Below are positions 1 to 64,000 of a stretch of DNA of 64,000 nt, one piece after another. The translations under genes were made by a program, and so were the position numbers. How positions within the stretch are numbered: the first letter of the stretch is position 1; each line of letters opens with the position of its first letter. Origin of the DNA: Methylohalobius crimeensis 10Ki (GTDB lineage: Bacteria > Pseudomonadota > Gammaproteobacteria > Methylococcales > Methylothermaceae); contig NZ_ATXB01000001.1 of NCBI RefSeq assembly GCF_000421465.1, forward strand, positions 124,001 through 188,000, given 5' to 3'. Below the pieces are notes generated by a model. The model did no database searches and was not told where the DNA came from. It saw only the letters and a program-made list of their open reading frames with translations.

Positions 1-1
1 G

Positions 2-763
2 GACGCTCTCCAGGCCGAGGTGGCGCGGACCCGCCTGGCGACCGCTGCGTTAACCCTGGAGCGCCGCCGCAAGGAAACCCGGGCGCGCATCAATGCCCTC
101 TTGAACCGACCGTCACAGGCCAAGGTACCGCCGCCGGCGCCTCTGCCCGGACCGGTCTCCCCGCCCCGGCTGGCCGCGCTGCAACGGATCGCCGTCCAGA
201 CGCATCCCGCCCTCGCTCGGCTGCGCGCGCAGGTAGCCGAGGCCGAGGCGCAAAAGGACCTGGCGCGGAAGGATTTCTATCCCGATTTCCGCGTGAAGGC
301 CGCTTACAACAATCTTTGGGAGGATACCGACAAACGCTGGACGGTGGGGTTCGGGATCAACCTGCCGCTTAACTACGGCGGCAAACGCTCCGCCGCGCTC
401 GATGCCGCGCGCGCCGAACTGCAGCAGCGGCGCTGGCAACTTACCGAGCGCGAGGCGCAGCTTTTGGGCGAGATCGAGGCGGCTCGGTCGGGGGTCCAGG
501 AAACCGAAGCGATCATCGGCGCATACCGGCGCCGATTGCTGCCACTCGCCCGCGACAGCCTGGCCGCCGCCCGCGCCGATTACCGCGCCGGGGCGGGCCC
601 CTTCATCAACGTGATCGACGCCGAGCGCGAACGATTGCGTACCGAGGACGGCTTGGCGCGGGTACGCGCCGATTATCTGCGCCGCTTGGCGGAACTTGAA
701 CGCCGGGTGGGCGCCCCGATGGCGGATGCCTTTGAGGCATCCAACTTCGAGGCCAAGCCATGA
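2..763 (+). CDS. TolC-family outer membrane efflux protein, C-terminal part (CusC-like)
   Basis: This is the C-terminal portion of an outer-membrane factor of a tripartite metal efflux pump. The frame is already open at base 2 and reads DALQAEVARTRL before the first possible start, so the 5' end lies outside the window. The protein has the alternating long amphipathic helices of the OEP family (residues with many A/R/E/L heptads) and a beta-strand patch around DFYPDFRVKAAYN, as in the trans-membrane barrel. The stop codon overlaps the start of the next gene (ATGA), so it is translationally coupled to the adaptor and permease genes. From that context it is the outer-membrane channel of a Cus-type Cu/Ag exporter. 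Confidence 0.9.
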   Translation, partial: DALQAEVARTRLATAALTLERRRKETRARINALLNRPSQAKVPPPAPLPGPVSPPRLAALQRIAVQTHPALARLRAQVAEAEAQKDLARKDFYPDFRVKAAYNNLWEDTDKRWTVGFGINLPLNYGGKRSAALDAARAELQQRRWQLTEREAQLLGEIEAARSGVQETEAIIGAYRRRLLPLARDSLAAARADYRAGAGPFINVIDAERERLRTEDGLARVRADYLRRLAELERRVGAPMADAFEASNFEAKP

Positions 764-2256
764 TCCGCTCATTCGTATGGGGTCTTGCAGGGATGGCGCT
801 GCTGGCGCTCGGCATCTTGATCGGTTTGCATTATCAGTCGCCCGGCGCACCTCCCGTCAAGCCTCCGGAAACGACCGGCTTGCGACCGCAATACCGCTCG
901 GGTCCTTTCAGGATCGGCATCGAGGGGATCCCCGCCACGCCTCGGGTGGGTGCCAACCGGCTGTGGATCGTCCTTAAGGACGAGGCCGGCGATCCCGTCG
1001 GCGGCGCCGCCTTAGAAGCCGTCGCCGAGATGCCCGCCATGGGCGCGATGCCGGCGATGCAGGCGCCGGCGGAGATGCGGGAAATCCGGTCGGGGTTGTA
1101 CGAAGGCACGTTCGATCTTTCCATGGAAGGCAGTTGGCCTCTCACCCTGCGCATAAAGAAATCCGGACTGGGCGGGACCCGCCTGACCCTGGACATGGCG
1201 ACCGGTCGCCGGGGTCTGCAGCTTTCGTCGGGGGCGACGCCCCTGCAGCCGGAAACCGCCACCGCTCCGGAACCAGCCCCGCCCGGCACGGTGACCCTGG
1301 ACCCGAGCCGCCGCCAGCTCATCGGAGTAAAGATCGGCGAGGCCCGGGTGACGGACATGCGGCGCGTCATCCGCGCCGTGGGCCGGGTGACCTATGATGA
1401 GACCTTGCTTGCCGACGTCACCCTCAAGTTCGACGCCTGGATCGGCGAGCTGTACGTCGACTACGTGGGCGCGACGGTGAAAAAGGGCCGGCCCCTGTTC
1501 ACCGTCTACGGTCCGGAGCTGCTCGCCGCCCAGCAGGAATACCTGGAGCTCAAGCGCCGCGCCCGGCGCAGCGATGCGGCCGGCGCTCTGTTGGCGGCGG
1601 CGCGCAAGCGGCTGTCGCTGTGGGACATGCAGGCGAGGGAGATCGCGGCCCTGGAACGCCGCGGAGTGCCCTACGACTATGTACCCATCCACGCGCCCAG
1701 AAGCGGTACCGTGGTGACCAGGCACATCGTCGAAGGCACCGCCCAAAAGGCCGGCACGACTCTGATGCGCATCGCCGATCTGTCGCGGGTGTGGGTGGAG
1801 GCCAACGTGTACGAGTCCGAGTTGCCGCTGGTGCAACCGGGCATGTCGGCCACGGTGCGCTTGCCTTATCTTCCCGGGCAAAGCTTTGAAGGGGCGGTGG
1901 ATTACGTCTATCCCTACCTCGAAGGCCAAAGCCGCACCGGGCGAATCCGGATCGTGCTCGCCAACCCCGACGGCGTGCTCAAGCCGGACATGTACGCCGA
2001 GGTCAAGCTCGAGGCCGACCTCGGCAAGCGGCTGACCGTGCCCGAGGAGGCGGTGATCATCGCCGGCGATACCCGGGTGGTGTTCGAGGATCTCGGCGGC
2101 GGTCGGCTTTCCCCGCGTCGGGTCGAAACCGGCCAGCGTGCCGGGGGGCGCATCGAGATTCTGAGCGGACTCGATCCCGGTGACCGGGTGGTGACCTCCG
2201 GCAATTTCCTGATCGCCTCGGAAAGCCGGCTCAAGGCGGGGATCGAACAATGGTAA
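760..2256 (+). CDS. cusB: Efflux RND periplasmic adaptor, CusB type
   Basis: Membrane-fusion protein of 498 residues linking the inner-membrane permease to the outer-membrane channel. An N-terminal hydrophobic segment (about residues 5-25) anchors or exports it. Residues ~50-140 resemble a YtkA/FixH-like beta domain carrying a methionine-rich stretch (MPAMGAMPAM), a plausible periplasmic Cu(I)/Ag(I) site. The barrel-sandwich, hairpin and beta-barrel domains follow (for example VTLKFDAWIGELYVDYVGATVKKG split around the lipoyl-like half motifs). It overlaps the upstream gene by ATGA and the downstream permease by 7 bases. The Met-rich segment and the CusA-like partner favour copper or silver over zinc. 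Confidence 0.9.
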   Translation: MIRSFVWGLAGMALLALGILIGLHYQSPGAPPVKPPETTGLRPQYRSGPFRIGIEGIPATPRVGANRLWIVLKDEAGDPVGGAALEAVAEMPAMGAMPAMQAPAEMREIRSGLYEGTFDLSMEGSWPLTLRIKKSGLGGTRLTLDMATGRRGLQLSSGATPLQPETATAPEPAPPGTVTLDPSRRQLIGVKIGEARVTDMRRVIRAVGRVTYDETLLADVTLKFDAWIGELYVDYVGATVKKGRPLFTVYGPELLAAQQEYLELKRRARRSDAAGALLAAARKRLSLWDMQAREIAALERRGVPYDYVPIHAPRSGTVVTRHIVEGTAQKAGTTLMRIADLSRVWVEANVYESELPLVQPGMSATVRLPYLPGQSFEGAVDYVYPYLEGQSRTGRIRIVLANPDGVLKPDMYAEVKLEADLGKRLTVPEEAVIIAGDTRVVFEDLGGGRLSPRRVETGQRAGGRIEILSGLDPGDRVVTSGNFLIASESRLKAGIEQW

Positions 2257-5200
2257 ATCACGCCCACGGACCCCATCTCCCGCCGCAGGAAGCCGACAAC
2301 GCCGGCTGGCTTAAGCGGCTGATCGGCTACTGCGCGCGCAACCCGCTCCTGACGATGGTGACCGTCGGCGCGCTCGCCGTCTGGGGTTATCTGGCATTGA
2401 TGCGGGCGCCGCTTGACGCCATCCCCGACCTGTCCGACGTCCAGGTGATCGTGTTTACCGAATGGCCCGGGCGCAGCTCGGATCTGGTGGAAGACCAGAT
2501 CACCTATCCTCTCACCACCACCCTGCTGGCCGCCCCCGGCGTGAACTACGTGCGCGGCCAGAGCTTCTTCGGTCTGAGCTTCGTCTATGTGATCTTCGAC
2601 GACGGCGTGGACATGTACTGGGCGCGCTCGCGGGTGTTGGAGTATCTGGACAGCGCCACCGCCGACCTGCCCGAAGGCGTCAATCCCACCCTCGGTCCCG
2701 ACGCCACCGGTGTGGGTTGGGTTTATCAATACGCGCTCAAGGACACCGGCGGCAAGCGCGGCCTCGACGAACTGCGCGCGCTGCAGGACTTCAACCTGCG
2801 CTATGCCTTGGAGTCTGTCGAAGGCGTTGCTGAAGTGGCATCGGTAGGTGGATTCGAGCGCGAGTACCAGATCAGTGTCGATCCCAACCAGCTGGCCTCC
2901 TACGACATTCCCCTTCAGCGCGTGATCGCGGCGGTGCGTGATTCCAACAACGACGTGGGCGGGCGGATTCTGGAGGTGGCCGGCCACGAGCAGTTCATCC
3001 GCGGTCGCGGCTACGTGCATTCGGTGGCCGACTTGGAGAAGGTGGTGCTCAAGACCACGCCCGGCGGCGTGCCGGTCACGGTCAAGGATGTGGGCCATGT
3101 GGCGCTGGGCCCGGCCATGCAGCGCGGCCAAGCCGAGCTCGACGGCGAGGGGGTGACGGTGGGCGGGATCGTGGTGATGCGCTACGGCGAGAACGCCCTG
3201 GCGGTGATCAATCGGGTCAAGCAGCGCCTGGCCGATATCCGTCCAGGACTGCCCGAAGGGGTGGCCATCGTACCGGTCTACGACCGCTCGACCTTGATCA
3301 AGCAAGCCATCGCCACCCTCAAGGAGACCCTCATCGAGGAGATGGTCATCGTCTCGCTGGTGATCGCCGTGTTCCTGTTGCACCTGCGCTCGATCCCGGT
3401 CGCGGTGATCACCCTGCCGGTGGCGGTGCTGATGGCGTTCATTCCCATGTACTATCAGGGACTGACCGCCAACATCATGTCGCTGGGCGGCATCGCGGTG
3501 GCCATCGGCGCCATGGTGGATGCGGCCATCGTCATCATCGAGAATGTACACAAGCGCTTGAACCGCCGGCAGGCGGAGGATGCCGATCCGGAGGAGAAGG
3601 CCAAGTCGCGCACGCAGGTGATCATCGAGGCGATGCAGCAGGTGGGTCCCAGCATCTTCTTCTCGCTGCTGATCATCACCGTCTCCTTCCTGCCGGTGTT
3701 CGCCCTGGAGGGCACGGAAGGCCGTTTGTTCAAACCCCTGGCTTTCACCAAGACCTACTCCATGGCATTTGCGGCCCTGCTATCCATCACCCTGGTGCCG
3801 GCGCTGGTGGTGTGGCTGATTCGGGGCAAGATCCCCGCCGACCGCAGCAGGCTCAATCAATGGCTGGTGGCCGGTTACCGGCCCATCGTGCGCCTGGCGG
3901 TCAAGCTGCGCTGGGTGTTGGTGGGCGTCGCCGTCGCCGCCCTGGTGGTGACCGTGATCCCGCTGCATTCGCTCGAAAGCGAGTTCATGCCGCCGCTCAA
4001 CGAAGGATCCATCCTCTACATGCCCACAGCGCTGCCGGGCATGTCCATCACCGAGGCGACCTCGACTCTGCAGACCATGGACCGGATCATCGCCGGCATC
4101 CCGGAAGTGGAACGGGTGTTCGGGAAGGTGGGCCGCTCCACCAGCGCCACCGATCCCGCCCCCCTGTCCATGGTGGAAACGGTGGTGACGCTCAAGCCCA
4201 AAGAACAGTGGCGCGAGGGACTGACCTGGGACGGGCTGATCCGGGAGATGGATCGGAAGCTGCGCTTTCCGGGGATGCCCAACATCTTCTGGATGCCTAT
4301 CCAGACGCGCACCGAGATGCTCGCCACCGGCATCCGTTCGGCGCTGGGCATCAAAGTGTTCGGTCCGGATCTCAAGACCATCGAGGAAACCGGCGTGGCC
4401 ATAGAAGAGGCGTTGCAGGCCGATTCCCGGACCCGGCCCCATACCGGCAGCGCCTTCGCCGAACGCACCACCGGCGGCTACTTTCTCGACTTCACCGTCG
4501 ATCGTGTGGCGGCGGCCCGGTTCGGGCTTAACGTGGGCGACGTGGAGCGGGTGATCATGGCCGCCATGGGCGGTATGGTGGTATCGGAAACCGTGGAAGG
4601 CCGGCAGCGGTTCAATATCCTGGTGCGCTACGCCCGCGACTACCGCGACAACGTCGAGGCCCTGAAGCGGGTACTGGTACCGACGCCCACGGGCGCCCAG
4701 ATTCCCATCACCCAGGTGGCCGACATCGAGTTTCGCACCGGCCCGCCGGCGATCCGCAGCGAGGACGGGCAGCTCACCGGTTTCGTTTTCGTGGACGTCA
4801 AACCCACGATCGGGATCGCGGACTACGTGGCGCTCGCCAAGCAGGTAGTGGCCGACCGGGTGGACATCCCCGCCGGCTACCGCCTGGCCTGGGCCGGGCA
4901 GTTCCAGTATTTCGAACGGGCCAAGGCGAAGCTCAAGCTCCTGGTTCCCCTGACGGGATTCTTAATCTTCTTCATGCTGCTGCTGCACCGTGGGTCAATC
5001 ACCGAAACCCTGATCATCATGCTGAGCGTGCCGTTTTCGCTCATCGGCGCGGTATGGCTGCTTTGGCTACTCGACTACAAGCTGAGCGTCGCCGTCTGGG
5101 TGGGCATGATTGCGGTCGCCGGACTGGCCGTGGAACTCGGCCTGCTGATGATGGTGTATCTGGACCTGGCCTACCGTGACCGCTTGGCCGAGCAGCGGCT

Positions 5201-5471
5201 CGCCACCCGCGCGGATCTGAACGAGGCGATCCAAATCGGGGCCGGCCAGCGTATCCGGCCGATTCTCATGACCGGCCTGTCCACCTTTCTGGGACTGGTG
5301 CCCATCCTGTGGAGCACCGGCAGCGGCGCCGACGTGATGCAACGCATCGCCGCCCCCATGATCGGCGGCGTGGTGTCCGCACTGGTGATGGTGTTGATCG
5401 TTTTTCCGGCAATATTTGCGATTTGGAAGATGAAAGTAGGGTTCGGCGGTGGGGTGAAGGCCGAACCGTAG
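2250..5471 (+). CDS. cusA: Heavy-metal RND permease, CusA type
   Basis: Inner-membrane proton-driven RND pump of 1,073 residues, the usual length for the HME-RND family. It shows an N-terminal TM helix (about residues 32-52), the periplasmic porter domain, a block of TM helices with the family signature around AIGAMVDAAIVIIENVHKR, and a second duplicated half. The segment FWMPIQTRTEMLATGIRS matches the CusA-type periplasmic metal-binding region, whereas the second pump in this window has the CzcA-type FNELLSGVRADVAVKVFG. It is the last gene of the visible cusCBA operon. Substrate Cu(I)/Ag(I) is inferred from the motif type. Confidence 0.93.
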   Translation: MVNHAHGPHLPPQEADNAGWLKRLIGYCARNPLLTMVTVGALAVWGYLALMRAPLDAIPDLSDVQVIVFTEWPGRSSDLVEDQITYPLTTTLLAAPGVNYVRGQSFFGLSFVYVIFDDGVDMYWARSRVLEYLDSATADLPEGVNPTLGPDATGVGWVYQYALKDTGGKRGLDELRALQDFNLRYALESVEGVAEVASVGGFEREYQISVDPNQLASYDIPLQRVIAAVRDSNNDVGGRILEVAGHEQFIRGRGYVHSVADLEKVVLKTTPGGVPVTVKDVGHVALGPAMQRGQAELDGEGVTVGGIVVMRYGENALAVINRVKQRLADIRPGLPEGVAIVPVYDRSTLIKQAIATLKETLIEEMVIVSLVIAVFLLHLRSIPVAVITLPVAVLMAFIPMYYQGLTANIMSLGGIAVAIGAMVDAAIVIIENVHKRLNRRQAEDADPEEKAKSRTQVIIEAMQQVGPSIFFSLLIITVSFLPVFALEGTEGRLFKPLAFTKTYSMAFAALLSITLVPALVVWLIRGKIPADRSRLNQWLVAGYRPIVRLAVKLRWVLVGVAVAALVVTVIPLHSLESEFMPPLNEGSILYMPTALPGMSITEATSTLQTMDRIIAGIPEVERVFGKVGRSTSATDPAPLSMVETVVTLKPKEQWREGLTWDGLIREMDRKLRFPGMPNIFWMPIQTRTEMLATGIRSALGIKVFGPDLKTIEETGVAIEEALQADSRTRPHTGSAFAERTTGGYFLDFTVDRVAAARFGLNVGDVERVIMAAMGGMVVSETVEGRQRFNILVRYARDYRDNVEALKRVLVPTPTGAQIPITQVADIEFRTGPPAIRSEDGQLTGFVFVDVKPTIGIADYVALAKQVVADRVDIPAGYRLAWAGQFQYFERAKAKLKLLVPLTGFLIFFMLLLHRGSITETLIIMLSVPFSLIGAVWLLWLLDYKLSVAVWVGMIAVAGLAVELGLLMMVYLDLAYRDRLAEQRLATRADLNEAIQIGAGQRIRPILMTGLSTFLGLVPILWSTGSGADVMQRIAAPMIGGVVSALVMVLIVFPAIFAIWKMKVGFGGGVKAEP

Positions 5472-5925
5472 GGGTAGGCCGCTGCCCCGGATCACTCACG
5501 CCGGAAATCCTCGAACGGGACGATCTTCTTTCCCTGCCCGCCACTCCGCCCCTCGGCGCGGACCTAGCTCGGTTGCATGGCGCAACCGGAAACGGGAGAG
5601 AAATCTTGATTTGAGCACCGGTTCAAGATTAAGCGAAGCAGTGACCTGGAATGTTTTGCCCAATAGCGAGCCATAGTACAGAGAAGTGCGTATCAGCGCC
5701 TGCATGGTTTTCAGCATCCATTGAATTCTTAATTCTCCGAGTCGGTAGCGCGACCATGACGGATATCACCGATGAAGAGCGTCGGCCGCCAGCGGGAGTT
5801 TCCGGTGCCATATAAGACTGGACACCGTTGCCCCAGTCTTTTTTGCCTGTTTTCCAGGACAAAGTCGTACAGCATTGATACAATTGCGTACGATTATAAC
5901 GACTGAGATTACAGGGGCAATCCTT
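5472..5925. other. Gap between cusA and toxin-antitoxin pair, no confident gene
   Basis: About 450 bases with lower coding quality than the flanks. Only short open frames in mutually conflicting directions are present and none has a recognisable domain or a convincing ribosome-binding site. The minus-strand frame near 5,500-5,717 could be a fragment of a decayed gene, but I cannot assign it. Confidence 0.5.
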
Positions 5926-6153
5926 ATGATCGAATGTCTTTCTCCGTCGCGGCTGCGGGCCAATCTGTATCGAATTCTTGATCGAGTCATTGAATCGGGG
6001 AATCCGGTTGAAATTGAGCGCAAGGGGCAGCGTCTGCGTATTACGGTCGAGCGGGAAGGAAAACTGGATTTGCTCAAACCCCATGCCGACTATCTCAAAG
6101 TTTCGCCCGAGGACATCGTGCACATGGATTGGTCACAGGAATGGCATCCCTGA
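5926..6153 (+). CDS. Type II toxin-antitoxin antitoxin, Phd/YefM-like
   Basis: Small protein of 75 residues. The start at 5926 is chosen because it follows a purine-rich GGGGCAA and gives the standard antitoxin N-terminus (LSPSRLRANLYRILDRVIES), a DNA-binding fold of the Phd/YefM type; the frame stays open further upstream but without a better start. The C-terminal part (LDLLKPHADYLKVSPEDIV) would be the flexible toxin-binding tail. It overlaps the PIN-domain toxin gene by 13 bases, the usual antitoxin-first order. It likely represses its own promoter and neutralises the PIN ribonuclease. Confidence 0.82.
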   Translation: MIECLSPSRLRANLYRILDRVIESGNPVEIERKGQRLRITVEREGKLDLLKPHADYLKVSPEDIVHMDWSQEWHP

Positions 6154-6536
6154 TTTATTTGGATACTCATGTCGTGGCTTGGTTGTATGCCTATGGGCGG
6201 GATGCGGTACCGCAGCGGGTGGGTCATCTGCTCGAGCAAAACGATGATATTCGTATTTCGCCGATGGTACGGCTCGAACTCCAGTATCTATTTGAGATCG
6301 GACGGGTGGGAAAACCTCCGCTTCCGGTCCTCGATGCCTTGGCATCGGCTTTGGGGCTGGTGGTTTGCAAAGCCGCTTTTCCCGCGATCGTGCGCGAGGC
6401 GGAATCACAAACCTGGACTAGAGATCCTTTCGACCGGCTCATTGTGGCTCAGGCAAATCTATTTAATGCGCTCTTGGTGACGAAGGACGCGACCATTCAC
6501 GCCAATTATGGGCGAGCAATTTGGGGTCAGCGTTGA
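6141..6536 (+). CDS. PIN-domain ribonuclease toxin, VapC family
   Basis: Protein of 131 residues with the PIN-domain acidic signature: Asp in IYLDTHVV at the N-terminus, Glu in MVRLELQYL, Asp in RDPFDRLIVAQA and a final Asp in LLVTKDATI. These residues bind the metal ions for RNA cleavage in VapC toxins. The ATG at 6141 was preferred over an upstream TTG because it begins directly before the first strand. It overlaps the antitoxin gene, indicating translational coupling. The RNA target cannot be read from sequence. Confidence 0.88.
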   Translation: MASLIYLDTHVVAWLYAYGRDAVPQRVGHLLEQNDDIRISPMVRLELQYLFEIGRVGKPPLPVLDALASALGLVVCKAAFPAIVREAESQTWTRDPFDRLIVAQANLFNALLVTKDATIHANYGRAIWGQR

Positions 6537-6600
6537 CATGGATCGTATCGACCCTATCGGAATGAACCCGGTGTGTGCTGGAATGGTGGTGCATCCCACC

Positions 6601-6625
6601 CCTCTCCCGCCAGCGGGAGAGGGGG
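6601..6625. repeat. Dispersed REP-like palindrome, copy 1
   Basis: Contains the inverted repeat CTCTCCCGC-CA-GCGGGAGAG (6602-6621). The same core, with TT in place of CT at the outer stem, recurs at 25,647-25,670 and 45,973-45,996. All copies lie between genes. It can form a strong hairpin and resembles the REP-type elements common in proteobacteria. Confidence 0.75.
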
Positions 6626-6716
6626 CTTTCCCGACACCTTCCCGGCGGGAGATAATGGCATTCATGTGATTGTCCTGGGTTTGAATAATGATTCCGCGGG
6701 ATGCTACATTTAAAAT

Positions 6717-7076
6717 ATGAAGCGCACTCTTTCCTGGCTGCTCTCGGTATCGATCCTCTGGATGTCCACCTGGCTGGTGACCGACATTCATGGGGTTTAT
6801 GTCGGCGCCCGCTCCCACGCTCATCCCCTTTTGATTCAGCAGGCGGCGGTTGAAAAAGACGCCGACCTTGCCAAGGGACAGCAGGAAGACGGAAAAGACT
6901 CGTCGTCCCATTGTCACTTTTGTAGTTACGACCATGGCGGGCACGTGGGCGCCCTCGTCATGCTCGAGAGCGCCAATCCGATGCTTCTTGGCGTTTCCGA
7001 AGCGGCATCCTTCGCTTACCTATTTTCCTGGTTCGATTTAACCGCCCCTCCTCGCCAACGCCCTCCCATCGTCTAA
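6717..7076 (+). CDS. Small exported Cys/His-rich protein at head of czc operon
   Basis: Protein of 119 residues with an N-terminal hydrophobic segment preceded by KR (MKRTLSWLLSVSILW), so probably exported or anchored. The middle holds a SSSHCHFCSYDHGGH cluster, a likely metal-binding site, and a second hydrophobic stretch follows (FAYLFSWFDL). The arrangement recalls DUF2946-type small proteins often found beside metal-resistance genes, but this is only a resemblance. It lies 90 bases upstream of czcC on the same strand. A periplasmic metal-binding role is inferred from composition and position. Confidence 0.7.
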   Translation: MKRTLSWLLSVSILWMSTWLVTDIHGVYVGARSHAHPLLIQQAAVEKDADLAKGQQEDGKDSSSHCHFCSYDHGGHVGALVMLESANPMLLGVSEAASFAYLFSWFDLTAPPRQRPPIV

Positions 7077-7166
7077 GACGTACTCCTTGCCATCTGGAAT
7101 ATCGGCCCGCTGTCGGCCGATAGGTTCGGAGCGCTTCTCCAATTATCAAAAATTCAGGAGTTCGTC

Positions 7167-8519
7167 ATGATCCTCTGTCATAGAAGGACGGGGTTGCGCC
7201 GCTTGGGTGCGATGGGCGGTGAGATGGCGTGTGCCATCGTCCTGTCCTTATCCCCGCCGCCGGCTGCAGCCGGCGGCGGGGATCGTTTGCAGCAACCGTT
7301 GGCCGCGCCCCTCGAGTCCATTCCGGCGCAGCTCACCCCGCGCGATGCCCTGTCCCTGGCTTTGGTGCGGAATCCGCGGCTGGCCGCCGTGGCACGGGAA
7401 ATCCACGCTCGAAAAGGCGCCGTGCGCCAAGCGGGGCTACCGCCCAATCCGGTGCTTAATGTCCAGTCGAGCAACTTGGGCAACCCTGCCCTCAAGCGTT
7501 TCGACGGGCCCAATACCACGCTCAAATTGAGCCAACTGATTCTCCTGGGGGGCAAGCTGTCCAAGGGCGTTCGCCTGGCCGAACTGGATCAAGAATTGGC
7601 GGGGTGGGATTATCGCGCCGCCTATATGAATGTGGCGACCACCACCGTTCAAGCGTTTATCGAGGTGCTCAAGGACCAATCCCGCTTGGCGCTGGCCGAT
7701 CAGCTCGTGGGCCTGGCCGAGCGGGTGCTGGAAGTGGTGGGTGCCCAGGTGCGGGCGGGAAAGGTTTCGCCGGTGCAAGCAACCCGCGCCCGGGTCAATC
7801 TGGCGTCGGTGAAGATCGATCGGCGGCGAATTCGGCAAGCGCTGGAGGCGGCCCGCAAGCGCTTGGCGGCTGCCTGGGGCAGCACCGAACCCGGTTTTGA
7901 GAGGGTCTTGGGCAAGCTAGATCATGTCGCCCCCATCCCCGCTCGTAAGGTACTGATTCAACGTTTGCAGCAAAACCCCGATCTGGCCCGCTGGGCCAGC
8001 GAGATCGCCCGTCGACGGGCGGCCCTGGAGTTGGCCGAAAGCCGCGCCATTCCGGATCTCAAGGTGAGTGTGGGGGCGACCCAATTTCACGATGCCGGCG
8101 AGACCGCCGTGATGGCGGGGCTTTCCTTGCCGCTGGCGATCTTCAACCGCAACCAGGGCCAAATTGAAGAGACCCGTCAGCGTCTGGTCCAAGCCGAGGA
8201 AGGGCGCGTCAATGCGGAGGTGACGGTCACCACCGCATTGAATACCGCCTATCGCCGGCTTGCCGCGGCCCACGCCGAAGTCACCACCCTCAAGGAGCAA
8301 GTCATTCCGGGCGCCCGGAGCGCCTTCGAGGCCATTCAGAAAGGCTATCGCCGGGGCAAATTCGGCCTGATGGATGTGCTGGATACCCAGCGCACCTGGT
8401 TCGACGCCCGGCAGCGTTATCTGGCCGCTTTGGCCGATTATCACCAGGCGGTCGCCGAAGTGGAGCGGCTGATCGGCGAGCCGCTGGACGCAGCCCACGG
8501 TTTAGAGGAATCGAAATGA
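7167..8519 (+). CDS. czcC: TolC-family outer membrane channel, CzcC type
   Basis: Outer-membrane factor of 450 residues. The start follows CAGGAGTTCGTC. The N-terminus has basic residues, a hydrophobic stretch (MACAIVLSLS) and an Ala-rich cleavage region. OEP motifs appear twice: LTPRDALSLALVRNPRLAAVAREI near residues 55-80 and the C-terminal GYRRGKFGLMDVLDTQRTWFD region. It is followed by czcB through an ATGA overlap, so it belongs to the same operon. It would act as the exit duct for the CzcB-CzcA pump. The 34-bp perfect palindrome at 7250-7283 falls in its signal-peptide cleavage region. Confidence 0.9.
   Translation: MILCHRRTGLRRLGAMGGEMACAIVLSLSPPPAAAGGGDRLQQPLAAPLESIPAQLTPRDALSLALVRNPRLAAVAREIHARKGAVRQAGLPPNPVLNVQSSNLGNPALKRFDGPNTTLKLSQLILLGGKLSKGVRLAELDQELAGWDYRAAYMNVATTTVQAFIEVLKDQSRLALADQLVGLAERVLEVVGAQVRAGKVSPVQATRARVNLASVKIDRRRIRQALEAARKRLAAAWGSTEPGFERVLGKLDHVAPIPARKVLIQRLQQNPDLARWASEIARRRAALELAESRAIPDLKVSVGATQFHDAGETAVMAGLSLPLAIFNRNQGQIEETRQRLVQAEEGRVNAEVTVTTALNTAYRRLAAAHAEVTTLKEQVIPGARSAFEAIQKGYRRGKFGLMDVLDTQRTWFDARQRYLAALADYHQAVAEVERLIGEPLDAAHGLEESK
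7250..7283. repeat. Perfect 34-bp palindrome inside czcC
   Basis: Every base of 7250-7283 equals its reverse complement, centred on CTGCAG. The halves read ATCCCCGCCGCCGGC and GCCGGCGGCGGGGAT around TGCA. It encodes SPPPAAAGGGD at the signal-peptide boundary, only about 85 bases after the start codon. A transcript would fold into a 15-bp stem with a 4-base loop. Confidence 0.95.
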
Positions 8520-10018
8520 CAGCCAAGCAAGCGATCGTATTGGTAGCGGTTTTCTCGGGGGGATTTCTGTTGGCGTGGATGGGCCTCCGAAGCAACCACT
8601 CCCCGAATCAAGCCGACCTTCACGGCCATCAAACCCATGCCGACCACGATGAAGGCGGCGAAACGAAGCATTTGCGCCGGGGGGCGTTTGAACTTCACAT
8701 CGGCCTTGCGGAGTCGACTCAAGGCCCGCCCCGCCTCCGGGCCGAGGCTTTCTGGCAAGAAAAGCCCCTTGATCCCGAGGCGGTGAAGTTGACGGCGAGG
8801 CTCGAGCGGCCCCATGAGAAACCCGAGCCTTTGACCTTCGAGGCGAAAGGAGATCGCTTGGAAAGCCTCCAACCGGTGCCCGAGCCCCATGTGTTCAAGC
8901 TTCAAGTGACCGCGAGCTATCGGGATAAAACGTACGTTTGGGCGTATTGGCAGGTGAATAACGGGATCGAGCTGGAGGCGGCCGCACTGGCAGAAAACGG
9001 CATCGTTCTCCAAGCCGCCGGCCCCGCCTCCATCGAGACGGTACTGACCCTGCCCGGCCAGATCAGGCTCGATCCCCGCCGGGTAGCGCACGTGGTCCCG
9101 CGGGTGGCCGGGGTGGTCACCGAGGTGCGCAAGTATCTGGGCGACACGGTGAAGCCAAATGAAATTCTCGCCGTGCTGGAAAGCCGCGAACTGGCCGGCC
9201 TCAAAAGCGATTATTTGACCGCGCGGCGGCGCCTCGAGTTGGCCCGCGTGACCTTCGAGCGGGAAAAACAACTGTGGCAGGAAAAAATCTCCGCCGAACT
9301 GGATTATTTGCAAGCCAAAACCCGGTGGGCCGAGGCCAAGGCAACGGCCGAGGCGAGCGCGCAGAAATTGATTGCATTGGATCTTTCTCCCGCCGAGCTC
9401 GAAGCCATCACCGCGGGCAGGGATATGGCCTTCAACCGCTATGAACTGAGAGCACCCTTCGCCGGCGAAGTGGTGGAAAAGCATCTGGCTTTGGGCGAGG
9501 GCGTCAAAGCCGACACCCAAGTCTATACCATCGCCGATCTAGCCACGGTGTGGGGAGAAATCACCGTCTACAGCAAGGATTTGAATGCCGTCCGGGAGGG
9601 GCAGACGGTGACGGTACGCGCCGAAGACCTCGCCCAAACGACTAAAGGCACGGTGTTCTATGTCGGGCCCCTGGTGGGTGAGCGGACGCGTTCGGCCAAG
9701 GCCTATGTGGCAATCCCCAATCCGGAAGAACGCTGGCGTTCGGGGCTCTTCGTCACGGTCGAGGTGCTGCAGGAGAAGGTAGACGTTCCGGTGGCGGTGG
9801 CCGCCGAAGCCATCCAGACCTGGCGGGATCGGTCGGTGGTGTTCGTCCGTCACGGTGACCTTTTCGAGCCTCGGCCGGTGGTGACGGGACGACGGGGCGA
9901 ACAATCCCGCTGGGTGGAGATTCGAGAAGGCCTGAAGGCGGGCGAGCGCTACGCCGCCCGGGGCAGTTTCGTGCTCAAATCCGAACTGGGTAAATCCAGC
10001 GCTGCGCACCACCACTAA
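8516..10018 (+). CDS. czcB: Efflux RND periplasmic adaptor, CzcB type
   Basis: Adaptor of 500 residues with an N-terminal membrane anchor (about residues 5-24) followed by a histidine-rich stretch (HGHQTHADHDEGGE), typical of adaptors handling divalent zinc, cobalt or cadmium. An extra N-terminal beta domain (residues ~60-150) precedes the barrel-sandwich halves (PRVAGVVTEVRKYLGDTVKP and YELRAPFAGEVVEKHLALGE) with a coiled-coil hairpin between. The C-terminus ends in HHH. It is joined to czcC by an ATGA overlap and to czcA by a 9-base gap with an AAGGAG site. Confidence 0.9.
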   Translation: MTAKQAIVLVAVFSGGFLLAWMGLRSNHSPNQADLHGHQTHADHDEGGETKHLRRGAFELHIGLAESTQGPPRLRAEAFWQEKPLDPEAVKLTARLERPHEKPEPLTFEAKGDRLESLQPVPEPHVFKLQVTASYRDKTYVWAYWQVNNGIELEAAALAENGIVLQAAGPASIETVLTLPGQIRLDPRRVAHVVPRVAGVVTEVRKYLGDTVKPNEILAVLESRELAGLKSDYLTARRRLELARVTFEREKQLWQEKISAELDYLQAKTRWAEAKATAEASAQKLIALDLSPAELEAITAGRDMAFNRYELRAPFAGEVVEKHLALGEGVKADTQVYTIADLATVWGEITVYSKDLNAVREGQTVTVRAEDLAQTTKGTVFYVGPLVGERTRSAKAYVAIPNPEERWRSGLFVTVEVLQEKVDVPVAVAAEAIQTWRDRSVVFVRHGDLFEPRPVVTGRRGEQSRWVEIREGLKAGERYAARGSFVLKSELGKSSAAHHH

Positions 10019-10027
10019 GGAGAAGCC

Positions 10028-13000
10028 ATGTTTGAACGACTCTTACGGTTTTCCGTCGAGCAGCGCTGGCTGGTCATGTTGCTCGTTTTGGGCTTGATGG
10101 GAATCGGCATTTACAACCTACAGCGTCTGTCCATCGATGCGGTACCCGACATCACCAACGTCCAGGTCCAGGTCAACACCGCCGCGCCGGGTTACTCGCC
10201 CCTGGAGACCGAACAGCTCATCACCTTCCCGGTGGAGTTGGCCATGTTGGGCGCCCCCAGGCTCCAGGAAACCCGCTCCATCTCCAAATACGGGTTGTCC
10301 CAGGTCACCGTGATCTTCGAGGAAGGCACCGATCTTTACTTTGCCCGCCAGCAGGTCGCCGAGCGCATTCAGCAGATCAAGGGGGACTTGCCAGCCGGCG
10401 TCGATCCCCGAATGGGTCCCGTGGCAACGGGCTTGGGAGAGATTTTCTTGTGGACCATGCAAGCCGCACCCGGCGCCCGGCAGCCGGACGGTACCCCGGT
10501 CACCGATACTTATCTGCGCACCCTGCAGGATTGGGTCGTCAAACCGCAGCTGCTCACCCTGCCCGGGGTGACCGAGGTCAACAGCATCGGGGGTTACCGG
10601 AAGCAATACCACGTCACCCCCCATCCCCAACAGCTCATCGCCTACGGTCTCGGTTTTCGCGACATCATGCGCGCCCTGGCCGAAAACAACCGGATGGCGG
10701 GGGCCGGTTACATCGAACATCACGGCGAGCAGTTTCTGATTCGCGTCCCCGGCCGGGTGTACACTTTAAACGAGATTCGCAACATCCGGGTGGGCACCCA
10801 TCAGGGCACGCCCATTTATATCAAGGACGTGGCCGAGGTGCTCTTGGGCAAGGAGCTGCGCACCGGCGCCGCCACCCGCGACGGTCGAGAGACCGTGATC
10901 GGCACCGCCTTCATGCTGTGGGGCGAGAACAGCCGCGCGGTCGCTCGGGCGGTCCGAAACAAGCTCGAGCAGGCCAACCGATCCTTGCCCGAAGGGGTGA
11001 CCGCCGAGCCTTTCTACGATCGCACCGTGCTGGTGAACAAGACCATCGAGACGGTCAAAACCAATCTCATGGAAGGAGCGGCCTTGGTGATCGCCGTGCT
11101 ATTTCTCCTGCTGGGCAATATCCGCGCGGCCCTGATTACCGCCTTGGTGATTCCCTTGTCCATGTTGTTCGCGGTGACCGGCATGGTGGCCGGCGACGTC
11201 AGCGCCAATCTGATGAGTCTGGGGGCCATCGATTTCGGCATCATCGTGGACGGGGCGGTGGTGATGGTGGAAAACAGCGTGCGCCATCTGGCGGAGGAGC
11301 AACAGCGACTGGGACGCCCCCTGACCCTGGCCGAGCGCCTCAAGGCGGTATTTGACGCCTCCGAACAGGCGCGGCGGGCGATTTTGTTCGGTCAGCTCAT
11401 CATCATGGCGGTCTATTTCCCCGTCTTCGCCCTCTCCGGCGTGGAAGGCAAGATGTTCCATCCCATGGCCCAAACCGTGGTGATGGCCCTGGTGGGGGCG
11501 CTGATTCTGTCGGTCACCTTCGTCCCGGCGGCAATCGCGATCTTTCTCAAGGGCAATGTCTCGGAAAAAGACAATTGGTTCATGCGCCTGGCTCGCCGGG
11601 TTTACTTGCCCGCTCTCGATTGGACCCTGGGCAATCGGGCACTGACGGTCATCGGAGCGGCGGTGGCGGTTGCCTTGTGCGCCTTGATCGCCGCCCGCAT
11701 GGGCACCGAGTTCATCCCCACCCTCGACGAAGGCGACATCGCGTTGCAAGTGCTTCGCACGCCCGGCACCGGTCTCGATCAGTCGGTCGCCATGCAGGAA
11801 AATCTGGAGCAGGCGCTGAAATCCTTTCCCGAGGTCAAAACCGTGGCGGCTCGCATCGGCACCGCCGAGGTGGCCACCGACGTGATGGGGCCCAATATCG
11901 CCGATAGTTATATCATGCTCAAGCCGAGAAGCGAGTGGCCCGATCCGGATCGCCCCAAGGCCGATTTGGTTGCCGCCCTATCGGAGCGAATCGCCCGCTT
12001 TCCCGGCGCCAACTACGAGTTCACCCAGCCCATCGAGCTGCGCTTCAACGAACTCCTTTCGGGCGTGCGGGCCGACGTGGCTGTAAAAGTTTTCGGGGAC
12101 GAGATGGACGTCTTGCTGGCAAGCGCCCGGCAGATCGCTTCCGTCCTTCGCAGCGTGCCGGGTGCCGCCGATGTGCGGGTGGAGCAGGTATCGGGACTGC
12201 CCGTTCTGACTGTTCATCTCGATCGCGATCAATTGGCCCGTTACGGCCTCGATACGGCCGACGTTCAGCGGGTGGTCCAGATCGCCATGGGCGGCAAATC
12301 CACCAGCAAGATTTATCAGGGCGACCGCCGCTTCGATCTGATGGTGCGTCTTCCCGAAACCTATCGGGTGGACGTGGCAGCCTTGAGACGCCTGCCCATT
12401 CTCCTCCCCGACGGGGCCGCCCAAGGGACCGGTGGCATCGGGAATTCGAGGGCGGCCTATATCCCCTTGAGCACGGTGGCGAAAGTGCAAGTGCGTCCCG
12501 GTCCCAATCAAATCTCCCGCGAAAACAGCAAGCGGCGGATCGCGGTCACCTTCAACGTGCGCGGGCGCGATTTGGGTTCGGTGGTGGCCGAAGCCAAGAC
12601 CAAAATTCAAAACCGCGTGGATATCCCTCCCGGTTATTGGATCGACTGGGGCGGCCGCTTCGAGTTGATGGCCGAAGCCGCCCGGCGCCTGGCGTTCGCC
12701 GTGCCCCTCGCCTTGGTGGTAATTTTCATCCTACTCTACAGCACATTCGGCAACTTCATGGACGGCCTGCTGGTATTTACCGGCGTACCCTTCGCCCTGA
12801 CCGGAGGGGTGTTGAGCCTGTGGTTGCGGGGCATGCCCCTTTCCATTTCCGCCGGGGTGGGGTTTATCGCCCTGTCCGGTGTGGCGGTGCTCAACGGTCT
12901 GGTGATGGTGTCCTTCATTCGCCAATTGCGCCAAGACGGGCTACCCTTGGATAAGGCGATCCGGGAGGGCGCCATGACCCGCCTGCGTCCGGTATTGATG

Positions 13001-13195
13001 ACCGCATTGGTGGCCTCCTCGGGCTTCCTCCCCATGGCCCTGGCCACCAGCGCCGGCGCGGAGGTGCAGCGCCCCATCGCCACGGTGGTAATCGGAGGCA
13101 TCCTTTCCAGCACCGGTCTCACCTTGTTGGTATTGCCGGTGCTTTATCGGCTGTTTGCATTCTGGAATCCTCCTGGTGGAAAATCCTTTCAATGA
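10028..13195 (+). CDS. czcA: Heavy-metal RND permease, CzcA type
   Basis: Proton-driven inner-membrane pump of 1,055 residues. AAGGAGAAGCC precedes the ATG. Family marks are the N-terminal TM helix, SIDAVPDITNVQVQVNT, the TM4 signature DFGIIVDGAVVMVENSVRHL with its acidic residues, and FNELLSGVRADVAVKVFG. These last features are of CzcA rather than CusA type, so Zn/Co/Cd (or Ni) is the likely substrate group. The stop codon overlaps the start of the CDF gene (ATGA). Together with czcC and czcB it forms a complete tripartite exporter. Confidence 0.93.
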   Translation: MFERLLRFSVEQRWLVMLLVLGLMGIGIYNLQRLSIDAVPDITNVQVQVNTAAPGYSPLETEQLITFPVELAMLGAPRLQETRSISKYGLSQVTVIFEEGTDLYFARQQVAERIQQIKGDLPAGVDPRMGPVATGLGEIFLWTMQAAPGARQPDGTPVTDTYLRTLQDWVVKPQLLTLPGVTEVNSIGGYRKQYHVTPHPQQLIAYGLGFRDIMRALAENNRMAGAGYIEHHGEQFLIRVPGRVYTLNEIRNIRVGTHQGTPIYIKDVAEVLLGKELRTGAATRDGRETVIGTAFMLWGENSRAVARAVRNKLEQANRSLPEGVTAEPFYDRTVLVNKTIETVKTNLMEGAALVIAVLFLLLGNIRAALITALVIPLSMLFAVTGMVAGDVSANLMSLGAIDFGIIVDGAVVMVENSVRHLAEEQQRLGRPLTLAERLKAVFDASEQARRAILFGQLIIMAVYFPVFALSGVEGKMFHPMAQTVVMALVGALILSVTFVPAAIAIFLKGNVSEKDNWFMRLARRVYLPALDWTLGNRALTVIGAAVAVALCALIAARMGTEFIPTLDEGDIALQVLRTPGTGLDQSVAMQENLEQALKSFPEVKTVAARIGTAEVATDVMGPNIADSYIMLKPRSEWPDPDRPKADLVAALSERIARFPGANYEFTQPIELRFNELLSGVRADVAVKVFGDEMDVLLASARQIASVLRSVPGAADVRVEQVSGLPVLTVHLDRDQLARYGLDTADVQRVVQIAMGGKSTSKIYQGDRRFDLMVRLPETYRVDVAALRRLPILLPDGAAQGTGGIGNSRAAYIPLSTVAKVQVRPGPNQISRENSKRRIAVTFNVRGRDLGSVVAEAKTKIQNRVDIPPGYWIDWGGRFELMAEAARRLAFAVPLALVVIFILLYSTFGNFMDGLLVFTGVPFALTGGVLSLWLRGMPLSISAGVGFIALSGVAVLNGLVMVSFIRQLRQDGLPLDKAIREGAMTRLRPVLMTALVASSGFLPMALATSAGAEVQRPIATVVIGGILSSTGLTLLVLPVLYRLFAFWNPPGGKSFQ

Positions 13196-14379
13196 GCCAC
13201 TCCGACCATCACCACCATCATCACCACGCCGAGATGGGCGAAGCCCGTCTAATCTGGGCCCTTTTGATCAATGTGCTGCTGACCGTCGCCCAGATCATCG
13301 GCGGCGCGATCTCCGGCAGTTTGGCCCTGGTGGCCGACGCGCTCCATAACCTCAGCGACGCCGGTTCGCTGGGGGTGGCCCTGATCGCCCGCCGGATCTC
13401 CCGGCGCCCCGCCGACGAGCTGCGCACCTTCGGCTACCAGCGCGCCGAATTGATCGGTGCCTTGATCAACCTCACCACCTTGATTTTGCTCGGCCTGTAT
13501 CTGATCTACGAGGCCGTGGTGCGCTATTTCAATCCCCATCCGGTGGAAGGTTGGCTGGTGATTTATGTGGGCGGGTTCGCGCTGGTGGTGGACGTGGTCA
13601 CGGCCATGCTGACCTTCGCCGGTGCCAGACAAAGCCTCAACATCCGCGCCGCCTTCCTCCACAACGTGGCCGACGCCTTGGGGTCGGTGGCGGTGATCAT
13701 CGCCGGCAGTTTGATCCTATTGTACGGTTGGAACATCGCCGATCTGATCTGCACGGGGTTGATCGCCGCCTATGTGCTCTACCACGGCTGGACCGAGATT
13801 CAGCAGACCATCCGCATTCTGATGCAGAGCACGCCCCGCGACGTGGATTTGGCCGAATTGGTCCACGCTTTGGAAGGCGAGGAAGGCGTGAGGGGTTTGC
13901 ACCACGTCCACGTATGGGAGATCGACGAGCACCGCCGTTCCCTGGAGGCTCACGTGGTCATCGACTCCGACGATGCCGGCGAGATCGAGACGATCAAGCA
14001 GCGTCTCAAGCGCCGCCTCGCCCAACTCTACGACATCCGCCATTCGACGCTGGAATTCGAATTCCAAACTTCGGAAGGAGGGCTGGCTTGCCTGGTCGAA
14101 GCCCATGAACCGGAGCCGGTCTGCGGGCTACACCCCGGCAATGAAATCCCATCTTTTGCCAGTGCTCGGACATTCCCTTGGCGCGCCTTGTGGGGGACTT
14201 TGACGGGACTGTCTCTCCTGACGGGATTGGGCTTGCGCCTTTACCGCGTCGGCGGGGATTTTCCCCTCTGGCTGGCCTCGCTGCAAATGCCGGCGCAATG
14301 GCATTGGGGCGAGTGGGCGGCTTATGGCGCCGTTTTGATTTGCTTTCTAATCGCTGTCTTGGTGGATAGGCGTCGTTAA
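13192..14379 (+). CDS. CDF-family cation efflux protein with C-terminal membrane extension
   Basis: Protein of 395 residues starting in an ATGA overlap with czcA. The N-terminus has a run of seven histidines; the CDF core follows with NVLLTVAQIIGG, the TM2 metal site (ALVADALHNLSDAGSLG) and the TM5 site (AFLHNVADALGSV), then the cytoplasmic ferredoxin-like domain (HHVHVWEIDEHRRSLEAHVV). The CDF fold ends near residue 300. About 90 further residues contain one or two hydrophobic helices (WRALWGTLTGLSLLTGLGL, WAAYGAVLICFLIAVLV), which ordinary CDF proteins lack. It would move Zn2+ or similar ions from cytoplasm to periplasm, feeding CzcCBA. Confidence 0.9.
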   Translation: MSHSDHHHHHHHAEMGEARLIWALLINVLLTVAQIIGGAISGSLALVADALHNLSDAGSLGVALIARRISRRPADELRTFGYQRAELIGALINLTTLILLGLYLIYEAVVRYFNPHPVEGWLVIYVGGFALVVDVVTAMLTFAGARQSLNIRAAFLHNVADALGSVAVIIAGSLILLYGWNIADLICTGLIAAYVLYHGWTEIQQTIRILMQSTPRDVDLAELVHALEGEEGVRGLHHVHVWEIDEHRRSLEAHVVIDSDDAGEIETIKQRLKRRLAQLYDIRHSTLEFEFQTSEGGLACLVEAHEPEPVCGLHPGNEIPSFASARTFPWRALWGTLTGLSLLTGLGLRLYRVGGDFPLWLASLQMPAQWHWGEWAAYGAVLICFLIAVLVDRRR

Positions 14380-14565
14380 AGAGGCGAGTCCTTATTTCGT
14401 CTGATTTCCGTTTTTGCGGGCCGCCTCACGGTTACTTATCCACACCTGCCTATAATCTTCTCCCATACAGGCGTTTTCCTGTGATGACCGTGGTGGCCTC
14501 GATGCGTGGTCGCCCCGATATTTAAGACCATTCCCTCCCTCCGGGACCGCTTTGGAGGTTTCAAT

Positions 14566-14859
14566 ATGACCGCCCTTTTCTTTTCGTGTCGTCAAAAAAC
14601 GCCGCTTATTTCTTTTGCGGGTCTGTTGTTCATTAGTTGGGCGCTCGCTGGGTGCAATACCCTTCCGAACAGTCGTTCCCAATCTGTTTCGGCGGCGGTG
14701 CAAACCCCTCCCCGGTCGAGCGCGGTCGGGGATTGCCTGCTTCCGTCGCGGATCAAGAAACTGAGCGGACACATCGCCTTCATCGCTCCCCGGCGTACGG
14801 TGAGATTGCAGGCCGCCGAATGCAAGGGTAGAGGCGGCGAATTCGTGGCGCAAAGATAA
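14566..14859 (+). CDS. Small lipoprotein of unknown function
   Basis: Ninety-seven residues. The start at 14566 is supported by GGAGG seven bases upstream. A hydrophobic segment ends in a lipobox (WALAGC, Cys30), so the mature protein would be lipid-anchored. The remaining ~67 residues contain two more cysteines and a basic, beta-rich region (HIAFIAPRRTVRLQAAEC). I do not recognise a family. Confidence 0.7.
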   Translation: MTALFFSCRQKTPLISFAGLLFISWALAGCNTLPNSRSQSVSAAVQTPPRSSAVGDCLLPSRIKKLSGHIAFIAPRRTVRLQAAECKGRGGEFVAQR

Positions 14860-15310
14860 TTATGGTCCGGACGCCTCCACGCGAGGGAATCGACCGGGAC
14901 TGAAGAGACAGTCTGGATTGTCGAGGGATTTGAGAAACGCCACCAGATCCGATTTTTCTTGATCGGTCAAATGAAGTGGATAAATGGCCGGGTCCAGAAA
15001 CGGATTCCGCCTCCCTCCTTGATCGTAGTAGTCGACGACCCCTTCCAAGGTTTTCTGACTCCCATCATGCATATAGGGGCCGGTTAATCCAATATTGTGG
15101 AGGGTGGGGGTGCGCCGTGGGGTGCCCGTCGGTGAATGCGCGCCCGCGGCGGTCAAAAAACAACTGCTTGCCCAGTTTGATTTTGGCTGAATTTTGTGGA
15201 TTGTCCGCCGGCGGCGATACTTCCAGCAAGCCCAAAGGTGTTTCGGCCAGGCTGGGCAGGGTTAAAACACATAGCCAAACCATCAGCCAGCGTGAGAAGT
15301 ATTTCGTCAT
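14860..15310 (-). pseudogene. Di-haem cytochrome c peroxidase remnant with internal deletion
   Basis: The 5' piece (from 15310) has a good ribosome site (GGAGGAGATGGATC), a signal peptide and the peroxidase N-terminus ending KIKLGKQLFFDRR. The 3' piece, in another frame, continues with RRTPTLHNIGLTGPYMHDGS through LTDQEKSDLVAFLKSLDNP, the family C-terminus. Everything between, including both CXXCH haem sites, is missing: about 150 residues remain of the roughly 330 usual for this family. A deletion with frameshift fused the two ends near 15,150-15,160. It cannot encode a working peroxidase. Confidence 0.85.
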
Positions 15311-15322
15311 GATCCATCTCCT

Positions 15323-15361
15323 CCAAAAAAGCCCCGGCTGTCCGCGGGAGGCAGCCGGGGA
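15323..15361 (-). terminator. Rho-independent terminator after DUF1264 gene
   Basis: On the minus strand the stem CCCCGGCTG / CAGCCGGGG (15352-15360 and 15332-15340) is followed by TTTTTT. It sits 10 bases beyond the DUF1264 stop and just before the ribosome site of the peroxidase remnant, so it separates the two. Confidence 0.8.
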
Positions 15362-15371
15362 AAGGCGTCAA

Positions 15372-15995
15372 TCAATCGACACGAGGCATGCTGTGCACAT
15401 CCAAAATATAAGGTTGGCCGAGAGGTAGCTCGTCATCCGGGTGGTGGAAGTAGATGACCTTGCCGTAGGTCTCATTGACCTTCGGCAGCACTTCGGCCGT
15501 TTCTTCCGGCGTGAGATCGGGGAAGGTGGCTTTCGCCATCGGGATTTCCTCCTTGTGATAATGCCAGTATTGCTTTTCCTCGGCAGGTAGCTGTTGGAAC
15601 AGGGAAGTGGGGATGATGTACTCGAAGCCGATGGGCTTGTCCTGATCCTTCATACCGCTATGGAACATGAGGCAAACGAATGTTCCGTCGTCGTAGGCCT
15701 TGCAGTGATGATGCACCGGGTGGCGCAACTTGCGCGGGTCGATGTCCCCATCGGGCAAATGGCGCAGTGCCTGAATGTGCAAATCGTTGAATCCGAGGTG
15801 GTTGGGATATTCCTTTTGCCTCGGATTGTAGGTTTGGTTGTAGGGGCGCATCGGTTGGGAAGTGCTGCCCTCGGCCTGCAGCAATTTGACTGCCTCTGCG
15901 GCCATGTCTCCATGGGTATCTTGACTGGCGGAATAAGCGATGCTGGTCAGCCCCGCCAAGGCCGCGGATGAAATGAATTTCAATGGTGTGTTCAT
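15372..15995 (-). CDS. DUF1264 (OBAP-like) exported protein
   Basis: Protein of 207 residues with a signal peptide (MNTPLKFISSAALAGLTSIAYSA cleaved near residue 23). The body matches the DUF1264 / oil-body-associated-protein family: HHHCKAYDDGTFVCLMFHSG and IGFEYIIP, then HYHKEEI and VIYFHHPDDELPLGQPYILD. Many His residues suggest a metal or haem-related site, but no function is established. It is followed by a rho-independent terminator, so it is probably monocistronic. Inverted repeats lie 40-70 bases upstream. Confidence 0.85.
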   Translation of the reverse strand: MNTPLKFISSAALAGLTSIAYSASQDTHGDMAAEAVKLLQAEGSTSQPMRPYNQTYNPRQKEYPNHLGFNDLHIQALRHLPDGDIDPRKLRHPVHHHCKAYDDGTFVCLMFHSGMKDQDKPIGFEYIIPTSLFQQLPAEEKQYWHYHKEEIPMAKATFPDLTPEETAEVLPKVNETYGKVIYFHHPDDELPLGQPYILDVHSMPRVD

Positions 15996-16514
15996 GACAT
16001 AACCTCCGGTCAGGATTTATTGGTTGTGGCTTTCATCTCGTTTATGAATTAACGAGATATGCATATTCTATAAAATTATTCTTGACTTAAAAGATTGGTT
16101 ATTCATAAACAGACATAAAGAAATTCCAAAATGATATAAAACTGAAGGCGGTTATGCTTTCGAGAGTTTCATCTCTCTGGAAACACAGCCGATGAGTCGT
16201 TCCCGAGCAATTTCGCTTGATCTTCGAATGTCGGCGTCCCTTAGCGCTTGGCGTGGACATGCACATCCACCGGGCAGCATTTACGTGGGGCATCACCCCT
16301 TCCCGCCTTTCGTAAATGCCGCGGGTGGCGTTATATATGGGAAATCATATATTTCGTGATTGTAAGGGATAGCGGTGTTCGCCAAAACCCACCGCCTTGG
16401 GGTGATGGTTCGGCTACGTTTCATCCGGGCTTCACGATACTATTGAGGGAAAAGCGGCGACCATAGCCGTCGTTGTCATGAAACCTTGGACTGGATAGCC
16501 GTATCTGATTGACT
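15996..16514. other. AT-rich intergenic region
   Basis: About 500 bases with no convincing gene. The left third is markedly AT-rich and carries the inverted repeat at 16035-16058 and the ATATGCATAT palindrome at 16057-16066, both upstream of the DUF1264 gene. The rest shows only short frames without support. Confidence 0.6.
16035..16066 (-). promoter_or_regulatory. Candidate operator upstream of DUF1264 gene
   Basis: ATCTCGTT (16035-16042) and AACGAGAT (16051-16058) are a perfect 8-bp inverted repeat with an 8-base spacer. It is overlapped by the palindrome ATATGCATAT (16057-16066). Position, 40-70 bases before the start codon, fits a repressor or activator site. The regulator is unknown. 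Confidence 0.5.
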
Positions 16515-17510
16515 ATGACGATGAACGATTTTCACAACCCGCCGCCCATCGATTCCGAAGTGGTGAATCAGGCCGTTGAGCGGGGGATCGAACGTTATAT
16601 CCAATCCCGCAAGGCGCGGGTGCCGCAATTCGTGGCCGACTATTTTTCCGTGCGCACCGCCTGGAAAGTTCACCGCAAGGCGCTGGGGCGGGACTTGTAC
16701 CGCACGCCGTTGAATGTGGTCTGGGCGGTTCCCTCGGTGGGGGTGCAAGCGCTCGGCGGTATCTTCCGAAAAGTGGGCGCCGACGGCGTGGCCCGCCGCT
16801 TGGACAGGCTCCCCAAGGGGCTGGAAACCGATGTCCAGCGGGAGGTCAAATGGCTGATTTACACGGAGCTGCTGGAGTTGCCCTATCGGGAGGGAGAACG
16901 GGAATCTCATCGCGACGCCTTGCTGGCTGAGATTCTGGCGGAACCCGCCCTGGCCCGTCAATGCGAGGCGTATCTGGAAATCATCCGCCGCAAAGTGGAC
17001 GACCCCGGCTTCAAGGAGGCCTTGGAGCACAATTTGACCCAGCTCGCGGTGGCCCGCACCGCGGCCTCCGAGTTGGCCGCCGGCATCGTGAGTCTGGCCG
17101 CGGGCTACGCGGCTTTCCAAAAAGCCACGCCCGGCGCGATCGCCGGCGGAAGCGCCCTGGCCGGCGCCATCGCCCACCAAATGGCGGTGTCCAGTTTCTG
17201 GTTGGGTCCGACCCTCGGCGCCTGGTATTACTCGATCTTTCCGGTCGCCGCCTCCACCGGCCTGGTGGTCGCCTCCACCGGGACGCTCATGGCCGCTCTG
17301 GCGGTGGTTTCCACCCTGGCCGGGGTGGTGGTCGATCCCTTATTGGCCGTGACCGGCATCCATCGAAAAAGGCTGGAAAAATTCGTCGATCGGCTGGGCA
17401 ACGAATTGAGAGGCCGGGGGGAAAGCCGGCTCAAGATTCACGATCAGTACCTCGCCCGAGTGTTCGATATCCTCGACCTGCTCAAAACGGCGGCCCTGGC
17501 GGCGCGATAG
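16515..17510 (+). CDS. Hypothetical membrane-associated protein
   Basis: Protein of 331 residues beginning at ATG 16515 (a TTG six bases earlier is possible). The N-terminal ~170 residues are charged and helical; residues ~185-285 contain three Ala/Gly/Val-rich hydrophobic segments (AAGIVSLAAGYAAF, GGSALAGAIAHQMAV, LVVASTGTLMAALAVVSTLAGVVV). The C-terminus is again charged (RLGNELRGRGESRLKIHDQYLARVFD). I recognise it only as a conserved proteobacterial hypothetical of the DUF6635-like kind; no function is offered. Confidence 0.65.
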   Translation: MTMNDFHNPPPIDSEVVNQAVERGIERYIQSRKARVPQFVADYFSVRTAWKVHRKALGRDLYRTPLNVVWAVPSVGVQALGGIFRKVGADGVARRLDRLPKGLETDVQREVKWLIYTELLELPYREGERESHRDALLAEILAEPALARQCEAYLEIIRRKVDDPGFKEALEHNLTQLAVARTAASELAAGIVSLAAGYAAFQKATPGAIAGGSALAGAIAHQMAVSSFWLGPTLGAWYYSIFPVAASTGLVVASTGTLMAALAVVSTLAGVVVDPLLAVTGIHRKRLEKFVDRLGNELRGRGESRLKIHDQYLARVFDILDLLKTAALAAR

Positions 17511-17595
17511 GTGGTTCAGATTGCCCCTTAGAACCGAGGCAGGCATTCAACCAGGGCAGGCACGGGGGCCTCTGCCCCTACTGACGTAATGGGTA

Positions 17596-17621
17596 GGGGG
17601 GCAACCCCCCTGTGGTTGCCC
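17596..17621. terminator. GC-rich hairpin between convergent genes
   Basis: GGGCAACC (17599-17606) and GGTTGCCC (17614-17621) form a perfect 8-bp inverted repeat; an alternative GGGGGG/CCCCCC stem overlaps it. It lies between the converging ends of the genes at 17510 and 17626. There is no T-run, so termination is only a possibility. Confidence 0.4.
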
Positions 17622-17625
17622 TGCT

Positions 17626-18003
17626 TCAGTAAGGTCCGGATCTTTCTCCGAAGCCGGTGATCTCGGCGAGAATCGGGCACGAGGGACTGTGGGCGCTGAA
17701 ACCGTCGGCCAACTTGTCGTCCTCCACCGAGCGGCCGCAAGCCGGACAAGGACCATGCTTCAGGTAGACCAGGCTCACGGTATTGGCGACATAGTCCGCG
17801 TAATCGTGATAGGCGGTTTCGCGCTGTCTCCAGCGAAGTCGGTCCAGATAGTACCAGACGAAGCCGATGACCAGCCCGGTGACCGCCCCGAAGACGAAGG
17901 TCGCCGGATCCATCCCGGCCCGAATCGCGGCGAGATAAGAGCCGTAAGCGAATATCAACAGCACGGCGATGCGAAGGTAAAGTAAATAAACGCTCTTATT
18001 CAT
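17626..18003 (-). CDS. Small membrane protein with Cys-rich tail
   Basis: Protein of 125 residues from ATG 18003 (the frame is open further upstream but the membrane segment begins here). Two hydrophobic helices (VYLLYLRIAVLLIFAYGSYL and ATFVFGAVTGLVIGFVWYYL) are followed by a cytoplasmic-type tail with CPACG and HSPSC, a plausible zinc site. No Shine-Dalgarno is evident. Function unknown. Confidence 0.6.
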   Translation of the reverse strand: MNKSVYLLYLRIAVLLIFAYGSYLAAIRAGMDPATFVFGAVTGLVIGFVWYYLDRLRWRQRETAYHDYADYVANTVSLVYLKHGPCPACGRSVEDDKLADGFSAHSPSCPILAEITGFGERSGPY

Positions 18004-18148
18004 AGGGGGAATGTACTCGAGGACCGGCAGGACGTCAATTATTACCACTTGAAGGGAGCGGAATGGGGTTGACAGGGATCCGGGACAGCGCTTAAACCGA
18101 TTGGAGAACAACCCATTTTAACGCCCCCTATAGGACAGGAGTGTTGCC

Positions 18149-20884
18149 ATGGCCGACCTGAAACCCGAGGATAGCGCGCAAAACCGACCTTGGCATCACC
18201 TAACCGCGGAAAAGGTGATCGCCGAATTGCGTAGCGACGAACAGGAGGGAATTTCCGAGGAAGAAGCGGATCGCCGCATTCAGCGCTACGGACCGAACCG
18301 CCTGCCGGAGCCCAAAAAGCGCAGTCTGCTGCTGCGTTTCTTAAGCCACTTCCACAATCTGCTGATTTATATTTTGGTCGCCGCCGCGGCGATCGCCGGA
18401 TTGCTCGGCCATTGGGTGGATACCGGCGTGATTTTTGGCGTGGTGCTGATCAACGCCGTTATCGGCTTTGTGCAGGAGGGAAAAGCGGAAAAAGCCTTGG
18501 ACGCTATCCGCAACATGCTTGCTCCTCGCGCGTCGGTGGTCCGGGACGGTACGCGGCAGAATTTATCCGCCGAAGCATTGGTGCCGGGCGATGTGGTTTT
18601 GCTGGAGCCCGGGGACAAGGTGCCGGCCGATCTGCGTCTGATCAAATCCAAGAATCTACAGATTCAAGAGGCCATTCTTACTGGTGAGTCGTTGCCGGTG
18701 GAAAAATCTCCCACCTCCGTCGATGAGCGAGCGGCTATCGGCGACCGCCGGTCCGTCGCTTTTTCCGGAACCCTGGTGAGTGCTGGCCAAGGAGTTGGCG
18801 TCGTGGTGGCTACCGGCCCCGCCACCGAAATCGGGCGAATCAGCGGCATGTTGGCCGAAGTGGAGCGAGTGACCACCCCGCTGTTACGAAAAATGGACCG
18901 CTTCTCGCGCTGGCTCAGCGTGGCGATCGTGGTCTCGGTGGTGGCCATCTTCGGAGTGGGGGTTTGGCTTCAGGGCCAGGATATGAACACTATGTTCATG
19001 ACCGTCGTCGGTTTGGCGGTGGCGGCGATTCCGGAAGGGTTGCCCGCCATCCTCACCGTCACCCTCGCCCTGGGCGTACAGCGGATGGCGGCTCGCCACG
19101 CCATTCTCCGGCGCCTGCCGGCGGTGGAAACCCTGGGGTCGGTGACGGTGATCTGTTCCGATAAAACCGGCACCCTCACCCGCAATGAAATGACCGTGCG
19201 CACCGTCGCCACGGCCGAGCACACCTTCAAAACCAGCGGCGTGGGCTACGATCTGCACGGCGGATTTACCTTGGATGATGGGGAAATCGAGGCGGCCAAA
19301 TATCCTCACCTTATCGAATTAATGCGCGCCGCCGCCTTGTGCAACGATTCCGCCTTGCGCCCACATCAGGGTCAGTGGATCGTGTCGGGCGATCCGATGG
19401 AAGGCGCCCTGCTCACTGCCGCTTTTAAAGCCGGCCTGGATTATCGGCGCGAGGGTAAACGCGTGCCGCGCACCGACGCCATCCCCTTTGATTCCGATCA
19501 TCGCTTCATGGCCACCTTGAACCACGACCACGATGGTAACGGCTTCATTTGGGTCAAGGGAGCCCCCGAGCGCCTGCTGGAGATGTGTTCGTGGCAGCGA
19601 TCCGGCGACGGTCGCAGCGCGCCCATAGAGTGGGAATACTGGCAGGAGCGGATCGACGCCATCGCCGCCGAGGGCCAGCGGGTGTTGGCGGTGGCGATGC
19701 GTCCGACTCATGCCGATCACGTCGAGCTGATGTTCGACGAGGTGGACCATGACTTGATTCTGCTGGGATTGCTGGGACTGATGGACCCGCCCCGCGAGGA
19801 GGCCATCGCCGCCATCTCCGAGTGCCGTTCCGCCGGCATTCGGGTCAAGATGATCACCGGCGATCACGCCTCCACCGCGCTGGCCATCGCCCGCCAACTC
19901 CGGCTGGAGAATTGCGGGGAAGCGCTCACCGGTCAGGATCTCGATCGGCTGCCTGAGCAGGACTGGGTAGAGGTCAGCGAACGGGTGGACGTGTTCGCCC
20001 GTACCACCCCGGAACACAAGCTCAAGCTGGTGGAAGCGCTCCAAAAATCCGGTCATGTGTTGGCCATGACCGGTGACGGGGTCAATGATGCCCCCGCCTT
20101 GAAGCGGGCCGATGTGGGGGTCGCAATGGGCCGCAACGGTACCGAGGCGGCCAAGGAAGCGGCGGAGATGGTGCTCGCTGACGATAATTTTGCTTCCATT
20201 GCCCAAGCGGTCCGGGAAGGGCGTACTGTCTACGACAATCTGAAAAAGGCGATTTTATTCCTTCTGCCGGTCAACGGAGGTGAGTCCATGACCATAGTGG
20301 TGGCCTTGTTCGCCGGATTGGTCATGCCGATCACTCCCCTCCAGATCCTCTGGGTGAACATGGTCAGTTCCGTAGCGCTGGCCATGGCGCTGGCCTTTGA
20401 GCCCCCCGAACCTAATGTGATGCGGCGCCCGCCGCGTCCACCCGCTGAACCGATTCTGTCCGCATTGCTCTTATGGCGTATTGCCTTCGTTTCGTTCCTG
20501 TTCGTGGTGGGAGTGTTCGGCATTTTCCTCCTTGCCCAAACTGACGGTTCAACCCTGGAGGAAGCCCGTACCTATGCGGTGAACACCCTGGTAACCCTGG
20601 AAATTTTTTATCTGTTTAATGCACGTCATCTCGGTACAACGGCTCTGCATCCGAAACGAATGTTCGGCAACCGGGCGGCACTGATCGCCGTAGTGGTGGT
20701 GATTGTGCTACAACTGACTTTCACCTATGCGCCTTTCATGGAGACCTTTTTCGACACGCGTCCGGTGGATTTCATCCACGGGGCGGAAATCGTCGGCATC
20801 GGTGTCATGCTGTTTTTGATCCTGGAGGCGGAAAAGGGCCTCCGTCTATGGGTGCAGCGGCGGCGCGTCCGACAAGGCCGGTGA
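18149..20884 (+). CDS. P-type cation-transporting ATPase (IIA-like)
   Basis: Integral membrane pump of 911 residues; ACAGGAG precedes the ATG. N-terminal cation-ATPase domain, actuator motif TGES (near residue 178), TM4 IPEGLPAILTVTLALG (near 295), phosphorylation site SDKTGTLT (Asp near 337), KGAPE in the nucleotide domain and the hinge MTGDGVNDAPAL (near 640). The architecture is that of Ca2+-type (SERCA/PMR1) pumps. TM6, however, reads WVNMVSSVALAMALAFEPPE, without the Asp that normally coordinates calcium, so the ion cannot be assigned with confidence. It stands alone between a Cys-tail membrane protein and the cytochrome oxidase cluster. Confidence 0.9.
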   Translation: MADLKPEDSAQNRPWHHLTAEKVIAELRSDEQEGISEEEADRRIQRYGPNRLPEPKKRSLLLRFLSHFHNLLIYILVAAAAIAGLLGHWVDTGVIFGVVLINAVIGFVQEGKAEKALDAIRNMLAPRASVVRDGTRQNLSAEALVPGDVVLLEPGDKVPADLRLIKSKNLQIQEAILTGESLPVEKSPTSVDERAAIGDRRSVAFSGTLVSAGQGVGVVVATGPATEIGRISGMLAEVERVTTPLLRKMDRFSRWLSVAIVVSVVAIFGVGVWLQGQDMNTMFMTVVGLAVAAIPEGLPAILTVTLALGVQRMAARHAILRRLPAVETLGSVTVICSDKTGTLTRNEMTVRTVATAEHTFKTSGVGYDLHGGFTLDDGEIEAAKYPHLIELMRAAALCNDSALRPHQGQWIVSGDPMEGALLTAAFKAGLDYRREGKRVPRTDAIPFDSDHRFMATLNHDHDGNGFIWVKGAPERLLEMCSWQRSGDGRSAPIEWEYWQERIDAIAAEGQRVLAVAMRPTHADHVELMFDEVDHDLILLGLLGLMDPPREEAIAAISECRSAGIRVKMITGDHASTALAIARQLRLENCGEALTGQDLDRLPEQDWVEVSERVDVFARTTPEHKLKLVEALQKSGHVLAMTGDGVNDAPALKRADVGVAMGRNGTEAAKEAAEMVLADDNFASIAQAVREGRTVYDNLKKAILFLLPVNGGESMTIVVALFAGLVMPITPLQILWVNMVSSVALAMALAFEPPEPNVMRRPPRPPAEPILSALLLWRIAFVSFLFVVGVFGIFLLAQTDGSTLEEARTYAVNTLVTLEIFYLFNARHLGTTALHPKRMFGNRAALIAVVVVIVLQLTFTYAPFMETFFDTRPVDFIHGAEIVGIGVMLFLILEAEKGLRLWVQRRRVRQGR

Positions 20885-21031
20885 GCGGAAGCGTGGCGGA
20901 ACGGTCCGCGGTTTGACCCGTTTTGCGGTAGGAGTGGTCGGTCGCCCCTACTTGTAAGTTGATCGGCTTGTGTTATAAAGGAGGCGGTCCCTTTCTTTGG
21001 GCGGTCCATGCTGGATGGGGAGTTGAGCACG

Positions 21032-21448
21032 ATGCCTTGGCTTGTACTCTTACATATTTCGGCCGTGGTGTGCTGGTGCGGGTCCCTGCTTTATATGCCG
21101 GCCTTGCTAGCCGGGGCGCCGCTCCTCCCGCTGGTGAAAGACGAAGGAAACGGCCATCTCGCCAGTTCCCGTCTCCTTTTCACCCTCTTTGCCACCCCGG
21201 CGGCCCTGGTCGCCGTCGCGTCGGGCACCCTGGTGTTCGTTACCGGCGGTATCGTGGCCTTGTGGCTCATCTTGAAACTCACCTTGGTCGCCGGCCTGGT
21301 GTTTTGTCATGTGCTGACCGGCCTGCTGCTCGTCTACGCCTGGCACCATCCGCACCGCAACCCGATGCTGCCTTGCCTGCTGCTGGGCGCCGTTATGACG
21401 GGCTTGATTCTGGCGGTGCTCGGGTTGGTGTTGACCAAACCGTTTTAG
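21032..21448 (+). CDS. CopD-family membrane protein
   Basis: Protein of 138 residues with four hydrophobic helices. The ATG at 21032 is preferred to one at 21008 because GGGGAG lies nine bases upstream. The first helix, LLHISAVVCWCGSLLYMPAL, has the conserved His and aromatic residues of CopD/HemJ-like proteins, and LVFCHVLTGLLLVYAWHH has further His residues, probably for haem or copper. It precedes the cytochrome c oxidase genes, suggesting a part in oxidase metal or haem supply. That role is inferred from neighbourhood only. Confidence 0.75.
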   Translation: MPWLVLLHISAVVCWCGSLLYMPALLAGAPLLPLVKDEGNGHLASSRLLFTLFATPAALVAVASGTLVFVTGGIVALWLILKLTLVAGLVFCHVLTGLLLVYAWHHPHRNPMLPCLLLGAVMTGLILAVLGLVLTKPF

Positions 21449-21487
21449 GAATAGGATATGGCAAATGCCCGGTTCCCGCATCGACCC

Positions 21488-21955
21488 TCAAGATTCGGTC
21501 TCCCTTTCGCCTACCTGGACACCCACCGCGTAGCCGTAGACCAGTTGTCCGCCCAGCACGCTGGCCGCCGCGATCAGGGCGGCGGTGAGCAAGGAGAGAT
21601 AAATGCCCCAGGGCTGCAGGGGAAGCGCCTCCTTGAAGCGCAGCAGCCAGTTGAGCGAAGCCAGCGACAGCATCATGACCGCCATGAGCGCATGGCACCA
21701 GGCGGTGATCAAGCGGCGGATGGCGGGCACGGTGAGCAGATCGATCAGGCCGACCGCCGCCGCCAGCCAGCCCGCCAAGGCGCCGATCCCCGCCAGCCAG
21801 AGGCCGGCCCGCATCCAAAAGGCATCCTGGGTGTAGAGATAGGCCAAATCGACCACCACCAGGCCCAGCAATGCGGCCACCGGGAAATGAATCAACATGG
21901 GGTGAATCGGGTGTCCGGCGATGGCCATGCGACTGCGAATCGGGCGTGGTTCCAT
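21488..21955 (-). CDS. DUF2231 membrane protein
   Basis: Protein of 155 residues with four transmembrane helices and the DUF2231 opening AIAGHPIHPMLIHFPVAALLGLVVVDL. Two further His residues lie in helix three (ITAWCHALMAVMMLSL). This family frequently accompanies terminal oxidases and other redox membrane complexes, but its job is unknown. It is transcribed away from the oxidase genes, with the coxB start only about 20 bases away, so the two must share a very short divergent promoter or coxB is read through from upstream. Confidence 0.8.
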   Translation of the reverse strand: MEPRPIRSRMAIAGHPIHPMLIHFPVAALLGLVVVDLAYLYTQDAFWMRAGLWLAGIGALAGWLAAAVGLIDLLTVPAIRRLITAWCHALMAVMMLSLASLNWLLRFKEALPLQPWGIYLSLLTAALIAAASVLGGQLVYGYAVGVQVGERETES

Positions 21956-21973
21956 AGCGATCTTCCGTTCCGG

Positions 21974-22741
21974 TTGAGAAGGCAGCGGTTCACGGTCTCT
22001 TCCAGTTTAACTTCGCTCTGGGCGGCGGGCACCCTTTTTTTTCTGGGCGGATGCGCCGGGCCCCAGTCCGTGCTGGACCCGGCGGGACCGTCCGCGCGTG
22101 CCATTGCGTGGCTGTGGTGGGGGATGTTTATCTATGCGAGCTTGGTGCTGATCGTTATCGTGGGCTTATGGCTCCATGCCATGCGGCGTGAACCGGCGCC
22201 GGACCGGAAATCGACCAGCCGCCATGCTATCCGCTGGATCGTCGGCGGGGGTGTGGTGTTGCCGGTGGTCAGTTTGGGAATGCTGTTGGCTTTCGGCATT
22301 CCGATCGGACACCGCTTGCTGCCGCTGCCCCTGGAAGCGGGATCGCCGCTTCGGATCGAGGTCACCGGACACCGATGGTGGTGGGAGGTCGTCTATCCCG
22401 AGGCGCGGGTGGCCTTGCGAAACGAACTGCACCTGCCGGCCGGCGTACCGGTGGATATTCGGGTGACCAGTGCCGATGTGATCCATTCCTTCTGGCTCCC
22501 GCGGCTGGGAGGCAAGATCGATGCGATCCCCGGGCACACCAACGTCTTGCGGCTCGTGGCCGACGTCACTGGTAGCTACCCGGGACAGTGCTCGGAATTT
22601 TGCGGCGCCGGACATGCCCGTATGAGACTCGAGGCAAAGGTGCATTCTCCCTCGGATTTCGATGTCTGGCTGCGATCCCGCCAGCGATCGCCGGCCGTGC
22701 CTGAAAACGAAACCGCCTCTCGCAGGCTGGAAGCGCCATGA
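21974..22741 (+). CDS. Cytochrome c oxidase subunit II
   Basis: Copper-bearing subunit that accepts electrons from cytochrome c. I place the start at TTG 21974: it gives an RRQR n-region, a hydrophobic stretch and a lipobox (FLGGC, Cys27), whereas earlier starts would overlap the opposite-strand DUF2231 gene. Two TM helices follow (about residues 36-60 and 84-106). All CuA ligands are present: His171 (VIHSFWLP), Cys206, Glu208, Cys210, His214 and Met217 (CSEFCGAGHARM). No haem-binding C-terminal domain is fused. It overlaps the subunit I-III gene by ATGA. Confidence 0.88.
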   Translation: MRRQRFTVSSSLTSLWAAGTLFFLGGCAGPQSVLDPAGPSARAIAWLWWGMFIYASLVLIVIVGLWLHAMRREPAPDRKSTSRHAIRWIVGGGVVLPVVSLGMLLAFGIPIGHRLLPLPLEAGSPLRIEVTGHRWWWEVVYPEARVALRNELHLPAGVPVDIRVTSADVIHSFWLPRLGGKIDAIPGHTNVLRLVADVTGSYPGQCSEFCGAGHARMRLEAKVHSPSDFDVWLRSRQRSPAVPENETASRRLEAP

Positions 22742-25239
22742 ACGAATCGACAAGCATTCATGGGCAATTCAACGAGGTCTGGGGCAATCCGCGCGGATGG
22801 CGCGCCCTGACCATCGTCAACCACACCACCATCGGGCTTCGCTTCATGCTCACCGGCGGCGCGTTTTTCCTGATCGGCGGGATGCTGGCGATGTTGATGC
22901 GGATTCAATTGGCGCGCCCGGGACGGGATTGGCTCGCGCCCGATACCTACGACCAATTGTTCACCATGCACGGCACGGTGATGATGTTCCTGTTCGCGAT
23001 CCCGATACTCGAAGGGCTGGCCATGTATTTGGTGCCCAAGATGATCGGCGCGCGCGACCTGGTTTTTCCCCGCTTGAGCGCTTTCGGTTATTGGTGCTAT
23101 CTGTTCGGCGGCCTGATCCTGCTTTCCAGCCTGTGTTTGGGGATCGCTCCCAATGTGGGCTGGTTTCTGTACACCCCCTTGAGCGGTCCGGTCTATTCGC
23201 CGGGGCCCAATCCCGATTTCTGGCTGCTCGGCATCACCTTCGTGGAAGTTTCCACCCTGGGGGGCGGCATCGAACTGGCGGCCTCCATCCTGCGCAGCCG
23301 TACCGCCGGCATGGCCCTGCGCCACATGCCGCTGTTCTGCTGGTACATCCTGGTGATGTCGCTGATGATCGTGGTCGGATTTCCGCCCCTGATTCTGGCC
23401 AGCATCCTGCTGGAATTGGAGCGGGCGCTGAACATGCCTTTCTTCGACGTCGCCCGCGGCGGCGATCCGATTCTCTGGCAGCATCTGTTCTGGCTGTTCG
23501 GGCATCCCGAGGTTTATATCATTTTTCTTCCGGGGGCCGGCATCGTGTCGACCTTGGTTCCGGTCTTCGCGCGCCGCCCCATGGTGGGCTATCGTTGGGT
23601 GGTGCTGGCGGTCATCACCACCGGATTTCTCAGCTTCGGCTTGTGGGTGCATCACATGTTCGCCACCGGGATTCCCCACTTGGCGCAGGGCTTTTTCTCG
23701 GTGGCCAGCATGCTGGTGGCGATTCCCACCGGGGTTCAAGTCTTCGCCTGGCTGGCGACCCTGTGGGTCGGGCGGCCGGTTTTCCGACTGCCGATGCTGT
23801 GGGTCACCGGATTTCTGGTGATTTTTCTGGCCGGCGGCCTGACCGGCGTGATGCTGGCCCTGATTCCCTTCAATTGGCAGGTACACGATACTCATTTCGT
23901 GGTCGCCCATTTCCACTACGTCCTGGTGGGGGGCATGCTCTTCCCGTTGATTGCGGGGCTGTATTACTGGCTTCCCCATTTCTCCGGCCGCATGCCCTCG
24001 GATATTTTGGGGCGCTGGGGATTCTGGCTGACCTTCATCGGCTTCAACGCCGGCTTTTTGATTATGCACTTGACCGGCTTGCTGGGGATGCCCCGGCGCG
24101 TCTATACCTATCGGGCGGAACTGGGCTGGGATCTGCCCAATCTGATTACTTCCCTGAGCGGATTCATCCTGGCCATGGGAATCGCCATGATCCTGGTGGA
24201 TCTGGCCTTGCACTGGCGCTTCGGCCGGCCGGCGAAATCCAATCCCTGGGACGCCGACACCCTGGAATGGGCCACGGGCACGCCCCCCAGTCCCTATAAT
24301 TTCATCAGTCTGCCGGCGTGTCCGACGCGCCATCCCTTGTGGGAGCGGCCCGACCTTCAAACCACCATTTCCGAAGGCCGCCATGCCCTCACCACCATCG
24401 GTCACGGCCGCCGCGAAACCTGGGGTTCGGACCCGGTCACCGGCAAGGTGCGGGAGATCATCCATTTGCCCGGCAATTCCCTGCTGCCCTTCTGGGCGGC
24501 GTCGGCCCTGGCGGTGCTGTGCGTCTGCCTGTTGCTCAGGGCTTATGCCTGGGCCGGAATCGCCGCTTTGGTCAGCCTGGGTTTTTTGCTGCGTTGGAGC
24601 TGGGAGAACGGCGCCCATCCCGCGGCGGCGCCCGACGCGCGAACCCTGCCGGGCGAACCGCCGTTGCATTCCAGGACCTTCGACGGTCCCGGCCTGTACG
24701 GGATGGCGATCACCCTGCTCGCCGACGCTTCTTTGTTCGTTTCCTTCCTGTTCGGCTGGTTGTATACCTGGACCGTCGCGCCGGGTGAATGGGGTTCGGG
24801 GGACACCCCCGTCGCCTGGTCCGTCCTGGCGCTCAGCGGTGGCTTGTTGACGGGCGCGGCGTTCTGGTTCCAGCGGGTGGTGCGGTGGCTGCGAACCAAA
24901 ACGGAAAAGCACCTGCCGCGCCACTTGTGGGGCATCGCTTGCGTCGGAGCGGTTCATTGCTTGAGTCTGTTCTGGATTTGGGACGGGGCGGGTCCGAATG
25001 CGACCGGGAACGTGCACGGCGCCATTTTGACGGTATTTTGGGCCTACCTTTTGTGCCACAGCGGCTTGGCCACTCTGATGACCGGACTGCAAGCCTGGCG
25101 GGCGGGCGTCGGTTACGTCACCCCGGCGATTCCCTACGAACCCCGGGTGGTCGCGCTTTGGTGGCTGTACACGGCGGGCGTGTTCTGGGTTGGTTTCGCC
25201 ATCCTGGCGCTCGTTTCCCTGACCCGAGGAGGTGCCTGA
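22738..25239 (+). CDS. Cytochrome c oxidase subunit I-III fusion
   Basis: Protein of 833 residues. Residues ~20-530 are subunit I, with FTMHGTVMMFLF (haem ligand), FGHPEVYIIFLPGAGI (CuB His and the cross-linked Tyr), VHHMFATG (CuB His pair) and HDTHFVVAHFHYVL (haem a/a3 His). Residues ~610-833 are subunit III-like (LYGMAITLLADASLFVSFLFGW and further TM helices). Such fusions occur in several aa3-type oxidases. It would form the proton-pumping oxygen reductase with the upstream subunit II. No assembly genes for haem A or copper are adjacent except the CopD-like gene. Confidence 0.92.
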   Translation: MNESTSIHGQFNEVWGNPRGWRALTIVNHTTIGLRFMLTGGAFFLIGGMLAMLMRIQLARPGRDWLAPDTYDQLFTMHGTVMMFLFAIPILEGLAMYLVPKMIGARDLVFPRLSAFGYWCYLFGGLILLSSLCLGIAPNVGWFLYTPLSGPVYSPGPNPDFWLLGITFVEVSTLGGGIELAASILRSRTAGMALRHMPLFCWYILVMSLMIVVGFPPLILASILLELERALNMPFFDVARGGDPILWQHLFWLFGHPEVYIIFLPGAGIVSTLVPVFARRPMVGYRWVVLAVITTGFLSFGLWVHHMFATGIPHLAQGFFSVASMLVAIPTGVQVFAWLATLWVGRPVFRLPMLWVTGFLVIFLAGGLTGVMLALIPFNWQVHDTHFVVAHFHYVLVGGMLFPLIAGLYYWLPHFSGRMPSDILGRWGFWLTFIGFNAGFLIMHLTGLLGMPRRVYTYRAELGWDLPNLITSLSGFILAMGIAMILVDLALHWRFGRPAKSNPWDADTLEWATGTPPSPYNFISLPACPTRHPLWERPDLQTTISEGRHALTTIGHGRRETWGSDPVTGKVREIIHLPGNSLLPFWAASALAVLCVCLLLRAYAWAGIAALVSLGFLLRWSWENGAHPAAAPDARTLPGEPPLHSRTFDGPGLYGMAITLLADASLFVSFLFGWLYTWTVAPGEWGSGDTPVAWSVLALSGGLLTGAAFWFQRVVRWLRTKTEKHLPRHLWGIACVGAVHCLSLFWIWDGAGPNATGNVHGAILTVFWAYLLCHSGLATLMTGLQAWRAGVGYVTPAIPYEPRVVALWWLYTAGVFWVGFAILALVSLTRGGA

Positions 25240-25574
25240 TGCCGGCCCCCCATCATCCCATCCAACTGGTGCTCGGGTTGAGCGTCTGGTTCGCGTGGTT
25301 GAGCGTGACTTACGGCTTGTTGGCGGTCGCCTGCGAATTCGCGCCCCAGCCGGCGGAACAAGGGGCGCGCACCTGGATCAATCTGGTTTTGTTCCTGCTG
25401 ACGGTGGCCACCGCCGCTTTGTTGCTGGTTTGGGCGAATCTCTGCCGGCGGTCGGATGACCGCGACCCTTCCCGCCGCTTCATCGCCCGATTGGCCGCCG
25501 TCCTCCACCTCGTCGCCGCCTTGGCCACCCTGGGGATGGGCGTCAAGCTGTTGCTGTTGCCACCGTGTCTGTAA
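25239..25574 (+). CDS. Small membrane protein ending the oxidase operon
   Basis: Protein of 111 residues whose ATG overlaps the preceding stop by one base (TGATG), so it is coupled to the subunit I-III gene. Three hydrophobic helices are visible (VLGLSVWFAWLSVTYGLLAV, INLVLFLLTVATAALLLVWA and LAAVLHLVAALATLGMGVKLLLL). Comparable small proteins close oxidase operons in other proteobacteria, and an accessory or stabilising role is inferred. No specific family is recognised. Confidence 0.75.
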   Translation: MPAPHHPIQLVLGLSVWFAWLSVTYGLLAVACEFAPQPAEQGARTWINLVLFLLTVATAALLLVWANLCRRSDDRDPSRRFIARLAAVLHLVAALATLGMGVKLLLLPPCL

Positions 25575-25628
25575 GAGCCTGTTTTAATTCTCGGGTAAGG
25601 GGTAGGGTAATCGCGAACATTTCAATTA

Positions 25629-25671
25629 GATCCACCCTCATCCTGGCCTTCTCCCGCCAGCGGGAGAAGGG
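25629..25671. repeat. Dispersed REP-like palindrome, copy 2
   Basis: CCTTCTCCCGC (25647-25657) and GCGGGAGAAGG (25660-25670) form a perfect 11-bp stem around CA. The flank ATCCACCCTCATCCT matches, in inverse orientation, the flank of the copy at 45,973. It sits between the converging oxidase operon and cysI and may double as a bidirectional terminator. Confidence 0.8.
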
Positions 25672-25689
25672 AGTCGATTCATAACCTTC

Positions 25690-27414
25690 CTACTCGGTAC
25701 TTGCCTCCGCCGGGGGGGTCCCGTCCCAACCGATCCGGGCCAGGAAATCGCCGAATGCCTCTCCCGGTTCGCGTTCGCCCGCATAGCGCTGCAGCAACGG
25801 GGTGAGCGCGGCGAAGATGCGCCCTTCGTCGATGTTTTCCAGATACAGGGAAGACAGGCGCTCGCCCGCGCGACTGGCGCCCAGGTACAGGTTGTACTTG
25901 CCGGGCGCGCGGCCGGTCAGGCCGATTTCGGCCAGATAGGGGCGGGCGCAGCCGTTGGGGCAGCCGCTGATGCGGACGATAATCTCGTCGTCCTTAAGGC
26001 CCACGGAGGCGAGCAGTTCCTCGAAGCGCTCCATGAAGCGGGGAAAATAGCGTTCCGCTTCCGCCATCGCCAGGTTGCAGGTGGGCATGGCGACGCAGGC
26101 GAACGAAGCCTGTCGGGCGGGGGTGATCCGGTTCTGTTCCTCCAGGTCGTGTTCGCCCAAGAGGCGCTCGATGCGGGGCCGGTCTTGTTCCTCGATCCCG
26201 GTCAGGATCAGATTTTGGTTGCAGGTGAGGCTGATATGGCCGCTATGCTCTTGGGCGATGGTGCGCAGGGCTTCCATCAATGCCCCCTTGATCCGGCCGC
26301 AATCGATGTAGAGCCCGTAGTGCCAGCGGCCGTCTTCGCCTTGCAACCAGCCCACGGGGTCGGTGCGGCGGGTGAAGCGGAACGGGCGCCGGGGCTCCAG
26401 GCGGAAGCCCAGGCGCTTTTCCAGTTCGGTGACGAACCAGTCGGTGCCGTGGGTATCGAGGGTGTATTTGAGACGGGCGCGGGCGCGGTTCTTGCGGTTG
26501 CCATAGTCGCGCTGGATCGCCACGATGGTTTCCGCCACCTTCAGCACCTGTTCGGGCAGGCAGAAGCCGATGACTTCCCCCAGCCGGGGATAGGTTTCCG
26601 AATCCCCGTCGGTATTCCCCATGCCGCCGCCCACCGATACGTTGAACCCCAACAATCGGCCGGCTTCCTCAATGGCGATCAGCCCCAGATCGTGGGCGAA
26701 CAGGTCCACGTCGTTGTCCGGCGGGACCGCGAGGGCGATCTTGAATTTGCGCGGCAGATAGGTCTTTCCGTAGAGGGGTTCTTCCTCCGGCTCGGAAGGC
26801 CCTTCGGCGAGGCGCTGGTCGTCGAGCCAAATTTCGTAGTAGGCGCGGGTTTTGGGCAGCAGATGGTCGCTGAGTTGTTGGGCTAGCTCCCAGGTGCGCC
26901 GGTGGACTTCCGAGCGGAACGGGTTGGCGTTGGCGATCACGTTGCGGTTGACGTCGCCGCAGGCGGCGATGCTGTCGAGCCGGACCTGATCGACGCCTTG
27001 GAGCAGGGGCTTGAGATGCCATTTCAGCACCCCGTGGAATTGAAAGGTCTGGCGGGTGGTGAGGCGCATCGTGCCGTTGCCGTAGCGATGGGCCAGTTCG
27101 TCCAGCTGCAGCCATTGCTCGGGGGTGCAGACGCCGCCGGGAAGGCGCAGGCGGAGCATGAATTCGTAGGCCGGCTCCAGGCGCTTCTGGCGGCGCTCCT
27201 GGCGGAGATCCCGGTCTTCTTCCTGATAGGTGCCGTGGAATTTCAGCAACTGCTGGTCGCCCTCGCTGGGCAGACCGGCGGTGATCCGGTCCTCCAGGCC
27301 CTCGGCGATGGTGCCGCGCAAGTGGCTACTGTCGTGCTTGAAGGTTTCGTTGGGATGGAGCTTTTCCAACGGCTGGGAGAGATCGGCGTCGCGTTTGGTC
27401 ATCTCAGTACACAT
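25690..27414 (-). CDS. cysI: Sulfite reductase [NADPH] hemoprotein beta subunit
   Basis: Reduces sulfite to sulfide with six electrons delivered by CysJ. The protein has 574 residues, close to the usual length. The siroheme/4Fe-4S cysteines are present as CVAMPTCNLA and GCPNGCARPY. The duplicated ferredoxin-like halves are also visible (RGTIAEGLED with LRLPGGVCTPEQW, then RFTRRTDPVGWLQGEDG). The start at 27414 overlaps the end of cysJ by 11 bases; an ATG at 27402, just after the cysJ stop, is an equally plausible start. It acts in cytoplasmic sulfate assimilation. Confidence 0.95.
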   Translation of the reverse strand: MCTEMTKRDADLSQPLEKLHPNETFKHDSSHLRGTIAEGLEDRITAGLPSEGDQQLLKFHGTYQEEDRDLRQERRQKRLEPAYEFMLRLRLPGGVCTPEQWLQLDELAHRYGNGTMRLTTRQTFQFHGVLKWHLKPLLQGVDQVRLDSIAACGDVNRNVIANANPFRSEVHRRTWELAQQLSDHLLPKTRAYYEIWLDDQRLAEGPSEPEEEPLYGKTYLPRKFKIALAVPPDNDVDLFAHDLGLIAIEEAGRLLGFNVSVGGGMGNTDGDSETYPRLGEVIGFCLPEQVLKVAETIVAIQRDYGNRKNRARARLKYTLDTHGTDWFVTELEKRLGFRLEPRRPFRFTRRTDPVGWLQGEDGRWHYGLYIDCGRIKGALMEALRTIAQEHSGHISLTCNQNLILTGIEEQDRPRIERLLGEHDLEEQNRITPARQASFACVAMPTCNLAMAEAERYFPRFMERFEELLASVGLKDDEIIVRISGCPNGCARPYLAEIGLTGRAPGKYNLYLGASRAGERLSSLYLENIDEGRIFAALTPLLQRYAGEREPGEAFGDFLARIGWDGTPPAEASTE

Positions 27415-29179
27415 CTTTCAGATAGCGTTTTTGCTGTTGCAGCGTCTTGACGTATTCCTCGGCCTGTTCCCGATCGCAGCCGCGCTCCTTACGCACCACT
27501 TCGATCAGGGCGGCGTGGACGTCGGGAGCCATGCGGTTGGCGTCGCCGCAGACGTAGAAATAGGCACCCTCCTCCAGCCAAGCGTAAAGCTCGCGGCTTT
27601 TTTCGAGCAGGCGGTGCTGGACGTAGACCTTCTGGTCGCCGTCGCGGGAGAAGGCCACGTCCATGCGGCTCAGGAAGCCCGATTTCAACCATTTCTGCCA
27701 TTCCACCTGGTAGAGGAAATCGGTGCGGAAGCGGCGCTCGCCGAACAGCAGCCAGTTCTTCCCCGGCGCCGAGCGGGCTTCGCGTTCCTGCAGGAAAGCC
27801 CGGAAGGGCGCCACCCCGGTGCCCGGCCCGATCATGATGACGGGGGCGGCGGGATCCTTGGGCAGGCGGAAATGCTTGTTGGTTTCGATGTAAACCGGAA
27901 TCCGGTCGCCCACCTTGACCCGCTCGGAGAGAAAACTGGAAGCGAGCCCCTGGCGCAGCTTGCCGTCGATCCGGTATTCCACCACCGCCACCAGGAGATG
28001 CAGCTCGTCGGGATAGGCCGCCTGGCTGGAGGCGATGGAATACAGGCGCGGCTGCATCGTCCGCAGGCAGCCCAGCAACTGCTGGGCTTGAATGCCCGGC
28101 AAGGGATATTCGCGGACCAGATCGACGATCCAGCGGCCCTGGACGAATTCCATCAGCTCGCGGCGGTTTTCCTTTTGGCTCAAGCGCTTCAAGGTGGGAT
28201 TCTGGCTCAACTCGGCGTAGCGTTCCACGAACGCCGGCGCCAGCTGGGTCATCTCGTAGTCGGATTCGAGGGCTTCCCGGAGCGCGCGCGTTCCCCGGGG
28301 GGTTTCCACCGGCTCGCCGGCGGGAAGCCCCAGGGCCTCGATCAATTCGTCGGCCCATTCCGGGGCGTTGCGGGGAATGATGCCCACCGCGTCGCCCGGC
28401 TCGTAGACCAGGCCCGAGTCCTCGATGGACAGTTCCAGATGGTGGGTTTTCTTGTCGGAGCCGTGGCCGTTGAGATTGACGTTTTCGAACACCAGGCTCT
28501 GAAAGGGGTGGTGACGGTCGTAGCGGGCGGCCGGGGCCGAGGTCAAGGGAGAGCCGACTTCCCGGGGCGGGGCCACCGCGGCGAGCAGTTCCGCCAATTT
28601 TTCCGCCGCCGCCGTCATCCATTCCTGCGCCGCTTGCTCGTAGTCCACGTCGCAATCGACGCGGTCCTGGAAGCGCTCGGCGCCCAATGCTTCCAGACGG
28701 GCGTCGATGACCTTGCCGGCCTCGCAGAAAAATTCGTAGCTGGAATCCCCCAGGGACAGGACCGAGAATCGGACCCCGTCCAGTTTGGGCGCCTTGATGG
28801 AGTGGAGAAATTCGAAAAAGCCTTCCGCCGGCGCGGGCGGGTCCCCTTCGCCGTGGGTGCTGGTGATCGCCAGCAGGAATTTTTCCTGCTTGAGTTTGCG
28901 CGGTTCGTAATCGGCCATGTCCGCCGCCTGGGCGCGCACGCCGCGGTCGATGAGCATCTTGCGGATAGTTTCGGCAAGCTCTTCGGAATGCCCGGTTTCG
29001 GTCCCGTAAAGCACGGTGACCAGCGGCGTCCGGGCCGGGGCTTGGGCGGCGGTTTCCTGCGCCGGGGCGGCGAGATAGCCGCTCAGCCACATGCGCTGGT
29101 CGCGGGACAGGGTGGCAAGCAGACGCTCCAAAAGCTCGGTCTGCTCGGGATTCAAAGGGGAAGGGGGAAACTGGCTCAT
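27404..29179 (-). CDS. cysJ: Sulfite reductase [NADPH] flavoprotein alpha subunit
   Basis: Electron donor for CysI, 591 residues. N-terminal flavodoxin domain (about 50-190) with VLYGTETGHSEELAETI for FMN, a FAD-binding ferredoxin-reductase domain (about 230-430) with RLYSIASS, and a C-terminal NADPH domain (GPGTGVAPFRAFLQER, then FYVCGDANRMAPDVH). The C-terminal KRYLKDVY is the standard family ending. It is the first gene of a cysJI operon transcribed leftward, with cysI overlapping its stop. No cysH or cysG is nearby. Confidence 0.95.
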   Translation of the reverse strand: MSQFPPSPLNPEQTELLERLLATLSRDQRMWLSGYLAAPAQETAAQAPARTPLVTVLYGTETGHSEELAETIRKMLIDRGVRAQAADMADYEPRKLKQEKFLLAITSTHGEGDPPAPAEGFFEFLHSIKAPKLDGVRFSVLSLGDSSYEFFCEAGKVIDARLEALGAERFQDRVDCDVDYEQAAQEWMTAAAEKLAELLAAVAPPREVGSPLTSAPAARYDRHHPFQSLVFENVNLNGHGSDKKTHHLELSIEDSGLVYEPGDAVGIIPRNAPEWADELIEALGLPAGEPVETPRGTRALREALESDYEMTQLAPAFVERYAELSQNPTLKRLSQKENRRELMEFVQGRWIVDLVREYPLPGIQAQQLLGCLRTMQPRLYSIASSQAAYPDELHLLVAVVEYRIDGKLRQGLASSFLSERVKVGDRIPVYIETNKHFRLPKDPAAPVIMIGPGTGVAPFRAFLQEREARSAPGKNWLLFGERRFRTDFLYQVEWQKWLKSGFLSRMDVAFSRDGDQKVYVQHRLLEKSRELYAWLEEGAYFYVCGDANRMAPDVHAALIEVVRKERGCDREQAEEYVKTLQQQKRYLKDVY

Positions 29180-29277
29180 AGCAAATAGGATACCCGATTT
29201 ATCACAAGAAAGATCGAAGGCGCGCGACTCAAGAGGACAATTTTTTCAAGCCTTTCCCGGGTCGTCAAGCGCTGAGC

Positions 29278-30234
29278 TTATCGGGCGATGGATTTGGCCA
29301 GGGCGATCCGCTCTTCCACCGTGGCCGGAATCGAAGCCATGGCGTCGATTTGACGCAGGCGTTGGAAAAGTCCTGCGCGATTGGCGATTTGAATCGCCAG
29401 ACCCGGGCGGGCGTTCATTTCCAGCATCAGGGGGCCCAGCTTGCGATCCAAGACGATGTCCACGCCGATGTATCCCAAACCCACCAGACCGGCGCAGGCG
29501 GCGCTCAAACGCAGAATGGTCTCCCAATGAGGGATCTGAAGTCCCGCGATATTCCCGCCGGTATCCGGATGCTCCTCGACCAGGCTTTCATGCCAGGTGC
29601 CCATGAAGGTCCGGCCATCCACCAGATCGATGCCCACCCCCACCGCGCCTTGATGGAGATTGGCCTTGCCGTCCGAGGCCCGCGTCGGCAGGCGGATCAT
29701 CGCCATCACCGGCACCCCGCGGAAGACGATGGTGCGAATATCGGGCACCCCCTGATAGCTCACGTTGGCGAAGATCGGGTCGAAATCGATGCGCCGCTCG
29801 ATCAAGGCGCAATCGGGCAAGCCGCCGAGGCTGTACAGGCCGCTCAGAATGTTGGAAACGTAGAATTCGAACTCTTCCTCGCTGATCAATACCCCGCTGC
29901 TCTTGCGGTAGCCGCCCCGGCTGCGGCCGGTAATGACCAGAATGCCCTCGCCCCCGCTGCCGTGCGCCGGCTTGACCACGAATCCTTCGGAATAGCCGCG
30001 CAGCTTGCCGTGGAGCGCCTTGATCTGCCTTTGGATTTCCACCACCCCGTAGAGCTCGGGCACCGCCACGCCGGCTTCCATCGCCAGGCGCTTGGTCTGT
30101 AGCTTGTCGTCCACCAGGGGATAGAAGCGCCGCGGATTGTAGCGCATGATGTATTCGGCGTTGCGCCGGTTCATGCCCAGAATGCCCAAGCCCAGAAGAC
30201 GGCGTTCGGGAAACCAGCGTTCCCAGACCCTCAT
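29278..30234 (-). CDS. Alpha-L-glutamate ligase-like protein (RimK-related ATP-grasp)
   Basis: ATP-grasp enzyme of 318 residues, corresponding to the RimK-related E-ligase family (TIGR02291). Landmarks are YPLVDDKLQTKRLAMEAGV, the glycine loop FVVKPAHGSGGEGILVI and the metal-binding LMLEMNARPGLAIQIANR near the C-terminus. The start overlaps the stop of the 7TM-transglutaminase gene (ATGA). Members of this family travel with inactive transglutaminase and retropepsin-like proteins, as here, and probably attach amino acids or peptides to an unknown acceptor. The substrate is not known. Confidence 0.88.
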   Translation of the reverse strand: MRVWERWFPERRLLGLGILGMNRRNAEYIMRYNPRRFYPLVDDKLQTKRLAMEAGVAVPELYGVVEIQRQIKALHGKLRGYSEGFVVKPAHGSGGEGILVITGRSRGGYRKSSGVLISEEEFEFYVSNILSGLYSLGGLPDCALIERRIDFDPIFANVSYQGVPDIRTIVFRGVPVMAMIRLPTRASDGKANLHQGAVGVGIDLVDGRTFMGTWHESLVEEHPDTGGNIAGLQIPHWETILRLSAACAGLVGLGYIGVDIVLDRKLGPLMLEMNARPGLAIQIANRAGLFQRLRQIDAMASIPATVEERIALAKSIAR

Positions 30235-31787
30235 TTCGAGTCCCTGAGAAATGCCCGGAAACGCCACAACTCGGTGAGGCGGTAACCGGCGTAACGTCCC
30301 AGCAGCAGGGTCGCCGCCAGGACCACCAAGAGCAGTTCCGGAAATACGAAGATCATGTGCTTGAGTGTGCCATTGCTCATCAGCAAAAAAGCGAGGATGG
30401 CGACGATCATGCTGCCCACGCCTTGCTGAAGCGCCTCGCCGGGGCCGTGTTCCTCCCAGATCAAGGCCATTCTCTCCACGGTCATGGTGAGAATGACCAT
30501 GGGAAACAGCGCCACCGAGAGACCGCGCTCCAATCCCAGTTTATGGCTGAGCATGGTGATCACCGCCATCAGAAGGATGACGATGATGAGCACCGAGGCC
30601 AACCGGGGGACGAGCAGCAATTGCAGATATTCCAGGTAGAACCGGAAAGCCAAGCCCAGAGTCACCACCAGGGTGAAGAGCACCACGCCCCACACCAATT
30701 CGGTCTCCCGGAACGCCAGGGCAATGAGGATGGGCATGAAGGTGCCGAAGGTCTTGATGCCCACCACGTTGCGCAGGATGGCGATCAACAGCGCGCCGAT
30801 GGGGATCATCAAGATGATCCGGTATACGTTTTGCGTTTGGATGGGGAGGCTGAACAGGGAAAATTCCATCACCCGGGAGCCGACCTTGCGGGCCCGGCGC
30901 TCGGCGAGCGTGATCGCTTCCTGGGTATAGCGGGTGGCGGCGAATTCGACCTTCGGATGCCTACCTCCCTCGACCTCCAGCAAGGGGACTTCCCCCGCCG
31001 CCCATACCAAAATATTGGCGGGAATCCCGCTTTCGGAAGTGTCGGGATTGAAGGTCACCCAACGCTGGCCGTTGTGGGCCTGGAACCAGGGGATCAGCTT
31101 GCCGTGGCGTTCCCCTTCGTGCAGTGTCAATACTTGGATCGGTCGGGTGGGAATGCGGGCCCCGGCCAGGATCCAGCGAATTTTGGCCACCTTTTCCGTC
31201 GGAGTGCTCACGTTCTGCATGAGCATCTGGACGTTTTCGCTTTTCGATTCGGCGTTCACGCGCAGCAGCAACTCCCGAGTGAAGGTGGCCACATCGGCGG
31301 ATTTTTGCCGGACCTCTTCCAACAAGGCGGTGACCGCCGGGGCGACATCGGGCGCGTAATCCGGCACCGGCGGCGGGAGCGGGTGACTGGGTGAGGGGTG
31401 GCGCGATGCCGTGCCGTCCGCGGCTCGCTCCATTGTTGTCTCATGAGCCAACTGCAAGTGATAGTAAAGCACCTCTTCGCCCTTGGCCCGCCGGACCACC
31501 CATTCCGCCACCCGATTGGCTTTTTCTTCCTGAATGGTCAGACCGTAGCGACCGGAGACGAAGTTTTCGTCGACGATCAACAAACCGGGCGGATTGTTCG
31601 GCAGGCGCAATCGGGCTTTGATCGGCCCGCCTTTGCCTCGGAAAGAAAAGCGCGCCTCGACGCTCCAGATTTCCACCCCTTCCGAGGGAAAAAGCGGAAG
31701 CCCCAGTTGGAACACTTTGTAACTTGCCAGGGTGACGGCGAAAACAACCAAGGCGAGCGCCAACAGTTTCAGATGCAGATTTCTCAA
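30231..31787 (-). CDS. Inactive transglutaminase fused to seven transmembrane helices
   Basis: Membrane protein of 518 residues. An N-terminal TM helix (about 8-28) is followed by a periplasmic transglutaminase-like domain (UUP1 type, residues ~140-290; the Cys-His-Asp triad is not apparent), and residues ~305-510 contain seven hydrophobic helices starting at TQNVYRIILMIPIGALLIAIL. This is the 7TM_transglut architecture. It overlaps the ligase gene downstream (ATGA) and lies 9 bases after the retropepsin-like gene upstream, so all three form one operon. A cell-envelope function is inferred. Confidence 0.87.
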   Translation of the reverse strand: MRNLHLKLLALALVVFAVTLASYKVFQLGLPLFPSEGVEIWSVEARFSFRGKGGPIKARLRLPNNPPGLLIVDENFVSGRYGLTIQEEKANRVAEWVVRRAKGEEVLYYHLQLAHETTMERAADGTASRHPSPSHPLPPPVPDYAPDVAPAVTALLEEVRQKSADVATFTRELLLRVNAESKSENVQMLMQNVSTPTEKVAKIRWILAGARIPTRPIQVLTLHEGERHGKLIPWFQAHNGQRWVTFNPDTSESGIPANILVWAAGEVPLLEVEGGRHPKVEFAATRYTQEAITLAERRARKVGSRVMEFSLFSLPIQTQNVYRIILMIPIGALLIAILRNVVGIKTFGTFMPILIALAFRETELVWGVVLFTLVVTLGLAFRFYLEYLQLLLVPRLASVLIIVILLMAVITMLSHKLGLERGLSVALFPMVILTMTVERMALIWEEHGPGEALQQGVGSMIVAILAFLLMSNGTLKHMIFVFPELLLVVLAATLLLGRYAGYRLTELWRFRAFLRDSK

Positions 31788-31796
31788 CGCCTCCCC

Positions 31797-32384
31797 CTAC
31801 GGTTGAACGAGGCGCGCGCGCGCCGCCAAGGTATTGTATGGTCGGGCGGATTGAGACAATTGTTGGCACCGCCGGGCCTCGGAACCGAGGGTGAAGGTCC
31901 GCGAAGCGTCGACCAAAACGTCCTTTTTCTTCAAGGCGCGGCGTCCCAGCAGAACCGGGTAGTTGAATCGGCTTCGGTCGATCAAGCTGAATTCGGCCGT
32001 GGTGTAGCGATCGCCCAGACACACCCCCAGCGTCACCACCGGCCGTTTTTGATAAGCGCTTTTGTGGCGCTTGATTCGAACGTCCCGCACCAGGGGGCGC
32101 TCGACGGTCAAAGGCTTGGAATCTTGGGGCGACTCGACGGTTTTGAACCGCACCCATTCCTCTCCTTCCCGTTCGAAATACTCGATGTCCACCGCGTGGA
32201 GGGAAGAGGTCTTGGCGCCGGTGTCCAGTTTGCCCTTCAACGGGATGCCCCAGGGTTCGAGCACCACCCATTCCACCCAGCCCGAAACGATGGGCGCTGA
32301 TTCGGCCGTCCAAGCCGGGGTGGCGAGAGACAGGGCCACCAAAAGCAAAATCGATTTAAAAAAAGAACGGATGACAGCGTTCAA
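31797..32384 (-). CDS. Retropepsin-like (Zn_protease family) exported protein
   Basis: Protein of 195 residues with a signal peptide ending TPAWTAES. The body carries the aspartic-protease-like signature KLDTGAKTSSLHAVDIEYF and later VLLGRRALKKKDVLVDASRTF. The family is often called ATP-dependent zinc protease (PF05618), although the motif is retropepsin-like with one catalytic Asp per chain. It is the first gene of the three-gene operon with the transglutaminase and ligase genes. A paralog is transcribed divergently from 32510. Confidence 0.87.
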   Translation of the reverse strand: MNAVIRSFFKSILLLVALSLATPAWTAESAPIVSGWVEWVVLEPWGIPLKGKLDTGAKTSSLHAVDIEYFEREGEEWVRFKTVESPQDSKPLTVERPLVRDVRIKRHKSAYQKRPVVTLGVCLGDRYTTAEFSLIDRSRFNYPVLLGRRALKKKDVLVDASRTFTLGSEARRCQQLSQSARPYNTLAARARLVQP

Positions 32385-32509
32385 GCGGGGACCTCCCTAG
32401 GTGAAATAGCTGAATAGGACCCGGATTTTCCTAAAACGTTCTATTATCCTTGATTTGGGTTGAATCAACCATTCAATCTGTTTGAACGAACCGCATTCCG
32501 GAGACAATC

Positions 32510-33070
32510 ATGGGTAGTTTACTCAATCGGAGCCTGATGACGAGCATCGCCGTTTTCCTGTGGAGCGAAATCGCCGGGGGCGCGGACACCCTCGGCTGGA
32601 TCGAGAAAATTCAAATCGAACCCTGGGGGGTCGAAGTGAAAGCCAAGCTGGATACCGGGGCGCTGACATCGTCCCTGGACGCGAAGGATATCCAACGTTT
32701 CGAGCGGGAGGGCGAAAAATGGGTGCGCTTTACCGTCAACCTGAGGGACGAAGACAGCGGCAAGCGGGTGTCGGAGCGCATCGAGCGCCCCCTCTACCGA
32801 AAGTTTATCGCCAAGGGCGCCGGCGGCAGGGTGCGCAGGCCGGTGGTGCTGATGAAAGTTTGCATCGGCGAACGGTTGTTTCAGGACCAATTCAGCCTGA
32901 GAGATCGTGACGACATGCTTTATCCGGTGCTTCTGGGCCGGCGAACGATTCAACATCTGGGAAAGGTCGACGTGACCCGCACGTTTTTGCATGAACCCGC
33001 CTGCGACGACGATTCGCCCGTGGTGAAGGCCTACGAACTTGAAGACGATGCAGACATCGGCTTGGATTGA
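32510..33070 (+). CDS. Second retropepsin-like (Zn_protease family) protein
   Basis: Protein of 186 residues, a clear paralog of the divergent gene at 31797-32384: WIEKIQIEPWGVEVKAKLDTGALTSSLDA, REGEKWVRF and PVLLGRRTIQHLGKVDVTRTF line up throughout. It has a hydrophobic N-terminus (SLMTSIAVFLWSEIAGG) that could be an export signal. The signature Asp-Thr-Gly is kept. The 125-base gap between the two paralogs must hold both promoters. Being single-domain, the family would be expected to dimerise, so hetero-dimerisation with the paralog is conceivable. Confidence 0.85.
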   Translation: MGSLLNRSLMTSIAVFLWSEIAGGADTLGWIEKIQIEPWGVEVKAKLDTGALTSSLDAKDIQRFEREGEKWVRFTVNLRDEDSGKRVSERIERPLYRKFIAKGAGGRVRRPVVLMKVCIGERLFQDQFSLRDRDDMLYPVLLGRRTIQHLGKVDVTRTFLHEPACDDDSPVVKAYELEDDADIGLD

Positions 33071-33089
33071 ATGCCTCGGGGGCCTCGCT

Positions 33090-33485
33090 TCAAGTGATCG
33101 TGGTTCCCGTCCACGCCGGGGGATCGCTGGCCGGGAAACTTTCTTCCGAGGCTTCGTCGACCTGACGGTCGTATTCGGCGCTCTCGGCCGCGAATTTTTC
33201 CACCAAAGCACCGAATTGACCCATCTCCATGGCGGGCCAAATTTCGGTATGGTCGTAGCCGAAGGAGCGCACCGTCAGCGCCGCCTTCATGGCCGTGGCG
33301 TTGTCGGGTGCATCCAAAAGATAGAGCAGGTCGTAGGGGCCCAGCAGCGCATACCAGTGCTCGACCGTCACCCCCGCGGCCAGGGTTTGCAGCTTATCCA
33401 CGATTCGGGGACCGACCTCGGCCAAGGACGGCGGGGACCGTAGCGCCTGCGATCCGATCCGGCAAGCCAAGAAATATTTCGCCAT
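33090..33485 (-). CDS. GYD-domain protein
   Basis: Protein of 131 residues from ATG 33485 (AGGAG seven bases upstream). The N-terminal ~95 residues match the GYD family: KYFLACRIG, HWYALLGPYDLLYLLDAPDN and a ferredoxin-like alternation of strands and helices. The C-terminal tail is acidic (RQVDEASEESFPASDPPAWTG) and resembles the PASDPPAW endings seen in small stress-associated proteins. Function unknown. It is followed upstream by a secreted charged protein on the same strand, 13 bases away. Confidence 0.8.
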   Translation of the reverse strand: MAKYFLACRIGSQALRSPPSLAEVGPRIVDKLQTLAAGVTVEHWYALLGPYDLLYLLDAPDNATAMKAALTVRSFGYDHTEIWPAMEMGQFGALVEKFAAESAEYDRQVDEASEESFPASDPPAWTGTTIT

Positions 33486-33498
33486 TTTCCGTCTCCTG

Positions 33499-33879
33499 TC
33501 AGTCGCCGAACGGCCACCACCAACGTTTGCGCGCCTTCTTTTCACCGCCGCCGTCGGGTTGCTGGACGCGTTCCCGGTCTTGATCTCGATCGCGCATGGG
33601 GGTTCCGCCGTCGCCGCCCGGGGCTTTCTGCTTGGCCTTTTCCTTCGCCATGCCCTCCCCTTCTCCCTGGCGCATCTGCGTGCTTTCCTCGAAGCGGCGT
33701 TCGTAGTTTTTCCGGGGTTGGCGGGACGGTTCCCGCATTCGTTCCGTGCCCGTGCCTTGATCCCTGCCGCGCATGGAATCTCCGCCACCGCTTCCGGCGC
33801 CTCCGGCGGCCCAAAGGGGGCCGGTCAGAATAACGCTGGTCGCGAGAATGATTATTGGGTTGATCCGTTTGGTTTGCAT
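33499..33879 (-). CDS. Secreted low-complexity charged protein
   Basis: Protein of 126 residues. GAGGAGGG precedes the ATG at 33879. A signal peptide (RINPIIILATSVILTGPLWA) is followed by a Gly-rich stretch and then a highly charged Arg/Glu/Gln-rich region (MREPSRQPRKNYERRFEEST, DRDQDRERVQQPDGG), ending WWWPFGD. No known domain. It may be co-transcribed with the GYD gene. Confidence 0.65.
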   Translation of the reverse strand: MQTKRINPIIILATSVILTGPLWAAGGAGSGGGDSMRGRDQGTGTERMREPSRQPRKNYERRFEESTQMRQGEGEGMAKEKAKQKAPGGDGGTPMRDRDQDRERVQQPDGGGEKKARKRWWWPFGD

Positions 33880-33987
33880 TGCACTACCCTCCTCGTCCAG
33901 GATGTGTTGACTGTTAGTCACTCCCACTGATCGGGATCGCGGGTGAACGCTCCGGAACCGTTCTCTCCCGATCCTGCTGCGCACATG

Positions 33988-36660
33988 TCATAACAGCCGG
34001 TTGACCTGCATCACCGTGGGATCGTCGGGACTGCCGCGGACCCGGAAGCCGAGCTTGCGCACCAGCTCCAGCATGGGCTGATTGCTCGCCAGAACCTCCC
34101 CTTCCATGCGGCGGAAGCCTTGCGCCCGCGCCGCTTCCATCAGCGCCTGCATGAGCCTGGAACCGATGCCGCGGCGCTGCCAGGCGTCTCCCACCACCAG
34201 GGCGAACTCGCAGCTTTCGCCGTCCGGATTCATGGCGTAGCGCGCCACGCCGATTTCCACCTCGGCGCCGGCCTCGCGCACGGTCGCGATCAAGGCCAGC
34301 CCGCGGTGGTAGTCGAGCTGGGTCAGGCGGATCAATTCCTCGTGGCTGAGTTCCTTGATGCTCTGCATGAAGCGGAAGTATTTGGTCTGGGCCGACAGGC
34401 CGCGCACGAACGCCTGTTCTATTTCGGCGTCCTCGGGGCGGATCGGGCGGAGGGTGATGTCGGTGCCGTCGGACAGTTGCACCTGTTTGACCAAGTGCGC
34501 GGGGTACGGATGGACGGCCATGTGGCCGTAGCGATTCGGACCGGGAGCGTGGTAGGCCACGGCCATCCGGGCATCCACCGCCAGGGCGCCGTGCTCGTCG
34601 ACGATCAGCGGATTGATGTCCATTTCCCGGATTTCCGGCAATTCGCATACGATCTCCGAGACGCGCAGCAGCACTTGCTCTAGGGCGTCCAGATTCGCGG
34701 CCGGCAGGTGACGGAACGCTTGCAGCAGGGTGTAAATCCGGGTTTGGCGGATCAGATCGCGGGCGACGAAGCGGTTGAGCGGCGGCAAGGCCACGGCCCG
34801 GTCGCGCAGTACTTCCACCGCGGTCCCGCCGGCGCCGAAGGTGACGATCGGACCGAAAGCCGGGTCGCGCAGCACCCCCACCAGCAGTTCGCGGCCGTGG
34901 GGTTTGTCGTACATCGCCTCGATGGTCACGCCGTGGATACGGATGCCCGGTCGTTGGCGCGCCACCGAACCGACCAATTCCTGATAGGTGCGGCGCACCG
35001 CCTCGGCGCTGTCGATATGCAGGCGGACGCCGTTGACGTCGGATTTGTGGCTGATGTCGGGAGAATCGATCTTCATCGCCACCGGAAAGCCGATGGATTC
35101 GGCCACCACCAGTGCTTCGCCCGGCGAATGGGCCGCCACCGCCAGATTGGTGGGGATGTCGAAAGCGCGCAAAATCGCCTTGGCTTCGTTGCCGGACAGC
35201 TCCGAACGGCGTTCCGCCAAGGCGCTTTCGATAATCAGCCGGGCCCCCGAGATATCCGGCGTGCTGCGGGCCACCAGCGGCGCGGGCACCTGTTTCAGCA
35301 GTTGTTGATTTTGCTGATAGCTGGCCAGATAGGCGAACGCCTCCACGGCGGCTTCGGGAAAGGTGAAATTGGGGATGTGTCGGTCGGTCAAGCGTTCGCG
35401 CGCGGTTTTCATGTGCGCCTCCCCCATCCAGCACGCCAGCACCGGTTTTTTCTGATCGGCGGTCGCCTCGGCCACCGCCTCCGCGCACGCCGGCGGATCG
35501 GTCATGGCCTGGGGGGTGAGCATCACCAGCAATCCGTCGATGCCGGGATCGGCCAGGCACAGCCGCACCGCCTCGCGGTATCGATCCGCTCCGGCGTCGC
35601 CGAGAATATCCACCGGATTGGCGCGCGGCCAGTGGGCCGGCAGCAATTGATCCAGTGCCGCCAAGGTATCCGGTGACAGCTCCGCCAACTGGAGGCCCAC
35701 ATCGGCGGCCCGGTCCACCGCCATCACCGCGGGACCGCCGCCGTTGGTCACGATCGCCAGGCGCTGGCCGTGGATGCGGTGATGACTGGCGAGCAGCTGG
35801 GCCGCGGCGAACAGTTGTTCGATGGTGTGGGCGCGGACCACCCCGGCGCGGCGCAGGGCCGCGTCGAACACGTCGTCGGCGCCGACCAAGGCGCCGGTAT
35901 GCGACTGGGCGGCGCGGCTGCCGGCCCCCTGGCGCCCCGCTTTCACCACGATCACCGGCTTCACCCGCGCCGCCGCGCGCAGGCCGCTCATGAAATCCCG
36001 CGCATGGTTGACGCCTTCCACGTACAGCAGGATGCCTCGAGTCTCGGTATCCAGGGCCAGGTAATCGAGGAGATCGCCGAAATCCGTGTCCACGGCATCG
36101 CCCAGGGAAACCACGGTGGAAAAGCCGATCTCGCGCGCCGCCGCCCAATCCAGGATCGCGGTGCACAGTGCGCCCGACTGGGACACCAAAGCCAAATCAC
36201 CCGGCAGAGCGGAACCCTGGCTGAAGGTGGCGTTCAGGCCCAGGCCGGGACGAATCAGCCCCAGGCAATTGGGTCCCAGCACCCGCATCCCGTAGGGCCG
36301 CGCCGCCTCCTGCAACCGCGCGCGCAAGCCCTCCCCTTCGGCGCCCTCGAACCCGGCCGAAAGCACGATCGCCGCGCACACGCCCGAGGTGCCGCAGCTC
36401 TGCAAAATTCCGGGAACGGTGCGCGCCGGGGTGGCGATCACGGCCAGATCAACCGCCGCCCCGATTTGGGAAATATCCCGGTAACAGCGCTGGCCTTGGA
36501 CTTTTTCGTGCTTGGGATTGACCGGATAGACCGAACCGGAGAAACCGCCGGCCAAAAGATTGGCGAACACCCGCGCGCCCACCGAATCGGGGCGTTCGCT
36601 GGCGCCGAACACCGCGACGCTGCGCGGATGGAACATATGGTCGAGATAATGGGCGCCCAT
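33988..36660 (-). CDS. Acyl-CoA ligase (ADP-forming)-like protein fused to GNAT acetyltransferase
   Basis: Protein of 890 residues in the bifunctional acetate-CoA-ligase/GNAT family, which includes the Pat/YfiQ lysine acetyltransferases. Order: CoA-binding Rossmann domain (about 8-130, FGASERPDSVGARVF), succinyl-CoA-ligase-like domains (to ~460), ATP-grasp domain (about 480-700, PVAMKIDSPDISHKSDVNGV) and a C-terminal GNAT domain (about 730-885) with the acetyl-CoA loop GDAWQRRGIGSRLMQAL. In characterised members the GNAT part acetylates acetyl-CoA synthetase and other proteins. The gene stands alone on the minus strand. Confidence 0.9.
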   Translation of the reverse strand: MGAHYLDHMFHPRSVAVFGASERPDSVGARVFANLLAGGFSGSVYPVNPKHEKVQGQRCYRDISQIGAAVDLAVIATPARTVPGILQSCGTSGVCAAIVLSAGFEGAEGEGLRARLQEAARPYGMRVLGPNCLGLIRPGLGLNATFSQGSALPGDLALVSQSGALCTAILDWAAAREIGFSTVVSLGDAVDTDFGDLLDYLALDTETRGILLYVEGVNHARDFMSGLRAAARVKPVIVVKAGRQGAGSRAAQSHTGALVGADDVFDAALRRAGVVRAHTIEQLFAAAQLLASHHRIHGQRLAIVTNGGGPAVMAVDRAADVGLQLAELSPDTLAALDQLLPAHWPRANPVDILGDAGADRYREAVRLCLADPGIDGLLVMLTPQAMTDPPACAEAVAEATADQKKPVLACWMGEAHMKTARERLTDRHIPNFTFPEAAVEAFAYLASYQQNQQLLKQVPAPLVARSTPDISGARLIIESALAERRSELSGNEAKAILRAFDIPTNLAVAAHSPGEALVVAESIGFPVAMKIDSPDISHKSDVNGVRLHIDSAEAVRRTYQELVGSVARQRPGIRIHGVTIEAMYDKPHGRELLVGVLRDPAFGPIVTFGAGGTAVEVLRDRAVALPPLNRFVARDLIRQTRIYTLLQAFRHLPAANLDALEQVLLRVSEIVCELPEIREMDINPLIVDEHGALAVDARMAVAYHAPGPNRYGHMAVHPYPAHLVKQVQLSDGTDITLRPIRPEDAEIEQAFVRGLSAQTKYFRFMQSIKELSHEELIRLTQLDYHRGLALIATVREAGAEVEIGVARYAMNPDGESCEFALVVGDAWQRRGIGSRLMQALMEAARAQGFRRMEGEVLASNQPMLELVRKLGFRVRGSPDDPTVMQVNRLL

Positions 36661-36792
36661 GTATCACCCCGTTCGATTAACCGCGTCTGCAATAGACTAT
36701 TAATTTCTATTCCATCGGGTCAATTTAGCAAAGTACAGCGCTCATTGTTTCAGTATTTGAGTTGCCTGGTAAAGGAGAAATAAGCCCGGAAG

Positions 36793-37572
36793 CTATTCGC
36801 CTTCCTGTCGTGGCTCGGATAGATCAACGAGATAATATTGCAGGGTGGAGACAATTCGGACCGTTTTATCGATCTGCGTTTTTTCCGGCGCGAATGCGAT
36901 CGCGTCCCGTGGCTGGATCACGAATACCCCTTGATTGGCGCGGCGCAGCCCCGCCAATCGGCTGCCGCTGTCCGCCGCGAACTGCGCCGCCGCGGCCCGC
37001 GCGGATCGCGTCGCTTCCGCCAGCATCGACGGCTTAATTTCATTCAGGCGGGTGAACAAGTATTGCGGCCCTGCCTCCGGGCTTTCCTGCATCAGGACCA
37101 CGCCTTGCCGCACAAGCGCGCCGAGCTCGCTGCTCAATCGAGCGATCCGGTCCACTTGAGGACTGCGCACGACCAGGGTTTGGGTGACAATATAGCGGCT
37201 GCCCATTTTCCCCGTGGGCTGGTACCGTTGTGCCATTCGGTCCACCACTTCCATTCGCCCTCCTTGGATCTCCTCGGCAGCGATGCCGCCACCGCTCAGA
37301 AAATCGCGTACCCGTACGGCGTCCTTTTCGATTTTGGCTTGCGCCGCGGCCAGGTCGTTGTCGGTAACCGTGAAATGCAAGGGCCACACTGCGAGATCCG
37401 CCTGGACATCACGTTCGGCCAATCCCTTGACCGTCACGTAGCGTTCCGCCCGACGGCCTTGATAAAAGCCGTCTCCGATAAAGTAGCCGGCCGTTATCAT
37501 GCCGCCCGCCAATAGAACCGCTGCTGCCAAGAGCCACGGTCCTATTGAGTTTGAAGAGCGCTCAGTAGCCAT
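36793..37572 (-). CDS. SIMPL-domain (DUF541) protein
   Basis: Protein of 259 residues with an N-terminal membrane anchor (WLLAAAVLLAGGMITAGYFIG) and a SIMPL/DUF541 domain: RYVTVKGLAERDVQADLAVW, then a region with SRYIVTQTLVVRS and PQYLFTRLNEIKPSMLAEATR. The family is periplasmic and of poorly defined function (oxidative stress in some cases). The IS element at 37598 is inserted 26 bases from its start codon, so its native promoter may have been separated or replaced. Confidence 0.85.
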   Translation of the reverse strand: MATERSSNSIGPWLLAAAVLLAGGMITAGYFIGDGFYQGRRAERYVTVKGLAERDVQADLAVWPLHFTVTDNDLAAAQAKIEKDAVRVRDFLSGGGIAAEEIQGGRMEVVDRMAQRYQPTGKMGSRYIVTQTLVVRSPQVDRIARLSSELGALVRQGVVLMQESPEAGPQYLFTRLNEIKPSMLAEATRSARAAAAQFAADSGSRLAGLRRANQGVFVIQPRDAIAFAPEKTQIDKTVRIVSTLQYYLVDLSEPRQEGE

Positions 37573-37591
37573 ATCCCGACCTCATAGTGCA

Positions 37592-37597
37592 ATTATC
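37592..37597. repeat. Target-site duplication, left copy
   Basis: ATTATC directly abuts the left terminal inverted repeat and is repeated at 38639-38644 directly after the right one. This 6-bp duplication marks the IS insertion. Confidence 0.85.
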
Positions 37598-38638
37598 TGT
37601 CGTGTCACGGATGATTCCCTAATAGGCCGTCGGTGTGGTTTACTGATGGCCAGAGACATCATGCGAGAGGTGACAGGATGCAAGTAAGACTGCACAAAAA
37701 CGCGACGACCACGCCCCGAATCCGCGCTTTGATCCAGGCGAGTACGGAACCGAATACGGTGTTGGCCAAGCGCTTTGGCGTCACGGTGGAAACCATCGCG
37801 CGCTGGAAGGGACGCGATTCGGTGGAAGACTTGCCGCATACCCCGCACCGGCTGCCCACGACCCTGACGCCGGCTCAAGAGCAGGTGGTGTTGGTGCTGC
37901 GCCAGCAGTTGGACTTGTCCCTGGACGACTTGCTGGCGGTGGTGCGGGAATTCATTCATCCCACCCTGACCCGCGCTTCGTTGCATCGGATGCTCAAGCG
38001 ACACGGGGTGTCTCGCAGACCGCCGGCGGATAAAAGCCCACCCAAGGCGAAAGCCTTCAAAGCTTATGTCCCCGGCTTTGTGCACATCGACGTCAAATAT
38101 TTGCCCCAAATGGCCGATGAAACCCGGCGGCGGTACCTGTTTGTGGCCATCGATCGGGCCACGCGTTGGGTCTTTGTGCGTCTCTATCACAGCAAAAGCG
38201 CCCGCCATGCGCGGCATTTTCTGGCGGCGCTGGCCAAGACCGCGCCGTTTAAGATCGAAAAGATTCTTACCGATAACGGAAAAGAATTCACCGATCGCTT
38301 TGTCACCCGGGGTGAACGGACCCCGACCGGACAGCACGTCTTCGATCAACTGTGCACGGAACTGGGCATCGAGCATCGACTCATCCGCCCCAAAAGGCCT
38401 CAAACCAACGGCATGGTGGAGCGATTCAACGGGCGTATTGCCGATATCCTGCGTACGTATCATTTCCGCTCCGGAGAGGAACTGGAAACCACCCTTCGAC
38501 GATACGTCTGGTTGTACAATCATCAAGTGCCTCAGAAAGCCTTGGGGCATATTCATCCAGTGCAAGCCCTGAAAAATTGGCAAAGGTCACACCCACACTT
38601 GTTTCATAAACGTGTCGTCAATCATCCGGGACACGACA
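37598..38638 (+). mobile_element. Intact IS481-type insertion sequence
   Basis: A 1,041-bp element bounded by 19-bp terminal inverted repeats: TGTCGTGTC-A-CGGATGATT at 37598-37616 and its inverse with C in place of A at 38620-38638. Both ends are flanked by the direct repeat ATTATC. The single transposase gene has all catalytic residues. The intact ends and duplication indicate a fairly recent insertion, between the SIMPL gene and the trailer end of the CRISPR array. Confidence 0.93.
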
Positions 38639-38709
38639 ATTATCGACTTTACGGATACGGGCTCCAACCAGTTTTTGAGGCGTTCTTTTTGGATTATGGA
38701 GTCTCTTAA
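37678..38709 (+). CDS. IS481-family transposase
   Basis: Protein of 343 residues from ATG 37678 (GAGAGGTGACAGG upstream). N-terminal helix-turn-helix region (LAKRFGVTVETIARWKGRDS), then an rve-type integrase core with the DDE triad: Asp in VHIDVKYLP, Asp in ILTDNGKEF and Glu in MVERFNGR. The frame has no stop inside the element. It runs through the right inverted repeat (NHPGHDN) and about 70 bases into flanking DNA, adding some 23 foreign residues and ending within the first CRISPR repeat. Elements of this type often borrow their stop from the target. Confidence 0.92.
   Translation: MQVRLHKNATTTPRIRALIQASTEPNTVLAKRFGVTVETIARWKGRDSVEDLPHTPHRLPTTLTPAQEQVVLVLRQQLDLSLDDLLAVVREFIHPTLTRASLHRMLKRHGVSRRPPADKSPPKAKAFKAYVPGFVHIDVKYLPQMADETRRRYLFVAIDRATRWVFVRLYHSKSARHARHFLAALAKTAPFKIEKILTDNGKEFTDRFVTRGERTPTGQHVFDQLCTELGIEHRLIRPKRPQTNGMVERFNGRIADILRTYHFRSGEELETTLRRYVWLYNHQVPQKALGHIHPVQALKNWQRSHPHLFHKRVVNHPGHDNYRLYGYGLQPVFEAFFLDYGVS
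38639..38644. repeat. Target-site duplication, right copy
   Basis: ATTATC, identical to 37592-37597, directly after the right inverted repeat of the IS. Confidence 0.85.
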
Positions 38710-39439
38710 TCCCTTTTTCATCAGGTCAATTTCTCGAGCATTCAAATCGAAGAAACAGCGAAAGTTTTTCAGTCTTAATCCCTTTTTCATCAGGTCAATT
38801 TCTCGAGCCAACGGGTCGCAAGCAATAAAAATCTACCGGCTCGTCTTAATCCCTTTTTCATCAGGTCAATTTCTCGAGTTCCAAGCGCTAAAAAGGATAG
38901 AGGGGATTCCCCCGTCTTAATCCCTTTTTCATCAGGTCAATTTCTCGAGCTTGGTCATTGACAAAGTCGGTCTCGGACTATGGTCTTAATCCCTTTTTCA
39001 TCAGGTCAATTTCTCGAGTAACGGTAACGATACGGATCGGTCAAGATCCGGTAGTCTTAATCCCTTTTTCATCAGGTCAATTTCTCGAGAAGAGGAGATA
39101 GACAATGAAAGCGAAAGTAACCACGTCTTAATCCCTTTTTCATCAGGTCAATTTCTCGAGAAACCATTGTATTTTGTCTAGCGTTTGCTAGACGTCTTAA
39201 TCCCTTTTTCATCAGGTCAATTTCTCGAGGGAAATGGGATGACATCCTGTTATCAGGAATTGAGTCTTAATCCCTTTTTCATCAGGTCAATTTCTCGAGA
39301 ATTCATTCCCAAAACTTGCGACCTGGCTAAAGAGTCTTAATCCCTTTTTCATCAGGTCAATTTCTCGAGTAGCCCCCCCCCAAGAAACCGGCACCGCGCC
39401 GCCGTCTTAATCCCTTTTTCATCAGGTCAATTTCTCGAG
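38703..39439 (-). CRISPR. CRISPR array, 11 repeats and 10 spacers
   Basis: Repeats are 36 bp, on the plus strand beginning GTCTTAATCCC and ending AATTTCTCGAG. They start at 38703, 38772, 38843, 38914, 38983, 39054, 39125, 39194, 39264, 39334 and 39404. Spacers are 33, 35, 35, 33, 35, 35, 33, 34, 34 and 34 bases. All repeats are identical except that the first base of the copy at 38703 is C. That makes 38703 the trailer end. Together with the AT-rich leader-like DNA at 39440-39532 and the minus-strand cas genes, this argues for transcription on the minus strand. The crRNA tag would then end in ATTAAGAC. The repeat has little internal symmetry apart from CTCGAG, as is common in type III systems. 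Confidence 0.97.
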
Positions 39440-39532
39440 AGCACCCCCTAATTTTCTTTTTAAAGATCAACACCTTACAAGAACCCTTGAAGAAATTTTT
39501 TGACGCCAAAAAGTTGACGCTCATTTCGGGCC
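39440..39532 (-). promoter_or_regulatory. Probable CRISPR leader
   Basis: Ninety-three bases, richer in A+T than the flanks (runs such as TTTTCTTTTTAAAG and AAATTTTTT), between the last intact repeat and the cas2 stop codon. Its position opposite the degenerate trailer repeat makes it the likely leader and array promoter. Confidence 0.7.
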
Positions 39533-39871
39533 TCAATGGCTTTCCTCGTCCTTAAATCTAGCACCGGTCAAGCCTTCTGGCAATGTCACGCCGCTCAACA
39601 CGATGCCGTCCATCCAGTTCGGTTTGCCCCACCACTGCCAGTCGGGACGTTGCGGGAGTGGATAGATGCGGACGTCGTCCTCGCGTGGATCGATCAACCG
39701 ATCGAGTCCGGCGATGATCCGGCCCAGTTTTATCGGCTCGATATGCAACAGAAACACCGAATACTGCAGCGGAATGCCGATTTTTTTGAGATACCGATGG
39801 ACGCGGCTCAATCGTTTCGGATCGCTGATGTCGTAACAGGCCAAGTGCGGGCGTTTGGTGCGTAATGTCAT
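39533..39871 (-). CDS. cas2: CRISPR-associated Cas2, second copy
   Basis: Protein of 112 residues. HLACYDISDPKRLSRVHRYLKKIG is the Cas2 N-terminal strand-helix with its Asp, followed by LQYSVFLLHIEPIKLGRIIAGLDRLID and a strand DVRIYPLP. It is longer at the C-terminus than the other Cas2 in the operon. Its ATG overlaps the stop of the Cas1-like gene by one base (TGATG), so the two are translationally coupled. It is the cas gene closest to the array. With Cas1 it would form the spacer integrase. Confidence 0.9.
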   Translation of the reverse strand: MTLRTKRPHLACYDISDPKRLSRVHRYLKKIGIPLQYSVFLLHIEPIKLGRIIAGLDRLIDPREDDVRIYPLPQRPDWQWWGKPNWMDGIVLSGVTLPEGLTGARFKDEESH

Positions 39872-40635
39872 CAGGTGTAGGCCTCGCTTTGTTCGAGCCA
39901 GCGCCACAGACGGCCGATCCAGTTGCGGGTACGGTCGCCGATGGCGGCGGCGTGGGTTTCGTAGCAGGCGGTAATGGCGTGTTGATCCGCGGGGCCCGCC
40001 AGGCGTAGGCGTCCGCCCAGCGCCCATTCCCACCATTCCCATTCCAGCAGGCCGGTGAGATAACACACCAGGCCGCGCCAGTCGTGAATCGGTTCGAGGA
40101 TGGCCGGCTGGATGCGGTAGGCGGTCAGGGTTTCGCCCACTTGGGCGGCGGTCAGGGGGCGCAACCGATGCAGCAGGCTTGGATGCATCCGCCGGCGCCG
40201 GTGCTTGAGTTCCGCGCCGAGCGCCTGTCGAACCGCGCGGATGCGTAGATCGGGCAGGTGCAGTTTTTGCCGTCGAAGCAGGGCGAGCAAGCGCGAGCGG
40301 CTGTGGCTGCGGAACCAGTCCACCAAACGCTGGGGACCGTCTTCCAGCGAAAAGTAGGCATCGAGCAAGCGGTTGAATCCGGAATCTTGGGGATAGGCGC
40401 CGAAGCTCATGCCCAGGAGTTGTCCTTCGCGGTTCAGGAAGGTGACGGGGACGCCGCGGCGCAGGCATTCCAGCATCGCCGGGCTGGTCCAGGCGATCGG
40501 GCCGCGGCTGACGACCCGGCTCAGGCGCGGCAGCGGGAAATGGCGATCGGCCTGGCGGCGGGTCACGACTTTCAGGGCCGGTCCGTCCAGGCTCACGCGC
40601 CGAACTTCGGGGGCGTTGAGGTAGAGCGGTTGCAT
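39871..40635 (-). CDS. Cas1-like protein lacking the catalytic residues
   Basis: Protein of 254 residues from ATG 40635, coupled by TGATG overlaps to the genes on both sides. Residues 1-80 match the Cas1 N-terminal beta domain (LPRLSRVVSRGPIAWTSPAML, ECLRRGVPVTFLNREGQLLG). The following helical part keeps the Cas1-like beginning but has no GFEG...Y, no GF-H and no DLIE-RP motif, so the Glu/His/Asp metal site of Cas1 appears absent. It is a distinct paralog, not a fragment of the neighbouring cas1, since its reading frame is intact. A structural or regulatory subunit of the adaptation complex is inferred. Confidence 0.75.
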   Translation of the reverse strand: MQPLYLNAPEVRRVSLDGPALKVVTRRQADRHFPLPRLSRVVSRGPIAWTSPAMLECLRRGVPVTFLNREGQLLGMSFGAYPQDSGFNRLLDAYFSLEDGPQRLVDWFRSHSRSRLLALLRRQKLHLPDLRIRAVRQALGAELKHRRRRMHPSLLHRLRPLTAAQVGETLTAYRIQPAILEPIHDWRGLVCYLTGLLEWEWWEWALGGRLRLAGPADQHAITACYETHAAAIGDRTRNWIGRLWRWLEQSEAYT

Positions 40636-41576
40636 CAGGATTCCTCCAAAGCGTTCAGGTAGCGCACCAATTCCCGGCACTGACGGCGCAGGGCGCGTTG
40701 AAGCGGGGCGATGTTTTGTTCGAAAGCGGCGAAAAATCGGTTCCGCCCGGCTTTGTCGAGAAAGCAGCCGCCGCCGCGATACTTGAAATGATCCGAGCGC
40801 AGTCGGCGATCCCGGAACCATTCGTACACCCAGCCGTCCACCGCCGGCCGCCATGGTTCGATCAAATCGCACGCCAGCGATTCCCGGCCCCAGGCGGGGT
40901 GATGGTAGAACCCCACTTGGGGATCGAGCCCGGCCGCCCAGGCGGCTTGCACCGCGCGGGCGTGGAGGAGGGTATAGGCGAGGGACAAGGTGGCGTTGAC
41001 CGGGTCGGGCGGCGGTCGGCGCTTGCGTCCGGAAAAACCCAGGGATGGGGCGAACAGCGTCCGGTAGGCGCCGAAAAATACCTGCGAAGCGCTGCCTTCA
41101 AAACCGCGTAGGGCAGTTAGGCTTGCCGCGGTATTTATTTGTCCCTCCGAAGATTCCAACCGCTGGACGGCGGTCATTAGGGCCGGACACAGGTCGGGGC
41201 GGTTCCCGGCGGTCTCGGCCAGTAGGCGCCGATGGCGACGGACTTTGGCCTGAATCCATCCCTTCGCCCGGGCCAACCGTATCGCTTCGTCATCGGCGGT
41301 ACGATATTGCGCCAGGCGAACGGTGACATCGTTGTGGCCGGTCCCCAGCACCTGAGCCCGCCGATCCAGACGGCGCGGATCGAGCAGCAGCACGGTCACG
41401 CCCCGTTCGGCGAGGCGGCCGAGCAGCAGGGTGTCGAGGCCGGTTTTGGCGCTGATCACCAGGCGTTCCAGCAGCGCCAGAGGCACCGCCTGACGACCTT
41501 CGCGGTGACGCACCACCAGGACGTCGCTTTCCAGGGTGATTTCGCTGCCGCTGCGATCGAGATAAAAGGTGCTCAT
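40635..41576 (-). CDS. cas1: CRISPR-associated integrase Cas1
   Basis: Protein of 313 residues with the catalytic set: Glu160 in GFEGSASQVFFGAY, His225 in GFYHHP and Asp237 in SLACDLIEPWRP. N-terminal beta domain (MSTFYLDRSGSEITLESDVL, LLERLVISAKTGLDTLLLGR) and C-terminal helical domain both complete. No reverse transcriptase or Cas6 domain is fused. It inserts new spacers at the leader end with Cas2. It lies 6 bases downstream of the first cas2 and overlaps the Cas1-like gene. Confidence 0.96.
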   Translation of the reverse strand: MSTFYLDRSGSEITLESDVLVVRHREGRQAVPLALLERLVISAKTGLDTLLLGRLAERGVTVLLLDPRRLDRRAQVLGTGHNDVTVRLAQYRTADDEAIRLARAKGWIQAKVRRHRRLLAETAGNRPDLCPALMTAVQRLESSEGQINTAASLTALRGFEGSASQVFFGAYRTLFAPSLGFSGRKRRPPPDPVNATLSLAYTLLHARAVQAAWAAGLDPQVGFYHHPAWGRESLACDLIEPWRPAVDGWVYEWFRDRRLRSDHFKYRGGGCFLDKAGRNRFFAAFEQNIAPLQRALRRQCRELVRYLNALEES

Positions 41577-41582
41577 GGCGGT

Positions 41583-41870
41583 TCAGCCCACGTAGAACCA
41601 GTCCGGATCGGTGGGGGTCACCGCCCGTCCCAGCGCGGTGACTCTCTGGCGCGGATCGAGACGGATCACCAGCAGGGCGTCGGCGTCTTCCTCGAGCACC
41701 TGGCACAGATCGGCGATCATGCGGCCTCTCTCCGCCGCCGTCAGCCAGCATTCGTGGACCGATTTCTGCCCGCCGGTGGCGTAGCGGCGCGTGATGTGGA
41801 GGGCCGCCTTGAGTCGGCGCGGCTCGCGCACGTCGTAGGCGACCAGGTAGAGTTTGCGTCGAATTTTCAT
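41583..41870 (-). CDS. cas2: CRISPR-associated Cas2, first copy
   Basis: Protein of 95 residues, first gene of the adaptation operon. LYLVAYDVREPRRLKAALHITRRYA carries the conserved Asp of the Cas2 ferredoxin-like fold, followed by QKSVHECWLTAAERGRMI and ADALLVIRLDP. Its sequence is well diverged from the second Cas2 near the array (for example CWLTAAERG against VFLLHIEPIK), so the two are not a recent duplication. It would bridge Cas1 dimers. Confidence 0.93.
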   Translation of the reverse strand: MKIRRKLYLVAYDVREPRRLKAALHITRRYATGGQKSVHECWLTAAERGRMIADLCQVLEEDADALLVIRLDPRQRVTALGRAVTPTDPDWFYVG

Positions 41871-41930
41871 GGGTGAGGATTTAACCCCTTTTCGACGCGG
41901 CGGGCCGGACCGGCAAGCTTACCCAAGTTC

Positions 41931-42458
41931 TCAGGAACGCCAGCGCAGGGGACCGAAGTTCTCGTAGTCGCTATTTCCGGGACGGTGCTGATAGAGAATC
42001 AATTGAGCGGCGTTGGCGAATTCCGCCCCCACCAAGGCGGCGACCACCGCCGGGCCGGCGTGGAAATAATGCACCCGGTCGGCGCCGGCGGCCAGAATGT
42101 TGGCGACCATTTTGCGCAGTTCGCCGTGGAGGTCTTTCATGTCCTCGGGCGTCAGGGAGCGGTCGCGCCGGAGGGTGAAAATCCGGTCGTCGGGAATGTC
42201 TCGCAGTCCTTCCCGTCCGGCGCGAAATCTTTCCACGGAAGGGCGGATGTCCTTGTCTTCCAAAAGATCCACGATCAACAGCGCCGGCCGTTCGCCCGGC
42301 GTGCGCCGGATCTGCTCGAACCAGCGCCGCCTTCGGCGACTTTCGCCGAATACCACCTCGTACCAGGTCCAAATCACCGGCAGGGTGACGATCAAGCCCC
42401 ACACCACCCCGATGGGATCGAGCCAATTCATGATGAAATCGGAAATCGGTTGCCACAT
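41931..42458 (-). CDS. Short TM-SAVED-like protein, candidate cyclic-nucleotide-gated membrane effector
   Basis: Protein of 175 residues. Residues ~16-38 form a long hydrophobic helix or hairpin (GVVWGLIVTLPVIWTWYEVVF), followed by a basic RRRRR stretch. From residue ~57 the chain looks like a minimal SAVED domain: RPALLIVDLLEDKDI, a helix, RVHYFHAGPAVVAALVGAE and LILYQHRPGNSDYENFGPL. SAVED domains sense cyclic oligonucleotides in CBASS and in some type III CRISPR systems. It lies between csx16 and cas2 on the same strand. A membrane-disrupting or signalling effector gated by cyclic oligoadenylate is inferred. Confidence 0.65.
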   Translation of the reverse strand: MWQPISDFIMNWLDPIGVVWGLIVTLPVIWTWYEVVFGESRRRRRWFEQIRRTPGERPALLIVDLLEDKDIRPSVERFRAGREGLRDIPDDRIFTLRRDRSLTPEDMKDLHGELRKMVANILAAGADRVHYFHAGPAVVAALVGAEFANAAQLILYQHRPGNSDYENFGPLRWRS

Positions 42459-42548
42459 GCTTTTTCGCGCGCCTCATCCCCGTTGGTATCCGATCCAATT
42501 CAGTTTAGTCCAAGGGGAAGGAGGCGGGCGGCGCGGCAGGCTTGCCGC

Positions 42549-42866
42549 TTATTCGGTGGCGGGTTTCCGATGCTCCTCGCGAAGCACCCGAAACGCTTCC
42601 AATCGCGCGTTGCAGCGCTCCAGGTCGTCGGCGGACAGTTCCCGGCCGCGCAATTCGGCGGGAATGTCCAGGGATAAATGGAGATAACGCCCGCCCCGGG
42701 CGCAGACTTCCCCGGCCAAATGCACCGGCAGGGTGCCGATGACCGTGTCGCCGGGCCGAACGGCGGTCACGTCCAGGTGGTCGACCCGTTCATCCACTTG
42801 AATTTTCCGTCGTTCGGCCCACGCCAGCGCACCGGGGTGGCGGGTGACAAACCAGGTTTTGGCCAT
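42549..42866 (-). CDS. csx16: CRISPR-associated protein Csx16
   Basis: Protein of 105 residues matching the VVA1548/Csx16 family over its full length: WFVTRHPGALAWAERRKIQV, HLDVTAVRPGDTVIGTLPVH and YLHLSLDIPAELRGRELSAD. Csx16 occurs with type III systems and has been proposed to degrade cyclic oligoadenylate (ring nuclease). Here it would switch off the CARF and SAVED proteins encoded nearby. AAGGGGG lies upstream, in the 11-base gap after the PLDc_N gene. Confidence 0.9.
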   Translation of the reverse strand: MAKTWFVTRHPGALAWAERRKIQVDERVDHLDVTAVRPGDTVIGTLPVHLAGEVCARGGRYLHLSLDIPAELRGRELSADDLERCNARLEAFRVLREEHRKPATE

Positions 42867-42877
42867 GCCCCCTTACT

Positions 42878-43057
42878 TCAATCCTTGGGTCCGAAGAGGA
42901 ACCACAGAATGAGCCCCACGACCGGGAGCAGGAGGATGATCACCACCCAGAGGACGACGCTTCCCGTCCCCGCGCCGCTGCGCACGGTGCGGACGATGGC
43001 CCAAACGTCCAAGATCAGTAGTACGAGCCCCAAAAAGCCGCCGACTTCGATTTCCAT
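42878..43057 (-). CDS. Small PLDc_N-type membrane protein
   Basis: Fifty-nine residues. AGGTG precedes the ATG at 43057. Two hydrophobic helices (GGFLGLVLLILDVWAIVRTV and LWVVIILLLPVVGLILWFLF), the second with the central Pro and terminal FGPK of the PLDc_N family (phospholipase D N-terminal-like). No catalytic domain is attached. It ends 11 bases before csx16, so the two are probably co-transcribed. Such small proteins are widespread and their role is unknown; a link to the CRISPR response is only positional. Confidence 0.75.
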   Translation of the reverse strand: MEIEVGGFLGLVLLILDVWAIVRTVRSGAGTGSVVLWVVIILLLPVVGLILWFLFGPKD

Positions 43058-43164
43058 GATGGCACCTCGATGGTTGCGCTCCCCCTTTGCGGAGAATCGG
43101 GAGAGATTATTGATTGGAGTTGTCGATTCGCATTTCGCCTGATCGCCGGATGGGTGTCAAGCGA

Positions 43165-43593
43165 TCAGGACGGTTCGCAGTCTCCCAGCGAGTCGATCAA
43201 GTCCGCGTGCGCGCTGTCCTGCAACCGCCACATGCTGCCCGTGGCCGGATCGACGATGATCAAGCCGAGCAGGCCGCCGAAGATCAAATTGCCCACATAC
43301 CAGCCGTCCAAGCGCGAATTGTGCGGGACTTCGGTGGGTTGATAGCAAGGCTTTTGAAACGATGCGGTGTAGTCCATGCCATCGAAATAGCCGTCGCTGG
43401 CCGCGAGAGTCACGGTGAACGGCGTGACCCCGCGATGGACGGTGCGATGATTTTCATCCCGAATCGTCACCTCGGCGCCCGACGGATTCGTGGAAAAAGT
43501 CACCGGATAACGGTTGTCGCTGACGATCGAGGCGCAGCCGGTCAGTTGCCCGACGATCCCTATTGAAACGATGATTTTTGCTTTCCAGTCCAT
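43165..43593 (-). CDS. Lipoprotein of unknown function (PEGA-like)
   Basis: Protein of 142 residues with a lipoprotein signal (IIVSIGIVGQLTGCAS, lipobox LTGC). Residues ~25-70 resemble a PEGA-type beta domain (VTFSTNPSGAEVTIRDENH, HRGVTPFTVTL); a hydrophobic Gly-rich patch follows (NLIFGGLLGLIIVDPATGSMW). Comparable small lipoproteins are common in gammaproteobacterial genomes and not CRISPR-specific. It probably sits in the outer membrane. Confidence 0.75.
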   Translation of the reverse strand: MDWKAKIIVSIGIVGQLTGCASIVSDNRYPVTFSTNPSGAEVTIRDENHRTVHRGVTPFTVTLAASDGYFDGMDYTASFQKPCYQPTEVPHNSRLDGWYVGNLIFGGLLGLIIVDPATGSMWRLQDSAHADLIDSLGDCEPS

Positions 43594-43688
43594 GTGTAAG
43601 GCTCCTCACAATTGAATTGATATAACCAAAGGCGAGCAGCGTAGGGGAAGCGGGTTTTTCCTGTCCGGGCGGCAAGCTTGCGGGCGGT

Positions 43689-44042
43689 TTATTGTTGCGG
43701 TCGCTGGATGACCTGCTTTTCGCGTTCGATGATTCGTCGAAAGGATTCGCTGGTCGTCGCCCAGTCCACGATGTCTATTTTGAAAGGCAAATCGGAGTCG
43801 GAAAAAGCTTCGGAGAGTGCCGCGCGGACGGCAAGCGGCAGGGGACGGTCGCCCACTACCACTAGATCCAGGTCCGAATAGGGTTTGGCTTGGCCGCTGA
43901 CGCGGGAGCCGAATGCCCATACTTCGTATTGCGGAATATGCCGACGTAAAATCGCATCCACGATGTGCCGATGCTCCGGGTGTAGGTCGATGGAGGAGCG
44001 AGGCTCCGCGGATGTCGATCGGCTGGCTGGGATCGTCGTCAT
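43689..44042 (-). CDS. mntA: MNT-type nucleotidyltransferase antitoxin
   Basis: Protein of 117 residues with the minimal nucleotidyltransferase signature GSRVSG (45-50), SDLDL (56-60) and a third acidic residue in FKIDIVDW (Asp90). It overlaps the HEPN gene by ATGA, the order usual for HEPN/MNT pairs. In studied pairs the MNT protein adds AMP to a tyrosine of the HEPN RNase and blocks it. The target tyrosine is present in the partner. Confidence 0.88.
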   Translation of the reverse strand: MTTIPASRSTSAEPRSSIDLHPEHRHIVDAILRRHIPQYEVWAFGSRVSGQAKPYSDLDLVVVGDRPLPLAVRAALSEAFSDSDLPFKIDIVDWATTSESFRRIIEREKQVIQRPQQ

Positions 44043-44440
44043 TCCAGGCGCCGGCGTAGTTGATTACGCAAATGGACCGCTTCATCTATAAAGTCGGGAA
44101 TGCCTTCGACTACTTCCAGGGCGATCCCTTCGTCGTAGGCATGACTCGTCTTGTTGCGCATCTCTCGATAAGTACGCCATTTTGGCCACTCGCTACGTAG
44201 CAGTCCTTGTTCGTTGGCGGTGCGGATCAGATCGGCGAAAGGCATGGCGTCGATCTCGGCCGGATTCGCCGCAGCTTGTTCAAGATAACGTTTCAGCGTT
44301 TTCCATGCCAGCTCGTAGGTGAATTCGAAACGCTGGATCAGTCCGTCCCGAATTTGGGCATCCTCGGTATCCCGGTGGTAGCGTGCCAGTCCCTCGGTGA
44401 GCCGGTCGATGGTTTTTTCAAAGGGTTGAATATTGAGCAT
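44039..44440 (-). CDS. hepT: HEPN RNase toxin of HEPN/MNT pair
   Basis: Protein of 133 residues (start ATG 44440), also recognisable as the HI0074-type nucleotidyltransferase substrate-binding family: RFEFTYELAWKTLKRYLEQ. The motif RNKTSHAY (Arg95 to Tyr102) is a complete RX4HXY site, containing both the RNase residues and the tyrosine that MNT enzymes modify. Overlaps the MNT gene by four bases. It lies inside the CRISPR island, so it may stabilise the locus or act as an extra abortive module. Confidence 0.87.
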   Translation of the reverse strand: MLNIQPFEKTIDRLTEGLARYHRDTEDAQIRDGLIQRFEFTYELAWKTLKRYLEQAAANPAEIDAMPFADLIRTANEQGLLRSEWPKWRTYREMRNKTSHAYDEGIALEVVEGIPDFIDEAVHLRNQLRRRLE

Positions 44441-44514
44441 CCTTAAAATTTTGCCGGTAGCGATGGAAGCAGACAACAAGCTTATTATCCCCACGTTTAG
44501 CGGCCATGGTCCAG

Positions 44515-44566
44515 ACTACTCGACGCGGGACATTCTCGATTTGCCGGAAAATCTGGTGAAGGAGGA
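44515..44566 (+). pseudogene. Uma2 N-terminal remnant
   Basis: A short stretch encodes YSTRDILDLPENLV, the beginning of a Uma2-family nuclease, then diverges. It resembles the better preserved Uma2 gene at 46024. Nothing else of the gene can be found here. Confidence 0.4.
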
Positions 44567-44645
44567 CGACGGGGGTTTGCCAGCCGCCGTTCGACGCGGT
44601 GGGATTGTCCTTGGAAGCTGTGGGCTACCGTTAAGTGGGAATGGC

Positions 44646-45815
44646 TTAACGGCCGTCAATCCACTCGCGGAGTATATGCGGTAGATTCTGAAGCTGCCGC
44701 CCTTGGCAGACGCGGATTCCCAGTTCGGCGGCGCGATGGTGGTCCGCCGCCTTCAACGGCAGATAACTGACCAACATCCCTTGGCCGTGCAATCCGCCCA
44801 GCAAGTCCTTCAAGGTGTCCAGCTTGTAGAGGGCTTCGGCGCCGGCGGCGCGATGATTACCCGCCACCCGGAAATGGCGCGTTTTGCACTCCATCAAGTA
44901 GAAGCGGTTGTTGGCGAGAAAAGCCACGTCCAGCTCGTTTTCCACCTCGCCGCCTCGCGTGCTCCGGACGACCCGGACCCCCTGGGCCACGTCCTGAATC
45001 AACGGCAGGTCTTTGCGGAGCATCTGGACCTGATGGAAAACGTGCCATTCCAGCCAGCCGCCGTTGACGAACGCGCGGGCCTCTTCGTCGGGAAAAACGA
45101 TGCGCTCTTTCTCCAGGCGGAGTGCATCCACCTGTTCAAAGCCTTCCAATAACTCTTGCAGGGCCGGCCACCTGCGATGGCCGGGCGTCAATATGGGCGA
45201 GACCAGGGTGTCTCCGGCCGAGGCGGCGTACCAATTGAGCGTCCGGATGGCTTGTCCATAGTGTTCGATATTCCGGATGAGATGGTCGGCCAGCGCACGC
45301 CGGGCCGGCGGCACCTGAACCCCGCCCCGCGCCTCGATCTCGGCGCCGTAGGCCAGGAGGAAATGGGGCAACTTGATCCGGTCGGCCAATTGGTGCTTGG
45401 GGAAATCGTGGGGGTAAAGCCAGAACAGTTCGTCGGTATGGGGGTGGACGTAGAAAATGGGCCGCTCGTACGCCCGGAAAACCTCGACGGCGGCGATGCT
45501 CATCGGCTTGGTGCCGCCGGTGGCGTTGAGGACCGGGGCCTGCTCGGCATGCTCGAGCAATTCCAAGAACCGATCGAGCAAATGTTTCACGTCCCAGGCA
45601 TCGGCCACCGGCCATTCCTCGACCGCCACGCCGGCCCCTTCCTTCAATACCCGCGTGAGACGGTGGGCTTGGGTTTGCATGTGGCCGCTGACCACCAGGG
45701 TCACTTTTTCCGGTCGGACCGCGGGGTCGAGCGCGGGGGTGATATTGGGCGTGGCCTGTTCCGACACCAGATAGACATGATGGGGGAATAGCGGCGCTTC
45801 GGACGTGCTATTCAT
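44646..45815 (-). CDS. can2: CARF-domain nuclease, Can2/Card1 type
   Basis: Protein of 389 residues (ATG 45815; an ATG at 45827 is also possible). The N-terminal CARF domain carries NATGGTKPMSIAA (97-109), typical of the DUF1887 group. The C-terminal PD-(D/E)XK nuclease has ELDVAFL (Asp296) and YLMECKT (Glu309, Lys311). Can2/Card1 enzymes bind cyclic tetra-adenylate and then cut DNA and/or RNA. It would be activated by Cmr2, encoded 6 kb upstream. No stop or frameshift is seen. Confidence 0.92.
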   Translation of the reverse strand: MNSTSEAPLFPHHVYLVSEQATPNITPALDPAVRPEKVTLVVSGHMQTQAHRLTRVLKEGAGVAVEEWPVADAWDVKHLLDRFLELLEHAEQAPVLNATGGTKPMSIAAVEVFRAYERPIFYVHPHTDELFWLYPHDFPKHQLADRIKLPHFLLAYGAEIEARGGVQVPPARRALADHLIRNIEHYGQAIRTLNWYAASAGDTLVSPILTPGHRRWPALQELLEGFEQVDALRLEKERIVFPDEEARAFVNGGWLEWHVFHQVQMLRKDLPLIQDVAQGVRVVRSTRGGEVENELDVAFLANNRFYLMECKTRHFRVAGNHRAAGAEALYKLDTLKDLLGGLHGQGMLVSYLPLKAADHHRAAELGIRVCQGRQLQNLPHILREWIDGR

Positions 45816-45972
45816 GGATTTTACCATTCTCGAGGATTGATTCTTCTTCCAGCCATGGTATTTGCATTCTATTGTCTTACAGCCTGTTTCAAAACTCGAT
45901 ATACCGTACAAGCCTAGAGGGCATGACGACCCCTTAATTCCCTCTCCGTCCGGAAATGACTCAAGAAGCGTT

Positions 45973-46015
45973 CCTTCTCCCGCTGGCGGGAGAAGGTTAG
46001 GATGAGGGTGGATCA
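45973..46015. repeat. Dispersed REP-like palindrome, copy 3
   Basis: CCTTCTCCCGC (45973-45983) and GCGGGAGAAGG (45986-45996) around TG, followed by AGGATGAGGGTGGAT, the reverse complement of the flank beside the copy at 25,647. It lies between the can2 start and the Uma2 pseudogene. Confidence 0.8.
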
Positions 46016-46023
46016 TCCAAAGC

Positions 46024-46566
46024 GTGCACCGCAAAGTCACCTGCGAAGATCTCCTCGGGCTGCCGGAGAACCTGGTCGGTGAAATCCCGAGTGGTGAGTT
46101 CCACACTCATCCGCGACCGGCGCCGAAACATGCACGGGTCGAATCGGCCATCGATGGTACTTTATGGAACCCTTTCGATCATGGTGACGGAGACCCCGGC
46201 GGCTGTTGGATTCTGGTGGAACCGGAGCTTCACCTCGGTTCCGACATCCTGGTGACGGGCCTGGCCGGCTGGCGCCGGCAAAGGATGCCGACCCTGCCCG
46301 AGACCGCCTGGTTCGAGTTGGCGCCCGACTGGGTTTGCGAGGTCCTTTCTCCTGCCACCGCTCGCACCGACCGGGTGATCAAGATGCCGATCTATGCCCT
46401 GCATCAGATCCCTTTTCTCTGATTGGTCGCCCGACCTAAAATGCTGAAAATAGTTACCCTGGAAGGCAGTCATTGGCAGTCGCTTTCCGCCCTCAAAGAC
46501 GACGATCCGGTCCGCCAGCCGCCGTTCGAGGCCGTCGAATTTTCCCTGGGAAATCTGTGGGTTTGA
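46024..46566 (+). pseudogene. Uma2-family endonuclease interrupted by in-frame TGA
   Basis: From GTG 46024 the frame encodes a full Uma2 N-terminus (CEDLLGLPENLVGEIPSGEF), the core ILVEPELHLGSDILV and WVCEVLSPATARTDRVIKMP, then meets TGA at 46420-46422 exactly where family members have the Trp of HLWLVDP. The same frame continues afterwards with KIVTLEGSHWQSL and PPFEAVEFSLGNLW to the true stop at 46564. A single TGG to TGA change explains it. It sits on the opposite strand to the CRISPR genes. Confidence 0.82.
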
Positions 46567-46575
46567 ATCCCTCCC

Positions 46576-47865
46576 TTACCCGCCAAATGGATAGCACCGA
46601 GGTAATTGCTCCGGCAGTCGTTTAAGACGATAACGGTCATCGCCGGTGAATTTGAGCAGCAAATTCTCGATCAGCTCTTGTTCGATCCATTGGGAGAATC
46701 GTCGCCAGGCGCCTTCATCCAGGGGTTCGAATCCGTGGGCCAGAATGGATTGATTGCGCGCCATGAGTTGATTGAGCAAGGTTTCCCGGTTCCTTTCCCA
46801 CCATTCGGGCAACCCCCCACCGATATGGTGGGCCGCCAAATCCCAGGCATTGAACAGTCCCGCTTGATATTGGCCGGTCCGGTGGTTGAAGGAAAGGGTG
46901 ATATCCGACGGGATTTTGTCCTTGGGCACATCGGCGGTATGAATATCCGCCTGCTCCCGAAGCAGCCATTGGGCGCTCCACTCAGCCAGGCGGTAGAGGC
47001 GGGCCACGGCATCGTCATGGCGGCCTTGATCCGCGCGGCGCTGGGCGTTACGCCATAAATCGAACAGCCGAAGCGGTTCCCGGGCCGGCACATCCCGGTT
47101 GAGCAAATCCAGATGGTTGAGCAGCGGACCGAGGGTAGGACCCAAAAGGCGCCGATAGCGATCGACGATCCGCTTGGCGGCGGCGTGGTCGAAACGGTCC
47201 CAGGCGGTGAACGCCCGGCTGAGATCCCTGGCGCGTTGATATTCCCCGCGCAAGCCGCTCTCCCGAGGCGGTCGTATCCGCGCCAGCATCGCTTCCGTCT
47301 CGTCGTAGGCGAACCGCGACCACGCCTCCGTGGCTTCGCGGAGGCGGCGGCGGAACCGCGTCGCCTCAACGCTGGCCGGGATCGCCTGCTCGCTGCCCGA
47401 TTCCACGCTGATCAGATTGGCTCGGCTGCCGGTTACCAACTGCAGTTCCACGCCCTCGTCGTCCAGGGCCGCGGCGACCAGGGCGGCGGTCATGGTCTTG
47501 GTACCGCCGGTGTAGTCGGCCACGATACGTTCTTGATCGTGATTATGTGTTGTCAGCCAATGGCTCACCTGCCGGTAGACATCGTCGAAATCATCCGCCT
47601 GGACGCGCAATGCTTCGAATTGATCTTCCGCCAACCCGGTTTGCGCCGGAATGTTTGGAAGGCTGGGCTTGTCGTCCTCGCGGCGTGCCTTGATGATGTT
47701 GCCCTTGCCGGTGATTTGAACATAGGAGCCCTTGTTGCCGGTGGCCGGATCGTCTTCAGAACAAACGAAGCAGACGTAATCCGGTTGCAGTTCATTGACG
47801 GCTCGTACGATGGGTTGGTGCGAACCGCCGACGGTGCAGATTAGGGTGGTTGTTGTGGGTGGCAT
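46576..47865 (-). CDS. CARF-HEPN ribonuclease, TIGR02710 family (Csm6/Csx1-like)
   Basis: Protein of 429 residues. N-terminal Rossmann-like CARF domain with ICTVGGSHQPIV and DYTGGTKTMTAAL (118-128). The C-terminal helical HEPN region has RNQSILAH (370-377), an RX6H RNase motif in the setting typical of TIGR02710 proteins. Such proteins degrade RNA when a cyclic oligoadenylate binds the CARF domain. It starts 30 bases downstream of cmr6, so it belongs to the cmr operon. Confidence 0.9.
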   Translation of the reverse strand: MPPTTTTLICTVGGSHQPIVRAVNELQPDYVCFVCSEDDPATGNKGSYVQITGKGNIIKARREDDKPSLPNIPAQTGLAEDQFEALRVQADDFDDVYRQVSHWLTTHNHDQERIVADYTGGTKTMTAALVAAALDDEGVELQLVTGSRANLISVESGSEQAIPASVEATRFRRRLREATEAWSRFAYDETEAMLARIRPPRESGLRGEYQRARDLSRAFTAWDRFDHAAAKRIVDRYRRLLGPTLGPLLNHLDLLNRDVPAREPLRLFDLWRNAQRRADQGRHDDAVARLYRLAEWSAQWLLREQADIHTADVPKDKIPSDITLSFNHRTGQYQAGLFNAWDLAAHHIGGGLPEWWERNRETLLNQLMARNQSILAHGFEPLDEGAWRRFSQWIEQELIENLLLKFTGDDRYRLKRLPEQLPRCYPFGG

Positions 47866-47895
47866 GGATGAATCCTCGGTTTTCGAGCCTTTGTC

Positions 47896-49185
47896 TTATT
47901 TGTTCCCTTGAAGCTTGGCTAGATCTTCTTGGCGTTCTTTTTTGCTTTTCTTGCTCCATTTCAAGTACTTGAGCGTTTCTTGGATCAGATTGGCTGCCTC
48001 CTGTCTCAATTCAGAATCTTCCCATTCCAGGGCGAATCGGAGAAGATTCACTCTTTGATTGGCGACTTCACCGTTTGGAGAGAGCTTGCCGGCAGCCTTT
48101 TCTCTCTCCAGGGTTTCGCGCAATTCGTGGATTTGTCGCGCTTCGGGTAACATTTTTTCTTCTTCGGCGGCTTTTGCCGCTTGTTTGGCCCGCAGTTCCG
48201 CCATCGCATCGATTTCCATCGCGCCATAGCCTACCGCCGTTTTGGCGCCGAATCCGAGCCAATCGAAAGCGTGCTGGAAGGCCGATTCAAGCAGATTCTT
48301 CCAGCGATCGTTCCTGGCCAGATCCGGGGCTAGTTGTTGCAGCCGATTGCGGTCGCAATGAACGTGGAAGGAGAAATTCGATTTCGGCGGCACTGTGAGG
48401 AAAGTGATAGGAGTGGGTTGGCCAGAGTCGTGCGGAGATTGCCCGTCTTGATAATAATGCTTTTGATGCGGGGTCATGATTTCCACCGTGAGCTGGCCAC
48501 CCTTTATCTTGGGAATCACATCCCAAAAAGAAAGCACACCGCGGCAATGATCTTGTTCCCCTTCTTCGTTCTCTCGGCCAAACAAGGCTTCAATGGCGTT
48601 CTCGTTCCAACCATAGTTATCATCCCATGACACATCTTCAACGAGTCCCGCGAGCTCGCGTGCCGCCTGGCGCAGTACCCCCTTGACTCCACTGCCAGGA
48701 AGATAGGGCAGGCCGTAGGGCCAGAGAAAAGCAAAACCGTTCTCCAGGGGATGTTCGTTTCCCAGACCCGTGCTGAAAGGGGCGATGGATTTCGCTGCAA
48801 CAGTCAACAGGTCCGATGACTCAAAAGTCATAGCCATCGCCATTTGACGGTCAATCAAAGCGGCTTGGGTTTGTTGATCTGTGGGTGTGAGTTCACAAAT
48901 ATTCCGCCATGCCTTTGAGGCCGCGTACTCGTTTTTTTTCCACCGGCCGGGTAACGGATTGCGATCACGCTGGCGCAACCAATCGATGGTTGCGTCCATA
49001 CCGTTAGCATCGAGATATTGCTGAATCTCTCGCCCTTCCCGGCTTTTTTTATCGGCTCGGTTTTTGACTTCTCGCTCTTGATCCTGACGGTCCGTCCATA
49101 TGGGCAAAAAGATGCCAAACCGCATCCCCGGCGAGGCAGTGCTGAAATCTTTTCCCAGATAATTCGGTACGGCGGCAACCGGCAT
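47896..49185 (-). CDS. cmr6: Type III-B effector subunit Cmr6
   Basis: RAMP-family protein of 429 residues, longer than many Cmr6 because of an N-terminal charged region and a C-terminal coiled coil (AKQAAKAAEEEKMLPEARQIHELRETLEREK, residues ~330-365). The RAMP core has FSTGLGNEHPLENGFAFLWPYGLPYLPGSGVKGVLRQAARE (glycine-rich loop) and FDWLGFGAKTAVGYG. AGGAG lies upstream of ATG 49185. It caps the head of the Cmr backbone. The gap to cmr5 is 2 bases. Confidence 0.93.
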   Translation of the reverse strand: MPVAAVPNYLGKDFSTASPGMRFGIFLPIWTDRQDQEREVKNRADKKSREGREIQQYLDANGMDATIDWLRQRDRNPLPGRWKKNEYAASKAWRNICELTPTDQQTQAALIDRQMAMAMTFESSDLLTVAAKSIAPFSTGLGNEHPLENGFAFLWPYGLPYLPGSGVKGVLRQAARELAGLVEDVSWDDNYGWNENAIEALFGRENEEGEQDHCRGVLSFWDVIPKIKGGQLTVEIMTPHQKHYYQDGQSPHDSGQPTPITFLTVPPKSNFSFHVHCDRNRLQQLAPDLARNDRWKNLLESAFQHAFDWLGFGAKTAVGYGAMEIDAMAELRAKQAAKAAEEEKMLPEARQIHELRETLEREKAAGKLSPNGEVANQRVNLLRFALEWEDSELRQEAANLIQETLKYLKWSKKSKKERQEDLAKLQGNK

Positions 49186-49187
49186 AA

Positions 49188-49553
49188 TCAGGTCTCCTCT
49201 CCCATTCGAGCGCTGGCGAGCTGACGCAACCAGCGCAGCCAGGCGAAGGACTCGGCGGTGATGGCTTGGAAGGTCGGTGCATCCTGCTCCATCAGTGTTT
49301 GCATGAATTCCTCGAAATCCTTGGGAACTCCATAACGGCCATGCAACCATGCACGCAGTTGGCTCCCCAGGGTTTCGTGCCGTCCCCCTTTCTGATGAAG
49401 GAATGCCATCACTTGCATCAAACCGCTATTCATGATCAGTGCAGGCAGCCCCTTGGCATCATTCACATAGTCCTTGTCGTGCTTGATGATTCCTTCTTGC
49501 GCACATTGCCAAGCATCTTTGGCGCGCTGCTGCTCCAAGGTCAACTTGCTCAT
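49188..49553 (-). CDS. cmr5: Type III-B small subunit Cmr5
   Basis: Helical protein of 121 residues with GGAGGG before ATG 49553. The opening LTLEQQRAKDAWQCAQ and LPALIMNSGLMQVMAFLHQKG are typical of Cmr5, which lines the minor filament over the crRNA-target duplex. It sits between cmr4 and cmr6 with 2-base gaps on both sides. Confidence 0.93.
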   Translation of the reverse strand: MSKLTLEQQRAKDAWQCAQEGIIKHDKDYVNDAKGLPALIMNSGLMQVMAFLHQKGGRHETLGSQLRAWLHGRYGVPKDFEEFMQTLMEQDAPTFQAITAESFAWLRWLRQLASARMGEET

Positions 49554-49555
49554 TT

Positions 49556-50497
<942 letters not shown>

Positions 50498-50503
50498 TCA
50501 TAA

Positions 50504-51619
50504 TCAAACTGCCCATGCGAACCGGTTGAAACCTTCCACCCGGCGGCTGCCCTCCGCCTCGTTTTCCGGCCACAGGCCGCGATCGGCAAGCCGGGTGAGG
50601 GATTCGGAAGTGGCGCTTAAGTTGTCGATCCAGTAAACGCTGCCGGCGGGCGCGGCGCGCAAGGCGGGTTTTGGCTGCCAGCGGGCGAGATCCCAGCCCG
50701 AGATGGTTTCGGCGCGCGGCACGGCGGCGGCCACCACTTGCCCGCGTACGCCGGCGAGTTCGAACTGTCCGTCGGCGGTCATGCCTGGCAGGCGCCATCC
50801 GTCGGCGAACAGGCCCGGCGTGGTGAGGACGATGCGGCAGCGTCCCGCGGACAGCAAAGTGTCCGCCGCTACCCGGGGTGGGCGGTAATCGGTTTGACGG
50901 AAGGCGGCGGCGCGGCCGTCTCCGCCCAGACGCAGCATGTCGCGTCGCGGCAATTCCGCGCCCTGGGTGCCCGCGAGAAACCCCACACCGTTTCGGAAGG
51001 CGACCGCCTGCACGCTGAACAATTTACCGTCATCGGCGCGGCGCCGGGCTGAATCGAGGCCGATTCCGATCCGCTCGTCCATTTGCCAGAGTTCACGGGT
51101 GGCCACAAGATCTTGGGCTGCCGGCAGCTCCCCGGCCAGATAGCGTTCATAGCCTGCCTGCTTGAGCCAAAACCCCGATGCCGGCTTGCTGCGCTGGTTT
51201 TCCGCCAGCACCGCCACCTTGGGCAGGGCCGCGGAACACTGAATGCCGTGACCTAGCTCATGAGGAGACAGAGGATGAATGTGAATCTCGTCCTCATCGT
51301 CCTTCGAAACCATCAGGTCGGCGGGAATAGGGTGCAGGCTTTCCTTGGTGTCGGCATATCGTCTGGCCAATAGGAAATCGGTCACCCGAAACGGTCCCGG
51401 CTGGTTCGGCGTACCCAGCTCGGGGTGTTTCTTTTTACCATCGGCAAAGGCGGCCAGATCCGTGCCGCTGCGCGCCAATAGAAGCGAGCGCAGCGCCCCG
51501 GCGGCGATCGAGGGCCACGGGGGAATCAGGGCCTCGCCGTAGCTGCCGGGATCGCCGAACAGCTTGTTACCGCGCAAATAAAGCACATCCAGCGGTTCGA
51601 TGAAATGCCAGGTGTTCAT
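50504..51619 (-). CDS. cmr3: Type III-B subunit Cmr3
   Basis: RAMP protein of 371 residues that binds the 5' tag of the crRNA at the foot of the complex. It begins WHFIEPLDVLYLRGNKLFGD, the standard Cmr3 opening, with PPWPSIAAGALRSLLLAR next and a glycine-containing stretch near the C-terminus. Its ATG overlaps the cmr2 stop (ATGA), and cmr4 follows after 27 bases. Confidence 0.93.
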   Translation of the reverse strand: MNTWHFIEPLDVLYLRGNKLFGDPGSYGEALIPPWPSIAAGALRSLLLARSGTDLAAFADGKKKHPELGTPNQPGPFRVTDFLLARRYADTKESLHPIPADLMVSKDDEDEIHIHPLSPHELGHGIQCSAALPKVAVLAENQRSKPASGFWLKQAGYERYLAGELPAAQDLVATRELWQMDERIGIGLDSARRRADDGKLFSVQAVAFRNGVGFLAGTQGAELPRRDMLRLGGDGRAAAFRQTDYRPPRVAADTLLSAGRCRIVLTTPGLFADGWRLPGMTADGQFELAGVRGQVVAAAVPRAETISGWDLARWQPKPALRAAPAGSVYWIDNLSATSESLTRLADRGLWPENEAEGSRRVEGFNRFAWAV

Positions 51620-54495
51620 GCCTCACCTCCGGTGCGGGTTTGGCGGGCCAAAAATTCGGCCACCGAAAGAAAATTGCTTAGCCAAACGAGGGGATCGTTT
51701 TTCTGGTTGGCAGCCAGCTTAGCCAATTCCGCTGTCAGGGTGGGTACATCGTGATGTTTCCATGCCGCTTCTTGTTCCGTTTGCCGTTTGAACTGATAGG
51801 ACAGTAGATCGCCGAGCATGCCGGCCTCGCCCTCGGGTTCGGGCAGGTCTTTGAGCCACAACACCGTGTGATAGACCGCCCGCCGGGAGACGGCGGGATC
51901 GGCCAGAAAACCCCGTAACCTGAGTAACACCCGCAGTTGTTTCCCCCAGTCGAGGGTCAAGGTCAGCGCGCCGCCGGATCGTTTGATCACCTTGATGCAC
52001 AGCGCGTCTCGCCTTCCTTCGTTTTTGGCGGTGCTTTCCGCCGCGCGCAGTTCGCGCAGAATCCGTCCCAGCGGCGCCTGGTGGTGAGCCACCACCAAAC
52101 CGGCGCTGGCGGTGGCGTTTTTCCCCATCATGCGCATGAGCCGTCCGTTTAGCCCGGCGAATCCATTTTGCAGAGTCAGTCCCTTTTGAACGCCGCCTTC
52201 ATGGTCGGGATCCTGGCCCGACCAGGCATAGCGCAGCCGTTGCGCCGCATTCAGCAGATCGGCCACCGGCAGCATGGCCAGCACGTCGTCACCGCCGGCG
52301 TAGAGCACTTTGCCCAGATATTCCTTTTCCACCACATGGGGCACGATGGATTGGGAAAAATCGTTCAGCGCGCCCGAGATGGCCAAATGCCGGTTGGGCG
52401 AGACGGCACGCTTCTGCCTGCCATAATCGTTTAACCGGGGATTGTTTCGCATCCTTTCCTCGAAGGGCTCGCGCACCTCAGGATGAAAGCTTTGCGCATA
52501 AGTGATGGCATGCGCATCGTCGCCGGATAGGATGCGGCCCATCCGGTCTCCGTCCATCAGCAGCAGGCCGTAGTAGGTCTCGAGGGAGAAATCACCCTTA
52601 TCGTCCTGTCCTTGTTTCAGCGTTTTTCGGACCGCTTGTTTGATTTGACCCGCCTTTTCTCCGTCATCGAGCTCGCCGGCCCGCTCCAGCAGTCCGAGCA
52701 GTTTGCGCGCGTCGTCCAGGGCTGCTTTTTGTGTGTCTGATTGGCGCATCATTTTTCGAGGCAGGGCCACGCGGTCGGGCCGAAGGTCTTTGACCCATTT
52801 GGAGAAGTCATCCGTGGTGAGTCCGCCATGTTTCAGCCATTGGTCGATCTGATGGGCCAGGGCCAGGGTATGGGTGGAAACCACGAATCGGCCGAAACGT
52901 TTGTCCAGCGCCTTGCCGATTTTCTCGGCGAATATCGTCGGCCAAAGGCGTTTGATAGCCGGGAGTGCGCCCAGATGTTCGCCTTGCTTGGCCCAGGCGG
53001 GTTTTTTTTCGGCGAGATTGCTCCACAGGGTGTCCTTCTGTCGGCGGTAGGAGGTTTTCAACTGTTTCTCGTCAGTAGTGAGCCATTCGGTCTCGCCGGT
53101 GAGTGAGCAGCGCCATCCTTTCTGTTCAAGCTGTTCGAACGCGCGGACCGATTTGGCCGCCGCTAGCACCCGCTCGGACAGATCGTACACCGCCGGATAA
53201 AGCACGCCGGGGTTGGGAGCGAAAAATTCGGTGCCGTCTTCCCATTGGATTGCTTTTTGCAGCACCTGCCAGGCGGGACTTTTAAGAAAGCCACAGGGCT
53301 TGCCGGGCTCTGTGCCGAAAAAAGGAGCCATGGACTCGGACAAATGGGTTATCTCCAGGTCCGTTTGCCGTTCCTCGTTGCGTGGGCGGATCAGTGAGAA
53401 AGGCACCGCCGACCAGTGGACTTCGGGAAAGTCTTCGAGTTGTTCGCGCATCTGACGGTAGCAGGGAAGGGATTCGTGTTTTTCTTCTCCCACGGCATCC
53501 AGCAATCGATTCACCACGTCTTTGCCCAGCGCTTGCAGCCAGTGGCGCACTCTTTCCCGGCAGCGCTCCGCCAGTTCCTCAACCCTGTCGGCCGGGACCA
53601 CCGCCACGAAGCGGTTGGGCAGGGCCGCGGAAAAGAGCGGGTTTGCGTCGGTGGTTCCCTTCTGCCATTCGCAGTGTTCGAACAGAGTATCGGGCAAGCC
53701 TTGCTCGCGCAGCCACAGATCCACCTGGGGAATGCCCCGAAGCCGGGGGAACAGAATCGCGTCGGGTCCGAGGTTCTTGACGATGGGTTTCATCGTTTCC
53801 CAAGCCAGTGTGGAGAGAAGGTGCGAGCCGGCCCAGAGATCCGAGGTCGAACGCGCGGCGGCGATGAAGGGCTGGACCGGTCCGATGGAAAGCGAAAGCA
53901 GGGCCGCCTCGCCTTGTTCATCGGCGTGAAAGGCGCCGGTGAAGGCACTGCTCAAATCCAAGTGATCCCAGATGGTGTGGTCGGGCACCCGGGTATCGGC
54001 GGGCAGCAGACCCCAGAGTGCCCCCAGGGATTGATGGTCCTTTTCCTCGGCCAGCAGTTCCGGGCCGAAACGCCAGAAGGCGAGGAGTGTTTTTTTGGGA
54101 TCCCCTTCGACGCAGTCGGCCAGCTGTTTGAAATGGTTGAAGCTCCGCTGTTTAATCGATTCGATTGTTGTATCGTTCAATCCGCCGACTTGACGGAGAT
54201 CTATGGTTTCGTTGCTCAGAGGATGGATCAGGACAGGTGACTTCGTCCACCGAACTTGACTCCAACTGTCCTTGGGCCACTGGGGGCGGTCGGCGGCGGA
54301 AGCCCACCAATCGGATTTTTTTAAAATCTTTTTTTGTTTTGCGAAGATGTCGTCGAGTTTCAAGTATTTGCGTAATTGCTTGACCGTTCCGCCTTCGTGT
54401 CCGGAGGGATCGCGCAGCAGCACCAGGGCCTTCTCCGCCGGGTCGTGGAGACGGGCGGCGAGTTTGGTTTGCCAGAACAGGGTTCGATCGCTCAT
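51616..54495 (-). CDS. cmr2: Type III-B large subunit Cmr2 (Cas10)
   Basis: Protein of 959 residues. His17-Asp18 in ARLHDPAEKALVLL stand in the position of the N-terminal HD motif. The palm domain keeps GGDD at residues 734-737 (YAGGDDVLAML), required to make cyclic oligoadenylate from ATP. A first palm-like domain is around ALLSLSIGPVQPFIAAARSTSDLWAGSHLLS. Both GGDD and the CARF/SAVED partners in the locus indicate active signalling. It overlaps cmr1 and cmr3 by ATGA. Confidence 0.95.
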   Translation of the reverse strand: MSDRTLFWQTKLAARLHDPAEKALVLLRDPSGHEGGTVKQLRKYLKLDDIFAKQKKILKKSDWWASAADRPQWPKDSWSQVRWTKSPVLIHPLSNETIDLRQVGGLNDTTIESIKQRSFNHFKQLADCVEGDPKKTLLAFWRFGPELLAEEKDHQSLGALWGLLPADTRVPDHTIWDHLDLSSAFTGAFHADEQGEAALLSLSIGPVQPFIAAARSTSDLWAGSHLLSTLAWETMKPIVKNLGPDAILFPRLRGIPQVDLWLREQGLPDTLFEHCEWQKGTTDANPLFSAALPNRFVAVVPADRVEELAERCRERVRHWLQALGKDVVNRLLDAVGEEKHESLPCYRQMREQLEDFPEVHWSAVPFSLIRPRNEERQTDLEITHLSESMAPFFGTEPGKPCGFLKSPAWQVLQKAIQWEDGTEFFAPNPGVLYPAVYDLSERVLAAAKSVRAFEQLEQKGWRCSLTGETEWLTTDEKQLKTSYRRQKDTLWSNLAEKKPAWAKQGEHLGALPAIKRLWPTIFAEKIGKALDKRFGRFVVSTHTLALAHQIDQWLKHGGLTTDDFSKWVKDLRPDRVALPRKMMRQSDTQKAALDDARKLLGLLERAGELDDGEKAGQIKQAVRKTLKQGQDDKGDFSLETYYGLLLMDGDRMGRILSGDDAHAITYAQSFHPEVREPFEERMRNNPRLNDYGRQKRAVSPNRHLAISGALNDFSQSIVPHVVEKEYLGKVLYAGGDDVLAMLPVADLLNAAQRLRYAWSGQDPDHEGGVQKGLTLQNGFAGLNGRLMRMMGKNATASAGLVVAHHQAPLGRILRELRAAESTAKNEGRRDALCIKVIKRSGGALTLTLDWGKQLRVLLRLRGFLADPAVSRRAVYHTVLWLKDLPEPEGEAGMLGDLLSYQFKRQTEQEAAWKHHDVPTLTAELAKLAANQKNDPLVWLSNFLSVAEFLARQTRTGGEA

Positions 54496-55559
54496 ACCGC
54501 GCTCCTTCGTAGTTCGTTTCTATCGTCGAGAAAACCGTAAACTCGCTGCCAAACCTGCTGAATGTCGGCTTTGTATGGGGCTGGATTGAATTCTCTTGGT
54601 GGAGAACAAGGCACATGAAAAATGACACCGTAGCATTGGCCGCTTGCGTTTTGCCGCACCTTGAATCGTAGGCTGTTGGGCAGCCGGGCGTTGCGAGGCC
54701 AGGCACGCGTTCCGTGTCTAGTGACGGGATAGGACAACCAATGCCTCGGTAACGGGGAGGAATGGGGCGGATTTTCATTTCGAAATCTAAATTGGTGGGT
54801 TCGCAGTTGGATCTTGATTTCGGCCAACTGTCTCATCATCTGCTTCCAATTATCAAAAGCCTCGGTTCGCCAAATGAGCGGGCCCCGTCCATCGCGACCG
54901 ATGGCGTGGGGCCAATCGAGTTCCAAGGCGGTTTGCCAATCCTGGAGGAATGTTTCCGCCAATGAAGGAGAAAGCTCGGGCGCCCCTTCCAGCGGTTGCA
55001 GATTGAAGGAACCCCACCCGTTGCGGCTGCGTCCGCCGATGGTACCGTAGAAATGCAATAGCCCCAGGGCAGCATACAATTGCGTACTGTATTTCTCTGG
55101 AAATGCAAGCCGAAGATCAGCGTGTTCACCGTCTTGAATGACAGAATCCACATTTTTACCGAGCTTTGTTCCCCCTCGACCATCTAGGGGGCCATAGCCG
55201 AGATAGGCGTGAGGTCCAACCTTATATCCCGTTTTTTGTACTTCAGGGTGTTTTACTGTTCCTTGCTCCATCCCATTCCAGCTTTTGAGTGCCCCTTTAT
55301 CCCATCGGCTCAGTCTGATCCGGACCTTGCTTTTTGAAGATAAATTCCGTTGATTGTCCGCTGCCACCCCGAATAAATTTCCCTCTGTTCGCCGCAGTTC
55401 AGTCAGCGTTGGGTTATTGCAAGTATTCCACCACACCACCCGCCACCACTGCCTGAGCAGGGACTTGAACGGCGGAGTACGCCACTGCCCGGATTGTTCG
55501 GCGTTGCCGAGAAAGGCGGGGGTGACAAATGAAACCTGGTATGTGACTGTCTTCATCAT
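54492..55559 (-). CDS. cmr1: Type III-B subunit Cmr1
   Basis: RAMP protein of 355 residues. AGGAG lies nine bases before ATG 55559. The N-terminus VTYQVSFVTPAFLGNAEQSGQWRTPPFKSLLRQWWRVVWW is characteristic, and GLLHFYGTIGGRSRNGWGSF is the glycine-rich loop. It is the first gene of the cmr operon, which runs cmr1-2-3-4-5-6 and on to the CARF-HEPN gene. Confidence 0.94.
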   Translation of the reverse strand: MMKTVTYQVSFVTPAFLGNAEQSGQWRTPPFKSLLRQWWRVVWWNTCNNPTLTELRRTEGNLFGVAADNQRNLSSKSKVRIRLSRWDKGALKSWNGMEQGTVKHPEVQKTGYKVGPHAYLGYGPLDGRGGTKLGKNVDSVIQDGEHADLRLAFPEKYSTQLYAALGLLHFYGTIGGRSRNGWGSFNLQPLEGAPELSPSLAETFLQDWQTALELDWPHAIGRDGRGPLIWRTEAFDNWKQMMRQLAEIKIQLRTHQFRFRNENPPHSSPLPRHWLSYPVTRHGTRAWPRNARLPNSLRFKVRQNASGQCYGVIFHVPCSPPREFNPAPYKADIQQVWQRVYGFLDDRNELRRSAV

Positions 55560-55632
55560 CAAGCTCAACTCCTAGTGGGATGAATATTCTTGGCTTCCGG
55601 CGTAAGCGCCAATGCAGCTGGCAAGCTTGTCT

Positions 55633-56163
55633 CTATCCCTCCACGCGCACCACATCCGACGCCAACGCCAGTCCGTAGCGGTGATATTTGGTGTGGGGAA
55701 TTTTTTCCAGTTTCACCACCAGGTAGGGCTTGGCGCGGCGTTCCCCCAGGGCTTTCTTGATGGCATCGTTTACCTTGGTTTTACGCGGCTCGAAGTATTC
55801 CTTGGTGACGCCTTGCTTCAGCGTTTCCTCGGCTTTTTCGTATTGGGCGCTGTATTCGCCCACCAAGCGCCGGTAATAATCCAGAAGTTCTTTCTCGATA
55901 TCCGTCTCGCTCCAGTGAATGCCGGGGCCATGTTGGCGGCAACGTTCGGCCAGGAGCCAGTAGAAGGCGAATTCGGCCGGTTTCAGGGAAAAAGTCTCTC
56001 CGCCGGCGGTGACGGTATGGGTAACGGGGTGGAGGCACAAGGCCAGAGGCGGCAGAGCCTTTTGCGCCTCGGCCACCACTTCGGAAAATTTGGCGCGGCC
56101 GTTCAGGAGGGTTTGGGGCAATTCTTCCCGCATCCGCACGAAGGGGATATCCGCCAGTTCCAC
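55633..56163 (-). pseudogene. NE0113-family CRISPR accessory protein, 5'-truncated
   Basis: About 176 residues match only the C-terminal half of the NE0113 family (PF09623/TIGR02584), beginning VELADIPFVRMREELPQTLLNG and continuing GGETFSLKPAEFAFYWLLAERC. The frame stays open upstream to a TAA near 56,253 but with unrelated residues, and the N-terminal CARF-like domain is absent. The break lies near 56,165-56,200, where the mobile-element DNA begins. The usual partner of type III loci appears to have been cut in two. Confidence 0.75.
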
Positions 56164-56490
56164 CCGCGCTTGGTTGCAATCGAGCGGGGACTGCTGCTTA
56201 TCGAGCGAATAAATGATTCGTATATGGGCTATAAAAACGCCATAAAAAAAGCGTTAAAAACCAGCAGGATAAAACGCAAACGATATAGGTTCTCATAACA
56301 AAAAAAGCGGTTGGTACTGATTTGGTACGGACAAACAAAAAACCCCTCCCGCCGAAGCTGGAAGGGGTATTGGGGTAGTCGATTTTGTGGTCAGGCTCCA
56401 GCCAGCGCCACAAGCCACGTTTGTGATGGTGAGCGCGATAGTGTCACGGTGATGACGTTATCCGCCATCAGCGGCGGCAAGCCTGCCGTA
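56164..56490. other. Junction region between CRISPR island and mobile element
   Basis: About 330 bases without a gene. It contains the TTGGTAC direct repeats (56311-56317, 56322-56328) and a strong minus-strand terminator (56334-56370). The composition shifts from the GC-rich CRISPR side to AT-rich DNA at about 56,200-56,340. Confidence 0.6.
56334..56370 (-). terminator. Rho-independent terminator with UUCG loop
   Basis: On the minus strand the stem CCCCTTCCAGC / GCGGGAGGGG closes over a TTCG loop and is followed by TTTTTTG. It would end transcripts coming from the mobile-element genes before they reach the CRISPR island. Confidence 0.85.
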
Positions 56491-57405
56491 TCAGGCCGTA
56501 TCAGGCTCCTTCCGTCTGCCGATGTTGGCGGTGTTCATGGTGGCCTCGGTGCCGTGCTTGGTGGTGTAGTTGCGGGGCTGCGCATCATCCTCACTTCTAT
56601 TAAATCGAAGTGAGCGAACAAGGTATTCAGATACGCCGCACTGCTTGGCGACCTGTACGTTACTCCACTGCGCCCACGCCTCATCATCCAGCAGCGTCAT
56701 GACCGCTCGGCGTTTGTTCGCCTCGTCGCGTGTGATGTTCCCCTCGCCAAGCTGATAGAGCACTTCGTCTAGCTGGGATTTTTGTTCTTTGGTTGGTGCA
56801 TCAGGCTCCTTCCGCCTGCCGATGTTCATGACGGTTTCGTTGCCCCAGCGGTCAACGTAGGTGCGGGGTGGCGGTTTTTTGTCACTTCGATTTAATCGAA
56901 GTGAGCGAACAAGGTATTCAGAATGGGTAGCCCTACCCCCTGGGTACCTTCGTTTCGCGGCTTATATCGGCTTACATAGCGTCGGTTTTTTATCACATTC
57001 ATCCGATGAAAGTGAGTCGCGGCGAAGGCGGCTTACGAAGTCATCGTGGCTGTGGCGTAGGTACGGGTGACGGTTTTTTGTCACTGAACTCGGAGTTCAG
57101 TGAGGCCCTGTATTTGCTCACCATTGATTGAGCAACATTACACTGCCGCGCTATCTCCCTATCGCTCCAGCTACAGCGCCATCGATGCCCGGCGGCTTCC
57201 GGTCGATTGTTGATGCGTCGTGGATATTTTCGTGGTAGGCAACATGCCGCCGATGGGGTGGTCGCTCCGGCAAGGTGTGCTGGGCAGCTAGGCGTTGGGA
57301 CGTTCGAACTGGGTCATTTTGACCCAGCTTCCCATGCTTCCCGTCGCCCTTCCGCTCCCGCTCATACTTCCGCCCAAGATAGTAGCGGGTCGTCCCCAAA
57401 GGCAT
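56491..57405 (-). pseudogene. Decayed ParB/StrR-like helix-turn-helix gene region
   Basis: Pieces of a phage-type ParB/StrR-like regulator occur in different frames. One intact stretch (56829-56491) encodes RRAVMTLLDDEAWAQWSNVQVAKQCGVSEYLVRSLRFNRSE followed by NTANIGRRKEPD. Around 57,060-57,190 another frame encodes WSDREIARQCNVAQSMVSKYRASLNSEFS, a second helix-turn-helix. The words SEYLVRSLRFNRSE and NIGRRKEPD each occur twice (near 56,600/56,900 and 56,510/56,820). The region looks like a tandemly duplicated and broken regulator gene. Confidence 0.55.
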
Positions 57406-57751
57406 CTGTCAGCCGATATGTTTTCGGCCAAGGGGGCGGGTGTGTTACGCCGTAACGCCATTGGGATAACGTGACGGTCACGGTTACGGCTGCTCGGGTG
57501 CATCGCCCCCTACCGCCCTATTATCAACTGTCAGGAAACAATCAGGATGGGATGGGATGGTGTCGTCGGGGTCATTCCAGGCTGGATGTCCGGCTTCATG
57601 TCCGGGGTGGGATGGCGTAAGTCGTTGATTTTATTGGGGTTATCAGGGTCCCTGTGGGGTGGGGAAGGCCGCGCGGCGCGCTACCAGCGCGGTTTTCGGA
57701 AGTTTTTCGGGCCTCCTGGGTCAGCAGCAGTTGTTTCGTGACAGGCAATAA
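57406..57751. other. G-rich intergenic stretch
   Basis: About 345 bases without a convincing gene. The plus strand has many G-runs (GGGATGGGATGGGATGG near 57,547 and GGGGTGGGG near 57,655). Short frames exist but have no domain or ribosome site. Confidence 0.5.
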
Positions 57752-58087
57752 TCACAGGTCGAATTTGCCCCAGTCGTTTACGGCCCAACCGCCCCTCGGC
57801 GCGCATGAGTCGCGGTGCTGCTCCTTCAACGAAAGCCAAATCAGCCCGGCTATCGGGTCGTCATGGTACCTCACCGGAAGCCTAACCTGGGTGACTTCCC
57901 ATTCGTCCGGTCCACGTAACCAAGTCGTGAGCGCGGCGGCGGTCGCTTCGATTCCATAGTGGCGGATTACTCGGATGACTTGCGCGGCCTCAGCCAGCAG
58001 CAAAGCGTCGTCCCCAATCTCCCTGAATATCGATCTCAGTCGCCCCCGGGTCCGCGCGCGGTCCATCTTCCGTTGGTGTCCTAGCAT
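57752..58087 (-). CDS. Hypothetical mobile-element protein
   Basis: Protein of 111 residues, start ATG 58087 with GGAGG five bases upstream, directly after a terminator. The middle is helical (SIFREIGDDALLLAEAAQVIRVIRHYGIEATAAALTTWL) and the C-terminus is aromatic. No family recognised. Confidence 0.6.
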   Translation of the reverse strand: MLGHQRKMDRARTRGRLRSIFREIGDDALLLAEAAQVIRVIRHYGIEATAAALTTWLRGPDEWEVTQVRLPVRYHDDPIAGLIWLSLKEQHRDSCAPRGGWAVNDWGKFDL

Positions 58088-58100
58088 CTTTACCTCCGGG

Positions 58101-58128
58101 CAAAAAAAAGCGGCCGCTAGGACCGCTC
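58101..58128 (-). terminator. Rho-independent terminator
   Basis: On the minus strand AGCGG...CCGCT is followed by eight T residues. It separates the gene at 57752-58087 from the genes upstream. Confidence 0.7.
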
Positions 58129-58350
58129 AAGATGAAGTGGTATCCAGCGCCCCATTTTTGGTGAGCAACACGCGAGGGGGGACGCTGGCGGCTGGCTTTG
58201 GGTTTTACGCGGCAATGGACCAGCGAAACCGCGCCGATGGATTTGTTGGCCGCTCAACGGGAAGCGGGTTCCCGGCTCGATTTGTCCACGCTTGCCGGGT
58301 CGTGCGCGTCGTGGTATTTGCCCCCCCCACGCGGGTCGGAGTGCCGCCAT
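58117..58350 (-). CDS. Possible small basic protein
   Basis: Seventy-seven residues, rich in Arg, Pro and Gly, starting at ATG 58350 shortly after the coiled-coil gene at 58369. There is no clear ribosome site and no domain, and the end overlaps the terminator, so it may not be real. Confidence 0.3.
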   Translation of the reverse strand: MAALRPAWGGQIPRRARPGKRGQIEPGTRFPLSGQQIHRRGFAGPLPRKTQSQPPASPLACCSPKMGRWIPLHLERS

Positions 58351-58368
58351 ACCGCGCGGCTTTTTATG

Positions 58369-58902
58369 TCATGCTGCCAAGTCCGAATCCTCACTCAGGA
58401 CAATGCTCGGGTCGGCATCGGCCCGGCGGGTAACAGGTCGTCCAGCGGCTTCCAGCGCTCGGATTTCCTTTTCTTCCGAAACTTCTAGCCTACGCAATTT
58501 GGTCCGAAGCGTTTTGATGGATTTCTCGCGTTGTTCAGGCTCCAGGCTCAAATCGTGCCCTTCCGCCATCCGCTCAAGCTCGCCCGTCACCTTTTGCCGT
58601 ATCTGGTCGCCAAGCAGCCACGACAGCGCGACCGCCAATGTCCGCCGGTCTATTTCCACGATCAGCGCCTGGCCTTGATCGCCGATCGGTATTGTGTGCT
58701 CGATCGCGGCCACGTCCAGCAATCTCAGAACGTCGCTCGGTTGTTCCCGGAATAAAGACTCGATGGTCTGTGGTGCCGGTCGGTCCAAAAGCCGCTCCAG
58801 GCGGTCCTTGGCTTCATCCAGGCTTGCGGGTGCCTGTTCAATCCGGCGGATTTCGCTCTGAGTTTCGGAAATGTCTTTTCTGATTCGATTCAGCTTTTTC
58901 AT
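58369..58902 (-). CDS. Coiled-coil hypothetical protein
   Basis: Protein of 177 residues; the ATG directly follows the stop of the preceding gene. Helical coiled-coil segments at both ends (RIRKDISETQSEIRRIEQ, LRTKLRRLEVSEEKEIRALEAAG) flank a central domain (LLDVAAIEHTIPIGDQGQALIVEIDRRTLAVALSWLLG). No family recognised. Part of a leftward run of small overlapping genes typical of phage or satellite elements. Confidence 0.65.
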   Translation of the reverse strand: MKKLNRIRKDISETQSEIRRIEQAPASLDEAKDRLERLLDRPAPQTIESLFREQPSDVLRLLDVAAIEHTIPIGDQGQALIVEIDRRTLAVALSWLLGDQIRQKVTGELERMAEGHDLSLEPEQREKSIKTLRTKLRRLEVSEEKEIRALEAAGRPVTRRADADPSIVLSEDSDLAA

Positions 58903-59385
58903 TTAACCGGCCCTCCGTTGAAACGCGCCGTTTGATTCGAATTCAGCCTTCTCGCCAGAATAACCCCGTGCGGCGGAGACCGTTGGGCCGAATCCTTGTA
59001 GCTGGTCAACCGAAATTCCCATCACTTCGAGGCTGATTGAGACGCCTTCGGGGTCGTCGCCGTTGGCCACAATCCAATTTGCACAGCGGTCGATCAGGTC
59101 GCGCAGCGCGGCAAGCTCGGTGCCCAATTGCTGAGTTTGCGCCTCGATTTCGGCCAACTCGGCTTGATAAGCCTGGATGCGGCGCTCTGATCGCTCGATT
59201 TCAGGCTTGGGAGTTGGAACCCGGCTATCGGGGGTTTTCAGGCGCTCCAGGGCGGCCCGGAATTTCTGAACCTCCGGCATGAGCGCGCGCTTGCGTTCCC
59301 ATAGTTGCAAATTCTCGGCGTGTAGGCGGTCTCTTTGCCGGACTAGGCCGCGAAGGCGGTCCAGTGCTTTTTGCGTATCAAACAT
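58903..59385 (-). CDS. Coiled-coil hypothetical protein
   Basis: Protein of 160 residues (ATG 59385; a GTG at 59391 would overlap the preceding gene). Two long heptad-rich helices (KALDRLRGLVRQRDRLHAENL, SERRIQAYQAELAEIEAQTQQLGTELAALRDL) form a coiled coil. No known domain. Confidence 0.65.
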   Translation of the reverse strand: MFDTQKALDRLRGLVRQRDRLHAENLQLWERKRALMPEVQKFRAALERLKTPDSRVPTPKPEIERSERRIQAYQAELAEIEAQTQQLGTELAALRDLIDRCANWIVANGDDPEGVSISLEVMGISVDQLQGFGPTVSAARGYSGEKAEFESNGAFQRRAG

Positions 59386-59387
59386 GG

Positions 59388-59948
59388 TCACACCTTTCTT
59401 TTTTCATAAACGCTATTAGCATTCGGCATTTTCTGGCCGCCGCTCATGGCTTCCGGTCCCACGTGGCCGTTTATGCTGCCGACCGTCTCATCGTCTGCCT
59501 GGGCTTGCAGGTCCATGATGATGCCGCGAAGCCCATTTACCGGGTCGGCGGCGAATGATGCAGCGTACACTTCCGGCTCCGGCAAGTCGGAGGCTTCCGC
59601 CAATCCTCTCACGGTGGCGGCCATCTTAAGCCGCGCTTCAAGGCGCGAAGCCGGAAGCCCGGCCTCGATTGAATCGGCTGCCATGCTGGGAAATCCGGCC
59701 TCCCTGCATCGCGCAATTGCGGCTTTGGCTTCAATCGGTCGTGGCGCAAGATGCACCATGGCGTCGGCCAAGGCTTCCGGGTCGCCGAATTTCTCGGCCA
59801 GCGCCGTGTAATCCACGTCGTCTTTTGCTGCTGCCAGAGCATTGACCAAATTTTGCTGGAAGGCGTCGAAAACCTTCGCCAGCGGTACGGCCTGATCTTT
59901 CGTGAGTCCTTGAGAAACTAGGTTTTTTGCAAATGCTTCAGCGTTCAT
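59388..59948 (-). CDS. Hypothetical phage-type protein
   Basis: Protein of 186 residues overlapping the neighbours on both sides by a few bases. The segment IARCREAGFPSMAADSIEAGLPASRLEARLKMAATVRGL resembles the C-terminal region of some prophage head-maturation proteases, but the protease domain itself is missing, so function is open. Acidic, helical. Confidence 0.6.
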   Translation of the reverse strand: MNAEAFAKNLVSQGLTKDQAVPLAKVFDAFQQNLVNALAAAKDDVDYTALAEKFGDPEALADAMVHLAPRPIEAKAAIARCREAGFPSMAADSIEAGLPASRLEARLKMAATVRGLAEASDLPEPEVYAASFAADPVNGLRGIIMDLQAQADDETVGSINGHVGPEAMSGGQKMPNANSVYEKRKV

Positions 59949-60313
59949 GGTGTTTGCACCCCAATAGTTGATTTCAAAAAATGCAGACCTCTGGATACAA
60001 GGTCTCGGTCGGGTTCAGAATCGGCCAGTCCGGCATTGCTTCGCAGCAAATAAAAACAGACGTTCAGCCAGCAATCCTCGTCGAACTCGCGCAGTTCATT
60101 CAAAGCTGATTGAGCCAAACGGATACGTTCGCGGGTCTCGGGGTCGGTCATCTGGATACCCGGCGGGAGTCGTGCGTGAAATCCGGTATCGGCCAAGACT
60201 TCGCCAGCGCAGAGCGTCCCCATCGGGGTATTTGATTCTTGGATCGCCTGAAATTGGGCGGCGGTGTAATCGCTCCAAAGATTCATCGAGTACCAAAATT
60301 CGCCGGATCTCAT
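59945..60313 (-). CDS. Hypothetical phage-type protein
   Basis: Protein of 122 residues coupled by ATGA to the next gene. Helical in the second half (TRERIRLAQSALNELREFDEDCWLNVCFYLLRSNAGL). No family recognised. An ATG nine codons in is an alternative start. Confidence 0.6.
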   Translation of the reverse strand: MRSGEFWYSMNLWSDYTAAQFQAIQESNTPMGTLCAGEVLADTGFHARLPPGIQMTDPETRERIRLAQSALNELREFDEDCWLNVCFYLLRSNAGLADSEPDRDLVSRGLHFLKSTIGVQTP

Positions 60314-60316
60314 GGA

Positions 60317-60529
60317 TCAGATTTCGGTGCGGCCCAAATCAGGCGCGGAGACGCCGGCGCGAGATAGCCCGTCTCGGATCAGGTGCCATTCGTTTATGGC
60401 GGCATCGAATGCCTCATCGTCTCCGGCATCACGCGCAGTTTGCATGACGGCCTCCAGATGCTTCATGCGAGACTTGGCGGCGCGGATGTTTTCCGAGAGC
60501 GAGTTGACTTGGGATTGAGTGAAAGCCAC
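60317..60529 (-). CDS. Small helical hypothetical protein
   Basis: Seventy residues from GTG 60529, preceded by GGAGG. Predicted as a helical hairpin (SQVNSLSENIRAAKSRMKHLEAVMQTARDAG). Belongs to the run of small leftward genes. Confidence 0.55.
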   Translation of the reverse strand: MAFTQSQVNSLSENIRAAKSRMKHLEAVMQTARDAGDDEAFDAAINEWHLIRDGLSRAGVSAPDLGRTEI

Positions 60530-60697
60530 GCGGATACCTCCAATTAAGGTTAGGTTTTTTCCAGCGCGGCCTTAAGGCGGGGCTGATAATACGAATTGTT
60601 GCGATTATTGTAACACGGTTTTAAGGCGACGCCACGAGATCGCCGGAGAGCGTCGAAATCCGAAAACATGGCCTGTGGTGCGGCCAAAATCGGCAAT

Positions 60698-60979
60698 TTA
60701 GGCTGCGTCGCGGCGGTCCTTCGGCTTCCGGCCGCGTCTCTCCTTGGGGCGGCTGAAATCCCCGCGCGCGGATGGTCCGGCTTTTTTCCGCCAACGGTCG
60801 CCGTGATGAACGAACGCGTTAAATGCTCTGCATTCCCATCCAGACGTTGCGCAAAATTCGCGCAAACTGCAATCGTCGCAGGGACAATCCTCAAGCATGA
60901 CGCGGGTCGCAAGGTCCGGTCGCTTCAGGTTTTTCGGGTGGCGGATTTCGGATTTTCGTGGTCGGCCACGATTGGCCAT
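60698..60979 (-). CDS. Cys-cluster protein, probably zinc-binding
   Basis: Ninety-three residues (GAGGTG upstream of ATG 60979). A central cluster CPCDDCSLREFCATSGWEC followed by RAFNAFVHHGDRW suggests a structural zinc or Fe-S site. Both ends are strongly basic (RGRPRKSEIRHPKNLKR, RPKERRGRKPKDRRD), so nucleic-acid binding is plausible. Confidence 0.65.
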   Translation of the reverse strand: MANRGRPRKSEIRHPKNLKRPDLATRVMLEDCPCDDCSLREFCATSGWECRAFNAFVHHGDRWRKKAGPSARGDFSRPKERRGRKPKDRRDAA

Positions 60980-61060
60980 CGGTTCACCTCAAAAAAGTCG
61001 TAAGTCATTGATTATACAGGAATTTTTGCCGTCCTTGGCCGGGGTGGGGTATCAAGTCGT

Positions 61061-61387
61061 TCAAATACTTGCTAGGCGTTTTGCTGATTCCATGTATCGG
61101 GTCCAATCCTTGGAAGTGAATCCTATGTTGCTAAGCAGGTAGACGATATGAACTCCGAGTCCTTGAGCCATCCACCTTTTTCCTTCCACGCGGTTATCTC
61201 GTTCGAAGTCGTGACAGCAATGCTTGTGCGTGTGAAATACGCGGTCCACATATTCGCCGTCCTGTCTTTCTACAGATGCTTCTAGCCACTGCGCGTTCCC
61301 CTGGTTGGGTCGTTCTATCGGCTCCCCGCAATGGTCGCAAATGAATCTCGGGCATGATCTACCGTCAATAAATTGAATGGTTAGCAT
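61061..61387 (-). CDS. Hypothetical protein with putative zinc site
   Basis: Protein of 108 residues; AAGGAG precedes ATG 61387. RFICDHCGEPIERP resembles half of a zinc ribbon, with a later HTHKHCCHDF cluster supplying possible further ligands. Sits 20 bases after the ssb gene. Function unknown. Confidence 0.6.
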   Translation of the reverse strand: MLTIQFIDGRSCPRFICDHCGEPIERPNQGNAQWLEASVERQDGEYVDRVFHTHKHCCHDFERDNRVEGKRWMAQGLGVHIVYLLSNIGFTSKDWTRYMESAKRLASI

Positions 61388-61407
61388 GGTTTTCTCCTTC
61401 GTGCGAA

Positions 61408-61800
61408 TCAAAACGGAATCTCGTCGTCGAAATCAGGCGGGGCGGTGTCCGGTGGTGCAGGCTTCGCCGACTTCCTTTTTCCACCAGGGCGGACGGTTCG
61501 GCTACTCACCATGCTGTCGACGATGACGCTAAAGCCGATGCGCTCCTCACCATCCTTCCCGGTCCAGCGGCTTTGTGTAAGCCTGCCGGTGACGGCCAAC
61601 GTCTCGCCCTTCTGGTGCTTTGCCAGCGTCTCGGCCTGCTTGCCGAATGCCAATACCTGAATCCACACCGTCTCCTGCTCGTCGGAATTACCGGGGGTGG
61701 CGTCACAGGCCATCCGGGCGGTGGTCATCGATTTGCCTGATTTGGTGGTCCGGGTCTCGGGGTCGCGGCCCAATCGGCCGTATGCGGATATGTGAATCAT
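61408..61800 (-). CDS. ssb: Single-stranded DNA-binding protein
   Basis: Protein of 130 residues with an OB-fold (ISAYGRLGRDPETRTTKSGK, ETVWIQVLAFGKQAETLAKHQKGETLAVTGRL) and the acidic C-terminal tip DFDDEIPF that recruits partner proteins. Shorter than chromosomal SSB and in a phage-like setting, so it belongs to the element's own replication module. It overlaps the upstream gene by ATGA. Confidence 0.9.
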   Translation of the reverse strand: MIHISAYGRLGRDPETRTTKSGKSMTTARMACDATPGNSDEQETVWIQVLAFGKQAETLAKHQKGETLAVTGRLTQSRWTGKDGEERIGFSVIVDSMVSSRTVRPGGKRKSAKPAPPDTAPPDFDDEIPF

Positions 61801-62237
61801 TGTTTACCCCGCTTTCTTGCTGACCGTGCTTTTTGAAGTTGCTCATAACCGATAGGGTCGCACTCTTGGCATATCAAACGGTGGCTATGCCCGTGCCATA
61901 TCCGAAATGACTTTTGTGCGAGTTCGCTCATAACGCCGGTCTCGTATGCGCTGACGATAGGCGCTAAATCCTTGAGGAGCATAATCAGGCTCGGGAGATC
62001 ATCGGTTTGGATGAAATCGTTTGAACTTGCATCAAGGCACACGGCCACCATGCAAGGCGCGATTCCTTCCGTTCCTAACTTCGGGTAAACCTCGATAAAG
62101 TCTCCATCCTCTGGAAAGTTAATCGCTGCCCCTCTCGAATAGCCATTACGTTGTAGCGCGTCCTCAAAATCCATTAGGTCCGGCCAGTCAAAAACGGATT
62201 CCGCCCATTCGCCTCGGCTGTACTTCCAAATATCCAT
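61797..62237 (-). CDS. Hypothetical mobile-element protein
   Basis: Protein of 146 residues coupled to ssb. Acidic N-terminal part and a C-terminal HSHRLICQECDPIGYEQL with a possible metal site. Not recognised. Confidence 0.55.
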   Translation of the reverse strand: MDIWKYSRGEWAESVFDWPDLMDFEDALQRNGYSRGAAINFPEDGDFIEVYPKLGTEGIAPCMVAVCLDASSNDFIQTDDLPSLIMLLKDLAPIVSAYETGVMSELAQKSFRIWHGHSHRLICQECDPIGYEQLQKARSARKRGKQ

Positions 62238-62263
62238 GTATATCTCCTCACTAATGCGTTAAT

Positions 62264-62557
62264 TCAAAGCCACAATCCAATGTCTCGTAGTGCTTCCCAA
62301 TGCTCCATATCTAGCCGGTCAATCGCTGTAAAGCCACTTCGCTTGGCAGTCTCTCCCCACGGTGCTTGGTCTATGTTTCTCTCGTACCGAAGCACAACTG
62401 GGTCGATTTGGATGCGGTCATGCAAAACGCACCCTTGCTGAAACCCGCGGCGGTACGATGTCTCAGAAACTCTTGCAACGAACTTAATCAGAGATTTCTT
62501 CTCGCGCTCGGTCAGCTTGTCGCTCAGGTCAAGAGTTATTCCTTTTGAGATACTCAT
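62264..62557 (-). CDS. Hypothetical mobile-element protein
   Basis: Ninety-seven residues, helical (LTEREKKSLIKFVARVSETSYRRGFQQG). Not recognised; leftward gene between the repeat-rich region and the next small gene. Confidence 0.5.
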   Translation of the reverse strand: MSISKGITLDLSDKLTEREKKSLIKFVARVSETSYRRGFQQGCVLHDRIQIDPVVLRYERNIDQAPWGETAKRSGFTAIDRLDMEHWEALRDIGLWL

Positions 62558-62588
62558 TTTTCACCTCATTTCATTTTCAATTCATCGT

Positions 62589-62800
62589 TTAATGGTGTGG
62601 ACAGTGTGGACGGTGTGGACATCCCGCATGATTCCTTGACTCCCACTGTCCACAGTTAGAAAACCATAGTGTGGACAGTGTGGACGGCTCAATGGATCAC
62701 CTCCCCACTGTCCACACTGTCCACACTCTCGGTTTCGTTGTGTGGACGGCCTCTATCCCGCATGGACTCTTGCCTGTCCACACCGTCCACACTGTCCACA
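62589..62800. repeat. Cluster of GTGGAC / GTCCAC words
   Basis: About a dozen copies of GTGGAC or its complement, many as GTGTGGACAGTGTGGAC, in both orientations. They overlap the remnant at 62689-62946 and continue beyond it. Mirrors the GTCCGGAC cluster at 62884-63089. Confidence 0.75.
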
Positions 62801-62946
62801 CTTAAAACTGACGCCTTGATACTGAAAACGGGGATGCGCTCGTTGTTCACTCTATTCGCCTCATTAGAATCAATTAAAAAACTGTCCGGACAGTCCGGAC
62901 GGGTTGGACAGACCGCATAAACTCTGCCTTCCCGTCGTCCGGACAC
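62689..62946 (-). pseudogene. Duplicated copy of the DUF927 gene tail
   Basis: From GTG 62946 an 85-residue frame ends with NERIPVFSIKASVLSVDSVDG, DRQESMR, GRPHNETES and SVDSGE, nearly identical to the C-terminus of the neighbouring DUF927 protein (NGERIPVFSIKSSILSPDSPDG, DRQEYMR). It is a tandem duplicate of that tail, not an independent gene with a known function. Confidence 0.6.
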
Positions 62947-63089
62947 CTGATTTTAAAGTCCGGACATGTCCGGACGGTTGATTTCTCCTGCATCGCTGTC
63001 CGGACTGTCCGGACTAGCGGTTTCGTTGTCCGGACGGCCTGAACCCCGCATGTACTCTTGCCTGTCCGTGCCGTCCGGACTGTCCGGAC
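62884..63089. repeat. Ten copies of the palindrome GTCCGGAC
   Basis: Copies start at 62884, 62893, 62937, 62958, 62968, 62998, 63007, 63028, 63073 and 63082. In the reading frame they encode SPDSPDG-like residues at the end of the DUF927 protein, but they continue past its stop into non-coding DNA. Confidence 0.85.
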
Positions 63090-63999
63090 TTAAAATAGAA
63101 GATTTGATACTGAAAACGGGGATTCGCTCGCCGTTAACTCTGATTCGGCTCTTATATTCGCGCCCCTGACGATGCAGCAGCCGCATTTCCATCAGCTCCT
63201 TGAGCGCTGCATTTTGATTGGCCCCGTTAAGCGCCTCCTTGAATGACTCCGGCGTAAAGTGATAAAAACCATCCCGAACCCATCCGGCCCTGTCTCGCGG
63301 TATATCGCCATCAAGACGCTCAAATCTGGAATCATTTTTAAGGATGAAATCCTGTATGGCGACGATGCCCCGCTCGGCGTCGGTGCTGGATGACTGACTA
63401 CCACGCCAAACCTCGTAAGCAAAACGTGCAGCATTGAGTGCATCGCCCTCATTCCAGGGCAATAGCCCAATTCGGATTGCCAATTCGCCAGCGCAGGCAG
63501 CCAGCGCAAACCGCTTTCGGACGCGGCCTGCTTCCGGTGTCCTGGCTTCGCCGACCATGCTTTCCTCAAATGCCTTCCAGTGGTTGAGCATCATTTGCGT
63601 CCCATGCTCAATGAAAAGCGGCCCAACGTGGCCAAAATGACTCGCGCAAATATGCTTGATCGTGTCGGCTTCATCGGCGTCACGAAAAAGCGTAACTTGA
63701 TCTATCGGTATATCCGCCAACCTGACGCGTTGCCCGCCACGTACTTTTTTGCCGCCTTCCTCGGCGTACTCTGACGCTGCCAGCTCGCCAGCACTCAGCA
63801 CCATGACGCGCCATGATTTCGATTTTCTCAGCCCGCCACTAGTGGTGGAGCGCTTCCGCCCGGTCCCCGCCATGATGCGGTAGATCGTCCGTCCGAAATC
63901 TTTGGTATCGCTTTCGCCGATTTCATCGACGCAAAGCGGCAAATCGTTGAAGCATTCGGCGGTTGCCTCTAGCGCGTTATCGGTGGCATTCCATCGCTG
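62953..63999 (-). CDS. DUF927-domain helicase-like protein, partial
   Basis: The 5' part lies beyond the window edge; the frame is open to 63999 (QRWNATDNALEATAECFNDLPLCVDEIGE). NALEATAECFNDLPLCVDEI matches the Walker-B-like acidic region of DUF927 proteins, which act as ATPases/helicases in phage and plasmid replication. A C-terminal winged-helix-like part follows (GFYHFTPESFKEALNGANQNAALKELMEMRLL), then a repetitive tail SPDSPDG made of GTCCGGAC words. With ssb it forms the replication part of the element. Confidence 0.82.
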   Translation of the reverse strand, partial: QRWNATDNALEATAECFNDLPLCVDEIGESDTKDFGRTIYRIMAGTGRKRSTTSGGLRKSKSWRVMVLSAGELAASEYAEEGGKKVRGGQRVRLADIPIDQVTLFRDADEADTIKHICASHFGHVGPLFIEHGTQMMLNHWKAFEESMVGEARTPEAGRVRKRFALAACAGELAIRIGLLPWNEGDALNAARFAYEVWRGSQSSSTDAERGIVAIQDFILKNDSRFERLDGDIPRDRAGWVRDGFYHFTPESFKEALNGANQNAALKELMEMRLLHRQGREYKSRIRVNGERIPVFSIKSSILSPDSPDGTDRQEYMRGSGRPDNETASPDSPDSDAGEINRPDMSGL

Positions 64000-64000
64000 G

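Follow-up and report, generated by a model that had tools for sequence, protein, structure and literature searches.

A conserved cas2-cas1-cas1-like-cas2 quartet of type III CRISPR loci suggests a memory-writing machine of specialised, partly non-catalytic parts

As far as the accessible text of the source describes them, known Cas1-Cas2 integrases are composed of four Cas1 and two Cas2 subunits (PMC9048733). In one known integrase, inactive Cas1 copies form the walls of the channel, according to the available part of the report (PMC12259127), and Cas1b has been described, in the available portion of another, as non-catalytic within a Cas6-RT-Cas1 complex (PMC8102632). The homomeric integrases have one cas1 gene and a Cas2 homodimer, and the role of the idle Cas1 is hard to probe in them since a single gene encodes both the active and the idle copies. 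The locus described here, a quartet of genes in the order cas2a, cas1, cas1-like (cas1L) and cas2b, resembles them in its Cas1 and Cas2 folds and in having an array beside the genes, but it differs in possessing a separate gene for a Cas1 without the catalytic triad and two cas2 genes. A further point of likeness is that the particle of such integrases includes inactive Cas1 copies (PMC12259127).

The family of the Cas1L protein has already been noticed by the makers of a profile in PADLOC-DB 2.0.0 (2023), since PDLC01185, labelled 'Cas1, diverged variant, second in the loci', matched all 62 Cas1L sequences of our alignment A3 (best 5.3e-147; of the 63 named Cas1L, L073 with 190 aa and L080 with 312 aa were left out of A3). 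The label agrees with the position of Cas1L as the second cas1 of its locus, as found here, with the entry consisting of a profile and a label only and being silent on function, catalytic site and the Cas2 pair. Nine NCBIfam families were matched by Cas1L members, none of them a second-Cas1 family, and the Cas1L under study matched four families far below each cut-off. A doubling of cas1/cas2 within a type III locus is mentioned in passing, in the accessible text, for Acidithiobacillus ferrivorans YL15 (PMC5438186) and for Methylobacter KS41 (PMC6119699), the latter being one of our loci (L093) with the four-gene module present and the former being compared by description only; the available parts of both accounts make no mention of a missing catalytic site, the gene order or the Cas2 paralogy. 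On the Aeromonas media plasmid pMC64A, two Cas2 flank one Cas1 beside Cmr genes as in the quartet, but there is no Cas1L. Within the open-licence literature, which excludes most subscription journals, and in the text available from it, no paper was found that deals with the loss of the catalytic site, with the quartet or with the paralogy of the Cas2, nor any functional account of the doubled cas1/cas2. The suggestion of the first-pass annotation that such an arrangement would be new or little described therefore has to be amended: the family is catalogued and the doubling mentioned in the accessible text of two genome papers, with the functional side being where the open-licence literature gave no account.

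The window analyzed, a stretch of 64,000 nt from Methylohalobius crimeensis 10Ki, carries the quartet on one strand with the array on its 3′ side (Table 1). Upstream of the quartet, when read along the minus strand, lie the effector genes, with Cas10/Cmr2 accompanied by Cmr3, Cmr4 and Cmr6 placing the locus in type III-B, and also several accessory genes encoding CARF or SAVED domains. The cas2a and cas1 genes are spaced by 6 nt, and TGATG forms a one-base overlap at both the cas1/cas1L and the cas1L/cas2b junctions. The cas2-cas1-cas1-like-cas2-array order and these overlaps had been pointed out by the first-pass annotation, and strand, coordinates and the letters of the sequence agree with it. 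Nine spacers of 33–35 nt, no two alike, lie between the exact repeats. The gap between cas2b and the array is a putative leader, and the direction of the array is likewise presumptive.

Table 1. Features of the CRISPR locus, with coordinates in the window.
Feature	Coordinates	Strand	Description
cas2a	41583..41870	-	95 aa; PF09827 at 6.2e-11
cas1	40635..41576	-	313 aa; triad E160, H225, D237; PF01867 at 3.9e-71, residues 5-287
cas1L	39871..40635	-	254 aa; fold of Cas1, triad absent; PADLOC PDLC01185 at 1.2e-19
cas2b	39533..39871	-	112 aa; PF09827 at 2.4e-15
Candidate leader	39440..39532	-	93 nt, from cas2b stop to the first repeat as the genes are read
CRISPR array	38703..39439	-	10 exact 36-nt repeats and 1 imperfect distal repeat
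Type III-B effector genes	47896..55568	-	Cmr6, Cmr4, Cmr3, Cas10/Cmr2 and weakly matching Cmr1

The canonical Cas1 had been proposed to hold Glu160, His225 and Asp237 as its catalytic residues, and these were found to be invariant in the partner Cas1 in 62/62 aligned sequences and in 101/101 of a later set. Joint alignments were made in three modes with 64 Cas1L, 81 Cas1 (80 named loci and the window) and six outgroup Cas1. In all three modes E, H and D were present in every Cas1 and outgroup row, and a complete triad was detected in none of the 64 Cas1L in any mode, which agrees with the earlier statement that the Cas1-like protein has no catalytic site. At the triad columns the Cas1L of the window shows a gap, a gap or R (160, depending on the mode), I (225) and Y (237). 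The E160 column is a gap in 61/64 and 63/64 Cas1L in two of the modes, with E occurring there in 7/64 in the third mode only, which may be due to chance. The H is kept in five to seven of the 64, depending on the mode, and the D in 48 of them, with the window Cas1L being without it. The possibility of a hidden active site was considered and rejected, as some members reach two of the three residues (L108, L109, L121 and L130 show both H and D whichever mode is used) and none reaches three. A comparison of the A3 profile with that of the partner Cas1 gave a probability of 99.1 over 262 columns. In it E160 is paired with an Arg of the Cas1L of the window, the next ~29 residues are without counterpart, H225 faces a gap and D237 is paired with Tyr192.

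With Pfam, only residues 12–89 of the Cas1L were matched (PF01867, 5.6e-8), and its best PADLOC-DB match, PDLC01185, covers residues 4–112. However, an AlphaFold2 model built from 62 sequences (mean pLDDT 93.7, pTM 0.91, compared with 93.5 and 0.90 for the partner Cas1) had Cas1 structures as its top ranks in Foldseek, the first of which was 4xtk_C (E 1.2e-8). VIA-align superposed the model on 4xtk_C with a Z of 21.2 and an rmsd of 3.6 over 249 of the 254 residues, with the other 49 matches listed (Z 16–20) being Cas1, RT-Cas1 or Cas4-Cas1 fusions and a casposase. As the alignment extends over 249 residues, the whole fold is predicted to be kept, beyond the N-terminal domain, with the C-terminal part shortened. 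The earlier description of a Cas1-like protein that keeps the N-terminal beta domain and shows none of the motifs is therefore correct for the window protein as to the motifs and too narrow as to the fold. Conservation along the protein is uneven, with a mean top-residue frequency in Cas1L of 0.48 in the N-terminal and 0.30 in the C-terminal part, the trend being the reverse in Cas1 (0.56 and 0.63). The C-terminal part of Cas1L has an average net charge of +0.6, against +9.4 in Cas1, with that of the window Cas1L at +9.

The spread of the quartet was followed in a scan of named genomes for which the alignment of partner Cas1 served as query, and the best 80 loci listed are those most like the window Cas1, and so are not a random sample. 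Cas1L lies directly 3′ of Cas1 in 64 of these 80, and all four genes are present in 61 of the 64, including L124 and also L060, which has an additional Cas2 fragment; of the other three, L067 and L073 are interrupted by the end of a contig and L119 has no upstream Cas2. The 16 of the best 80 loci without Cas1L consist of 14 with cas2-cas1-cas2, in one of which (L077) the second Cas2 match is partial only, and two with cas1-cas2. Over all loci collected, 105 distinct cas1-cas1L pairs were obtained, 101 of which have the four genes in the same order, so that the order first seen in the window is strongly conserved in other genomes. Of the four exceptions, L017 and L067 run into the end of their contig and L037 and L119 are without upstream Cas2, none being detected by a sensitive rescan that in L037 covered only ~570 bases upstream of cas1. 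The hosts include Pseudomonadota, Acidobacteriota and Nitrospirota, with many of the genomes being metagenome assemblies.

Within the order of the window, full-length Cas1L was found in 44 of 251 genomes, and two more of the 251 had partial copies. In G1017 the copy is split over two contig pieces, and in G530 the frame has 194 codons and is without approximately model positions 38–94, about a fifth of the model. Eleven of 40 genomes of another order also had Cas1L, and the sole stop listed there (G199) is the gene's own end. In a sample of the class (369 genomes, searched with a one-protein query) 31 were matched, 20 of which, the window's genome included, had cas1L after cas1, while in a phylum-wide sample Cas1L of at least 100 bits was present in five of 398 genomes, again with the window's genome included and with weaker partial matches uncounted.

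Both Cas2 proteins of the window match PF09827, and their consensus motifs are different, with Cas2a having GGQKSVxEC and Cas2b QYSVF. In a tree of 155 Cas2 sequences, the bootstrap of which had not settled, 76/77 of the second-position Cas2 fell within one clade (support 100/98), the outlier (L065_2b) being a wrongly extracted frame with an end branch of 9.4. Trees with outgroups were also constructed using every second locus, with ten Cas2 rows that were long or of poor quality listed for removal. Here Cas2a occupied one side of a branch (38/38, SH-aLRT 98) and Cas2b one side (37/38, support 89), the exception, L106, coming from a cas1-cas2 locus; Cas1 (41/41, SH-aLRT 94) and Cas1L (33/33, SH-aLRT 75) each formed one clade. 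The two Cas2 are thus old paralogues in fixed positions, on opposite sides of the Cas2 tree, and the strong divergence that had been noted between them is real. Cas2 was also found on both flanks in two plasmids, one of them adjoining Cmr genes. Because the 14 Cas1L-free loci and these two plasmids keep Cas2 on both sides, the Cas2 pair is the broader feature, with Cas1L being a frequent companion that has been lost, or gained, several times. The absence of Cas1L from 16/80 loci also implies that the module can function without it. Differences between partner Cas1 with and without Cas1L (V40, R126 and others) are largely those of a single ten-member clade, lack independence and were set aside.

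The most economical reading of the quartet would be that of a heteromeric integrase. With a probability of about one half, the module is considered to be one inherited type III spacer-acquisition unit making a heteromeric Cas1-Cas2 integrase, in which Cas1L is a dedicated non-catalytic subunit. In such an integrase Cas1 would perform the chemistry, while Cas1L would be a dedicated idle Cas1 filling the place that the second, catalytically idle Cas1 copy has in homomeric integrases. The core would consist of the Cas2 paralogues, which probably pair as Cas2a-Cas2b, in which case the particle would be (Cas1-Cas1L)2 plus Cas2a-Cas2b. The order on one strand and its conservation, the loss of the triad, the retained fold, the purifying selection and the Cas2 paralogy were computed; it is from these that we infer the physical assembly, the stoichiometry and the position of Cas1L. 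The reading also draws on the partner Cas1, which always keep the triad, on the reversed trend of conservation along Cas1L, on the grouping of each gene into about one clade, on the single open frame shared by Cas1L and Cas2b in L124 and on the inactive Cas1 of the complexes cited above. Against it stand the 16 loci without Cas1L, the nearly neutral average charge of the C-terminal part, the mostly slightly higher dN/dS of cas1L, the short frame of G530 and a covariation that favoured no protein pair. The conservation of the quartet in approximately 100 genomes suggests a CRISPR memory-writing machine of specialised, partly non-catalytic parts.

It is possible, though rather unlikely, that Cas1L occupies one lobe of the integrase only, beside one Cas2, and that the two prespacer ends are treated differently. 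The triad-less Cas1 and a Cas2 heterodimer would then break the two-fold symmetry of a four-chain particle, whose composition might, as a tentative proposal, set prespacer polarity or the choice of leader end and so fix spacer orientation; just as tentatively, this choice would not come from host factors or trimming nucleases. The age, fixed positions and distinct motifs of the Cas2 paralogues point in this direction, as does the adjacency of cas1L and cas2b, which in L124, a single metagenome contig, form one in-frame open frame, in which cas2b still has an ATG where it normally starts and which would fit a direct contact of the two proteins. However, the 14 Cas1L-free loci among the best 80 listed keep Cas2 on both sides all the same. 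It is doubtful that Cas1L is instead an adaptor outside the integrase core, which would capture or deliver prespacers or serve as a connection with the type III effector. In most Cas1L the C-terminal part is close to neutral; this gives no hint of a DNA channel, and indeed speaks against Cas1L lining one in general. Core type III effector genes adjoin the module in 43 of the best 80 named loci listed, as scanned with window-derived seeds of type III only within the DNA available around each module (for two of the 43, L091 and L100, the sole sign is a GGDD motif); accessory genes alone adjoin it in 13 more of the 80 and no type III genes in 24, many of which are short contigs. Yet Cas1L-free modules adjoin type III effectors too, and the full Cas1 fold and better conserved N-terminal part of Cas1L are suited to a partner of the Cas1 type.

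A triad-less paralogue in one operon with cas1, the two genes overlapping or abutting in 51 of 105 modules (with starts estimated and genome repeats included), could also reduce integration as an inhibitor or regulator, in a dominant-negative-like manner. This is improbable in our view, as the fixed slot right after cas1 would seem unneeded for an inhibitor that can be tuned separately. That Cas1L is a functionless duplicate in decay is very improbable. Such decay would be consistent with the lack of Cas1L in several lineages (six changes of presence and absence on the Cas1 tree), with the one triad residue that remains in most members and with the shortened frame of G530. However, the dN/dS of cas1L was 0.02–0.18 in 29 of the 30 closest pairs listed and 0.42 in one, several of the 30 repeating one genome, while that of the partner cas1 in the same pairs was 0.03–0.15 in 28 and undefined in two; the values for cas1L are mostly slightly higher than those for cas1. 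Purifying selection thus acts on intact cas1L. The frame of the window is intact, as had been reported, and so are all 44 of the full-length members from the 251 genomes of the order. Furthermore, Cas1L forms one clade and is present in three phyla. Decay is accordingly disfavoured by selection, intact frames and the conserved order, and the sporadic occurrence to be expected of it was not what was observed.

If the heteromeric integrase is the correct reading, evolution has seemingly split the active and idle roles of Cas1 onto separate genes, so that each could be mutated or removed alone, with the paired Cas2 paralogues offering an equal handle on the Cas2 dimer. Should the complex form, it would be a natural way of making the two halves of a particle differ and a route to studying the choice of spacer orientation in type III systems.

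Covariation among the four proteins was calculated over 101 modules (Neff ~78) and gave z values of 3.9–6.1 with all six protein pairs alike, against a null that keeps shared history. Because all pairs exceed this neighbour-swap null by similar amounts, it is taken to leave shared history in the values. It should also be noted that a tblastn search of 72,556 plasmid records with the window Cas1L as sole Cas1L query gave no match at E 1e-3, and that a search of viral contigs with the partner Cas1 alignment gave two remote relatives.

Immediately upstream of cas2a lies a gene for a small SAVED/CARF protein, which is perhaps a membrane effector activated by cyclic nucleotides. Relatives of it are found close to the module in three loci of other genomes (L056, L057 and L103). 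Together with the CARF-PDDEXK and CARF-HEPN proteins encoded in the same locus, it makes up a set of three putative signal-dependent effectors that accompany a single Cas10.

Other genes of the CRISPR neighbourhood and array edge
Feature	Position	Strand	Basis or remark
IS481 family transposase	37633-38709	+	
Small SAVED/CARF protein	41931-42458	-	PADLOC 'CARF, 2 TMs' 9e-96, SAVED_TM 1e-55
Csx16	42549-42866	-	TIGR02620, 2.1e-32
MntA-like nucleotidyltransferase and HI0074-type partner	43689-44494	-	MntA-like match below its cut-off
Card1-like CARF-PDDEXK protein	44646-46106	-	Same locus as module
CARF-HEPN Csm6/Csx1 protein	46576-47865	-	Same locus as module

The csx16 gene is also close to the adaptation module, and a frame adjoining cas1 in another genome (L111) was judged by eye to resemble it. 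Within the CRISPR neighbourhood, the MntA-like and HI0074-type genes perhaps form a toxin-antitoxin pair. At the array edge, the imperfect distal repeat is overlapped for a few bases by the transposase frame.

On an uncultured Pseudomonadales contig, Cas1L and Cas2b form a single open frame (L124:10705-11964). A Cas1L frame of 194 codons in genome G530 (C102:9172-9729) matched only model positions 1-37 and 95-255, perhaps owing to an internal deletion. It should also be noted that the genome to which the window belongs (G000) encodes a second Cas1, accompanied by cas2 (L001), as well as another divergent Cas1 that is one 324-codon frame (L004/L005), the sites listed being C1:980382-981239 and C2:102513-103184.
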